From Branchiostoma floridae (lineage: Eukaryota; Chordata; Leptocardii; Amphioxiformes; Branchiostomatidae), in NCBI RefSeq assembly GCF_000003815.2, contig NC_049984.1, positions 9,215,805-9,279,804 of the forward strand: a DNA stretch of 64,000 bases, read 5' to 3'. Within the stretch, counting starts at the first letter, position 1. Each line of letters begins with the position of its first letter. This document shows, one piece after another, positions 1-64,000 of the stretch. Below the pieces are notes generated by a model. The model was not told the DNA's origin. It did no database searches and saw nothing but the letters and a program-made list of their open reading frames with translations. Both the position numbers and the translations under genes were made by a program.

Positions 1-800
1 CTATTCAAAATAGCTCTTAGATCATACCCACTACAACCTCAAATATTTGACATTCTCACTGCTCAAAATTTCCCACACCTCCCACTATACTATGTAAAAG
101 TAATACAAAAATAACAAGTCACACTACCGCTTTTACCATAGCAACAATTTGATTAAAAAACTTTACCTACATCGTTTCAAACTAATAAAACTACTTAACA
201 CACCCACACCACCTAAAAGTGTGCACATACCTTAGCACAAGACACTGCTAACAAAACGACCAAGAATCTAGCGTCCCGTCGTCCCTCAGTCAACCTGATT
301 TTCCAACTCACACCTAAAAAATAATTTTATAAGTTACATATTGAAACATTAAACAAAACAATAAATTAAATACCCGCAAAAAATTCGTGCCAAACGATAA
401 ATTACTTTCATAAACATGCCTATAATATAGATATATATCTGCAAATTACCCATGCAAAACATGCCATAACAGTATATATAACAGCGTCACAATGCTATTA
501 ATATATTGATCTTAAATTATGCATACCACTACCACTGAACTCTTTGTTCTTTACAACTAATTAGGAGAATTTACATCTTGACCTCTGCATTCCCATTACA
601 CCTACATCCTGCACAACATTGTGCAAAACCTCTGCCGTCATCACGCCCAACAAAACATCGACCAAACACGTGTTACACAAAAAAAAATTCTAAGAAAAAT
701 ACACCACAACAAACCTTACCTCACAAAATCACCAAACTAGAAACATTTCGCTTAACAAACTCTACTCCATAAATTGTTATTTCTTTCTATCAAATCACCA
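1..800. other. G-depleted AT-rich spacer
   Basis: No gene is supported here. The + strand is strongly depleted in G compared with C: several 60-base lines have only 3-7 G against 15-22 C. A 64-codon open stretch at 578-772 is low-complexity and has no recognisable domain. I see no repeat structure or RNA gene that explains the skew. Confidence 0.5.
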
Positions 801-969
801 AATCGGACACAAACCTGTACACAATGGATCCGCACCCCACGCAAACCAGTCAAGGACGCAACTCCGGCCTCACCGGACCCACCATAACATGTTTATATAT
901 GCTGCCGTATGCAAATTAAGATTCAGACATCCCTATTACGGACGTGGTAGAAAGCAACACGCCAATTTG

Positions 970-1060
970 ATCGTTGATTGGCGGAGAATCGCAGACTGGT
1001 TTCTGATTGGTTATACAAGTTGTCTGGTAGGATCCCCCAGACACGTATAAATATCTTCAG
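970..1060 (+). promoter_or_regulatory. Double inverted CCAAT plus TATA promoter-like region
   Basis: Two ATTGG boxes (inverted CCAAT, 977-981 and 1006-1010) lie 29 bases apart. A TATAAATA box at 1046-1053 follows about 40 bases after the second. This is a classical core promoter arrangement. An ATG in good context follows at 1142 with a 70-codon open frame, but that frame has no recognised domain. The promoter could instead serve the calcium sensor gene that begins at 2067. The function is inferred from motif spacing only. Confidence 0.4.
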
Positions 1061-2066
1061 CACGATAATTTTCATATCCAAACGATTCAGAAGCTTGAGA
1101 AGTATTGACCGTCCATAATCTGTTCATTACATATTCGTACCATGTCTGCCTGTGAAATTTCTGTCACGAAGAAAGAACGACAATGCACATCCGGGACCTC
1201 TTCCCGCCTTTGGCTGTGGTCTCGCACCGGAGTTTCTTTTACGATTTTTATATCCGGCACACAGCGCACACAAGGGATACAATTCCGCCCACAAAAGTAC
1301 GCCGGAAAATCCAATTATACCAGTGAACAAAGGTTTCCAGCCAACTTCCCATAGATTTTAGATATAAACTTCTAGTTTAATAATGATGCACATTTTACTG
1401 GAACACAACATGAAATTTTGAGGTAGTCCTTCCAAATGCGCCCCGGCCAGCTTTTTTTAAAAGCTTTCTTGTTTCCTCTGCTTCGATACAGTGTCGTAGG
1501 TGACGTCAGAGCGCAGCTGATCCAGGCTCGAGGGCTTGAAGGTTGTGGACACGCTAATTCGGGCCTGACTGGCGTCACCCGTGGCTGCCGCATTCAATAG
1601 GCCGATTCAAGGAGACCAGCGCACCACATAATCACCGACAGAAGCGTGAAACAGGCTGGGACTACGGCCATTGTGACTGGATAATCAGTCTGGGCTCCAG
1701 CGGGGGTGGTGCAGTCCGTGGTGCTGATCAGACAATCCGCCTCCCATCTCCAGTGGAAGAGCGGTTTGGCCGGGGTACGTCCGTTGCCCTGAACGCTGTC
1801 CAACCGACGCACGCGGTAGAATTTCAGCTACCGTTGTTAAATTCCGGAGCTGCACTGTGCATCGTGGTTTCGGTGGAGTATACTATAGTCTTGTATTCAG
1901 CTCCCCGCGATTAGAGCATCTTTCAATGCAAACAACACCCGTGCGCACCTAACCTCCGTGTTCCACTCCCCAACAACAACAACAAACGTTGCTGTGACAG
2001 TCTCGCGCCCGCTCAGACGACTTAAGACTCTCTGTGTGGCCGAGGTCTCGGCAGACAACGGGCAGC

Positions 2067-3011
2067 ATGGGGCAGAGTGAAGCCAAGCTGGACAAGAAGA
2101 CAGTGGAGGAGCTGGTGCGGCTGACGGACAGGAGGTTCACGGAACAGGAGATCCGAGATCTGCACAAGGACTTCCTCCGGGACTGTCCCACCGGGAAGGT
2201 CACGCTCGCCGGGTTCAAGCGTGTGTACGGGCGGTAGGTAGACATTTTGTCGCGCATGGCCGTCAACATTAGCCTGGGTGCCATCCGGATATTAGTTCGC
2301 TCCTACTTTTATTATATACTATACACAGTCGCTTCTCTGCTATTCATAAACAAACATAGGAGCGAACTACTATCCGGATGGTACCCAGGCTATGTGTTCA
2401 TCGCGTAACGCTCCAGTATTTTACCATGTAGAGTACTTGTATGTATAAAAACGGTAGGCTTTCAAACTCGAGATGTTTTCGTCTCTCTTACATCTGTCTA
2501 TCTCAAGCTACTTTTAAGTAATGTGCAATTAAACTAATCCCACGTTTCCCAACCAAGTCAACAGATAACAAACAACTATGAGAATCTGAAGGGAATATGG
2601 GGTTAGAAGATATTGTCTGATCAAAAAGGGTTGCTTTATTAGCGTTATTTTGTCACCTCCATAAACTTGTTGCGTTAGTTAACACCTCTGCTGAACGCCT
2701 ACACCATTTTGTGGCGTGTTTTCTCTCCTGTCTTGATTGATTTATTTGCCCATCATCCCCAGACGCGCCTGGTCTCCGTCACTAGTAACGTTAATGCTGA
2801 GTGGGCGGTGTTATTGTAACATGACTGTTATTGTATCAAGTCCGGATCTAGGCATAGATGTGCCCGTCAGCCACAAGGCATACACCAAGGCTTCACGGCG
2901 CCGCCTGTAAGATTTTCTTGATAAATCATTCGACATAGGGTAGATGAAAAATGATATACACTCTGAGCCAAGATTCTTCTGAAATGAAGCTTGCACACAC
3001 AGAGAGAGAGG

Positions 3012-3042
<31 letters not shown>

Positions 3043-6000
3043 AGAGAGAGAGACTTTGAGAACATAGGTATTGTACTTTCTGAAAAAAAAATAGTTGGAT
3101 GAAAGTCAAGCTATTCATCTCCTTCCAAGGCACGTTATCCTTCACCCTAACATGTTGCTGTGCTCACTCGAGAATGCACGTTGTGTGGCTGCAACGTTGT
3201 GACTGATAGTGATATCCTAGGGAAAATAGCATTAAGACAACGTTATACAGTCTCAGGGGTATCCGGAGTGCCTCGGAGGGGGCGAAGCTAGAGTGCAGAG
3301 CTGGGATGTGTTGTAGATAAGTGCTGGATAATTGTGTAACACCTGTATTGTTATGTCTGAGGGGAGTATGAAGGACGTATAGATTACATAGATGATGAAT
3401 CGGACGCATTTGGTGTGAACTTTAATGAATTATCGTCATGTACTGTCCTCCACGGGCCATGTCTTTTAGCATATACATACAACAGGAGAGCAAATCAAGG
3501 AGCTGTTGGCACATGTGCAGAATGCAGGTCGAGCCCCTTACAGGAATAACGACAAAACTCACGCATGGATAGACATGCAAGAGAGTCCACTCTCTTTTGA
3601 TGTCATGTTGCACAAACTATTCCATCGGGCTTCCTGATAACAACCGATTGTTGAGAGTGTCTAACTGTAAGGATTACATGTTTTGGTTGATGTCAGGGAT
3701 CGTTTTTGTGGTACTATATAGTAGATCGTTCGTAGATATTCGAGGTCTTCTTGTGAAAAAGAAAACAAAAAATCACGTCGATCAATTGAGAACATTCACT
3801 CGAAGACATCGCTTGCTGAAGGCAGAAGTCAAACACAATATACCCACCTATCATTCGTAAAGAAATGGAGCAGTTAAAGTAAATGGTGTGTGTACGGTGT
3901 GGGTATAGTGAATGTACTGACCTGTTGTTAATGCTCGTGTGCGCATATTCCTAAACACCGTATATTTGTCAACGTATTATTCAAAGCTAATGTAGAAGTA
4001 GTAGGTTTACGTCTACTCGTAAAGCTTATGTAAGCTAGTAGAAACTTACTGTAAGCTGGTACAAGGGTAATGACACACTAGGAATACATTATCTTCGTTT
4101 TTACCTAGAGCAACGCAGTTATGGTATTCTATTATTGCCGGGGATATCCGCCTTCAATGCTACACGCCCCATTACACTGAGAGGTCTGTCAGCCACGGTG
4201 TTGTCAGTACGATGTGTTACGCTATTGACTGGAACGTCCTTGGCCGTCCTATAGAAATGTTCCGTACGGGATTGGAAAGCTTCATGCCTTCATGTTAACT
4301 TTGCTTGCTTTTTCTTTGAGGTAAAGCGCTGTTGGCAGATTTAAAGGAGCACTTACCATGTATATACCTGACACAATGCTTCACTACCACCGTGCCCAAT
4401 GTGTTTCCATCTATATGTACGACACCTAGTAAGGCCATGTTGATTTGATTATATGGATGACATCCTCCGGGAACTCCAAAACTGATGCGAGCGAGCGAAT
4501 AAAAAAAAAGTTTGGCCAAAAAAAAAAGTTGCCTTCAGTATGAAATCAAAGTGGCCAGGAAGGTTGAACATAGGACTAAACACACATAGTATGGTATGCC
4601 AACAGTTACAACATGTAGGTGTAGGGACCAGTACATTATACGGGTGCAAAACATTTTTTTCTTCTTAGACCAATCCGAAAAAAAACAGACCTGAAAGAAA
4701 CAACAGAGGAACAGGTTTCGCCAATTACAAAATGGACACACTATGTCGGCAGCCATTTGGGGTCTAACTGGGGGGCCAAGAAGACAACAAGAGCGAATAC
4801 AAGTAGAGTTTATAGTCAATTGCACCACAGTTTCTACAGTCAAAGGTACAGAGACAGTTAGCCTTTATTACATGGAGATGGGATTTTAAAATGCAGTGGG
4901 AGTCCAATAATCCACCAAACAGATTCCTTTGCAGCAAAATTGACCAATTACCATTGTTTTGAGTATTGCCAGTTCTCAAGTTTCCACAGACAATCAGGTC
5001 CAGGTTCATGTCCGGACCTGTAAATGATCCTCTGGACCTGAATTTTCTGTACTGGTACCTTCCCCAGGCAACAATAGATTTTCTTTTTCTTTCTGTCATC
5101 CACATCTTATTCTTTGACTTTAGATTCATTTTGGCATTCTATGGCATTAGTTATCTGTTTTCTGATACTTTTTTTTCAATCTACGGAATATTTGTGCTCA
5201 TTTTACAGCTGTTTTACACAATTTATTGTGTGGTCGAAAACTTTTTTTGGGGGAAATGGCCGAAAATTGGTGCGAGCGCGGATGTCATCCATATAATCAA
5301 ATCAACGTGGCCTAATCGAGAAAAGCTGGAGATAGAGGCATAACGTTAGAACATGACTGGAGCGTCCTTGGCCGTCCTGTAGAATTTTTCCGTGCTGGGT
5401 TGGAAAACTTCACGCCTTCATGTTAGCTCTGCTCGCTTTCTTTCACGTGAACAGCTACTTTTAGTTGGCTGAATAAGAGGAGCACTTCCCGTGTCTATAC
5501 CTGACAGAATGCTTCACTACCACCGTGCCCAATGTGTTTCCATCTATGTACGACACATAGTAATTGAGAAAAGCTGGAGATAGAGGCATAATGTTCAAAC
5601 ATGTCAATGGTAATAGAGTGGGTTGTATGCATTTACCCACCGACGGATTCGCACATCAGATTGATACTGTGCTCAGCCCGACAGCCGGCATGGCGCCGCA
5701 TGCAGGGCAGGTCTGGTAGACTTGTTCACCCCGCTAAATCAAGTTGATGAAGTCTCCTTCAGGGGTTTAGCGCGTTGTCACGACTGTAATCCTCGGTATT
5801 ACGGAGGGTGATGGAGTTCGCTGCACGCACGACGGCTTCTTTAGCTGTCTTATCTTCAGGTGTTCCCTGGAGGAGCCAGAGTCTCCCATGCGAGACACGA
5901 AAGGATCTCCTCAAGCCAAGGCAATTTAACCTGTCCGATGAGAGAGAAATGCCATGGGCTATATCGTTCTGATTGAAACGGGTTGACGTTGTGGCTATTT

Positions 6001-8465
6001 CATGAATATAATTCTTTTTTATTCACTGGGCACCGAAGGATTATGTCAGTTGAAGCTAAAAAGTTTATCTCACATGAAGAAATATCAATTTGTATTTCTG
6101 TGCTCCAGGACATATTTCCTACCAATTAGAATGAGATAAGGCAAAATCAGAGGTAGCGACATAATGGCTACGTTTTGCTGTGATTTTAGATGAAAGCAAG
6201 AGGCGCAAAAGTTCTTTATCTCGATCATCTTGACGAGCGGCGACATTCACGTGCTTCATACAACAGTTGGTCCTGAAACTCCTGATACAAAAGAAAGAAA
6301 CAGGATTTCGAGAAGGAAGTGGCCGGATCTTTGAAACGTTGAATCAAGGGTGATATTCACGTCCTTCTAGCAGCGCATCTTCTCCCCGGCTTGTATTTAC
6401 GGTTCAACAGATGGTTCCTGGAAAAAAACTTTGTATACCCTTTGGTGGTTATGGGCCTTATTGTAAGACCTGCACGTAGGCCATGGTTTGCATACTCTAA
6501 CTTCCGCTCGACGCATCTGTGCTGCCACAGGGTTAAGTGCTTATTACGATGCCCGTCCGCTGGCACTAACGTTCAAGATTGCTCACCCCTCTGTGGTCTG
6601 AGCGGTTTACAGAGACGGGAACTAACCTGGTGTTCCAGAAAATTGAAAATATATTACAGTGGGATATGTTCACGCTCTGTTGTGATGAGGGAGGCAACAT
6701 TGGGGGTACATCTCTATTCATCATTGCACTCGCTGTACATGGTCACAAAGCATACTACTAGTATTAGGTAATGTAGATCTTGCCTGAAGTCCAGCGGAAA
6801 AACTAACACGATAAAAAACAAACACATGGAAGGCTCTTCGCTGTTCTCCACCTGATTTTCTTCTTACGTTATGTACGGCGCTCATTTCATTGAAGTCCTG
6901 ACCACCTGTCACCATGGTTACTGCTACATTATGTAGCAGGTGGCAGGACAGAGGCTGGTTACCATGAACCTGAATGTGTTTAGGTGTGTAAGAGTAAACA
7001 GAGCAATAGTCTGTTAGGCTGGACCATGTGAAGGTAAACATTATTTATTTGCTTACAAACGTCACCTTTCTAGTCTACAATCGATCATAAAACATTTCTT
7101 GTATCTCCACTATTAAGCGAGGATAAGTTAAATTTATAGTTTAATTTTGTATCTGTTAACTGGATCTTTTCAACAAGTCTTATGGCACCTGTAGTCAGCC
7201 CCGTGTAGCAAAAATGTGCAGTAAGGGTCTTCAATCAATCAATGAATCAATTATAATGTTTTGTTTTCAGATACTTCCCGACAGGAACGGCGGACGAGTT
7301 CTCGGAGCACGTGTTCAGGACGTTCGACATCAACGGTGACGGCGTGGTGGACTTCCGGGAGTTCCTGATGGCGGCCAGCGCCACGTCCAAGGGCACGGCG
7401 GAGGACAAGCTGAAGTGGGCCTTCAGTATGTACGACATGGACGGGGACGGCTGTATCACCAGGGCGGAGATGGTGGAGATATTACAGGTGGGTAGGCACG
7501 GGTGTAGTATTTCCAAAGGCAGTGGGGCGTCACAAAGACCGATGTGGTTATACCCTTGACACATTGTCGACGATATTCGGGCGTGCTTCGAGATTGCTGG
7601 AAGGTCGGCCGATCATGGATTTTAAGATCGACAGAGGGTCGCGTACGCATGGGAAAATCGGGCGCAATAGTATTTAAGTATATGAAGTCGTGGTCACAAA
7701 CGTTGTAGGTCAACGTATGACTGGGATTTATGAGCTTACCTACGTCAATCGCAGTAAATCGAAGGTACAATTAGCCATCGGGGAATGCCATACATGTACC
7801 AAATAAAGCTGAAATGGATTTTTAACATGTTCAAAATGTCTGCATCGCCGTAGACTTTTTAATGCCCCCACATCAGGTGGGTATCAACATAGGCAAATAA
7901 CTAGGGTGTGAGTGAAAGGTTTCTATATTACCTCGCAATAGTTACGATGTTGAAATAACAGTTTATTGTTATTGAGAATACCAGCGGCAGAGTTAGTTTG
8001 TAATGTAAAACGTCCATAAGTTGCAGGTTTCATGCTCTTCTCCGAAGAGAACTCCATTTCCTGTCCACTCACAGATAGCACAAACACAATATATGGAATA
8101 GCGGCGACACACTCGACCGCCATGAAGGGGGAAACCACGATGAGGATAAGAGGGGGTAGGGAAAGGCTGTGGCTATTAAAAATTAGAATCTAGGGGAGGT
8201 TCACTAACGCTTCTGTGATCCGACTTGAAATGGTAATGATTAACTCAAAGAAAATCCATTCCCTCAGTCCATCCATAAGATGATGACGCCCCAGATGAGG
8301 ACAGCGTTGCTGCCGGACAACTCCTCCCCACAAGAACGGGCGGAGGAACTCTTCAAACTCATGGACGCCAACAAGGACGACGAGATCAACATCAACGAGT
8401 TCATCAGGGGAGCCCAGCAGGACAAGGAGCTTATCGCCATGTTAACGCAGAACGTCGTGCAGTAG
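2067..8465 (+). CDS. Neuronal calcium sensor (NCS/VILIP/hippocalcin-like) EF-hand protein, copy 1
   Basis: Three coding exons: 2067-2233, 7271-7487 and 8268-8465, giving 193 aa, the usual length of the NCS family. All borders are GT-AG, and the phases (2, then 0) join in frame. The start is the ATG that gives MGQSEAKL, an N-myristoylation-type N terminus. EF-hand 1 is degenerate with the family DCPTG sequence (exon 1). EF2 ([12 protein letters not shown]) and EF3 ([12 protein letters not shown]) in exon 2 look Ca2+-competent. EF4 in exon 3 ([12 protein letters not shown]) has Asp rather than Gly at loop position 6, as in some VILIPs. Family proteins are membrane-switching Ca2+ sensors in neurons and sensory cells. 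Exact subfamily is not assigned. Intron 1 (5 kb) is full of repeats. The paralogue at 11797-13569 has the same structure. Confidence 0.93.
2271..2391. mobile_element. Short fold-back (MITE-like) element in intron 1
   Basis: Terminal inverted repeats of about 35 bases begin AGCCTGGGTRCCATCCGGAT and flank a ~45-base centre. The outermost bases read TA on both sides, so a TA target duplication (Tc1/mariner-type) is possible. There is no coding capacity. It starts 37 bases after the exon 1 donor. Confidence 0.7.
2993..3055. repeat. GA-rich microsatellite
   Basis: An (AC)n then (GA/GGGA)n tract in intron 1 of the first calcium sensor gene. Open frames running through it on the minus strand are only low-complexity Ser/Leu runs. 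Confidence 0.9.
4220..4432 (+). repeat. Direct repeat, left copy (split by an element)
   Basis: This stretch (starting GACTGGAACGTCCTTGGCCG) is repeated with about 85-90% similarity by eye at 5351-5570. Both copies share the run from the 'CTTCACTACCACCGTGCCC' block to the TAGTAA where the left copy is interrupted. The continuation of the left copy (GAGAAAAGCTGGAGATAGAG) resumes at 5318, after the inserted element. Confidence 0.75.
4433..5312. mobile_element. 880-bp TIR element with TAA target duplication (PIF/Harbinger-type, non-autonomous)
   Basis: The ends are inverted repeats starting GGCCAYGTTGATTTGATTAT and running about 34 bases to GGATGACATCC. TAA sits directly outside both ends (430-432 of the 4 kb block and 5313-5315). 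The neighbouring direct repeat at 5351-5600 has the same flanks joined with a single TAA (around 5564), which is an uninterrupted empty site. A 3-bp TWA duplication is typical of PIF/Harbinger. The longest open frame inside (4966-5343) has no transposase motif and runs out of the element, so it is non-autonomous. Confidence 0.75.
5351..5600 (+). repeat. Direct repeat, right copy (empty site)
   Basis: This copy matches 4220-4432 plus 5316-5347, but without the 880-bp insertion. It acts as the reference unoccupied site. The rest of intron 1 (5.6-7.27 kb) has no gene that I can support. Confidence 0.7.
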
Positions 8466-11400
8466 ACGACACGGGAACACTTCAGAGTTATATTCTTCTG
8501 ATTAGAATCCCTTTCCTTTTTAGTTGGGAGAGAGTAGTTTGAAAGGTTATCAGCTGAAGTCGCCTTTAAAATCTTTAACATTCTGCTCAGATAAGATCAG
8601 GGAAGCAACTGAACGATCAATCATAACACAGATCCATCGGGAAATGAAAATTCAAGTTGGACAAATCTCAAGAAATCTGCTCCGAGATAAAAGACTGGGG
8701 TAAGATATACTGAGTTCCTTTGCTTGTAGTGTTATCACCTATCTGGAGACGATCGCGACTTCTCAATGGAAATATTTTTCAATAGGACGTGTTGTGTCTT
8801 TGTAAGCTAATAGGACAGGTAAAAAAAATCATTTCTAAACGAAATATAAGACTGCATTGGAAGGCTATAGGACTAGGCGAAAGATCTAATGGTCTTAAAA
8901 ATCGCAAAATCTGTCGATTTCGCACTCAGTGAACAATGTAATAAAATATTACAAATGGAATTGATAGTTTTTGGTGGGTAGTTGGGAACCGAATTCAGAA
9001 GTTCTCAAACATTGCAGGATATTCTCCTATCACCTTCCTTGCAAACTGCAGACCAGGCACACGTGGATCCTATGGAGTATGTTTTCCCACTTTGGTGGCT
9101 GGCGTCTCTGTTAGAGTGCTTTAATCATTGGTATGAACTGCTTCACGGTGTGTTGTCGACTGTCCGTATTTTGTTTTTGCTCATCTATGTGTTCCATCGG
9201 TTTTAGATATCATTTTCACGACGTTTAGTTTGAGTATTGCTACTTATCGAATCAGATACCGTCCTTGCTTTTGTCACTGCATCCACTTTTACAAACGAAT
9301 TGGCAGAGGGCGCTTTTGTGCATATGATTCACGGGCAGCTCTTTGCGAATGCGTGTAACTTACATGAATAAGTGTTCTAGAAAAAAAGCAGTTGAATGAA
9401 GGGGAAATCTTCAAAGGTAGTATGTCATTTGTTTTAGAACTCTACGCACACAACGTTTTGTAAACACCGAGAACTTGAATGCAGAGAGCACTTTCCACAA
9501 CAAAGTTTGCAGTCTCCACATGGCTCAGTAAAGTAAATGCGTCAGGAAAAACTGTGACAAGCTTAAGGTCAACAACTTGCATTGTTAAGACATTTGCAGA
9601 ACTGCATTGGAGTGGCACCCAACAAGCCGGGATATGGACATACATGTGTCTACTTACTTAGACTTTTGTAAGATACAACTTAGAAGTTGTAAATAGGATC
9701 CATGGGCGCTCGAACTGGTATCTAATACATGTGGCGTCACCTATAGTGCAATTGACTCTGTAGTAGCTTTAGTCGAATGTATAGTACACGTGTATCGATA
9801 ACGGTTGATGTGTATGTTGGTTCTGTCTGTTCGGCTAGAATTAAAAAAGCCAAGCGTACTCTGGATCCTCTTTTCATATTCTTTTTCCTCACGGTTCGAA
9901 ATATATGAATGCAAATGTACGTATGTCAATATAACACGTGTCAGGGACTCGTCTAACGCCTAGGTCCTGCAATATCAAACCATGGACACTTGTCGTTGCA
10001 TACCTAATATGTTACACTGCGTTATCCATAGTAGTACTTTTGGACAATGTCATTGTTCCTTATTGGTATGAAACTGATCCAATGTCTCCAGGTCTAATCT
10101 GAGACGGCCCAAGGTTGATCCATCGCATTTCAGTCCCCTCAGCAGACAGTCTGACAAGAGCGCAGATGCCGTCGGGCCTTCAAACGTTGACTACGGTGAC
10201 GTCTTATTGATTGATAGATTACAGGGATGACAACTTTGTGGATAAGCTGTTTCGGATCCGTACCTGGCGTATATCAGGGTGCCCTACAAACTGTGTCCTT
10301 GACAGCATGCCTTCCGCTCATTCGCTGCCCCCCACCCCAAACTGCAGTCCTTAAATCAACCACATGACATCTGGAAACAACGGTAATGGGCAAGTGCGCC
10401 CTTATAAAGCTCCCGATCAATTCTCAGTACAACACGCGGCCGGGTGCAGGAACAGCTGCTGTGAGTCGGCAGTCCGTCATTATATACAGCTTCCTGCTGA
10501 GTGTGTGTTTAACTACCACGCGAGAGCTGTATATCACCAAGTCCACGATCGGCAAAGAACGCCATGTCCCCAAGTGCTAACAGAATGTAGAAACTCAGCT
10601 CCTGGACCATTGAAAAGGTGCGTTGGTCTGTGCTGCTTTGTCGTTTTTTTTTCCAAAACAGGCATACAAACCCGTGATATGTATGCGCACACCACGTCCG
10701 TCTATACCTCACTGTTAACTTTATATGTCCTGTATCGTATTGAGATCTATCTCTACGTTTTATTCTTATTATACTTGGACAAAGGACGACCAAAATTACG
10801 TATCAGGGGATATTGTAACATACGTTGTTCTACAAAAGAAATTTGAGTCTGTACCTGTATCCTTATCTGTATTTGTAAAGCATTTGCGGTTACAATTGAT
10901 GACCTCAAATGCTACCAATGGCGTGTTTTCATCAACAATGTGAAAATATGTACATGTACTATATAGGTCATATATTCCAACAATGTTAGGAAGCCCGGCA
11001 AGAGGTAGACGCGAAACACTGTGTATACTTCTGTCACTCGTCGAAAACGTAATGACCGCAACCACATTGATCGCTTGTAAGAGAGGATCCAAGAAAAATC
11101 ACACTCGTGTTATCATAACTAACCTACCGTGTTCCAGTTCTATCGATTCATATTTATGACCACTGTTAGTTTTCAATTCATCCGCATCAAATCTAACAAG
11201 ACACTAGCCAGCCAACAAAAAAATCTACCGTAAACAATAGACAAATTTCAGAGGTGTTGAAAGTTAAAACACATGCCATGTTTTGTCGAGGAGGATTTCA
11301 ACTGAAATGAACCATCTTCTCAAAGAAGTAAGCTGCTGTAAACATAAAACTTCAGAACGTAAGCCAAGTTAATTAGGTTCCAGGTTCAATACATCAGTGG

Positions 11401-11796
11401 CAGAGTTAAGAGCTTCTCGTAGGTGGCCTGTGTTTTATCGACCAAAAATCAACTACTTACGTAACGTGTCATTTTAAAAGCAATCGACTTAGACACTGCG
11501 TTGCTGTATGACTATTGCTGGCTCTTGCTGGTAGTCATTTCTTCCCGTTCTTATTCTATCGTTACCATACGTATGACATTTATCTCCCACCAAGGAGCTA
11601 ATACTTCTGGTGTCGGCTTACTGGTATTTCTATACCGTGGTTCGATGTACTGCAAAGGACGGCCAAGCACCATCTCCTCATAGCTACCATTGTCAAGGGT
11701 ACCCGGTAGCCACTCGTCGTGCGTAGATTGGTCTACTTGAGCCAGACGGGTTGGCAGCTGCTGGGGTGTCACTGCCAAGAAGCAGAGCCGTGCACC
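8466..11796. other. Intergenic spacer between the two calcium sensor genes
   Basis: I see no exon, RNA gene or clear repeat array in this 3.3 kb. Open stretches at 8982-9206 and 10364-10846 have no domain, no splice support and irregular composition. The spacer must contain the 3' end of copy 1 and the promoter of copy 2, but I could not place either. Confidence 0.5.
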
Positions 11797-13569
11797 ATGG
11801 GCAAGAGTGGCAGCAAGCTAAACAAAAAGACGCTACAGGATCTCTTGGAGAACACAAACTTTTCCGAAGAGGAAATCAAGCAGCTGTACAAGGGATTTCA
11901 CAGGGACTGTCCGACTGGCAAGGTCACGCTCAAGGAGTTCAAGTACATCTATGGGAGGTAAGATGGATATAATCAAAGTTGTGGGTCGACGACTCCGCTT
12001 TGCCATGACGCAGAAAAGTTGAAAACGGGAAGGTGGTATCTAAAATATGAGCAATAATGCTGATTCAGCTGTTAACAACCGCCCCCTTAGAACATTTATC
12101 TTTCTGTTGTTTTGTCGACGTCATATGACAAAAATGTGCTAAAATGCAGCGACATTACGGATAAGTTATCACAATGAGAGCATGACGCGAAAACCCTTTC
12201 GTATAAAGTCCTTTACAGCCATAAACGCACAGAAGTAGACATGGATGAAGCATTTGAAAGTCACTGTACAAAAACGTTGCATGTGTTCCGACATGAGCAG
12301 AAGTAGGTTAGATCTGTTCAAACCGCAGCGTCATGATCCCGACACAAGTGTGTGACCAACATTGGCTCAAAATAACCACAGCAAACATCGCTCCTGGATT
12401 TTCCATATACAAAAACCACCACGTGTATGGTATTAGTACTCCCTTGACTGTAATGGCCAGGCGACGTGTCTCCAGCCGACGAGTTGCTACTGAAAATAAC
12501 CCTCCATCAGTCATGTCTTGCGGCGAGGATTATGATGGATCGCTTAGAACTTTTCCGAACAGTCAATTAACGCGAGGAGTTTATACGACTAGAATGTGAA
12601 TAGTCATTATAGCTTTCGGCAAATGAAGCTTTTTGGTTGAAAGACAATTGGATGGTAAAAATAAGCTGTGTCTAGCCATATTTGCTAAAAATTCAGACGT
12701 GCATTTTACAGATTTTTCCCATCGGGGAACGCCGACGACTTCGCCAAGCATGTCTTCAGGACGTTCGACACCAACAAAGACGGGTATGTCGACTTTCCGG
12801 AGTTCCTGACGGCCGTCAGTATGACGTCACGAGGCAGCGTGGAGGACAAGCTGAGATGGACGTTCGGGATGTACGACCTGGACAAGGACGGTTTTATCAC
12901 CAAGGATGAGATGCTCAATATTCTGGAGGTAAGACTTTATTTTTTTATATTTCTATTTTTATATTTATATCTTTAAGTCCATGACGCAATTAGCGAATGT
13001 GGTGAAAATATGAAGTAGGTATTATCATCTAACCCGTCCTTACGCGTAACACACCAACTTCGCAGGCACAAGGCGTTGCAGTAGCTGGTTATACTAGTAA
13101 CACTGAACGACTTGTCACACATAACTCTTGCACAGCTAGCTTTAAGCATTTTAAGGCTATCTGGTGAGGATGCCCCTTCAGTTCTTGGTACCTACGAGGT
13201 CCATTCAATAATTTTGAATTTTCGAAAACATCACCTCGACTTCCAAAACCTCATCATACATCAGTTATTTTGTCGACAAGAAAGGAGGAGAAGTCGATGA
13301 CACTTTTGTAGAAAGTGTAACTGAAACACAAAATGACACCAGGTTGTAATTTTGTACTCCAGGCCATCTATGACATGATGGGGTCTGAGATCATCGACTC
13401 ACTCCCACCGGAAGAGAGGTGTCCAGCCAAAAGAAGAGACAAGATCTTCGAGCTGCTGGACCACAACGATGACCAAATCATCACCCTGGAGGAGTTTCTG
13501 GAGGGGGCGCAGCGAGACAAGGCCCTGGTGGACGTCCTGACGAATGGGATCTTTAACAAAAAGAAGTAA
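11797..13569 (+). CDS. Neuronal calcium sensor (NCS/VILIP/hippocalcin-like) EF-hand protein, copy 2
   Basis: Three coding exons: 11797-11957, 12712-12928 and 13363-13569, giving 194 aa. Intron positions and phases match copy 1, and the middle exon is 217 nt in both. The N terminus MGKSGSKL is a textbook myristoylation signal (Gly2, Ser6). EF1 is the degenerate DCPTG form. EF2 (DTNKDGYVDFPE) and EF3 (DLDKDGFITKDE) look functional. EF4 (DHNDDQIITLEE) has Gln in place of Gly at loop position 6, so its Ca2+ affinity is uncertain. The C terminus ends in a Lys-rich tail. It is convergent with the large minus-strand gene; the two stop codons are 788 bases apart. Copies 1 and 2 are a tandem duplication. 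Confidence 0.94.
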
Positions 13570-14357
13570 GAGAAACTTCACCTGGCATAAGCACAGCCTT
13601 AAGAGTCAACAAATTACATGTACCATACAAAATAACGCCCTCCTGAACCGTTATCAATGGTCACTCAGTTCTATGGGTGGTCTTTACTTTTACAAATTAT
13701 ATGACAAATTGTCCACCAGATCATGATACCTCCTGCACAATTTAGTGGTATCATTCTGTCTTAGATTTGCTTCAGAACCTATATTGTATGCTATGCTATA
13801 TGTACTTTATTCTATAACCTTTACACACAGAGTCAAGCTCATGTACCAGCTAGTACACTTTTTCATGCCCTGTTGTTACAAGGCCAATATTCTCAATAGG
13901 GGAAAAGGCAAACATTAAAACAGCTAAATGGTTGTTCATGTGATTTTATTATTTAATATATGAGGCAGCCATTACATGGCCTTATATACTTTCTGTCAGT
14001 TGTAAATTACCAGATTCTCTTAGAGTTTCTTTTCATTATCTTCAACAAATAATTAAATGTACCGGTACCTCAGATGAGTGAATGGCACATACACACACAG
14101 AGCTCATAGCAGAATATGTATTTTACTCCTTATGTCACTACACTACATTATTGTATTCAATCTCATACTTTCAGACTCTTTTGTACTTTTCCAACAATAA
14201 TCTTTTAACTGTTCATATAAACAAGGATATGTAGAATCATAAAGATGTAATAGATTTCCCTTTGTTCACCAACATGTACATCCATGCAACACAGATATGG
14301 CCTGTACAGATGTAATACACAGCAGCATATCTAGACTTGATTTATCAGCAGCATGTG

Positions 14358-17300
14358 TTATAAACCCTCACAAGGATGGTGGCTCAGTCCAGACCCAGTC
14401 TTCCCTATACAGATGGAAAGATATGATTACTGCTCTGTTCAAAACTGTGCTGTCTTGAATCATTTCTAACACTGCATATACAACTGTTGCCTGTTGTACA
14501 TTATGTATAGGATGAACAAAGTTTGATGATAAAAGTCTTTGTGATGTGGCTTTTGGAAGAAATTATGGCAAATAAGCATACTTTAAACATACTCACAATT
14601 CAAGGTAAATGCTTTTATCTATATCATTACATTCATGAATCATTGAATATCATTGATCATGAATAATATGGAACCAACAGCTTGCATGCATAGACTGCTA
14701 AACCTACTCAATATCACTCACATCCCTCCATGTACTACTAACATTATAAGCAATAGGAAGAAAAGATTTAATAGAACAACAAAGAAAATATGTATAAATT
14801 TTAGTCGGGCCTTTGCAAACGGTGCTTGCTTTGCAACTTACCCTCAATATGAGCCTTCAGGAGGATGGTGTCTGCTGTGTTTCCTCCTGAATCTGACGAC
14901 AGATAGGCTGGCACTAACATAAACACGTCTCCTCGGTGGGACATAATCTCAACATCTTGCGCTCCTGGGAAAAAAATTATTCAAAACTACTTTCAATCAT
15001 CTTGTCTTAAGACCTAAGGCCTTCCTAAGAAATGATTGAATTCTGCCTTATCACTGGTCTTGATCAAAGCTTGCTTAATAGAAAAGAATTCTGACATTAG
15101 TAAATAATAAACACCAACATCACTCGGTACAGAGCCATACATAACAAAAGCTGAATTTATCATTACATTGCAACGAAACTAGAAACTAAAATACTTGTTG
15201 ATCTGGGACGATCTGATAACTGCAGTATGTTGGGTAAACCTTGTAGGTCCAGGTAGAAGGGATCCTGAGCGAAGGCATTGACACCTGCCCACTTAAAGAG
15301 GCGCACCCTTCCGTCAGACACCACTACAGACAGGTACGAGTCACCTGCAGAAATAGCCACTATTACTATTCATGGTATAAGGATCAATATCAAATAGACA
15401 AACTGATAAATGGTACATACTAAATATAAAGTCAGAACTCAGTATCTCTTGACACAACAGGAAAATAAAACAGGCTCCAAAGACAGATCAGACATTTGCC
15501 AAAATCTTTTGATTCTAAACAGGACAAAATACTGGTTCCTGACCATAGGCTGAAAAGAATTCCACATCATATGCCCCTGGAACCTGAAGGGACTGTAGAA
15601 TAACATCCTCAAACTGGCCTGCAGAACTGTCAAACCTGCATGAAACAAGTAAAGGCAATGTCCACCATTAGACCAACAACAGTCTGACATTCCTTACTTA
15701 GGTATATGTAGTCAGAAGTGATTGTCACTGTGATGATATTCCTATTCTTGTCCTTCATCTAATATAAAATGTAAACATGATAGCTAAATCCAGAAACAAG
15801 AGACATGTACCTGTATATAATGACAGGTGAGATCATGTCAGGTGACTCCTTGGGGTTGTGTTGTGCCCAGGTAACAAATACCTTCCCATTGATCTCGAAC
15901 AAAACACAGTCCACCGCATAGTAGGTGTGGAATTCTTGGAGCAAGTGGAACTGTAGAACAGTAGAGACATCATCATCGAAGCTCATCTTTGTAATCATAG
16001 TACAAGGCTAAACTTTCTTAGAAGACAAAGGTACATGTATACAAGGATCAAATTTTCAGTGACCACTGTCGCCCTCCTCAGCATCAAAGGTCAATTATTG
16101 ATGGTGAAGAAGGCAACATTGGAAAATTTGATTGGATTCCATGTATACCTTTGTGTTGGAAGAAATTTAGCATTGTACTAACATTTAATTTAGAGAAAAT
16201 CAACATTAAAGTGTAATTAATTGCTCTTGCTCACAGTGATATTTCTAAAGCAACACATACCACATGAAACAATGGCTGTTTCTACCCAAGACAAGACTTT
16301 AAGTGCACACAAGTGAAACAGACCTGTTCACCAGCAGAATCCCACACAAAGACTTGTGACATCAGGTCCCCAGTGTCCCTGTCAGAGTCGTGGTGATTGG
16401 CCACACACAGGTAGGTGGTGCTGTCCACCTGGAGGATGTCCATGGCTGAGGCCCCGACTGTCGGCAGGGACTGCACCCACGTAAAGGCAAACTCATCTCC
16501 CTGCTTTATCATCTTGAATACTGGGGAATGGATCAGGTTTTTAGTTCAGTTCCAAGGTGAATTGATGCAAATACATGCAAACATTTGTACAGGTCTGGGA
16601 AATTATGCTCAATCTTCAATCATACTCCACTAAAACTAAAAATCTTTAAAGTATTTTTTGCTTCACTATCATTCAAATTGACAAAATCAGGCGTGTTCAA
16701 TCAATGTCATTACCAGCTGACGGTGTGATGCTGGACTGTATCTTCTCGTTGTAACTATTGGCGACGACCAGGTACACTCCCCGTGCTGTCCCAAACATGG
16801 CTAGGTCCATGGCTCCCTGGGTGGGGATCACCATGGGTGTGTCAGTGATGGGACTGATGATGATTGACACCTCGTCGTGCAGGACATCAGGAGGGAGGAA
16901 GTCTAGACAGGCTCTCGTCCCAGAACCCTGGTTCAGCCAGATGATGAACGCCATGTCGTGCACTGTGTAAAACTGCAAATAAAAGCGGAAAAACCATCTT
17001 AACAAATAAACAATCTTTATGCCTCAAAAAGGCATTACTCTGACTAGCCTGCTTTAATCTCGCTTATGGCAGCCTGCCCAACATCCGGAGGGGCCAGTTA
17101 CAGCCCCGGACACAGAGTTTGTGTTACACAGACTATACTCTGACATACACTGTCTAAAATGTCATCATCATGTTGATATCTTTATCTAATACAATCATGT
17201 ATTTACTTTGAAATGTGACAAGTACTAAGAACAAAATGTTTGCATGTAACATTATATTTCAATTTAAATGTTAATATATCATTTTGCATACAGTCATAGC

Positions 17301-20300
17301 CCACTGCCAGTATTTATTATAGAGAATCACACACATGTACCTGGTCATACTTTAAAGTTATGATCGATCTGTCACTGATACAAGGAGTTCTCTACCTCGA
17401 TGCTGCTGGGGTTGTGAGTTGGTAGGCTGAGATCAGAGAAAGGTTGGCAGTATGGGTCACCTTCTCCACAGATGTACCCCAGACTGGCTGAGCAGGGGTC
17501 AGTACTGGGTACAGGAGACAGGACAATGAACCAGGAGTCCCCGTTTGGGTCTGGCTGGAAGAACGACCCTTTGACGACCCCCGGTGTTTGGATGGTCTGG
17601 ATTATGTTGAAGTACCCAATGCGCTGAGGAAGGTCTGTGGAATAAAGGATGTACCTTTGGGGTTTTAGTCTGTGCTTTTAGCCTAGTACAAAGGAACATT
17701 GTACCCTTGAGGCTTAAATACAGTCGAAAGATTGTGTAGTTGCTAGACAGTCATTGACAAAATGTGAAATACATTGCACACTATTCCAATCTTTCAGTAC
17801 TCACTTTAGATTTGTGACCTTTGAATGTTTATTGTGCACTTTCTACACCAAATAAGAAATGTAGGGCGTCCAAATAAAGGTAATCAAATGCAGACTTTTC
17901 AAGGAAGAGGCACCATAAATGTATAAAGTATTTGTAGCTGAACTACAACATCATGTGGCTCGGAATATATGGTATCTACAGTTCAATAGGGTCATGATTG
18001 ACAAATTGCAGAATTGACTGTTGACTGAAAAGTCCCATAGCCATTCAAATTCACAGATCTGACTTAGTATATGAGCAATCATGATGATGAGAGATCAAGA
18101 TGACACAGTGATAGGTAATTAAAAAGGTCGACAAAAGATAAATCTACATATAACGTTAAACTAGTGAACTGATATGCTGATTTTAAAGATCAATTAGCAA
18201 TCCAATTTGCTAACATCATTTTGCCTTCCAAATGTAATAAAAGCCATGATCCTTCGTATTACCTGATGTTCTGTCGATCAGATTATTGATGACAGGGCAG
18301 AGGCCTTGAAGCTGGTCTCTAAATCTGCCCAGCTGGCTGTGGTCAGGGCTGCAGAAGTCTGGCAGGGCAGGAATGGCGGAGAGGTCGAGTCCCTCCACTG
18401 GGCCATGCAGGGTGACGTTGCCATGGATGAACACTTTACCACCAAAGGTTATGCTCTCATCAAATGAGTTACTCTGAATCTACAGAAATGTAGAACATGG
18501 GCTGTAAGATGTCTGAACGACACTTCCTCCTGTTATGGTTATGTATACAATAACAAAAATTGTTGCTCGTGTATGAAAATGCATGTCACACTTAATTAAA
18601 AAGCAAGCAAAAACATCAAAGGTGACATGTCTTCAGTCTGAATTGTCTTACAATGTTTCCTATTGGACATCTGAAATTGTCTTCATTCATAGTTATAAAA
18701 GACCTGTTTCTTCCGGATCACTTCAGTGTCACTGACAAAAACTGGTGGATTCCAGTTGAAACGTCTGACCGTTTCCAAAACCATATCCAGTTGCTTGATT
18801 AACTACTTTTTGGAGTATCTTATTACCTGGATGTCTAACCTACGTCGACGTAAGCAAAAACATATCATTTAGAGTAGCTTGGAGTTAACCACACCTTTCC
18901 AAGTGTTTTGAAGTGTTTGTGAACAACTCGATACAGTCGGTCCAAGTTAATGCCATATAGTTCTTCTGTCAGTAGATTTTTCTCGATGATGACGTCGCCT
19001 ACAAAGATCTTCTTCCCCTTGATGGTCTGGTGTTTCCCTAAATTGACAAAATCTTCAGGAAACTTGAATCCATTCACAGTCTGGTCAACTCTCAGGCCAC
19101 CTGTGAACCATAGGGAAAAACTGCAATGAGTAGATGGATTTTAGAAAATGTATCAGATAATGCACTTACCAGTTAGTCCAAAATAACTTTGTATTGTTGA
19201 ACTTGTCCTTAAAACAATACCAAGAACAATTCCTGACATTTAAAATCATTATCATCATCTGTCATCCCTAGTGGGCGGGGTAAGGCAATGTACAACGTCT
19301 CTCCATAGCACTTATTCATAGCTGCTACCAAGTCCTTAGTGTCAATCCCAGTGTCCTTGGAAATGGTTACTGGGTAGGTAAGCTTTCTCGAGTAGGTATA
19401 ATTCTCCTCGGCCTCCAGAGGATGAGTGAGGGGTTGACCTACGAACTGGACGCGTCAAAAATGCTGGAGGTGCTTATATCCTTAGAGCATATCCAATATA
19501 AAATCTGTTTCAGAGGAAAATGGCCTTGAAATACACCACTGCGAAAGGTGATATCACAAAGGAGTAACTTGCCAGTTATGTGTAAGTCCTTGAACGTGAC
19601 CTCTCCTGAGATCTCCTGATCAGTGGACAGCGTGACGACCCTGCTGGCGAGTCCTGACACATCAACCCCATCCACCAATCCTGTCACAGCAATGCTGCCA
19701 CCCACTTCCAGGTCTCCATCAAAGGTGACGTGGGTAGAGATGTTCTGGTCAGTGTGCAGAAGGACTGCGTCGCTGATGTTTATTCCATTGATGAGCCCTG
19801 AAAAAAAAAAGATTCATATGAAAGCTGTATTGTCCGCTGAAACTATGGAGTGAAGACTGTGGCTGAGACTTGGTACATACAAGAAATATGTTACAGATTT
19901 ATCAATTTATTGGTTTCGCTGTTCAGAATGCACAGGCAGGGCTGCCCAACCAGCCTATGGCTATTACATAAATATGGCACATTATTTTCTGGACATTACA
20001 AAAATGGAGCACAGGCAGCTTTGAATTGACTGATTTGCACCACATTTCTAAAGAAAATACAGCACATACCTGGAATAGTCACGTCACTATGGATAACTAA
20101 GTTGTTGACAAATGTTTTGTGTCCAGTGATGTCCTCGTCCCATCCCTGGTGGACCATGTCTGTATACAGCTCCGAGATGTCCACACCATTTATGGTGCCT
20201 CCAGAGTTCACTACAACATCACCTGTGAATAAGCACACAATTTGGGAGTCTAAGTACTTCAACGGCAGGGTATGTAATGTTTTAAGAGCAGCAGTGTAGC

Positions 20301-23300
20301 ATGTACTATATGTTCTTGGCCTAAGTTGTTAAACATTGATTTCATACATGCCCTGCGTCAAAGTTTACTTGCATTGACATGTTAATGAAATGCAATCAGG
20401 GCTGTTAACAAGGGTGTAGCCTACAATATTTTGAAGATTACTGTTTGACATATGATTCATAATGCAATTGAAGTCTTTTTCATCAAAATCTCCAACAGTA
20501 CCTGACTACTAACCATAGGCAATCCTACAAGCTTCTCCCCAATCCTTCTATCAAAGACCAATTGTTTTTTCATGTTGTAGTACAGTACAGTACAGCTAGG
20601 AGGAGCTTACCCTCCACATAGAGGTCTCCCTCCACTATCAGTCCATCTGGGTGTGAGAAGATGACCTGGGGGGTTAAGATGGTCTGTCTGGCTGACTTCA
20701 GCATGGTGTTGTGTAGGAAGTCATGCATGTTCACTCCATTGATTGTGTTAGCCTGCAGAATATAGTATAAGCCTATAAGGACATGTATAATGGAAATCAT
20801 CCTGAGTCACCTATATCAACCACTATTTCCTAAATCTCAATATCTAATCTGGACATTTGTTTGTTCGAACCCTTGTAGTGCCTTGTGTCACATTGGACAA
20901 CGCTGTTTAAGTAGCAGGTTATGTTTTTACAGGGAGGGATTGCTAGTGTGGCACCTCCTCAAACACAGAACTTTAGAACTTTATTGCGCAACGATCGTAC
21001 ATGGTACAATGTATGGAAAAAAAAAAAGAAGAAACAATCTTATCATTCTAATTACTAAAACAAGTATTAAACATAGTACATATGCAGATTATGACCCCCA
21101 TTTCAACTTCTAAAAGACTGGTGCAGCCCCAACTGGGATATCCTACCCAGGATTGAACTAGGGTCTCCATGTTACCAACTGAAACCAGGAGTTCAACTGT
21201 GAAGCTGCGACCAGTTGAGCTACAGTGTTTGGATGCAAGGCCAGTATATATATATAAGAAAATAATGATGACTGACGACATTCAATGTCTCCACATAGAG
21301 GACAACAAGTCAGAGCTTTAAACATTGTGAAACTCACCTGTAGATTGACAATGTTCAGGTCCCCTTCAATCACAATCTTGCCATCTATCCTTTGGTCTGC
21401 ATTGCCTGTCATCAGGGAATGACAGAAATCCCTCAAGTCTACAATGGTGTCTGTTGACCCATCAACAGTTACGTCTCCAAATATGGTCAAGTTATGAAAT
21501 GTTTTGTTGCCGCTGATTGTCTGATGGTCTGCATCCAACCGTACAGCTGTCGCATTTAGCTGGAAGAAGAAGTCAATGTCATCTTCAAAAATGTGGAAAA
21601 AATGCAAAAGATGGCAGGTGTGAGGGAAAAAGCACAGCTCTAATGTTTCTTCTTCTGTCCACAATACAAAGAACAAAATAAAGCTCATTGAGGCCAACAG
21701 AGTGGCTGTAATGTGAGTTGGCAAATCAACTCTGATGGCAAATAATTAGATGCTTAGAAGCTGGCTATCAAAGGGATAATGGTCTTGTGGAAAACACATA
21801 GGATAGAATTTCTATTTTTGGAGGCATAATCTAGGAGAAGCAGTAAAACAGTATAGGACTATTTGTTAATGCAGATGGAAGGGGAAATAAGCTCTCACTT
21901 CAGTAAGGTCCACTCCGTCGATGAGCCCGTCAACAGTGAGACTACTGTTAATGTAGACTGTATTGTTGAAGGTGACATCACCATAGACAGTGTGGTTCCC
22001 TGACAGGGTGAGGGCCTCAGACAAGTCCACACCATCTATCAGGCCATCTCCAACAAGGTCCAGGTTATCTGCGTACACCCAAGATATAACACATCCATGT
22101 AACACATCCGAACAGACTTGAATCTAGTGACATAACACTAGTTCACCTTTATCATCAGGGTAACCTATATCCTTGTTTGAAAAACAGGGTGTTCAGGGAT
22201 ATCACGTCCATAGACGGTGGTTTCAAATTGCAAGTTATTTTCAAGAAGTTGCACCGCCCGTCGACTTGATTTCCCTAAATGCCCAAGTTTTTTTACAAAA
22301 CAACGGTTATGGGTTACCCAGCGGATAAAGGTAAACAAGTGTTATACATCATGTATAATTGTTGTGTATTTCAACACTGGTAACATATTTGAAAATAAAG
22401 TCCATTGGAGTTTCATACTTCATCTTTTGCTAATCATTGCAGCAAAGAACTGTCCTCACCACATGTGAAGTTGTCGCTGAATATTTTGTGTCCAGTCAGG
22501 ATCTGCGGTTTGGACTTGTACAGGACAGTGTTGGCAAGGTCTGAGATGTCAACTCCATTCACCTCCTCCACCTCAAGATGGCCAATAATCATCACATCAC
22601 TGGGAAAATCACAGACAAGTTATCATAAATAAAGCTATATGTCATTACATACTCTTCTTCTCAAAATTAGATGTCAAAAATGAGATAGTCTTGTCTCCTA
22701 CTATGAATAAGATATGTAATAAAAACTTAGGGTTTCTTGGTAAAACAGAATGTTAAAAACACATGTACGAATGACTGCATATCAAACAATGCCATGTACC
22801 TACCAATTTCCTTAGTGTACCTACAATGACATGTCCACATTTAACACTAGTGATGAATTTACCAATATGCATTACCCAGAGAATGTTTTGGTGCCTGTGA
22901 TGACTTCATCTGACATGCGTACAACTTCCTCAGCAAACTGGGACAAGTCCACTCCATTCACAGTGTTACTTATCTCCACATCCTCACCGAGAAACTCAAC
23001 ATCATCCATGAATATAAAATCCCCTACAGGAAGAAATTCAATACATTAACGTATGTAATTGCACTTTCAGAGTTCTTAATGAAGTAACATTAATGTTCTT
23101 TAGAAGATGTAAAAGAACTGATGGAAGTCATGAACAAGTGGAATTTCAGTTAAATTACTGGTAGGAGTATTCCAGCTGATAGCAAAACATGTATTTTTCA
23201 TCAATTGCAACTTTTTTCATCTGGCACATCAGAGTTCAATGAAATTCAATTTTCAACCCAAAAATGCTAACAATATTAAAAATGATCTGAATAATCCAAT

Positions 23301-26300
23301 AGAAGCATCACCCTCCAGGACTTGGTCAGTAGAGAGTGTAACCACAGAGTCTGCTAAGTCTGCCAGATCCACACCATTCACCAGTCCCTCCACAGTCAGG
23401 TCTCCCAGTACTGTTCCGGGGGAGAAAAATGGCACCATTGAGAAATAAGAACTGATACCAAATAACTGAAGATTGAGCCAGTTACTGTACATTAGCTGAA
23501 ATGTAAGTCACAATTGCATCAAAAACATTAAATGTGTTTGATGCAATTGTGACTTGCAATACAGCTAAATTATATATGTCTATACTCATATGACTGAGTG
23601 TATATATGTCACAATGTACCAAGTCATAATTACATCAAATCATTGGTTGCCTGCAGGGCAGGAGACTGTAAGTTTCTTCCGGGCCCTCCTGTTGGCAGCT
23701 AGATGGCTAAACTTCTATACTCTTATACCCCCCTCACATTATATACGATCTTCGGACTTACTTTGCGATCGTAGGAAGGTCGGCTGATTTTAAGATCTTG
23801 GTCTTGCGTATTTTTCGCCCCAAAACTGTCCCTGTCACATATAAGCGATGCTCGTGCAATCGTCTGTGAATAAATTTATGATAATGAACCTCCAATGACC
23901 TCTTGCATGCGGACAAGGTAACACAAAACGTTCCTCACAGAGGGGCAAGATATTGTTGTACGACCCCTGAAAATCACCGGCGATCCCTAAAAATCGCAAG
24001 ATGATCGTGAGAACACCGTATGTCTTACTCATGAAATTGTCATTTAGAGCTTGTAGACTAGTCTTCCGATCGATTTTCGCCTAATGTGAGGGGGGTAATA
24101 TGACTGTGTTTGCCACAATGTACCAAGTTTTCCTCCACAAACAGACACACAGTTACCTTCTATGTCAGAAAGAAAGGTATTCCGTCCTGCGATGTTCTGG
24201 TCTCCCTCCAGCATGACAGCGTTCTCAGCCAGCTGCACGATGTCGATGTCATTGAGACGTCTGTCCCCAGTGCTGACCTCTTCAGCGTACAGGTCGCCCA
24301 TCACGTACACATCGTCCAAGAAGATCTTGCGTCCTTGTTAAAGTAAAAGTAAGTCAATACATCAGAATGTAGCATCCCATAAAAATCATAATCCATTTTT
24401 TTGGCTTAGATAACAACAGAGCATTGAGTTTTGTATATGAACATTTCAATCATAAAATTCCTACTTACAACAACCAAACGAAGCCATTGAGAACATTTGA
24501 TTCAGAAATATTGTTATTTACATAAGCAAAATACCTCATAAAGGAGTTGCAATATGATGACTACCTGTTATGTTCTGGTCTCCATATTTCAACACTAGGT
24601 CCTCGGGTATACTTAGTCCATTCAGCAGTCCCTGTAGTTCTATGTCGCAGAATGTGACATTCCCAGCAAACTGCACTGGTCCAGTGATGGTCTGGTTGCC
24701 GTGGACCTTTACCACAGTCCTGTCCACCTCAGAATAGTCCAGCCCTCCCACAGTCACCCCCTCAGCCACCATCAGATCTCCTGCGATGTCCACGTCACCT
24801 TCCACCGCCCAGCTCCCGCTGATCACCTGTTCTGTTGCCGTGGTTACCAAGTTCCCAGGAACCTCTTCACCGTCCAGCAGCCCCGAGATGTCAACATCCC
24901 CCAAAGTCAGGTTCTGCAGGATGAGAAAGGTCACACACAGACAGATTGCAGCTGTAGGACATCTAACAACAACTGGCCATGACATGCAGTCAACTCCAAA
25001 ACTAATGCAGAACGCTTAAACTTTCAAATCGATTTACTCTTTTGAAAATGACATCCAATGCACTGTATACATGTCCATCCAAAGTATCATTTCACATATG
25101 GCTTTCCTAAAACTTTGTATGCTCTCAGGACAAATATCTGAGATATCAACATAATGTGGGAACCATTGAACACAAGTATTGAACATGCCAGATACTTAAT
25201 TATAGTATGTAGCACTCATATACCTAAAATCAGTATATGAGCTAACTGAACATACCTTGAATGTCATCTTTGTAAGGATTGTTTGGTTGCCTGACTTGGT
25301 AAAGACTTGTTCGGCAAACTCACTGACATCAATATCATTCAACGTGCTGTTTAGAATCACATCAGTGGCATTCACATCGTTTTGGAAAGTTACAAAGTCC
25401 TCGATGATGGTTGCTTCATTCTTCTTGGCTGACTTCTCGTCAAGTTCAGAAACATCTACTCCTTCTATGGTTACATCTTCAGACATGTCCATGTCCCCTT
25501 CAATGCCTATGCTGTTTGTGAAAGTCTTATGTCCTGTGAACAAAAAGGCACTGAACTGAATAATGTCTCATCACGAAAATATACCCCTTAAATGTCTTTT
25601 TTGTTCAGACTCTAATGCAGTGCCTTAAGTAACACACGGGGCAGCAAGTTTACGAGCTGTAGAACCATATTTTTGCAGGGAGGGGTTGGTAGCTCTTCAC
25701 TCTTTTAACATGCTGGAGGCACCTCCTCAAACACGGGACCGCCATTTTACATCCCTTTTAAAAGATGGTGCAGCTCCCACCGAGATGTCCTGATCCTGGG
25801 ACTTGAACCAGGGTCTCCTAGTTAACAAGTAATTGGAACCAGGAGCTCAACTGCTACTAGCTGAGTCACAGCGACAAGTGCAGTAAAAGTGTAAAACTTT
25901 AACATTATTTCCTACAGCAAACATTCATTCTTGTCTTCCAGTAGATAAAGTCATGATCTGCTTTATTTGTGTTTGATGAAGCAAGCTATTTCAAAGACAA
26001 GAAAACCACTATCAAACCCTCCCACCTGTTATATTCTGGTCACCATACACCAGAACTGAATCCTCCGAAAAGTCAATCCAGGTCACCTGCCCATCCTCAG
26101 TCCAGCCCAGACCACCTTCTGTCTCAATGTCCCCAGTCACATGCAGGTCTCCTGTTATTGTCTGGCAACGTCACATGACAACATTAAATTACAACATTAA
26201 TGTTATAATAGTTCACCTTTATCCGCGGGGTAACCTATATCCGTTGTTTATAGAAAAAACAAGGTATTTGGGGATAGCAAGTTTACAGACGGTGGTTTCA

Positions 26301-29300
26301 AACCGTATATTGAATATCTTGTAATGTCCGTCGACATGATTCTGTATCCCTAATTACCTTGTGTTTTTTTAACAACGGATATAGGTTACCCCACGAATAA
26401 AGGTGATACTAGCATTAACAGTATTATAAAGAAGTAACCACAGTTAAAAAGTCTTTTACAGAAGTTACTTGTCTCTTGAAATCCTCTTCTAATTCTATAA
26501 GAACTGTTTAAAGGGAAATGAGTAAATGACAAAAAAATGTCTGCACTAAAAACCTGCTTTTCTTCCTCACCAGAGATCCTGTCACAGTCTGTTCAGTAGA
26601 TGTTGTGATGTAGTCATCGGGAACAAAATAACCATTCAACCGTCCTTCCACTGTCATGTCACCAGTTATGTTCAGCAACAAGCCTAGGAAAATCAGACTA
26701 TATCTTTATGCATGTACAAGAATTTGAGAAAAGACACCATTAAAAGAAACTATTGATGACTCATCTGTTTATCTAACGCAAAAATGCATTGTCCAGGGAA
26801 CAGATTCTTTACTCTCACCTTCAGTCCCATTGAAGATTTTTACACCTGCATAAAATGAAAAAAAAAATTCTCATCAACCATTAGCAACAAATGAAGAATT
26901 TCAATAAATCATAAAATACTAACTGCAAATATCATTAAATAAAGATTATCATTCAATTCTTAAGCTTGAATTGAAGCATACATTGATGGTATTGAGTGTT
27001 TATGAATTCATATCCAATAAATCTGATGGAATTTTTCTACTATGGCAGTGGCCAACAAAGGAGGCATTAGAGCTAAAATGTCCATAAAACTTAAGTCATG
27101 TATTGATACAGCAAACTGCATTCAAATTGGATTATGCTATGAGTAGGTAAAATGCTGGTTTACTTCTTGACTATCGCAAAACAGACCATTTCTAACTCAC
27201 CATGAATGACTTGATCGGTGTCCTTGTACACAGCATTGTCAGCCAAATCAACAAGTTCTACTCCGTTCACCAGGCCCTCTGTTATTAGGTCACCGTCGAT
27301 CATAAGGTCCTCAAAGATCAGTGAGCCATTGATGGTCTGGTTCTCACTCAGGAGAACAACCTGGTCGGCAAATTCTGACACATCTATCTGTACATGACAA
27401 AGCAAAGAAAATTTAAAGCAATGTGAGTGACAGAAGACTGTTATTTTCAAAAAAAGACATAGAAATAAGACAAGAGGCTGTTGAAATCAGTGATAGAAAA
27501 GTTATATGACAATACAGTGTGTTTCTTTGTTATCATGGCATCAAACATACTTTTTTTACATCTAATATGACAAGGGATTAAAGTCTATCATTTAAACATG
27601 GCAGAGTGTTGAGCCACTTGTACAATGTTAGCTGGTCACTTACCCCATCTATTTCTCTGTACATGCCCATCTCCACATTGCCATCAACAGTAACATGTTC
27701 ATCGATGGTCTTTAGGCCTGCAATTTCCTGATCTCCATACACAAGAACCAGGTCTTCTGGTATCTACATACAGATGGAAAGCAAAAAAAAATTTATTTTA
27801 TATTTGAGAAGTTAACATAGATAGACTGGAAGTGCATTAAAAACAAAGATTTGACTAAAAGGTGATCAAACTCCCATTCACAAATAATGGTTTACTATTT
27901 ATACATTGTTAGGAAAGCATGGCAGTAAATGAGTACAAAAAGTCATTAATACTGAACAAAGTGACTAAAACAAAATTGACCAAAATATTCAGCAAGTACT
28001 GGCATCAACATACTGTAGCAACTCTGCATCACAGCTATACTACTACAAAGATATCAAAGCCTATCATCACATTCTGTGGATGATATACTCTCTCCTTGGT
28101 GCTGAAATGCAATCATCCATGCAAAAATGTTGTTGTTTGGAATTTTGTGACAGCACATACACTCCTATTGAACAAAACATCTGACAGAACACACCAACAG
28201 GCCATTGACTTCTCCTTGGACTTGAACATCGCCATCCACAATGATTGCTGGTGACCCAGAGAAGGTGAAGTTTGCTGTTAGATTGCTGTTCTCATGGATC
28301 AGCACCAGATCATCTGCAACAGGGGATATTACAAGTCAATCAAAAACCAGTAGAAATATAGTATGACATTATATAATTTATTGTAAATGTTAAATTTTTG
28401 CGGTGTTTAATGTTTGTGTTTTTCATTGTTACCTCTTTAATGCAAACTTAAATGCACTTACAAGCTCTGTTTTCTGCCCACCTTCCCCAGTGTTCAAATC
28501 ATAAACTTGTAACCTCAGTAAACATCCTATTTTCTTGTAAAATTAAATCTACACAAACATACAATGTCAAGCATTTACAGTACAGATGCTCAACTGTATT
28601 CTAAGAAAGGTAGGGAATAGGTATGCTATAGTTAAAAGGCTGGGGTTTAGGGCAGGTACAAAAGTGTAGAAAAGTTTTTCAAAAGGAAGCATTAATTTAT
28701 CACTACAGTGGCAGTAATGTTTATTCATTTGCTTAACAATGAGTACATAGGGATGAAACTTACAGTTTAATTATATAATCTCATTAACTACTGTAAAAGG
28801 TGAAAATGTTAACAACAATTTACTGGTAACTTTCTTTAGTGAAGAGGTCACTGCAGTGAAGATGTCACAGCAAAACCGTGAACTTAAAACTACTGCAAAT
28901 ATTTCTCCTTTAACAGTAACTTCATGTACAACCTGACTGGTTAACTAACCCAGTATGTTTTTAAAGTTTGCAGTGAGGAGATCACTGTAAAAACGTAACT
29001 TAAAACTATTGCAAATATTTTTCTGTTTACAGTAACTTCATGTACAAGCTGACTGGTTAACTAACCCAGTGTGGCATTATTGGTGGTTCCATTGACCAGT
29101 ACGTCCCCAGCTACGTGGACATCACCATGGATGATCAGGTTTCCTCTGATCTCCTGGTCTCCTGTCATCTTCACCACTGATCTATCCAGCTCCACAAAAT
29201 CCACCCCATTCACAAGTCCAGATGTTGTCACCTCTTCAACAATGAGCTCTTCAACAGTTATATCCTTAGCAAAGGTCTTGGTACCTATTGAACACATGTG

Positions 29301-32300
29301 CAACACATGAATAAAAAGTCTTAGTGTATGATACTTTGAAGGAAAAGCATGACTTATCCAATTTCCATTTAGTATTTTGTGATCTATGATAGCTATGACA
29401 GCAGCTCATCTAAGTTCATCAACCACTGTAAATAAGACTAATGCAAACATACTCTGGGCAGAGTTTAAAAAAAAAAATCATAAATCACACCCTGAGATTG
29501 ACATTTCCTCTCCTTGGTGCTGAAATGCAATCACCCGAGTAAACAAGTCGTTTTGGGGAGTTTTGTGGTGCCGATGTTTACATACTACCAGCAAATAATT
29601 GTTAATGACAAATGGACAAGTAGCTCACTTGAAATGTGATGAAGATGGTACAAACATTCAGTTGAGACACTATCTTACTTATCTCTGAGACATTATCTTA
29701 CTTATCTTAGAACGTTGGTACTGCCAACACAATACCTTTGACGATGCTGGGTCCATCAGTCATCATAACAACATCTTTCATCTTCTCCTGGATGTCTCCA
29801 AGCATCTTCCCAGTCCTGCTGACACCCTCCTCCAGGCTGGACAGGTCCAGTTTGGTGGAACCCAGATTTGTAGCTGTCTCTGGCTTTGGAGGCCGAACAA
29901 TCTTCAAGTTCTGCACTATGAGATGCTCCACCTCCACATATTCATACTCATGGTTTCCGGTCACAGTCTGAGTATAGGAGCCACAAAAATCATCTTATGT
30001 ATCACAGCATAAATCAAAAGCAAAAAAAATGTAAATAATCAGGGCCATACACTAAATATGGCATGGATTCCAAAGTAAATACAGTTACCTTTGTGCAACA
30101 TTTTGACATGCCTCTAATTCATTCTTTTACCCTTTCTACAAAACATTGATGACGATCGCACATGATATAGTTCTCTCACCTGATCATCTGGAAGAGTCAT
30201 GATTTTATCAAAATGGTTCCTCAGTTTCTTAACCCTGCCTTGCAGCTCCTCTGTCTTCTCAGATAGTTTCTTCACCATCAATCTTGCTTTGTCTAGAATT
30301 TTTTCTTCAGCATTCTCCTCTTGTTGACCAGAGAACTCCAATCTACAGAAACATATTCAGTTTGTTATCATTACACAAATCAAGCGTATTTTAGCAATCT
30401 ATTGCATTTACTTCAGTCAGTACCCTAGTTGACCGAAAACGGGGACAATTTAGGATTTTTAAGATTTACGGACAGATCCCAACTGGGAACAGATCCCAAC
30501 TGGGAATAATCCAGGCAGAGATGAATTCTGGATAGGCATGGATCCCTATGGAGAAAGACTTTAGTGGGGATAGACCCCAACCCGAACGAACCCTGGCCTG
30601 GGCGCATTATGGCGTGGAATCAAGCAAGTAATGAAATAAGAACAGATTCCAGCATGGACATATTTTGGTACAAATACATATTTCAGTAGCAAACGGTAAC
30701 ATTATTTAGCAAAGGTATGAGATCATGGAAGGTAATGAATTTAATATAATCTTATAGTTGAACAACTTTTCAGATTTTATAATGAACACTTGAAAACTGA
30801 CACCTGAAGACATTGGACTTGGTGCTATTCCTGGAGGAGACAGTGACCAAGTAGAACCTTTGCTGGATGGTCATGGCCTGTACCATTGACACATGGGTGG
30901 GGAGGGCCACCTCTAGTGGAACAGGTAGGAACTGTCCTGACTCATCATACTGGTACAGCACCAGTGGGCCCTACAGGGGACAAGACATGGCAACAACTAT
31001 GAGCTAACATCTCTACACTCAAACTGATGGGAGGGGTCATCAATTAAAAACAAAATGAAGAAACTGCACAGCAACAACTAGAGCTAACATCTCTACACTC
31101 AAACTGATGGGAGGGGTCAGCAATTAAAAACAAAATGAAGAAACTGCACAGCAACAACTAGAGCTAACATCTCTACACTCAAACTGATGGGAGGGGTCAG
31201 CAATTAAAAACAAATGAAGAAACTGCACAGCAATAACAAAAAAACACCCTTGAAATCTTGAAAAACAGCTTAGGCCGAAGACGGATCAAGGTTAAATACA
31301 GGTTGAAAAAAATAACTCAAAAAGAGAGTAGTAACTCTAGCTTGCGGTGTTTACAAAATTTCCTGAATACCCCCGTTGACCAACAATAGAACTGTTCAGC
31401 TAGGTTTAATTTGTAGGTCTCATCACTAAGTTATGAAATGATCAGAAGTAGATGCAATTGATACTCAGACCTGGCTATTGGCTGCAATGAGGACAACTTC
31501 ATTGTTGGGCAGGCGAAGGGATTCCCACTGGGTGATGCCGATGGTCGGAATGAACTGCCATTCTATGAACTGGCTCCCCGCCCACCAGTAGATGACTGAG
31601 TCAATCTGATACTGTCTGTAGACGTGTGATGAGTGTGGATGTGCTATGGGATGTAAAACAGCAACACACAGTCACAGTTCCTATATATAATGCATTGCAA
31701 ACTAGCTTGAGAGTATCTACAACTTATTTAAATGCTGTTATGTACGCTTATCCAAGACCTCTCTAAACCAAATCTTTTAAAGAATCTATGTCTAAAATAG
31801 CAAAGAAAACTGACACAATTTAATGGAATTTTACCCTGCTAGACAATGCAGTGCTTATCATCATTATGGTAGATGACACAGAGAACCTACAGACAAGTTA
31901 GGGCTAATTTAAGAAGGAAGAAAACACTGTCTAGTAGTTTACCTGTCAGTGTTATGTCCTTGAACTGGTTGGCAACAGCAAGGTAGTGGTGCCCACCCAT
32001 CTCAAAGTGCTCAAAGTCTGAAGCACCACATGTGTGGAAGTTCTGATACAACTCGTACTCATCTGTCTCACTGGAGAGGGGAGGGCAAGAGAAGTTCTTC
32101 TAATTATCAAGAAGGCTAAAGATGTTGTTATCAGATGGGGTATGTAGAAGGGGTTCATTTACATCCTTACTTTACCAGCTGCCATACAAAAAGATTTCAA
32201 GACTTCTTGGTGACCAAAGATATTAAATTCTCAAAACTCTCCGAAGATGGTGACCAAAGATAATTCTCAAAACCGCTTCAAAAACAAGTCGTTCAATGAA

Positions 32301-34649
32301 ACAGCCTGAATATGAATAGATCAAGGCCCTTGTACATGCTGTAAAGTATAACCATGATCGTACTTGTACAAAGAAATCTGACTGAAGTGCTGAAAATTAC
32401 CTGTCAAGCTTGTACAGGAAAGACAAGGTACAGAACGTATCAAAGGTGCGATGATTTGCTATAGCAAGGTACGACTCTCCATTGATCTCCAAGTGCTCAA
32501 TGTCCACTGCTCCCTCTGTCTGGATGCTGTATATTGCATCAAAATGGCCATGCTCCCAACGGAAGATTCTGGATCTGTACTGAAATCTAGAGCAGGAAAA
32601 GATGCTGTATCAGATCAGAACTAAATAACAACAACATTAACCTTTATCACACTGACTTCATTTCAAAGTCAACTATCTATTGCTACCACCAATGTATAAA
32701 AGCTGGTGTAATGAATTTTTTAATATGTACTGAGTAATTTGGTGGAGCAACCTTACAATCTATTCTTATGGATAAGGGTTACTTTTTCTGGTGTCCTTCC
32801 AGCTTGCCAGGATCAGCATAAGTAGCTACTGCCAGCCACAGATGGTCGTCATAGCGGAACATGGTGGCAGACTGTCCCTCAGGGTTGATAATGGACTGTC
32901 TCCTCTCAAATCCTGTGTATGGTGAGGTTTTCTGTGATGTCATGGAGAGATGGATAAGGTAAAAAAGTACCTCAGACTCAATGTACTACATATTTAGCAT
33001 AGGGGCATCCCATATTAGATAGCTTTCAACAATGCATGAAGTCGGATATGCAAAGGTTAAGTGTGTCAGGTTGTTAAGTGTAATATACTCAGCTGCTGCC
33101 GTTTTACATGCCTGCAAAGCTGGTGTGTTACGCTGAAGGGGGATTACACCAGCTATACCAGGAATGAAACTTTCTGGTATTCCTCTGGTAACATTGGCAA
33201 CACCATATCTTACCAGCTTTTGGCAATTCACTAAACATGTCATTGTGCTTTATTGTTAGTCTCTACCAGACTCCGGATCGCTGGAAAATCGAAGAAATGG
33301 AACAATAGAGAGGAATATAACCGGCCAGGATATATTCCTCTGGCCGGCTTACTCCTCTATTTGTTCCATTTCTACGATTTTTCCAGCGATCCGGAGTCTG
33401 GTAGAGACTACTTTATTGTAAGCTTGAATGTATAGTACACTTCTGTACTGTACATTCTAAGCTTGAATGTACAGTACAATCCTGTACACTCCAGCACTGC
33501 ACATTCAAGTACACTTCCGTACTGGATATTCACTTACCCCATATATAGTGACTATTGGGGCATAATACCCAGCTACAGTGTTGGTGATATTGCTGGAGAC
33601 TGCCATCAGAACATGGGGTGCTCCAGTGGAGATGTCAGTGATGAGGGTAGTGGCCACACCCTGTGCACCATGGGTAAGGATTGAGTCATGTGCATGGAAG
33701 GTCTCTAAATCTGAGAGGAAGACATGTAATAAACAAACAAGCTTTCAATTATTTTATAAAGAATGTTGACATGGCCATTCTATTAAAGGGGTGAACCCAC
33801 TGGACAAAGCCGCATGGAAGCACATTGTGAAGACTATCCGACTGCTACCTGCCCATGTAAGGGATCCCAGTAGCAGTATAATAAAAAAAAATGGAATCTA
33901 CAATTACCATCAACCAACCCGTGTATTTAAGTATCACACAAAAGAATTTGTTGAGAGATAGCAAGAAAACCTGTGTCAAATCTGTAGATATTGCTGTTTG
34001 TCCATGGACCATTCCTGATAAACCCCAAGTAGACGTCTCCTGAGAAGTTGAAGGCTGTCATGCCAGACACGACACTGTGTTGATCATCCATGACGTAGTC
34101 CTCACATTCCAGACACTGACTCAGCTCAACCACCTGTCTCAGCCACAGGCGGTCAGATTCATCTGTACATGTTGGCATGAGAGAAACTCAGCATACTGAT
34201 CAAAGTTGTAAGGAAAGATTCAACATAAGTAAATGTTGTGTTTTCAGCTGTAAGTGAGAATGATTTGAGTTGCTGGGGAAATCTGCACCCTACATAAATT
34301 AAGTCACAATAAAGCAAGCGAATCAGCAAAAACAGAATGTATGATATCTTGCATACAAGTATTAAGAAAACATTACTACATCACCTGCAGGGATAGACGC
34401 TCCAAGCCCAATGGCACGTTTCTTGCGAGGGTCAGGAACGCGTGTATGATAAACCTGATTAATGTCTTCTCGATGTTTCACCATCCTCTTCTTCAGCCAC
34501 TGCCTCATGGCTTGCTGGACGTGCATAGGGTCATCCAAACCCAGGTGGTCAGTGTGGCTTGAGTTTTGGCCTTGCCTGTGTCTGTTTACCTCTGTCTGAC
34601 TTGATGCTACTGATGACCAAAGAAGTAGAAGGACAAAACCGTACCACAT
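14358..34649 (-). CDS. Large secreted protein: EAR propeller, coiled coil, NGVD-repeat array, EAR propeller
   Basis: 38 coding exons join in one frame to 2158 aa. From the 5' end: 34385-34649, 33971-34162, 33538-33710, 32783-32931, 32401-32586, 31943-32070, 31471-31643, 30804-30970, 30180-30342, 29736-29967, 29066-29284, 28195-28313, 27644-27763, 27201-27387, 26819-26845, 26571-26683, 26026-26161, 25256-25533, 24565-24913, 24157-24333, 23312-23410, 22876-23023, 22460-22599, 21899-22068, 21338-21559, 20611-20752, 20070-20222, 19573-19797, 18895-19100, 18263-18479, 17396-17634, 16714-16972, 16324-16520, 15811-15950, 15544-15635, 15240-15344, 14842-14964, 14358-14404. Residues 1-18 are a signal peptide; RKKR at 75-78 is a furin-type site. 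Seven EAR/EPTP blades (about 89-480) show the family Y/F-L-A-V-A-N strand. A charged coiled coil follows (about 485-532), then the repeat array (about 535-1690), a Cys-containing linker, and seven more EAR blades (about 1760-2140). EAR propellers occur in LGI, TSPEAR and VLGR1 and bind partners outside the cell. The whole architecture is not one I recognise. One intron (exon 28/29) needs a GC donor. Confidence 0.88.
14842..17634 (-). other. C-terminal seven-blade EAR/EPTP propeller block
   Basis: Exons 31-37 encode a second set of seven EAR-type units, including TQGAMDLAMFGTARGVYLVV, VGASAMDILQVDSTTYLCVA and VPGAYDVEFFSAYGDSYLSV. The exon 35 to 36 join (TATG to GTGACTCG) is set by the EAR motif running straight across it. 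The terminal exon adds 15 residues after the last blade. Candidate polyadenylation signal in antisense around 13944. Confidence 0.78.
20930..21245 (-). mobile_element. tRNA-derived SINE, copy 1
   Basis: On the minus strand a tRNA-like head reads TAGCTCAACTGGTCGCAGCT (A-box region) and then GGAGACCCTAGTTCAATCCT (B-box region). A body shared with 25625-25890 follows (GTGGCACCTCCTCAAACAC block). It lies in an intron of the large gene, in the same strand sense as the gene. Ends and target duplication are not resolved. Confidence 0.65.
22128..22350. mobile_element. TIR element, ATAACACTAGTTCACC family, copy 1
   Basis: Inverted ends read ATAACACTAGTTCACCTTTATC and, on the other strand, ATAACACTTGTTTACCTTTATC, followed by a shared GGGTAACC block. 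The middle carries GACGGTGGTTTCAAA, which is also found in the copy at 26.2-26.4 kb. Intronic. It has no coding capacity. Confidence 0.7.
23726..24097. mobile_element. TIR element with TACCCCCCTCACATTA ends
   Basis: Perfect 16-base inverted ends (TACCCCCCTCACATTA) bound a 372-bp stretch rich in GATC-type words. A related fragment of the interior (GGAAGGTCGGCYGAT then TTTTAAGATC) is present at about 7598-7632 in intron 2 of the first calcium sensor gene. I could not settle the target duplication. The element ends 60 bases from exon 20 of the large gene. Confidence 0.7.
25625..25890 (-). mobile_element. tRNA-derived SINE, copy 2
   Basis: On the minus strand: TGACTCAGCTAGTAGCAGTT (A-box region) and GGTTCAAGTCCCAGG (B-box region). 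The body carries the same CACCTCCTCAAACACGGGAC block as the copy at 20.9-21.2 kb. A pol III promoter inside a short intronic repeat is the hallmark of a tRNA-derived SINE. Confidence 0.68.
26205..26412. mobile_element. TIR element, AGTTCACCTTTATCC family, copy 2
   Basis: Inverted arms read AGTTCACCTTTATCCGCGGG + GTAACCTATATCCGTTGTT and, at the right, AACAACGGATATAGGTTACC + CCACGAATAAAGGTGAT. It belongs to the same family as the copy at 22.1-22.35 kb. Intronic, non-coding, with ends placed to within a few bases. Confidence 0.72.
28840..29075. repeat. 116-bp tandem duplication overlapping an exon end
   Basis: The block ending CTGGTTAACTAACCCAGT occurs at about 28921-28955 and again at 29037-29070, 116 bases apart. 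The second copy includes the last bases of exon 11 of the large gene and its splice donor. The first copy therefore carries a duplicate donor-like site about 116 bases further into the intron. Confidence 0.7.
30989..31233. repeat. 80-bp tandem repeat, three copies
   Basis: The unit containing GAGCTAACATCTCTACACTC recurs at 31001, 31081 and 31161, so the period is 80. Copies are almost identical. It lies in the intron between exons 7 and 8 of the large gene. Confidence 0.92.
33257..33410. mobile_element. 154-bp fold-back element with 9-bp target duplication
   Basis: The inverted arms begin TAGTCTCTACCAGACTCCGG and cover most of the element. The 9-base direct repeat CTTTATTGT lies immediately outside both ends (33248-33256 and 33411-33419). 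A 9-bp duplication fits Mutator-like (MULE) MITEs. It is intronic in the large gene. Confidence 0.88.
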
Positions 34650-35659
34650 TTTGGCTGCTGTTGTGGATGAAATGAGGTATGATTGTCAAAGTTATCATGG
34701 TACTGTGCAAGACATAAAAGTTATATTCATAAGCATGTTTATAGATCCAATTGTGCATGTATGGATCAAAGGAAAAGCATTATTGTACACTGGCATTATT
34801 GTACACAGTTCTTGTCTCGACCACGCAGGACCAGATATATAACGTTATAAAATAACATTCGTTAGTCGATTTGCATAACAATGTAAAATAAAGTTTTACT
34901 AATAAATATATTAACAGTCTACTTCCGTCGTATGTAATCGGGTGCAGCCGATGTGCTGCAGGCAAGAAACGTATTATAATGATTCTGACCCCACTGCCCG
35001 TCCTATTTGTACAAAAGGGCCGCTACGGCCCAGCCCAGGGCATGCGGCACTACCCTCACCTCGGCGCTGCCCGCCCAGGGAAACAAGTGAAATGGGTTCG
35101 GTGTGGTCTACATGTTCCCGCCATCTCTTGCACCTGCCTGACGTCTCTTCCTACCAGCCAATCAAGTCTAGAAATTGAATCTATCAGATTCATGTGAGCG
35201 CATTCCGCCATTTCCTGACCAAGGCAACCCAACCAACTCAGCTGAGAACAGCTGTTTAACAACATCTAAACGCACCAACTATCGACAATTACTACTTCTC
35301 GATATAAATCGATAACAAGAATATAAGCATTATAAAAGACGACTTTTAATTGGTATTTAAATTGAAATTCTAATGTCAGTCTTCTAATATCACGTTATAC
35401 AAATTAAAAAGGTGCTAAGAGTTAAATTAAATCAACTCCTTCGTTTGGATGCGTAAGGTCAAAAGTTATAGAAAGCGCGCCAGTGATGATTCAACCTGAT
35501 GATACGTATAGTGTCTCTGTCATGTCGATCTGTCAGCGTCGACAAAAAAGAGCCCTGCGTTTGTGTAGATTTCTAACAATAGTAAAATGAATGACTGTTC
35601 CCGTTTACTGAGAAGCAAAGTTATCCAAATATAAGTTATCAAACTCTGAGAAAAAATAC

Positions 35660-35732
35660 CGAGTCTGCCAGGATTCGAACCTGGAATCTTCTGATCCGTA
35701 GTCAGACGCGTTATCCGTTGCGCCACAGACCC
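35660..35732 (-). tRNA. tRNA-Arg(ACG), copy 1
   Basis: 73 nt starting GGGTCTGTGGCGCAACGGAT. A seven-pair acceptor stem, a D arm, an anticodon loop CTACGGA (anticodon ACG, decoding CGU with I34), a five-base variable loop and a CCAGG/CCTGG T arm with TTCGAAT can all be drawn. A TTTTTT terminator follows on the minus strand. It lies about 960 bases downstream of the zinc-protein gene at 36690-37610, on the same strand. Confidence 0.96.
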
Positions 35733-36689
35733 ACAATGTATTCAAAGTGGTCCGTTGGTGAAATTATTAACAATCCGTTTAGTAAGCTTATTATCAATAA
35801 TCATCTAAACCCGACTGATTCATCATTTGCCAGAGCCCAGACCAGGGGCAACTTGATGTTCGCTAGTCACTATTCATTCATTCATGTTCGCGTATGTGGC
35901 TCTCCGAACTCCATGCCGTATACGTACTTAGGCACAAGACGTTCTTTTCTAGTTTCGATTTTCAGGTGCGATATTGGAATTGTGATAGTTCCATTAATAT
36001 TGGTTGCCTAAATTGTCTTTTTACGTTACGTGGGCTGCCATTTATAATTGGGGTATTTAGTGAAACTCTTCAAGTATGTGTAAATACTTAAGTATGGCCT
36101 ACGTCACATTTCCAAACCGGCCACGACCGGGCAGCTTTCGGGAAGTATCTTATTAGATACACCAAACTACAAACGCCGTAAAGAAAATAGTCGTATTCAT
36201 ATTTTTACATACAACCGTTACATTTCGATTTCACAAACAGTCCGACCGGGCCCCGGTTTGGAAACGTGTCCTATATGGGGATGGGATATATCCATAGCGT
36301 GTAGTGTGACATCGTCTAGAGGAAAAAAATAATGCTAGAAATACAAATGACGAATACACAAAACTGGTCATGTCAGTAATGGTTTTATTTTTATAGCATC
36401 AGAGCATAACGTCAGTCTCCACATACATGGAACATCGTCAGTTCTACTGTATTTAAAAACATAAAACAATCAATGATGCCATGCGAGTTAAGGTCACAAA
36501 ATATCACATAGAATATACTAGAATGATTATATAAAGATTACATTAGTCAACTCAGAACATACTTTCACATCATACAGTACATGGCGTTACATCACAACAA
36601 ATTCGTTCCAGGTGTAATTCGCCGTGTCAACCAAACTATTCTGCCAGAGACTATACAGTACACGTATGTAAACAGTTCACAAAAAATTC

Positions 36690-37610
36690 CTAGCAGGAGA
36701 TGTCGAAACGCGGCAAGAGTTCTCTCCGCTCCCTCATGACGGACACCTGTCGGACGTACCCGGACAGCACCTGACGGCACTCCCGCTCGAACCCCGACAG
36801 CGTGCCGCTCCCGTCTGCCCGCCGGATGTAGCTGTCCAGTACGGAGGTGTACAAGTCCGAGTCCACGATTCTCAGCTCGGCGATGGCGGCGTAGTTCCTG
36901 AGGGTCAGCTTGCCGAAGGGTTCGTGTCTGCAGCCCTCAGAGACGGACAGTGAGCGGTCCTGCCTCAGTCGGTCTAGGATGCGTCCGTACGAGTCGTGGA
37001 TGGGTCTCAGGTCGGCGGCTAGACAGAAGTGTCCCGACCGGTCGGTGTCGGTTCGGCTGACCTTGGCGGTGGCTTCAGATGTGTCGTCTCCAGACCGCCG
37101 TCTCTTCCTGGTGTTCACCGTACTGTCGGGGCTGGCCAGGCGGGAGGGCACCGGGGAGGAGGACGGTCTGGCAGGGGACCAAGCTGTTCTGTTCTGGCGG
37201 GAGGCTGTCGGTGACTGCGATGAGGTGATTTCACTCTCGTCGGTGGAGACGGGCGTGGACGGACGGCTGTGGTGCGGAGACCTCGCCATCATGACCCCGA
37301 TGACCTTCTGGTAGCGGTGCAGCATCAGCATGGTGACGTACAGTGCGACTCCCAGACGGCGGTGGCTGTGCATGACGGGGCTGGTGGGCGGGTGGAAGAG
37401 CTTGTCACAGTTGTCGCACAGGCACAAGACTCTCTCGCGGTTGTAGGACACACAGACGGGGTCCAGGCAGACCCAGGCCGCCTGGTGGCCGCACCGCCCG
37501 CACAGGAACGACCGCGCCTTGGCGTCGAAGTCGTCGGCTCTCTTGGCGATCCACTCAGCTCTGGACCCGGAGTAGGAAGCGCTGCGGGGAAGGCTGTCTG
37601 TTCTCTCCAT
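36690..37610 (-). CDS. Intronless zinc-binding 'MERT' protein, copy A
   Basis: 306 aa in one exon. Residues 37-83 hold a Cys/His set: C37-x2-C40-x7-C48-x4-C53, then C63-x-C65-x2-C68-x4-H73 and H81/H83. The first part (QAAWVCLDPVCVSY) resembles the ZZ-type finger at the C terminus of CPEB proteins, and B-box fingers also fit. A Ser/Pro-rich linker, a basic nuclear-type signal (RKRRRS) and a conserved charged C-terminal domain ending in PRFDISC follow. I do not recognise the family. The ATG is chosen because the TATA box at 37706-37712 lies inside the longer upstream frame. It differs from copies B and C at scattered residues and keeps the TPVSTDES motif. Confidence 0.75.
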   Translation of the reverse strand: MERTDSLPRSASYSGSRAEWIAKRADDFDAKARSFLCGRCGHQAAWVCLDPVCVSYNRERVLCLCDNCDKLFHPPTSPVMHSHRRLGVALYVTMLMLHRYQKVIGVMMARSPHHSRPSTPVSTDESEITSSQSPTASRQNRTAWSPARPSSSPVPSRLASPDSTVNTRKRRRSGDDTSEATAKVSRTDTDRSGHFCLAADLRPIHDSYGRILDRLRQDRSLSVSEGCRHEPFGKLTLRNYAAIAELRIVDSDLYTSVLDSYIRRADGSGTLSGFERECRQVLSGYVRQVSVMRERRELLPRFDISC

Positions 37611-37705
37611 ATCGTCACGTTGGTGTTAAAGTATGTGGCAAGTCAGTCGATGTGCTCTCTGTGGAAACCTACAGAGGTATAACTGAAGCGCTTGTCGGGA
37701 CAGGA

Positions 37706-37730
37706 TTTTATATGCGATTTTTCCGCCAAA
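37706..37730 (-). promoter_or_regulatory. E2F-like + TATA core promoter, copy A
   Basis: TTTGGCGGAAAA (E2F-type) lies seven bases upstream of TATAAAA, about 100 bases before the ATG. The same pair and about 230 bases of further upstream sequence are kept in all four gene copies, although more distant flanks have diverged. Confidence 0.6.
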
Positions 37731-39479
37731 GGTGATGGGAAGACAAAAGGCGGTGGGTTCGGACACGACAGGTGTGAGACGTTCCTGGGACATGTGTACT
37801 GAGATGCCGACCGTCCGACCGGTTGTACCGTCCAGCTTCTGCAGGCGGCGCAACTTTGAAGAGTTCAAGGTGGATTACAGAAATGGAAAGGCCTTTGATG
37901 CCTTGGTCTTTATAGTGACCTTTGATGTGTATTCTAGACAACATTCATCCAAAAGATGTGTACTTTTCCGATACACAGAAGTTCTGTAGAGTCTAAGAAT
38001 GAACAGACACCACCAATGTGTAAGTTGTATAGATCACAGCAAATATACATGGGAAATAGGAAATGTATACTCTATTGGTTTTAACAGTTGGTCATAAAGC
38101 TGTCTGCCCAAACTTAAATTGATACGTCATTAATGTCGTCATCAGTCTTAAAAAAGGCGTTTATTTCTAATTTTTTATCCCTCTTCGTGAAAACCAAGCT
38201 GCCATCTCGTTATCGTACTTCAAATATTAGTCTTCCTTTTTCGCCACACCGTGGTAAACACATTTTGATGATCAACCAAAGCAAACGCCACCCATTTGCA
38301 CCCAGTTGCCCATGCTCTCGTGCTAATAAATTCGTATGGTTATTTGCAATTTGATTTATCAGAAATCGGTCATACTGTAGACAATGTAAAGCATAGACAA
38401 ATCTTGGCGGATATCTTCTTCGACTTTTCAGTCCCGACATTTGATGAACCTGATTAAAACACAAAGGGACATTTTCTATGTGTACCAGACATACGCACAG
38501 GCGTTTGTCGGATGTAGCCTTTTTATTGCCGCCATGAGATGTGTATTCCAGACTACGAGCTTAACTGGCTGTGAATAAACAGCATCCTACAAAACAGACA
38601 TTTCTCCTCAGTACCGCAGGGCGCCTCTCCCCAACGGCAACACACAAACAAGTGCAAAAGTAGAAATACGTTATCTCATGTATATGTACGGGTTGCAATG
38701 AAACTGCTATCATCTGCTGACACATCGATTAAAAATCTATAGTCTAATTCAATAAAGTAGATTGGCATATGTTTCCTACAACATACATGCATGTTGTGAA
38801 AACAGAATATATTGTGAACTTTCTATGCACAAATGTATTAAGTACAGTAAGAAGTCCTTGAACATATTGTTGATATCAGTAAATGTTCCATATCTACAAT
38901 GGAAATTACGTTTTTTATTAGTCAAATGAACTTATTAAACATTCATATGGTACAGCACTACATGTATTATACAAATGCAATTTATTGTAAAGTTCATGGC
39001 AATTTCTAATTGTAGGTAACATGATAGATTTAAACAGTGTATTAAGTAACTAGTCTTCTTGGAGTACAAAAAAGACATGCAATCAACATAGGTGCTGCGT
39101 AAAAGTTGTTCCAGCTATATACTAACTTACATGTGTAAATGCATGCAACATAGACATTTTGTATGAACTTGCTCATAACTGCCGATTGTATCTGATATGA
39201 CAAACCGTTACGTGCATTCTACAAACTTTAAACGCCAAGCTTTTTATCATGTTTCCTTACATTTTAACGTCTCTTACAAAATAACGCACAAAAGTTTTCA
39301 ATAACAACTCAACTTTCGTGTAAGCTATTGTCCGGTGACGATCTATCTAGAGTGACTTATTCCACATAACTATCGCCGAATTCTGGATAGTTTTCTACAA
39401 ATATGATGTGTGCACTCTGCGCTGTGTATATATGTCTGATCCAATAAACATAGAAGACAACTTTGTAGCATCGACAACA

Positions 39480-40057
39480 TGTCGGAGTTTAAACAATACT
39501 GTCGTGTTCGTTAATGAACGACACATTCTTCCCGTCTAACGACGTAATTGTCCAGACAAATACTCTCATTACTCCTGGACGTACCGACAGACGTCAGTAC
39601 TTTATCTTTCACCACCCATAAACACATTTCGACGATTCTCTTAAACAAAGAAAAAACATGCTGCTACCATTTCCTTAGCAAAATAGCAATGCTCTTGCGC
39701 TGATAAATTTGCAAGTTTACTTGAAACAGGTTTATTTAGAAATCGGTCAACTTTAGACAATGCATAGTTTTAGACAAATCTTGGTGGATATTTTCGTCGA
39801 CTCTTCTGTTCTGACATTTGATGAAACTGATTGAAACACAAGGGGACATTTTTGATAGGTACCAGACATACGCACAGGTGTTTGTCGGATGTGTCCTTTT
39901 TAATGCCGCAGTTAGATGTGTATTCCAGACTACCTGTCGGAGTTTGGACAATACTGTCGTGTTCGTTAATGAACGACATATTCTTCGCATCTAACGATGT
40001 AATTGTCGAGACAAATACTCCCATTACTCCTCGACGTACTGACAGACGTCAGTACTT
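39480..40057 (-). repeat. Two copies of a ~123-bp palindrome-bearing segment
   Basis: Copies lie at 39480-39603 and 39935-40057. They contain CGTTAATGAACG-type dyads and TGACGTC-like words. The same segment in inverted orientation is at 51711-51833 and 55070-55192. In gene orientation it is always upstream of a MERT gene. No RNA gene or protein could be recognised in it. Confidence 0.7.
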
Positions 40058-40599
40058 CCGCTGGCATTGTTAGATGTATCGTGACATATATATAGTGTGT
40101 ATCGGCATTGTCTTTACTTCGAGAAAATACACACTGAGATGTCTGAGAGACATTACACACTGGACTGGACTGAACCAAGAACACTTAACTTTGCTTTATG
40201 ATATATACATGTAGGCTTGAATTGAACCCAAGACCATTCTTTTGCTTACGAATATAAATTTATATATAGGAATATACATATCACCCCCTTTACACTAGTG
40301 AATACGCTACGTGAGCTATTTGTGCTAGAAATACACCAAATTTAAGAAACTGTTCACCAAGCACCAATGCCATAGTGGTCAGACATGTTCATATTCGAAT
40401 CTCTACATTCAAGTACTTTAAGATAGATGGCGACATAAATGGTAACGTCTTGTAATACTGGGCTACTACGTTGTAGTAGATTGTTGAGGTAGAGTAAACG
40501 GTTAGAAATTGCATTCTGTGGTAAGATTTGGGTGTCAAAGTTCCTTTGAGATCATCTGCTTGTAAAATTGAAAAATTTGAAATAGAAGTGTTGTCTTGT

Positions 40600-43500
40600 T
40601 TAGGTCGGTCCAAGGTCCCTGTTGATGGCTTCAGGGATAGTCTCATAATCCGCTGAGAAGTCATAACACTGGAGAATACTGGAGAAGGGAGGAAGGAGAA
40701 ATGTTGAATAAGAAGACATGTAAATGTCAAAAACCTGTGTTTTTTCTTCAGATTTTTGCACATTTTTTTGTGCGAGTGTTAGTGCTATCGTTAAGAGACA
40801 GAGAAAATATAAAAATATTGTACATATGTATATCTGTTGATGAATAGAACACTGAAATACTGTAAAATAATCATAGCATGGCGTCGGCATTAGGCTGCAT
40901 ATTGTTATGTATACTTAGGTAGATAAAGCGTTTGGCTGTATTAGGTTATGATTAGATTAAAAGCTAGACCGTAGCACAAGTTTGCAACTCACGCAGCCTT
41001 ACCCAGTCAGGATGGAGCAGACCAGGTAAAACCCTGCACAAACCAGGAGCACAAGGCCGGGCATGACGTCCAGCGTGGAAGTATACAGGAAATTGAAGAA
41101 AGGTACAAAAGCAAGGTCTCCGATGTTGTCCAAAAAGGCCAGTAGGGCAAACAGACTACCTGTGAGGAATAATGAAATAAACATGGATAACTGAGACATT
41201 TTGACAACCCTTATTCCAATTGGGACTTAAATCTTAGGGAGGCTTCCAGTTTAATAGGATACCTCCCTAATTCAGCTCGTATAGCAACATTACTAGTAAG
41301 TGCGTGTTTACAAAATAACTAGTCTAGTTGTACCTTGGTCGTCACGACTGACCATCCTAGACAAAGCCGCCTGCAGGATGGGTGAAGGCATCGTTTGCAA
41401 ACAGCTAAGACCTACCCCTGAGGGAACACAATAAAGATGCATGGCTGAAATTCGTGTGGAGAAGACTGGAGAAAAAATGTCTCAGAAAAAACAAAACGCT
41501 GTCAACTGGAGTGGTAACGTCTGGCACTTGCAAAGAGATGGGCAAGTGACACAGTGTAATAACATCTGACATACCTATTAGGAATGTCGTGGTGTGGGTA
41601 GATGTGTAGACAGCGAGACCTTGAAGCACAAGTCCACTTATAGTCGAGACACATCCTACCTGTAGATACAATACAGTTTTGTTATTTTGGAAGAAAGCCA
41701 CATTGTCACTGTATCATAATGATCTTTATTTGGAACCACACTAAGCTTGAAATTTAGGAGTTTGCATTTGCATTCATTGTATGTGGACCTATGCAGTCCT
41801 TGGTTGAAGTAAAAGTTTATCTGTATCCATAATTGTCAAAACATTTCTTCGAGAAGATTTCTTGGGTATATCTACGATCTTAACAGCTGAATTTGTCCTG
41901 ATTTCCTGACATATAAACTTCTTGTCGCATACCCCTGTCTACTAAGTGGTCAGACAATTTGATAGATACTATTTTCCTACATACATTTCTCCTTTTCTCT
42001 GCCTTCCCTGTCAAACCTATAGATAGCACACATATCTGTAGTCTTAACAACATGTTAAAATGTTCAACTTGGTACCATACCTGGACTAATCCGTATGACG
42101 ACAGCCATCTCCCCAATACTTTGATCCCCAGCACGGACATGATGTAAGCAGCTCCCTCAATAGCGTTCTTTACGCCTATAAGAACCGGGTTCCAGCAATA
42201 TGGTGGCGACAGAAGAATCACGGTTTTTACACCTGTCACGGACTCTTGGACACTATGGGCCAGGAAGTAGACAAGCATGAGAGTACCCATGATCCATCTT
42301 TTTGGCTTTTGAATCCTTCTTACAAAGCTCACTATGCGTGCTATGTACGACAGTGAGCATAGTTTACTTCCTGGTTGTCTGGGGCGCGTTTCCTTTAACG
42401 CAAACAGGGCATACAAGATACAGAACACCATAAGGCCAACGGTAAACCAATAAGGTTCCTGGAATCCAAGCGGAGGCCCGAGAGCTTTCAACCAATAGCC
42501 TCCCACTAAGACTGCGGCGATCACCGGCAAGCCTGTAACCCCAAGGGATCTTTGTCCAGACTTTCATCATTCGAGAGAAACACACACATNNNNNNNNNNN
42601 NNNNNNNNNNNNNNNNNNNNNNNNNNNNNNNNNNNNNNNNNNNNNNNNNNNNNNNNNNNNNNNNNNNNNNNNNNNNNNNNNNNNNNNNNTGTGAGAACTT
42701 ACAATAGAGAAAACGTGCAGAAGCCACTAGTCATTTCTGTTACGTTATTCACAGTCTATCAAGTACAAAACATCAATGGCTCACCTGCGGCGCTTCGCAC
42801 GATGGCGAGGCGAACATCTCGGCTCTGCCCCTTTTCTGTGATGTCAGCCACGTACGAGGTACAACCAGTGATGAATGATGCCGAGCCGCCCATCACACCG
42901 AAGATGAAACTGCCTGGAAGGACAGACAGATGTCCCATTATATCACCTGATAGCATAAAGCTATAGAGTTTCTGCTCACATCTCACTCACTCACTCACTC
43001 ACTCACTCACTCACTCACTCACTCACTCACTCACTCACTCACTCACTCACACTCACTCACACACACAGGCACACTCACTCACATAACCTCTCACACTCAC
43101 TCACTCACACACAGACTCACTCAGTCACTTACTCACTAACTCACCTACGAGAAACATTGATAGCGGAAGGTCGAAATAGACGACCAATGCGCCCAGTAGG
43201 AGCCTGCAAAATAAACAGAAGATGGTATCAAATTCATAAAACGACAGAAAAAATTGAAATAAAGGAAAAACATGTCTCACTACAAAAGCTTACCAGATCA
43301 AAGTGCCGAAAAGGGGGGCGATGAGTGTAATCTTCCGCCCGAGTTTGTCCGAGAGCGACCCAAGCACGAGCACCATGACCAGAGACGGAAGCGAGATGCT
43401 CAACTTGATGTAAGTCAGCCAGTTGGCTGCTTCTTCTTCGACCCTCTTGTTCCCCTGAGAGTAAAATCTTGCTCAATAATCTTGACTTTACAGATAGCAT

Positions 43501-44260
43501 CCATATCAAGGTGGTTAACGTTATATCTATATAACCTTCATGCATCCTCTATTTTTTGTCGGTGACACCAAGGAGGTTAACATCTGCTTAGTGACACTGA
43601 GGAGATCTTCTCAGTGTCACAGACGAAACGAAGTGCATTTGGTGTAATTGAATTGATACGGCCTTATCAAAAATCAATGTATATGTATATAATGTGTATA
43701 CATTTTATCTATAAACAAAGGATGCCACGACAATAAGTGTATAAAAAGCCAACCTTGCTGGCAGGGTGAGATGTGTTGACGTCACAGTGTGAATTGGAGG
43801 GAAGAGTGTCATTCCCCAGTTTGTAGTAGATGTACTGTTGCTGCAGTGGCAACACCATGACGACCGCCAAAACCTAGGGGAAGAAATTGAGTTATTTCTC
43901 GCAAAACAAAACATCAAAAAGAACATGAAGGGTATAGTTCAATGTACAATGTACAATGTATAGTTCTGCTACATTGCGTGTTTCAGTAAAATTAGAAAGT
44001 TGCCTGTGGCTGTGTGTATTGATGTCACCATGTCCAATGCTATCCCTAAACCTATCATCTTGTATGAGTATATTAATCATTTTAATGATTTAAACAAGTC
44101 TATGGATTTACGATCTCGAGTCATTCAATATTTGAGCACTTACCAAGAGGAAGGCAATTGGCTCAATTGTTACGGGACAGTACGGTTTCACCCTCGTGGA
44201 TACATTGTCGGTAGGGGGCGCTGTTATCCTTACTACCTCGACCTCCTCTTTTGCTGCCAT
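40600..44260 (-). CDS. SLC46-family transporter (proton-coupled folate transporter-like)
   Basis: Ten coding exons: 44144-44260, 43754-43873, 43294-43454, 43145-43203, 42785-42913, 42081-42532, 41575-41659, 41334-41417, 41003-41159, 40600-40678. They join in frame to 480 aa, close to the usual SLC46 length. The MFS loop GSLSDKLGRK sits between helices 2 and 3. Later motifs include FIFGVMGGSASFITGC, YVADIT, and MPSPILQAALSRMVSRDDQG before a final helical stretch. SLC46A1 carries folate with protons across the plasma membrane; the substrate of this member is not known. The N terminus is cytosolic and acidic. The 100-N gap (42590-42689) falls in intron 5, and the flanking exons join without loss. 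Fragments of its exon 9 are found in the plus-strand duplication. Confidence 0.92.
42590..42689. other. Assembly gap of 100 N
   Basis: A run of exactly 100 N inside intron 5 of the SLC46-like gene. The true size is unknown. Confidence 0.99.
42981..43139. repeat. (TCAC)n microsatellite
   Basis: Long TCAC tetranucleotide tract with a few CACA and GCACA interruptions. It ends right at the donor of SLC46 exon 4, so length change here could affect splicing. Confidence 0.95.
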
Positions 44261-44271
44261 GGCACCTACAG

Positions 44272-44292
44272 AGGTCAGGTCAGGTCAGGTCA
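44272..44292. repeat. (AGGTC)4 tract just upstream of the SLC46 start codon
   Basis: Four overlapping AGGTCA words, five bases apart, lie 12-32 bases from the SLC46-like ATG in its 5' leader. AGGTCA is the nuclear-receptor half-site, but a simple pentamer microsatellite is just as likely. Confidence 0.6.
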
Positions 44293-45073
44293 GCAGATGT
44301 TTCTCAACAGACCAACTTCCGCTGCCTAGAGACTGACAGATGGGAATATAATCAGTTTTTATTAAGATATACCTAAAAAATATTGTGAGAATGAAAAAAA
44401 AACGAGACATTTTACTTCCTTGAAGTGTAGAGTTACTGAATATAATACACCCTTCCATTTTGCTCAACCAAGGAGGTTAAACCTTGGCTCAACTTCCTGG
44501 TTGTTCACGTAACGTTATAACGTTAAGTAATAGATAGAAGATGGGCGTGGCTTGATTATGTGAAAAAGGGGTTGCCCCACCCACAAGGGAGTTCCTTTAA
44601 CACCCGATGCGAATGTGCACTGGTTGGCTGTGCGATTGACAAAAAAATTCTCTACAAGGACTGCACGCCCCACTGATCTCTGAGCAAACGGAGGCCAGAT
44701 CAACAGACGCGCGCTCAAAAAAACAGTAGAGTAATACATTCGCCCATGTAATCAAAGACCTCACCAAACAACTGGAGACTTACCCTTTATACTTCCATGC
44801 TTCAGCTGATCCCGTGCCAACCGGTACCCGACTTTTCGTGCTCCTCGTGCTGCAGATGTTACCGGTCTAGCGACATTTTGGTAGACCTTTTATTTACCTG
44901 ATGGGACAGGGCACTGTTTGACAGGTCGTAGAGTAACACAACCCTGCCCCACCTAAAAACAATGTGTACAGTTCGCCCTGGCCTGTGCTCTATTCTCAAA
45001 TTCGCTCCTTTTTAAACACGTAGCATAGCATAGCGTAACGTTACCAACCGGTTTGTTCTGGAAAAGCTCGTAC

Positions 45074-45568
45074 CGTAGTGAAGATGATGTTCACAGGTTC
45101 TTCCGTCCCATGGGTCCGGTCACTTTAGCTGTTTGGCTGCTACTGAAATGTCAACAGGCAGTCACGAATGATTTGCCAACTGAAATTGGGTCATAATGGG
45201 GTCGACCGGTCACGGGGTGCTTCATGACGCGCGCGGGTCAAAAGTTGACCCCCTTTACTAAATGGCCTAGGAAAAACATGTTGTGTTTGTTGTTACCCGA
45301 CGGCCCATAGCAAAAATCTGCCAACCCAAATTTTTTTGGTTGGCCGCTGCCATAAAATTTTTGCTCTGACATCTGAATGGTCAAGTTCAAAACAGACTGT
45401 TCCTGTATTTTTGGCACTTAAATTAGATCAGAGATTCGAACATTTGATGTAAGAATATACTCCAGTAAATATTCACCTTATTGTTCAGTTTATGCTTGTG
45501 CTTGTACAATTTATATCTGTATAACTACAATATGAAAATATGATACCAGCGCCTGATTTGGTGATTGG

Positions 45569-45634
<66 letters not shown>

Positions 45635-45914
45635 ACGGCGCGTGCGTGTGTGTGTGTGTGACAACAGCCTGTAACAAGGGTTTTGTACGACATATGCACG
45701 ACTATATCCTGCGCAATCGAGCGACACTGAATGAAATCGATAGAATTTGTATACAACGGATATCATGAACATTGACAAAGTCTTTAATACCTGATTTGAC
45801 GTAAGCTGATACGAAAACGTCGTCGTCACTGACTTCAAACGAGTCCACCAATTCAGCTGCCCGTTGGTCGGCTAAAGGCATCCGAGTGAAGTCACGACTT
45901 AAAAAGGCGGACAT
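45074..45914 (-). pseudogene. Cytosolic sulfotransferase fragment (N-terminal exon, decayed second exon)
   Basis: Exon 1 (45791-45914) encodes 41 aa starting MSAFLSRDFT and ends FEVSDDDVFVSAYVKS-G with a good donor. This matches the start of the PAPS-binding loop region (family D-D-V-F-V-x-x-Y-P-K-S-G-T-T-W). Here Pro is replaced by Val. A second piece (45074-45119) reads THGTEEPVNIIFTT, like family TTWTEEIV. In it Trp has become Gly, and I find no usable acceptor. No later exons were found before the SLC46 gene. It is probably a dead fragment, although exon 1 could splice to exons I failed to see. Confidence 0.5.
45570..45660. repeat. (GT)n microsatellite
   Basis: About 30 GT units, then a short GC-rich break, then more GT. 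It lies in the interval between the two sulfotransferase-like pieces. Confidence 0.97.
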
Positions 45915-46760
45915 AATGGAGGGATTGTGACACATAGTCAGGTCTGGGTAGACTCACAATACTCACAATACTCAGGTCTGGGTAGACTGATGGGAGGACT
46001 GTACCTCTTATATTTGGGAGCAATTTGAGTCAAACCACGCCAAGTCACCTGACAATAGCAAGACCGAGTGAAAATTATATTGTTGAACGTGCGGTCGTTG
46101 ACCATTAGGACGTTGACCGTACGGAGGTTGCCACGCTAACTTGTCTTTCTGGTCTCGGTTCGGAGTTTTTTGTAACCTTTGGGGGACCATCAATAAAATG
46201 AAATTTTCAACCAAAAACTGATGATTTGGGGCATTTTTTTCCAGGCTTTCCTGGGATAATGACTAATATGACAATAAAGATCAACATTCTCTCTGTTTGA
46301 TGAGTGAAAAGGAAGAATCGTTGCGTTGAGTTTTCCAAGATTGAATCTCCGATGGCGCTAAAGCACCCCAAACGCACATAGAATTTATTCGAACTGTGTA
46401 GGTCTATGAACTTTGAAAAAAGTTTAGTTTACCCGGGTCAATTGGTAACTCATTAAATCCGTTGATTATTGAAGGCCCCTCTACTTACTGTATAACCATT
46501 GAGCACTCTTGAACACAATCCATTCAGTTGATACGATATCATATTCATACAATGTACCACTGGTCACTGTGGATATCATGCCTTGGACTGAACAAGAACA
46601 AGAATCAGCAGAATTTCAAAATACAAGGTTTTCAGGTCATACGGGGGATTTACTGACCAAAGCTCAGAAGTCAACTCTTATACAAAGTGTAAGATAGGCA
46701 ATTAGCCCATAAAAATTGTTTAGACCTCTGCAAATACTCGTGACGTGCCATTTCGCAAGC

Positions 46761-46833
46761 GGGTCTGTGGCGCAACGGATAACGCGTCTGACTACGGATC
46801 AGAAGATTCCAGGTTCGAATCCTGGCAGACTCG
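46761..46833 (+). tRNA. tRNA-Arg(ACG), copy 2
   Basis: The 73 nt appear identical to the copy at 35660-35732, with anticodon ACG and a TTTT terminator a few bases beyond the 3' end. This one stands alone: no MERT gene lies upstream of it. The flanks do not match those of copies 3 and 4. Confidence 0.96.
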
Positions 46834-47149
46834 ATATTTTCGTTTTTCACCAAATCACTTCCGACATGTTCATTTACTGAGCTCACTGTAATTGCTGTGG
46901 TCAAATTCAATATCAGTCAAACGGTTGTCTCAGTAACTTACTGATTGGATATCCATTTTGACTGCATGTATGTTAGACAATCTAATAGTCTGATAGATAA
47001 ATTTAGATCAGTCCGAAACACTTCTTTTCTGTCGTAACCTAACAGTTTATATTTTATAACCTTCCATAATTGCTTGTTTTAATCCGTGGTTTAATCGCAT
47101 GATGTCAACATTGTTGAAAAAAAAAAAACGTTATGCTAACTGAACAATG

Positions 47150-47360
47150 GAGGACTTTCATTTCATAAGATACACCAACGGTAAACCCGTAGTCTTGAAT
47201 ACACACTCTACTGCGGCATTAGAAAGGATACATCCGACAAACACCTGTCCGCATGTCTGGTACTGGTGGAATATGTCCCTTTGTGTTTCAATCGGCTTCA
47301 TCAAATGTTGGAGTCGACAATTTTACAATGAGTCTGAAAATCTAGGTTGTCTAACGATCC
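47150..47360 (+). repeat. Dispersed repeat fragment shared with MERT upstream flanks
   Basis: A block around GATACATCCGACAAACACCTGT followed by TGTGTTTCAATCGG..TTCAT recurs at about 38440-38570, 39790-39930 and 57235-57420. Three of these lie upstream of a MERT gene; this one does not. It may be a mobile fragment or a remnant of a lost copy next to the lone tRNA-Arg. Confidence 0.55.
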
Positions 47361-47476
47361 ATGTGTTTCACTGAATACATGTTCAATTAAAGATACACGG
47401 GGATATTGAACAGTAAAGTGGAAACTTGCATAATAGACCTTTAAGGTCGGCTTGCAGAATAAAGTATTGGTGGGTC

Positions 47477-47724
47477 AAAGGGTATCTCACTGCACTTGGG
47501 GCACCGGTGCGACACTGAGGGGTTCGTTCACTGCGGCACCGTTGTGTTACTTTCTCCGATTTTTTAAATAATGATTTAGGTATTTGCGTATTACCTAAAA
47601 GTATGACTTAGAAGAGAACAAAATACACAAAACGTAAGAAAATTCCTTCTCTGAAATTCGTTGAGTAATCTTTCGAACCCGCGCAGTGCCCCACCGGTGC
47701 CCAAGTGTAGTGAGATACCACCTT
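47477..47724. mobile_element. TIR element with AAAGGGTATCTCAC ends
   Basis: Inverted arms of about 40 bases (GGTATCTCACTGCACTTGGG and CCAAGTGTAGTGAGATACC, plus GCACCGGTG in both) flank a 170-base AT-rich centre. Non-coding. No target duplication settled. Confidence 0.7.
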
Positions 47725-48135
47725 TAGAGAAGTTTCTTAGAAATCCAGAATACAATGTGCTTTTGCAATAGGGATTCTAATGTGCAAGATTAAACTGTAT
47801 GCACAACATAATCATACTCTTCAGTGGCTCCAAGTCTACATTTTGTAGTGCAATATACAAAAGCAATGTACAAATGTACATACACAGTAACGCCGTGCTT
47901 AAATAAACTGCTTTTGTTAGTGGCACAACATGACAAATGCACAGAAAGGACCAATGTTTGATCAATAACTAGTTTTGCTTGTAGAATATAGTATTAAATG
48001 CTAATAGGCTTCAAAAGCTGTATTTAAGTTTTGAATTCTAAAGTTATTACTACCTTTGCTATAGTCTTCATACATCGGCACCTGCAACTATAGAAAGGGT
48101 TCGCAATTGAATTACGATAATGCGAATAAGTACAT

Positions 48136-48235
48136 NNNNNNNNNNNNNNNNNNNNNNNNNNNNNNNNNNNNNNNNNNNNNNNNNNNNNNNNNNNNNNNNN
48201 NNNNNNNNNNNNNNNNNNNNNNNNNNNNNNNNNNN
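48136..48235. other. Assembly gap of 100 N
   Basis: Exactly 100 N; the size is a placeholder. The 1.2 kb to its left holds no gene that I can support. Confidence 0.99.
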
Positions 48236-48574
48236 TGGTAAATAAAAGTTTAAAGCTGCGCGCCAGAAACGCGCGCAGAATTTGTTTTCAAAGTTGACAA
48301 TACGTTGTGATGGCAACAAAACGCGATGTTGTGATGATCAAATCGAGACTTGTCGTTATCGATCTGCATTGTCAAAATACTATACTAAAGACCAAAAAGA
48401 ATTAAATTGAATCCACAAAAACGCGCTAGGGTAAGGGTCATTTCATAGGGTCATCCGAAGGAGGATAATTTAGGATTGACATGCGGTCAATACTACATTT
48501 TATGCGGTCTTTGTGACCTTTGGCCTGATTCAGGGACCATCCATTGATAAAGGGAGGGGTGCGCACCACAGGAA

Positions 48575-48825
48575 AAGTAAGTAAGTGCAGCGCAGAAGAG
48601 TAAGTGCAGCGCAGAAGAGTAAGTGGCTCGCGCAGAAGAGCAAGTGGCTCGCGCAGAAAAAAGTAAGTGTCTCACGCAGAAAAAAAAGTGTGTTGAGCAG
48701 AAAAGTAAGTGTGTTGAGCAGAAAAGTAAGTGTGTTGAGCAGAAAAGTAAGTGTGTTGAGCAGAAAAGTAAGTGTGTTGAGCAGAAGTGTAAGTGTCTTG
48801 AGCAGAAAAGTAAGTGTGTTGCACA
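48575..48825. repeat. Minisatellite, 19-21 bp unit
   Basis: The unit grades from GCAGCGCAGAAGAGTAAGT (19 bases) on the left to GTGTTGAGCAGAAAAGTAAGT (21 bases) on the right, with a CTCGCGCAG form between. Because 21 is a multiple of three, frames stay open on both strands and give heptad-like EQKSKCV or NTLTFLL runs. These are not good evidence for a gene. Confidence 0.93.
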
Positions 48826-48829
48826 TTGT

Positions 48830-49897
48830 TGATATCGGCCACGGTAACCACCAATTGGCGTTGAATATATCTATACACACTCTTGAAGTGAAATTATGAA
48901 ACAAGTGTAGTGCCTGCATTCATTGGCACTAACTCTAAGTCGATATATGTGTATCTAGTTTGAATAGTTTTGTTACAACTGCTTTGCGATCAGACCGTAG
49001 TCAGTAACACTTCGACATAAAAGAGACAGCGTTATTGGAAATACGCTAGTAGTGATGCACGCTCCTTACACTACATGAAAAAAAATGTGTGCAGCAATGT
49101 ATTCCTTATAAACGTAACTAAGCTACAGGTGTCTCACTACAAGTGCAGACAAGCGCTCCGCAGAAAGCATCACTAAATGTGTACTGGTCGGTACACAAAA
49201 CGCCGTGTAGCTGTCAATGCTGTAATTAGCCAACAATACTATCTATCGGTAAGTCTGGTAAAAAGAGTATTACGGTCAATTTTGTCGTTAGGCACAAAGA
49301 AACGTCCTTAATTTGCATGAAAATCAAGTCTAACTTTTAATGAGTTGTCCGGCCCTGATACACAGAATCAGTCGACACTGTTGTCTAGTATACACATTTA
49401 TCAGCATCACCGCCATAAGAGAAGATACACCTGTGCAGACAAGACTTCTCTTTGTGCTTTAATCAACATCATGAACTGTCAGTCAGCTACAGCAAGACAG
49501 AGGCTGTCTGAAAATCTAACTTGTCTAAAAGCTGAAAGTGTCTCTTCGTAGCAATCCATTTCACAATTACTATCAAATGTGGTGTGATTTATTTTACAAC
49601 TTACACAATATGAAAATTCAAAGCTTACGTTGCTGTATTGGTAAATTTGGTGTAGTAGCTGATGTTGCTGCTGTGGTATCTCTAGAAATTACCCACATGA
49701 ATAAACTATGTTGATAAAAAAAGAATATCATATCGGGAATACAACACATATACAATGACCTCGCTTATTTTCTGTGTTATGACAGAATTGTATAAATTAA
49801 AATATATATATATACCCATCGCTGTCAACTGACAAATTCCGGTGAGATTATTTGTATCTAGGTTCCTTCTGTGTGTATATATATAGCCTCGATTCGT
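48830..49897. other. Spacer with no recognised gene
   Basis: AT-rich, with short open frames only. I see no repeat unit or RNA gene here. Confidence 0.5.
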
Positions 49898-50240
49898 GTA
49901 CATTATGTCTTACCAAGGTTGTGTCCGTTTTTTTTCTAATTTGAAGAAAACAGGATCTTAAATAATTGTAGCGTATGCTAGTACATTGTAATGTAGGAAG
50001 ATGTATATCCTTACGATTTATTGTCTACAATACACATGACGGTACGATACAGCAACTCAAAAGACAAAAGTATCAAAGACCTCCCAATTACTGTAATCCA
50101 CCTTGAACTCTTCAAAGTTGCGCCGCCTGTAGGAGCTGGACGGTACAACCGGTCGGACGGTCGGCATCTCAGTACACATGTCCCAGGAACGTCTGACACC
50201 TGTCGTGTCCGAACCCGCCGCCTTTTGTCCTCCGATCACC

Positions 50241-50265
50241 TTTGGCGGAAAAATCGCCTATAAAA
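50241..50265 (+). promoter_or_regulatory. E2F-like + TATA core promoter of the truncated copy
   Basis: TTTGGCGGAAAA at 50241-50252 and TATAAAA at 50259-50265, with all of the conserved upstream block. The truncated copy could therefore still be transcribed. Confidence 0.6.
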
Positions 50266-50360
50266 TCCTATCCCGACAAGCGCACCAGTCATACCTCTGT
50301 AGGTTTCCACAGAGAGCACATCGACTGACTTGCCGCAGACTTCAACACGAACGTGACGAT

Positions 50361-50669
50361 ATGGAGAGAACAGACAGCCTTCCCCGCAGCGCTTCCTACT
50401 CCGGGTCCAGAGCCGAGTGGATCGCCAAGAGGGCCGACGACTTCGACGCCAAGGCACGGTCGTTCCTGTGCGGGCGGTGCGGCCATCAGGCGGCCTGGGT
50501 CTGCCTGGACCCCGTCTGTGTGTCCTACAACCGCGAGAGAAGAAGAGTATCTTTATATTCCGAACGAACGACCATCACCAAACTACGAATCAGCTGCCAC
50601 AAACTCACATATAGAATCAGGAAGGCACAGCCGCACACCTCTGGAGCAAAGTATTTGTCATTTCTGTAA
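50361..50669 (+). pseudogene. Truncated MERT gene fused to a retrotransposon remnant
   Basis: The first 60 codons match the intact copies, including C37, C40, C48 and C53. At about 50540 the sequence jumps into downstream DNA, and the frame runs on for some 42 codons of LINE-derived sequence to a stop (102 aa in all). The second half of the zinc site, the basic signal and the C-terminal domain are lost. Confidence 0.85.
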
Positions 50670-50814
50670 CCTTAACAAAGTTGAAGATGAATCTCACTTT
50701 CTGTTAGATTGTAGTTTATATAGTAATGATAAAGATGTGCGTTTTAACGATACTACATTTCAAGCTACATTTAACATCACTAAGAAACGAGAAGCAGCCG
50801 AACAAATGTTTTAA
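50541..50814 (+). mobile_element. LINE (non-LTR) ORF2 C-terminal remnant, copy 1
   Basis: One frame gives TKLRISCHKL and the next gives ESGRHSRTPLEQSICHFCN followed by VEDESHFLLDCSLY. This pattern (T-K-L-R-x-S-x-H-x-L, E-x-G-R, C-x2-C, V-E-D-E-x-H-F-L-x-x-C-x-x-Y) is typical of the C terminus of many non-LTR reverse transcriptases. The frame change between the two parts shows it is dead. Confidence 0.65.
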
Positions 50815-51108
50815 AGTAGTTTTAGAACCCATGTTTTCTATTAGTCTACGAAACCATATCAATGTCATCACCGAGATGGCATGAATGCACAATAAATGCC
50901 ATTATCATTATTATTGATAATAAATTTAAACTACATCTGTGGATAACATTAATACAATGTTATTAATGGTGGTTTCATATAATCAACCTTCGACAAAATT
51001 TGATTAGGTGCAGATGTCTTGATAATATGTTACTGATTTTGATCTAATACTTCAAAACAAGAACCGCTTTTCGTCAGACAATTAAGGCGTGTGTAGTCAA
51101 AAGTTAGT

Positions 51109-51181
51109 GGGTCTGTGGCGCAACGGATAACGCGTCTGACTACGGATCAGAAGATTCCAGGTTCGAATCCTGGCAGACTCG
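51109..51181 (+). tRNA. tRNA-Arg(ACG), copy 3
   Basis: Same 73-nt sequence and fold as the other copies, anticodon ACG, with a TTTTT terminator directly after. It lies about 440 bases beyond the stop of the truncated MERT gene, on the same strand. Confidence 0.96.
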
Positions 51182-51200
51182 ATTTTTACCCGCTTTTGAA

Positions 51201-51245
51201 TTGTGCGGGGTTTTACCTGGTCTGCTCCATCCTGGTTGGGTAAGA
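51201..51245 (+). pseudogene. SLC46 exon 9 fragment, copy 1
   Basis: The stretch GGGTTTTACCTGGTCTGCTC + CATCCTG matches the last ~40 coding bases of SLC46-like exon 9, and the exon's donor (GGGTAAG) follows. The next 700 bases show patchy similarity to the reverse complement of 40.95-39.48 kb, with the last SLC46 exon missing. Too short to code. Confidence 0.8.
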
Positions 51246-51710
51246 CAGCTGCTAACTTGTAAAGTTTCCAACATTTTAGCTTGTAGTTTGATTATAACCC
51301 GGTGCAACTGAACACTTTCTCTGTTAATACATACATATCAAGCGTCATGCTATTGCGGTCTTGATAATTTCAAAATGATCATTTTATAGTATTTCGGTGT
51401 TTTCTTCCGCAACACATATTTGAAATTAGAAGGTACAATATTTGAAGGTACTTGATGTTTCTTAAATTTGGTGTTCCTCTCTTGCAAATAGCGTACACCT
51501 TAGGGCAAAATGTGGGACCTACACATTCGTATTGTTTAGACGTGCAAGAAAAAGAATGGTATTGGGTTCATTTAAAAAAATGCATGCATTGATCATAAGT
51601 CAAAGTAAGGTGTATTGTCTCTCAGACATCCCAGTGTGTATTGTCGCGAAGTAAAGACAAAGCCGATACACACTACATACCTGTCATGAAACATCTAACA
51701 ATGCCAGCGG

Positions 51711-51833
51711 AAGTACTGACGTCTGTCGGTACGTCCAGGAGTAATGGAAGTATTTGTCTGGACAATCACGTCGTTAGACGGGAAGAATGTGTCGTTCATT
51801 AATGAACACGACAGTATTGTTTAAACTCCGACA
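51711..51833 (+). repeat. Palindrome-bearing segment, inverted copy 1
   Basis: Inverted match to 39480-39603 and 39935-40057, with the dyad GTTCATTAATGAAC. It lies about 0.6 kb upstream of MERT copy B. Confidence 0.7.
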
Positions 51834-52328
51834 TGTTGTCGATGCTACAAAGTTGTCTTCGATGTTTATTGGATCAGACATATACTAGTAAGTAGTATAG
51901 ACACAGCGCAGAGTGCACACATCATATTTGTAGAAAACCATACAGAATTCGCTATTAAAGTCATTTGAATTAGTTAAGGCATTATGTACATTATGTCTTA
52001 CCAAGGTTGTGTCCGTTTTTTTTCTAATTTGAAGAAAACAGGATCTTAAATAATTGTAGCGTATGCTAGTACATTGTAATGTAGGAAGATGTATATCCTT
52101 ACGATTTATTGTCTACAATACACATGACGGTACGATACAGCAACTCAAAAGACAAAAGTATCAAAGACCTCCCAATTACTGTAATCCACCTTGAACTCTT
52201 CAAAGTTGCGCCGCCTGTAGGAGCTGGACGGTACAACCGGTCGGACGGTCGGCATCTCAGTACACATGTCCCAGGAACGTCTGACACCTGTCGTGTCCGA
52301 ACCCGCCGCCTTTTGTCCTCCGATCACC

Positions 52329-52353
52329 TTTGGCGGAAAAATCGCCTATAAAA
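52329..52353 (+). promoter_or_regulatory. E2F-like + TATA core promoter, copy B
   Basis: TTTGGCGGAAAA (52329-52340) then TATAAAA (52347-52353), 96 bases before the ATG. The E2F-type word suggests S-phase or proliferation control, which is inference. Confidence 0.6.
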
Positions 52354-52448
52354 TCCTATCCCGACAAGCGCACCAGTCATACCTCTGTAGGTTTCCACAG
52401 AGAGCACATCGACTGACTTGCCGCAGACTTCAACACGAACGTGACGAT

Positions 52449-53360
52449 ATGGAGAGAACAGACAGCCTTCCCCGCAGCGCTTCCTACTCCGGGTCCAGAG
52501 CCGAGTGGATCGCCAAGAGGGCCGACGACTTCGACGCCAAGGCACGGTCGTTCCTGTGCGGGCGGTGCGGCCATCAGGCGGCCTGGGTCTGCCTGGACCC
52601 CGTCTGTGTGTCCTACAACCGCGAGAGAGTCTTGTGCCTGTGCGACAACTGCGACAAGCTCTTCCATCCGCCCACCAGCCCCGTCATGCACAGCCACCGC
52701 CGTCTGGGAGTCGCCCTGTACGTCTCCATGCTGATGCTGCACCGCTACCAGAAGGTCATCGGGGTCATGATGACGAGGTCTCCGCATCACAGCCGTCCGT
52801 CCACCGATGAGAGTGAAATCACCTCATCGCAGTCACCGACAGCCTCCCGCCAGACCAGACCAGCTCGGTCCCCCGCCAGACCTTCGTCCTCCTCCCCGGT
52901 GTCTTCCCGCCCGGCCAGTCCCGACAGTACGGTGAACACCAGGAAGAGACGGCGGTCTGGTGACGACACATCTGAAGCCACCGCCAAGGTCAGCCGAACC
53001 GACACCGACCGGTCAGGACACTTCTCTCTAGCCGCCGACCTGAGACCCATCCACGACTCGTACGGACGCATCCTGGACCGACTGAGGCAGGACCGCTCGC
53101 TGTCCGTCTCTGAGGGCTGCAGACACGAACCCTTCGGCAAGCTGACCCTCAGAAACTACGCCGCCATCGCCGAGCTGAGAATCGTGGACTCGGACTTGTA
53201 CACCTCCGTACTGGACAGCTACATCCGGCGGGGCGACGGGAGCGGCACGATGTCGGGGCTCGAGCGGGAGTGTCGTCAGGTGCTGTCCGGGTACGTCCGA
53301 CAGGTGACCGTCATGAGGGAGCGGAGAGAACTCTTGCCGCGTTTCGACATCTCCTGCTAG
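52449..53360 (+). CDS. Intronless zinc-binding 'MERT' protein, copy B
   Basis: 303 aa, single exon. It has the same Cys/His set at residues 37-83, the Ser/Pro linker, the RKRRRS basic signal and the C-terminal domain as copy A. Four residues (TPVS) are missing in the linker relative to copies A and C. The upstream in-frame ATG at 52266 is rejected as start because the TATA box is downstream of it. AATAAA at about 53634 lies in a 3' flank that is also conserved next to copy A. Confidence 0.75.
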   Translation: MERTDSLPRSASYSGSRAEWIAKRADDFDAKARSFLCGRCGHQAAWVCLDPVCVSYNRERVLCLCDNCDKLFHPPTSPVMHSHRRLGVALYVSMLMLHRYQKVIGVMMTRSPHHSRPSTDESEITSSQSPTASRQTRPARSPARPSSSSPVSSRPASPDSTVNTRKRRRSGDDTSEATAKVSRTDTDRSGHFSLAADLRPIHDSYGRILDRLRQDRSLSVSEGCRHEPFGKLTLRNYAAIAELRIVDSDLYTSVLDSYIRRGDGSGTMSGLERECRQVLSGYVRQVTVMRERRELLPRFDISC

Positions 53361-53897
53361 GACTTTCTGTGAACTGTATGTTGTCATGATTGTGTCGTTG
53401 ACACCAGAAACGAATTTGTTGTGATGTATGCGCCGTATGATGTCATAATATGTTCTGATTTGACTGATTTGATATTTGGTATACAATGATACTACTATGT
53501 TCTATGTGATATTTTTGTGACCGTAACTTACATCGCATCATTGATTGGTCTTGCGTGTTTTAAGATTTTAAATCTGAACTGACGATGTCCCATGTATGTT
53601 GAGACTGATATTATCCTCTGATGGCAGGGAATTAATAAAATCATTCGTTGACGTGACCAGTTTTGTGTATTTGTCATTTGTATTTATAACATTAAGATTT
53701 GCCATAACGATAAATAATAAAGTGTCGTTTTGTCATCAGATAATTCATATTAACTCAAGTAGATATTAGTAAACAAAAGCTTTCAGAAAAAGGATATCTA
53801 CTTCATATATGATAAACATTCCCTAATATAAACTTTCTTTGGCGAAATTCACAATGACAGCAAAGGCAAACACGCAAAGTTCAAATCTACTTATAAT

Positions 53898-54173
53898 GAA
53901 GAAGAGTATCTTTATATTCCGAACGAACGACCATCACCAAACTACGAATCAGCTGCCACAAACTCACATATAGAATCAGGAAGGCACAGCCGCACACCTC
54001 TGGAGCAAAGTATTTGTCATTTCTGTAACCTTAACAAAGTTGAAGATGAATCTCACTTTCTGTTAGATTGTAGTTTATATAGTAATGATAAAGATGTGCG
54101 TTTTAACGATACTACATTTCAAGCTACATTTAACATCACTAAGAAACGAGAAGCAGCCGAACAAATGTTTTAA
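53898..54173 (+). mobile_element. LINE ORF2 C-terminal remnant, copy 2
   Basis: Same sequence as 50541-50814. Here it sits about 540 bases beyond the MERT stop, showing the order before the deletion in unit 1. Confidence 0.65.
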
Positions 54174-54467
54174 AGTAGTTTTAGAACCCATGTTTTCTAT
54201 TAGTCTACGAAACCATATCAATGTCATCACCGAGATGGCATGAATGCACAATAAATGCCATTATCATTATTATTGATAATAAATTTAAACTACATCTGTG
54301 GATAACATTAATACAATGTTATTAATGGTGGTTTCATATAATCAACCTTCGACAAAATTTGATTAGGTGCAGATGTCTTGATAATATGTTACTGATTTTG
54401 ATCTAATACTTCAAAACAAGAACCGCTTTTCGTCAGACAATTAAGGCGTGTGTAGTCAAAAGTTAGT

Positions 54468-54540
54468 GGGTCTGTGGCGCAACGGATAACGCGTCTGACT
54501 ACGGATCAGAAGATTCCAGGTTCGAATCCTGGCAGACTCG
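54468..54540 (+). tRNA. tRNA-Arg(ACG), copy 4
   Basis: Identical 73-nt gene with a TTTTT terminator. It lies 1.1 kb downstream of MERT copy B, matching the arrangement around copy A. Confidence 0.96.
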
Positions 54541-54559
54541 ATTTTTACCCGCTTTTGAA

Positions 54560-54604
54560 TTGTGCGGGGTTTTACCTGGTCTGCTCCATCCTGGTTGGGT
54601 AAGA
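54560..54604 (+). pseudogene. SLC46 exon 9 fragment, copy 2
   Basis: Same as 51201-51245, including the exon donor; part of segmental unit 2. Confidence 0.8.
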
Positions 54605-55069
54605 CAGCTGCTAACTTGTAAAGTTTCCAACATTTTAGCTTGTAGTTTGATTATAACCCGGTGCAACTGAACACTTTCTCTGTTAATACATACATATCAA
54701 GCGTCATGCTATTGCGGTCTTGATAATTTCAAAATGATCATTTTATAGTATTTCGGTGTTTTCTTCCGCAACACATATTTGAAATTAGAAGGTACAATAT
54801 TTGAAGGTACTTGATGTTTCTTAAATTTGGTGTTCCTCTCTTGCAAATAGCGTACACCTTAGGGCAAAATGTGGGACCTACACATTCGTATTGTTTAGAC
54901 GTGCAAGAAAAAGAATGGTATTGGGTTCATTTAAAAAAATGCATGCATTGATCATAAGTCAAAGTAAGGTGTATTGTCTCTCAGACATCCCAGTGTGTAT
55001 TGTCGCGAAGTAAAGACAAAGCCGATACACACTACATACCTGTCATGAAACATCTAACAATGCCAGCGG

Positions 55070-55192
55070 AAGTACTGACGTCTGTCGGTACGTCCAGGAG
55101 TAATGGAAGTATTTGTCTGGACAATCACGTCGTTAGACGGGAAGAATGTGTCGTTCATTAATGAACACGACAGTATTGTTTAAACTCCGACA
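55070..55192 (+). repeat. Palindrome-bearing segment, inverted copy 2
   Basis: Same as 51711-51833. It lies 3.2 kb upstream of MERT copy C, with the octamer-rich array inserted between. Confidence 0.7.
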
Positions 55193-55659
55193 TGTTGTCG
55201 ATGCTACAAAGTTGTCTTCGATGTTTATTGGATCAGACATATACTAGTAAGTAGTATAGACACAGCGCAGAGTGCACACATCATATTTGTAGAAAACCAT
55301 ACAGAATTCGCTATTAAAGTCATTTGAATTAGTTAAGGCCGAGCACTAGCTTACAAGAAAGTTGAACAGTTCTTGAAAACTTTTGTGTGTTCTTTTTGTA
55401 AGGGACGTAAACATGTAAGGAAACATCAAAAAGAGAAATCTTGGCGTTTAAAGTTTGTAGAATGCACTAAACGGTTTGTTTCATTGTTCTAATTTCCATT
55501 GTAGAAATGAAACATTTCCTGATATCAACAATATATTCAACTAGAGTTCCACGAACACATACCTTTGCCAAATAAACCAGGTTTGTTATGTAGAATGATG
55601 TCTGTAGACAAATGCGTTACTCATTTCATTTTCTTTATAATTAAATGCTTGGAGTTGGT

Positions 55660-56870
55660 TTATAAAATTTCGGCATTTATTATGCAAATTAGATCCCAAT
55701 TTACAATTAATTGATATCAAATTGTATCAAGCATTACTTAAGCTATCAGCATACCAAAAATCATGATGATCCTTTGATCCATTCTTGACTTATTCTCTTT
55801 CAAAGTCTTTAAATACACCTCTTACTGTCTTCCCTCTTTCTCAGTTACATATGTGACAACTTTGATGAAAGTACTATAATGGAATGCAGTGGATTTATGA
55901 ACTTTTCCTAATCAATTATGCAAATTAGCTGTTAACTTGCATAATAAGTATCACATTATATAAGTCTTCATTTAGGCTATCTACATGCCGAAAATCATGA
56001 CGATCCGTCAACACGTTAATATTTTCTCATTAATTATGCAAATGAGATCATCATTTGCATGATAAATATGTATTGACATTTCTCTCTTTCTCAGCTACAT
56101 ATGTGACAAGTTTTAAGGCCCTATCATGAAATGTAGTGAATTTATAAAATATCCTCATTAATTATGCAAATTAGCTGTTGATTTGCATAATTGTTATCTC
56201 ATTATGTAGGTCTTCACTTACGCTACCTACATACAAAAAAACATGATGATCCGTCAACATGTTCATATTTTCTCATTAATTATGCAAATGAGGTCATCAT
56301 TTGCATAATTGATATCTGTCGACATTTCTCTCCTTCCCAGCTACATATGTGACAAGTTTGAAAGTCCTATCATGGAATGTGGTGGATTTATAATTTTTCC
56401 TCATTAATTATGCAAATTAGCTGCTGATTTGCATAATTAGTATACCATTATGTAAGTCATCACTCATTCTATCTACATACCAAAAATCATGACGATCCGT
56501 CAACACGTTGTAGAGTTATTCTCATCCAAAATTTGAAAGGAAACCGGCGCCTGCAGTTCCAAAAAAGCCGCTAGGGGGCCCAAACTCCCAGCACTTACTC
56601 TCTGCCTCGAGGGCTATCTACCACTCAAAAATTATGATCACAGCATGTCCAGAACACGAGATATCAAAAATTGAGGTTCTGCTGCAGTACCTTAGCAAGC
56701 CGCTAGGGGGCCCATTATCGAACTTGACCTTCGTTTTCCCGACCCCTACCCACCTACCAAATATTATCGGGATCCATCCAAGACTTCTTGAGTTATGCTG
56801 TTAACAGACACACACACAGACACACACACAGACTCACAAGCCCAAAACATAACCTTAGCCATTCTGGCAA
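55660..56870. repeat. Octamer-rich tandem repeat array ending in a CACACA tract
   Basis: ATGCAAAT occurs at 55918, 56036, 56164, 56282 and 56410, spaced 118-128 bases, and often faces an ATTTGCAT 12-20 bases later. Units alternate between two types, so the higher-order period is about 245 bases. Shared words include CATGATGATCCGTCAACACG and GCTACATATGTGACAAG. The array ends with TTGAGTTATGCTGTTAACAG and CACACAGA repeats, a common ending of dispersed invertebrate repeats. No coding capacity. Confidence 0.75.
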
Positions 56871-58233
56871 AGGTAAAAACCTTAATACCTAATACATTTG
56901 TGCATAGAAAGTTCACAATATATTCTGTTTTTACAACACGCATGTATGTTGCAGGTAATATATGCCAATCTATTTTTAATGAATTAAGACTATAGATTTT
57001 GATCGATATACCAACAACTGATAGCAGATTATTTGCAGCCCGCACATGAGATATAGTATTTCAATATTAACACCCGTCTGTGTGTTACCGTTGTGGAGAG
57101 GAAAAATGCTAGCCTCCATAACAAAATGGCCAACAAAAGTGTATTATGAGCCAAAAAAGGCCTCAGAGAGCCTGCCATAGAGGCCAGAGAAATGCCTGCT
57201 TTGTAGGATACTGTTTATTTGCAGCTAGTTAAGCTCGTAGTCTGGAATACACATCTCACTACTGGTACTGCGGCATTAAAAATGATACATCCGACAAACA
57301 CCTGTGCGTATGTCTGGTACCTATAGGAAATATTCCTTTGTGTTTCAATCAGGTTCGTGGACTGGTCAGGACTAAGAAGTCGATGAAAATATGACACAAA
57401 GATTTGTCTGAAACTATACATTGTCTATACTATAACCGATTTCTAATTGATCACATTTCAAATAACATTACAAATTTATAAGAGTTCACAAGTGCATAGG
57501 CAATTATTATACTTAACAAACAGTACTGAAATGTCAGGACTGAAAGATATCCCGGAAGATTTGTCTATACTATACATTGTCTACAGTATGACCGATTTCG
57601 GATTAAAAAATGCATAAAAATACGACTTATAAGCACAAGAACATGGGCAACTATTGTACTAAGCAAACAGCAAAAGGGTAGCGTTTGCTTTGGTTGATCA
57701 TCAAATAAGATTATCACGGTATGGCGAAAAATGAAGACTCGCAAACTTGAAGTAAGATAACGAGATGGTAACTCGGTTTTCCAGGAGAGGGCTAAAAGAA
57801 TTAGAAATAAACGCCTTTTTGGAACACTGAAGACGACATTAATTTTATTCGGACAGACAGCTTTATGACCAACTGCCAAAGCCAAGAGAGACTTAAATGT
57901 CCTAATTTCCATGTTTATTTGCTGTAATCTATACGGCTTGTACATTGGTGGTGTCTGTTCATTCTTCGACTCTACAAAAACAATTTCTGTGTATCAGAAA
58001 AGCACACATCTTACGTATGAATGTTGTCTAGAATACACATCAAAGATAAAGCTTAAGACAAAAGCATCAAAGACCTTCCCATTTCTGTAATCCACCTTGA
58101 ACTCTTCAAAGTTGCGCCGCCTGCAGAAGCTGGACGGTACAACCGGTCGGACGGTCGGCATCTCAGTACACATGTCCCAGGAACGTCTGACACCTGTCGT
58201 GTCCGAACCCGCCGCCTTTTGTCCTCCGATCAC

Positions 58234-58259
58234 CTCTGGCGGAAAAATCGCCTATAAAA
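58234..58259 (+). promoter_or_regulatory. E2F-like + TATA core promoter, copy C
   Basis: CTCTGGCGGAAAA (one change from the other copies) and TATAAAA (58253-58259), 96 bases before the ATG. Confidence 0.55.
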
Positions 58260-58354
58260 TCCTGTCCCGACAAGCGCACCAGTCATACCTCTGTAGGTTA
58301 CCACAGAGATTACATCGACTGACTTGCCGCAGACTTCAACACGAACGTGACGAT

Positions 58355-59278
58355 ATGGAGAGAACAGACAGCCTTCCCCGCAGCGCTTCCTACTCCGGGT
58401 CCCGAGCCGAGTGGGTCGCCAAGAGGGCCGACGACTTCGACGCCAAGGCACGATCGTTCCTGTGCGGGCGGTGCGGCCATCAGGCGGCCTGGGTCTGCCT
58501 GGACCCCGTCTGTGTGTCCTACAACCGCGAGAGAGTCTTGTGCCTGTGTGACAACTGCGACAAGCTCTTCCACCCGCCCACCAGCCCCGTCATGCACAGC
58601 CACCGCCGTCTGGGAGTCGCCCTGTACGTCTCCATGCTGATGCTGCACCGCTACCAGAAGGTCATCGGGGTCATGATGACGAGGTCTCCGAACCACAGCC
58701 GTCCGTCCACGCCCGTCTCCACCGACGAGAGTGAAATCACCTCATCGCAGTCACCGACAGCCTCCCGCCAGACCAGACCAGCTCGGTCCCCCGCCAGACC
58801 TTCGTCCTCCTCCCCGGTGTCTTCCCGCCCGGCCAGTCCCGACAGTACGGTGAACATCAGGAAGAGACGGCGGTCTGGAGACGACACATCTGAAGCCACC
58901 GCCAAGGTCAGCCGAACCGACACCGACCGGTCGGGACACTTCTGTCTAGCCGCCGACCTGAGACCCATCCACGACTCGTACGGACGCATCCTAGACCGAC
59001 TGAGGCAGGACCGCTCGCTGTCCGTCTCTGAGGGCTGCAGACACGAACCCTTCGGCAAGCTGACCCTCAGAAACTACGCCGCCATCGCCGAGCTGAGAAT
59101 TGTGGACTCGGACTTGTACACCTCCGCACTGCACAGCTACATCCGGCGGGGAGACGGGAGCGGCACGCTGTCGGGGTTCGAGCGGGAGTGTCGTCAGGTG
59201 CTGTCCGGGCATGTCCGACAGGTGTCCGTCATGAGGGAGCGGAGAGAACTCTTGCCACGTTTCGACAATTCCTCTTAG
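58355..59278 (+). CDS. Intronless zinc-binding 'MERT' protein, copy C
   Basis: 307 aa, single exon. All zinc-ligand Cys/His are kept. The linker has the TPVSTDES form shared with copy A. The C terminus differs: LLPRFDNSS in place of PRFDISC, so the terminal Cys is lost. No tRNA-Arg gene follows within the next 5 kb, unlike copies A and B. AATAAA lies at about 59642. Its upstream flank (56.9-58.3 kb) is an inverted match to 37.6-39.0 kb. Confidence 0.75.
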   Translation: MERTDSLPRSASYSGSRAEWVAKRADDFDAKARSFLCGRCGHQAAWVCLDPVCVSYNRERVLCLCDNCDKLFHPPTSPVMHSHRRLGVALYVSMLMLHRYQKVIGVMMTRSPNHSRPSTPVSTDESEITSSQSPTASRQTRPARSPARPSSSSPVSSRPASPDSTVNIRKRRRSGDDTSEATAKVSRTDTDRSGHFCLAADLRPIHDSYGRILDRLRQDRSLSVSEGCRHEPFGKLTLRNYAAIAELRIVDSDLYTSALHSYIRRGDGSGTLSGFERECRQVLSGHVRQVSVMRERRELLPRFDNSS

Positions 59279-59699
59279 ACATTGTAACATTGATTTTTTG
59301 TAATATGTCACATTGTATGTAGAAATGCTTTGTATGTTCTAAATTCGACTGCTGCCTACCAACGTTAGCAGAAAGTAATTTGTTAAAAACTTGTATTTAA
59401 ATGATATTTTTCAACATCGTCTGTTATAACAAAAGTCGGGACGAAAATGTGTAGAAGTGATCTCGGCTCAAATAACATGGCAATAATGAAGATTTCAATA
59501 CCTTCCTTACGTGAAATTCGTGTTTTCAAACACATACATTGCAACGTATGAAGGGGAACCTTTTCTGTTACTAGAACATGTACCATGAACACTTACAGCC
59601 CATAATTGTTTGTTCTCCTTCACATGTTTTGTCATTGTCAGAATAAAACAATTGACAGTTGATATTCTTTTGTGCTTGCTTCTGTTGTGATCAAATGAT

Positions 59700-61435
59700 A
59701 TAATTGTTTGGTGCCTAGGCCATATATGGAAAGTACCAAAATAGTTAACTCAACTATAACAACAGTAATCATCATATCATATATCAGCTTCTGAATGAAT
59801 TTTATTATCATTTCAAAATTAGATTAAAACGTCACATAGAAGGTGTAACACAGCCTGACTACATATCGCTCCCAGTTAGTCCCTGGCAGCAGGAGATTGT
59901 GTAACACAAGCAAGTAGTAACCAATGACATTCACTACATAGGTTGACCTTTTAATAAGTATGCTATCTTACAGCAGTTTCATTGTAAATTTTCAACAGAG
60001 GTTGCCCATTCCTGGGAAGGGGAAACAGTAGATCTGTTCATGCTGTCATTTTGGCTCATATACACAAGGCAAGCAAAACTTTCCTGTAACAATATTCATT
60101 TGAATTGACACAACTCTAAAATTGTCTGTACAAGATGTAGCTGGTAACATGTCTTAAAGAAACATCATTATAATTGCTATATATACTGCTATCCAATGGA
60201 GTAATCAACCTGACAGTTTATAGTCACAGAAGATGCAGAATTAATACTCAATGGAAGAAGGCTACATAACATGAATCAAGGCACATGCTAATTGGTATTT
60301 CATAAACATTATACATTCACAGACTCACAAGTGTGGATGGCATGAGGGTGACCACACTGTTAGTAGCTTGCTTCACAGCCTTCCATGAGTGCTGGCTGTT
60401 ATTGTTAGGGGAGCGCTGATTCTCGATTTTCAACATACCGGCCAGGGTCTTGTGCTGGGAAGGTTTTGTTTGCACCCACTATTCAGTACTCCCCCTACAA
60501 TAATTGACAGCAAACATGGGTGGCCGCAAAGGAGGTTACCATTGGATGGAAACTAAGAATTGTGTACCAGTAAGAAAAAGTGTAATCCTTTTGAAATGAT
60601 GTTTTGAAAGTTACTTGACACGTTGGCCATTCTCAACCCTTAGAAAAAAATAAATGTAGCACGCTGTAGTATGAGTTGGCAGCCAGATGATTTCAGCATC
60701 AATAATTGGGTATGCCTGATGGGCATTTTCCTATGAGAAAAACATGATGAACATGCATACTGAGAATTCAACATGATAATCCTTCTCCCTGATAATGTAC
60801 TAGTGTCTACAAAAAAACATTGGCAATCTTACATGTGCTGTTGGGTTTTGGTTACATATCAAAGTCTGGGTATTGTACAGTTGTACTGGCAATGGCATGG
60901 AGTTAGTTCTCATTAGTGGATGAATGCAAGGTGGGAAATTTTATTGCTTTACTTCATCACTATGTGACACATTACACTTAGATGAAGAAAAAACACCAAT
61001 TTTGAATACAGACAATGCTATCTACACAGTAGTAAGAGAGAGCTGAAAATTTCTCATGTAACAGCCTCATGTTTTGTAATTGATAAAAGTAAACAAGGTT
61101 AGTGTCTGTAATTTCCAACGTATTGGTTGAGGGAACATCGAGCCTCTACAAATAGTAGAGTCTATCTTCAAAGGTCATTATGAAAACAACTTAAAGATAT
61201 CAATTGCAGAGTCTACATTTTGGAGAAAGCATGGTCAAGCATAAGGCTTTTTCTTTTTTTAGATTATCCCTATACATTTCATGTTGTAAAGCTGAAGCTC
61301 ATTTCTACAAAGAAATTTGCAGGTAGAAGAAGAATTCTTCACGGCTTCCTCTCCCTTCATTTCCAGCCCTAAATGAGAGTACCCTTCCACTGTATATTGT
61401 TTGTGACTTGTTCCTATGCACTGGGAGCCTTCCTA
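59700..61435. other. Spacer / 3' flank with no recognised gene
   Basis: AT-rich sequence without supported exons. The left part is downstream of MERT copy C, and the right part is presumably the 3' UTR of the RAB5IF-like gene. I see no RNA gene. Confidence 0.5.
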
Positions 61436-62728
61436 TTATGGAAAGTGCATGGCAGAGTAGAACAAGATCCAGGTTACCTGAAAAAGCAAAGGAAACGGGT
61501 TAGGTGTGTATGAAAATACAAGCCCATGTGTATGAATATTATTCTTTTCTGCCCATATTGCAGAAGATTAGACTTCTACTTCAGGATATTGACCAATCAA
61601 ACTTGATGAGTGGTTTTTGGCAGATACATTGTACTTCAGCATGCAAAACAATGGTCCCAATATTACATATCTATCTTTTATAAAAATATAAAATTTGGGT
61701 GAGTCCAATTTTGGTGTTGGAAATTACAGTTCAACTATTTCAAGAAGGACATATCTATCTTATCTATGCTATGTATGTGTACTGTGGCTAATGAGTTTGA
61801 GTACAGACAGTACAGGATACTCTGGACAGATTTACATGTTTACAGATTGCTAAAAGAATCTATCATAAGATACATATACTAGAAAAAACACAGTCACCCC
61901 AACTGCCCATTCATTATTGTCCTTTTCTATACTTACCAAAAACAAAGCAAATGAGGACATGAATCCTTCCTTGGTGATCTCCCAGGCACCTCCATACTCC
62001 TCCTCATCTACCTCTTGGAATGAACTGAAGTATAAATACATGATGCCTGCATTCAAGGCAACAAACCTGAAAGAGTCCATACAACCATTAGGGGTTACAT
62101 GAATCAGACTGTTCTCTGAAATACCAAGAACTAGCTAAAAAAAAAAGATAAATGAAAGAGTTTAAGAATCATCTACCTAAGTTGAATAATGACAGCAGAG
62201 GTCTGATGCGGTTCTCCAAACTGGTACTCAATGAAATTAGACAGAGGCTACATGACACTGTCAATGATCTAGGGCCAAATTTCAAGATTGCCAGATAATC
62301 AAACAAATTTTTCTCTGAAAATGTAAACCGAAAGTCTTAATAAGGTTACTCAAATCCAACAGTATACTACTAGTACTAGCATGACAATGCATAGTCTCTA
62401 CTACTAGTAGGCTACATAGCTTGCTGGAAAAATAGTACAAATTGGCCAAATCATCATCATCATCATCAATTGGCCAAATATTCTTTAATAACACGTCAGA
62501 GGAGTTTGCCTGACATAGGAATTCATTTTGCAACATTGGTATTATTTAATCTATTTGACCAATCTCTCCTACTTTTCCAGCAATTTATAGAGTTTGGTAA
62601 AGTTGAAACAATACTGGTACTTACAAAGCTAATCCTATAAAGCCTTTCAGCGGTATCAGTCCCCATATACAGCCTGCTATGAGTGCAATGACTTGCCTGT
62701 ACCAATAGATCACATCCAAGAACTCATC
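61436..62728 (-). CDS. RAB5IF: RAB5IF / RCAF1 (C20orf24) orthologue, 5'-partial
   Basis: Three coding exons: 62625-62728, 61937-62066 and 61436-61477, all GT-AG and in frame, 92 residues before the stop. Exon order gives DEFLDVIYWYRQVIALIAGC, a second membrane segment (FVALNAGIMYLYF), then EVDEEEYGGAWEITKEGFMS and a final helix ending YSAMHFP. This matches the vertebrate protein, which has the DEFLDVIYW, DEEEYGG and TKEGFM motifs. The known protein is a small ER/mitochondrial membrane protein linked to multipass-protein insertion and respirasome assembly. The first exon (about 35-40 residues in relatives) is not found up to the right edge and probably lies beyond it. Confidence 0.9.
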
Positions 62729-63360
62729 CTGTAGAAAAACAAAGGAAATCAAAATAATATGTACATGTAACAGTAATATGAGCGATCGCCGTTGTTGTTT
62801 ATATCAGGGGCATTCGACGGCTGGTGCTTACCAGTATGTCCGTAGATCGGATTAAAAATTGATATTCAAATTAGGAGATCAAATTACTGGTTAACATGCA
62901 AATCAATCACCTGCATTATGCCTACCACTGCGTCACCGTGACACAGGCTTTTAGCTAGGCATGCGTCAACGCGTCATTTAGACGCACTGTCCTAACAAAC
63001 ATAAGAAATCGGACGCAATACTTTTAAGCAAGACGCACTACGGACGCCCAAATTTTTCCTCCCAGCCTCAGTCAGGGCAAACATATTATAACAGAAACAA
63101 AAAAATCTTGGCTGAATTCTACAAAATATGCACCTCAAAATGCAGGAAATAGCATTTCAGAGGGTTATGATTTCAAAATTTTCCGGGGGAGGATACCCCC
63201 GGACCCCCTACAATGCTCGCGCCGCAGATCACTCCGATTACTTTGGACGCCCTAAAATTAGTTCCTAGCTAAAAGCCTGCCGTGACATCATCGCGATCGC
63301 TCGTATATCAAATCCTGTAATTTACCAGTCAAAGGTATAATCACAAATAGCTACAGTAGT

Positions 63361-63577
63361 TACTCTCCAAGCAGAGGTTAGTCTCCGGCTGTTTTTTTAA
63401 CGTCTTTTTTTGTCATTTTTATGGGCTTTCTATTTTTTATTTTATCTTGCTGTGTCAAAACTAAAACCTGTTTGGCTTGCGTACTTCAAGAAAAATGACA
63501 AAATAGAAAGCCCGATAAAAACGACTAAAAAAAACGTTAAAAAAAACAGCCGGAGCCTAACCTCTGCATGGAGAGTA
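63361..63577. mobile_element. 217-bp fold-back element with 9-bp target duplication
   Basis: Inverted arms of about 85 bases begin TACTCTCCAAGCAGAGGTTA. The 9-base repeat TACAGTAGT flanks both ends (63352-63360 and 63578-63586). This is the same size of target duplication as the element at 33257-33410, and both contain a TCTCCGG/CTCCGG word near the end. Confidence 0.88.
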
Positions 63578-64000
63578 TACAGTAGTCTGATCCTGTCAAA
63601 CACCATTTTGAACAAACAGAACTCCCGTACAATTTTTAACACCTTCGTCAAAAACAGCACTAGTGGGGAAAAAATGGCTGCCGCTGTTATGTAGAATAAT
63701 TAAAAAGACTGACTTTGGTTTATCTTGGGGGCCCTTAAAGTTAAACCCTTTCAGCACGGACCGAAGAAAACGCCCTGTAAGAAAGGTAAATCAAAGACAA
63801 TCCGTATACTAGTGATTACAAACTTAGCGGTGGCAGCCATTTTCTTCTAATTTTCTAAACAGGCTATTGACTATCGACAATCTATCAGGCTATCGAAAAA
63901 TACAGCATTGTAGTGTTGTATAATTTGTGTAGAAGTACTGGTTATTCTTATTCTAGTAGTAGTCCTTGGAAAGGTTGGATATTATGTTCATTTTCTTTTA

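Follow-up and report, generated by a model that had tools for sequence, protein, structure and literature searches.

The minus strand of the window, that is, of the whole 64,000-nucleotide stretch of amphioxus DNA analysed here, carries from position 34649 down to 14358 a gene for which our computational model has 38 exons, 6477 nt and 2158 aa, with one terminal stop (Table 1). The sequence-only reading had described 38 exons in frame over 6477 nt, and this was reproduced by a 37-exon version from our own gene finder (the base model, 2079 aa) together with two hand edits. The finder uses dynamic programming on splice-site and codon scores, and was seeded with the visible repeat and EAR exons. 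Its first-choice start was the ATG at 34484, which was later fixed to the ATG at 34649 of the sequence-only reading; with this start, four intron penalties gave 36, 37, 40 and 42 exons, and all versions terminated at the stop at 14358. The 40- and 42-exon versions (penalties -4 and -3) were dropped, the extra exons of the former disrupting the repeat pattern or splitting an EAR exon. The first edit added the exon at 34162-33971 between exons 1 and 2 of the base model (an EAR exon, phase 1 in and out), and the second lengthened exon 36, which had been 15 codons short, to 15240. Both were picked by reading frame and EAR pattern, with the exon and length figures of the sequence-only reading known beforehand. 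The finder scored 463 on the gene strand and 25 on the opposite strand. Two overlapping segments of 21.6 kb from other parts of the window scored 37 to 79 (both strands), and three shuffled sequences scored 4 to 10; this control is partly circular because the codon table was trained on this same gene. The weaker junctions of the model are the poor donors of exons 2 (GTTTTC) and 36 (GTTTAC) and the GC donor of exon 28, and in the final exon two alternative stops score within 4 units of the 464 of the chosen stop.

Table 1. Features of the window gene (positions within the window; exons in the direction of transcription) and of its two paralogues (positions on their contigs).
Feature	Position	Strand	Remarks
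Whole gene	14358..34649	-	38 exons, 2158 aa; gene finder and two hand edits
Signal-peptide-like N-terminus, aa 1-18	34596..34649	-	Read from translation
Furin-like RKKR, aa 75-78, end of presumed propeptide	34416..34427	-	Read from translation
N-terminal EAR propeller, exons 2-8, aa 89-478	30804..34162	-	Pfam EPTP 1e-18
Exons 2-5 (N propeller)	34162-33971, 33710-33538, 32931-32783, 32586-32401	-	Exon 2 added by hand, weak donor
Exons 6-8 (N propeller)	32070-31943, 31643-31471, 30970-30804	-	
Coil-like exon 9, aa about 484-525, leading into first neck-like unit	30180..30342	-	Heptad register
Rod, 27 neck-like units, aa 523-1712, exons 9-30	18263..30342	-	Iterative profile
Exons 9-12	30342-30180, 29967-29736, 29284-29066, 28313-28195	-	Rod
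Exons 13-16	27763-27644, 27387-27201, 26845-26819, 26683-26571	-	Rod
Exons 17-20	26161-26026, 25533-25256, 24913-24565, 24333-24157	-	Rod
Exons 21-24	23410-23312, 23023-22876, 22599-22460, 22068-21899	-	Rod
Exons 25-28	21559-21338, 20752-20611, 20222-20070, 19797-19573	-	Rod; exon 28 with GC donor
Exons 29-30	19100-18895, 18479-18263	-	Rod
C-terminal EAR propeller, exons 31-37, aa about 1760-2144	14842..17634	-	Pfam EPTP 3.3e-15
Exons 31-34 (C propeller)	17634-17396, 16972-16714, 16520-16324, 15950-15811	-	
Exons 35-37 (C propeller)	15635-15544, 15344-15240, 14964-14842	-	Exon 36 end set by hand
Exon 38, short tail GKTGSGLSHHPCEGL	14358..14404	-	Least certain exon
Paralogue C1	about 28.076-28.115 Mb		EAR, rod, EAR complete on one strand
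Paralogue C7	about 8.431-8.451 Mb		EAR, rod, degenerate C-terminal EAR

Both ends of the encoded protein belong to the EAR/EPTP family. In a Pfam scan of an almost complete draft of the protein, which lacked 16 residues, EPTP scored 67.5 bits (1e-18) at the N end and 56.3 bits (3.3e-15) at the C end against a curated cut-off of 21, with three and four stretches, respectively, at E<=1. By eye, the N end shows seven blade segments and the C end six, of which two are degenerate, and the blades of the two ends match each other by profile with a probability of 96.8%. Our own EAR blade profiles retrieved no solved EAR structure from the PDB. An RGD lies at aa 2113, inside the C-terminal propeller, and the N-glycosylation sequons are distributed as 26 in the rod, 4 in the N part and none in the C-terminal propeller.

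Between the propellers, the coil-like stretch of exon 9 (64% hydrophobic at a/d in its best heptad register) ends in a first, incomplete repeat unit (aa 523-537). Another stretch of heptad character, whose best register is 67% hydrophobic, stands just before the unit at aa 597, and a short D-L-S-E-L-A-like segment is present in many of the later units. An iterative profile found 29 stretches in the rod, 27 of them below 0.05, at a median spacing of 43 aa, a few being partial. All 32 matches of a six-frame scan of the window with a repeat profile built from the gene's own units overlap exons of the model (27 below 1e-6), compared with 1 to 6 matches in each of five shuffled windows at the same loose cut. 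Four introns, those after exons 14, 17, 19 and 21, are all phase 1 and interrupt the unit at one shared point, directly behind D-Q-x-[IL]-x. Acidic residues outnumber basic ones in the rod (206 D+E vs 63 K+R), and its sequence is periodic. The autocorrelation of glycine has values of 2.81 and 1.85 at lags of 6 and 12, and the hydrophobic periodicity is highest for a period of 6, where z is 6.3, compared with 5.3 for a period of 5.5 and 5.8 for one of 6.5. The architecture proposed in the sequence-only reading is borne out in its in-frame exons, its secretion-like N-terminus and RKKR (both visible by eye in the translation), its EAR domains at both ends, a coil-like stretch and its rod. Its "about 25 NGVD repeats" stand as an array (about 27 units, some partial) but not as a motif, exact NGVD occurring only five times and the looser [NDE]G[VILF][DENSF] 16 times in the protein, and the phage-neck likeness and the two paralogues described below had escaped it.

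The window gene is one of three genes of the EAR-rod-EAR type in the genome. A consensus protein was searched against a 513.4-Mb assembly of 431 contigs, in which the window is C6:9215805-9279804, and, with scoring restricted to the best candidates, gave at least 42 matches at E<=1. Twenty-six of these, at E<=0.003, fall in three places, namely the window on C6, C1 near 28.08-28.10 Mb and C7 near 8.44 Mb, and the other 16 comprise 11 in the same three places and five elsewhere, none of these five better than 0.009. Matches to EPTP number 18 and are spread over six contigs, in one cluster per contig, C6, C1 and C7 included. Like the window gene, both paralogues have an EAR domain, a coil-like stretch, a rod and a second EAR domain, which in C7 is degenerate (our own EAR profile found only the N-terminal one, and Pfam gave 17.4 bits vs a cut-off of 21). 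The draft model of C1 (2381 aa) differs from the window gene in that its rod contains a match to fibronectin type II (4.8e-7) and its first EAR domain may be preceded by an F5/8C domain (4e-22); this F5/8C domain and the far C-terminal tail of the draft may belong to neighbours. The C7 draft (2073 aa) has an RMKR site ahead of the EAR domain and, unlike the window gene with its many small exons, a single 1411-base exon that holds part of the N-terminal propeller and the first rod units. The window protein aligns with C1 in one match over aa 224-2156 (25.6% identity, E 4e-126) and with C7 over aa 278-1638 (22.4%, E 1e-44); by domain, the identity of N propeller, rod and C propeller is 24.6%, 32.3% and 26.9% to C1, and 23.1%, 25.2% and 19.3% to C7.

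These paralogues argue against an artificial fusion, in which the 38-exon chain would join two neighbouring EAR genes and a repeat gene. Several weak donors in the model would suit such a fusion, but we consider it very improbable, because C1 fully and C7 weakly keep the order EAR, rod, EAR: C1 has it on one strand and in one collinear alignment, C7 has it in a weaker form, and the window gene itself is in frame throughout. Shared intron positions were set aside as proof of the gene model, being too weak: four introns are shared with C1 at the same phase, little above chance (null 1.35, sd 1.1). Within the reach of computational evidence, both the gene and its architecture can be taken as real. 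Three further EPTP loci lie at C2 23.302 Mb, C4 13.976 Mb and C18 10.507-10.518 Mb; the sequence examined there, which is partly N, contains no rod repeat with E under 0.05. A single LGI gene has been reported for amphioxus (PMC3691968), and one of these three loci may be that gene.

In sequence, the rod unit is similar to a module already described, the neck found in phage receptor-binding proteins (best E 3.3e-8, against 0.73 for the reversed profile). A profile of 21 rod units, compared with 177,635 distinct PDB sequences, gave 13 matches at E<=1. Of the nine leading matches (3.3e-8 to 6.9e-7), seven are TP901-1 BPP/BppL variants, matched over neck residues 34-62, and two are entries of "Major structural protein 1", a name also borne by a product of Lactococcus phage Tuc2009; since all nine are variants of these two, they count as two proteins. 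The tenth match, "orf22", stands at 3.9e-4 and the other three at 0.42 to 0.85, and the reversed profile gave its one match only. A single natural unit of paralogue C1 retrieves the same phage chains (best 0.0023), and the stretch shared between rod unit and phage neck includes a T-G-D-x-x-I-x-G-x-K-T-F core. With weak copies summed, Pfam BppL_N reaches 3.8e-20 in C1 and, in the window protein, 1.1e-13 for the scanned C-terminal part and 0.52 for the N-terminal part. Full-length phmmer against the PDB yielded three matches, all weak (0.77 to 0.96); BPP accounted for two of them (BPP at 0.95). TP901-1 neck residues 40-63 are described in PMC3893620 as a beta-prism of three interlaced chains with a six-residue motif, preceded by a three-helix bundle at residues 17-30.

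The likeness extends to other phage sequences. Because a single window repeat gave nothing credible by tblastn against phages (four records, E 6 or worse), a two-unit consensus was needed; searched against 50,697 phage records, it found 21 (best 5e-7), and its reversed form found two (best 2e-3). Six of the 21 are named (tailspike, receptor-binding or structural protein, tail or long tail fibre), 14 are hypothetical and one is unannotated. A search of PHROGs with the rod returned one family of unknown function at 2.2e-5 and three others at 0.28 to 0.45. A bacterial origin was considered and provisionally rejected, a relative being encoded in 3 of 282 pattern stretches from the genome collection, whereas for viral contigs the figure was 26 of 139. 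In the viral contigs examined, the unit is present, under a permissive threshold, 1 to 7 times per open frame with irregular spacing, and the dense array of 27 units is particular to these animal genes among the sequences compared. Whereas TP901-1 BPP has one neck and a head domain, the window protein has about 27 units in a row between propellers; the Pfam scan of the protein contains no phage receptor-binding head, with EAR domains at both ends instead. Among the matches listed in a search of open-licence literature, we found no paper tying EAR proteins to phage necks.

From the computed gene structure, EAR domains, repeat array, phage-neck sequence match and paralogues we infer a trimer, a fibre, binding by the propellers and a coat function. 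We regard it as reasonably likely that the locus is a single gene for a secreted protein, one of three paralogues, whose product forms a three-chain fibre with a neck-like rod and propellers at each end and acts as a linker in a coat. In the proposed model, the chain would run from propeptide through EAR propeller, coil and rod of about 27 units to the second EAR propeller, each rod unit consisting of a short helix-like stretch followed by beta-strand hexads, as in the phage neck. Three such chains would be intertwined over the length of the rod, as they are in phage necks, and the resulting trimeric fibre would be stiff and carry three propellers per end; if the propellers bind partners, the fibre would tie two surfaces or matrix components together, most likely in an extracellular coat. 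The rod is probably a three-chain fibre because the phage neck is trimeric with a six-residue motif and glycine recurs every six residues here, and, as it is the unit itself that resembles the neck, the trimer is predicted along the whole rod, beyond the coil alone. The protein is thus probably a long trimeric extracellular cross-linker, and cross-linking or adhesion is the role that we would best infer for it. If this model is correct, an animal extracellular fibre would be made of many copies of a phage host-recognition neck, a route to long trimeric rods distinct from collagen and coiled coils.

The predicted fold and trimer draw on the likeness of a 29-residue stretch, for which the best nine matches represent two phage proteins, and the hexad pattern could be convergent. 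The rod might then be a single-chain beta-solenoid or spacer, the phage-neck likeness a convergence on a six-residue beta pattern, and the protein a monomeric two-ended linker, a reading that we judge rather unlikely. In its favour, the window protein has weak matches to Bactofilin, which is a beta-helix (17.7 and 20.2 bits vs a cut-off of 27.9), and the few, irregular neck-like units of the viral open frames are unlike the dense array in the window. However, the strong PDB matches are to phage necks and are not reproduced by the reversed profile, the core motif common to both goes beyond a mere hexad pattern, and the coil-like stretches before the first units resemble the helix bundle before the TP901-1 neck.

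The window protein differs in layout from the EAR proteins LGI, TSPEAR and VLGR1, as the sequence-only reading had said of its two-propeller protein. The N-terminus of TSPEAR is a thrombospondin-type laminin G domain, as its name implies, and VLGR1/ADGRV1 combines Calx-beta repeats with seven transmembrane helices. The window protein (2158 aa) has no Pfam match at E<=1 to LRR, laminin-G, Calx-beta repeats or seven transmembrane helices, and the layouts of LGI, TSPEAR and VLGR1/ADGRV1 are thus all absent from it. The EPTP repeats are shared with TSPEAR and with VLGR1/GPR98, which is, however, a transmembrane receptor. LGI1-4 are likewise secreted with EPTP repeats but are about 60 kDa, with an LRR domain, one propeller and no rod; the seven EPTP repeats of LGI are believed to fold into a seven-bladed propeller (PMC3691968). 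That an EPTP protein can serve as an extracellular linker is illustrated by LGI1-ADAM22, a 2:2 complex (PMC5906670). Proteins named "thrombospondin-type laminin G domain and EAR repeat-containing" occur in the skeletal proteome of red coral (PMC7853314), and proteins of the same name are found among shrimp transcripts marked OB, which we read as ovary-biased (PMC4659196). Drosophila Closca is given as the TSPEAR orthologue, with a score-column entry of 3 (PMC10898740). Together with Nasrat and Polehole, Closca makes up a heterotrimeric complex, in an extracellular coat set. Taken together, the LGI1-ADAM22, coral, shrimp and Closca reports point to coat or matrix assembly.

The Drosophila complex raises the possibility, which seems to us doubtful, that the three genes are chordate counterparts of Nasrat, Polehole and Closca, whose products would assemble into a single heterotrimeric fibre of a coat, either the egg envelope or some other apical matrix. 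The genome has three paralogues of roughly 2000 to 2400 aa, Closca is set against TSPEAR in the table just cited, and a trimeric rod would account for three subunits, but the number three may be coincidence. That the fly trio shares the rod of the window protein is a guess, and among the matches listed from the open-licence literature we found no paper tying Closca to EAR structure; the Nasrat/Polehole/Closca group may nevertheless be taken as a serious candidate for an existing name of the family. A broader and decidedly speculative scheme, to which we give a low probability, would have a phage-type trimeric neck acquired by animals and multiplied into long EAR-capped fibres, with heterotrimers of the three paralogues building extracellular coats and the Nasrat-Polehole-Closca eggshell complex as the same machine. 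If true, it would explain the mutual need of these three proteins, and the structure of the fly eggshell complex, to which Torso-like is anchored, could be approached with a hypothesis open to direct testing.

The surroundings of the gene contain several other features. Beyond its 3' end, at about 2061-13566 on the plus strand, are apparently two EF-hand genes, which we take to be of the neuronal calcium sensor type; EF-hand matches lie at 7257-7553 and 12689-12970, with none in the shorter pieces 2061-2231 and 11793-11955. Four tRNA-Arg(acg) copies of equal score lie within 19 kb, at 35659-35733 on the minus strand and at 46760-46834, 51108-51182 and 54467-54541 on the plus strand, and may be the heads of a tRNA-derived short interspersed element. 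A coding-looking element, with open frames of up to 395 aa by eye, is present in about four near-identical copies, at about 36600-37900 on the minus strand and about 50000-50800, 52100-53400 and 58100-59300 on the plus strand. The copy at 36696-37625 has a weak CCDC106 match, below cut-off (1.2e-4), and the copy at 58091 has none; the element is possibly a dispersed mobile or retrocopied one.
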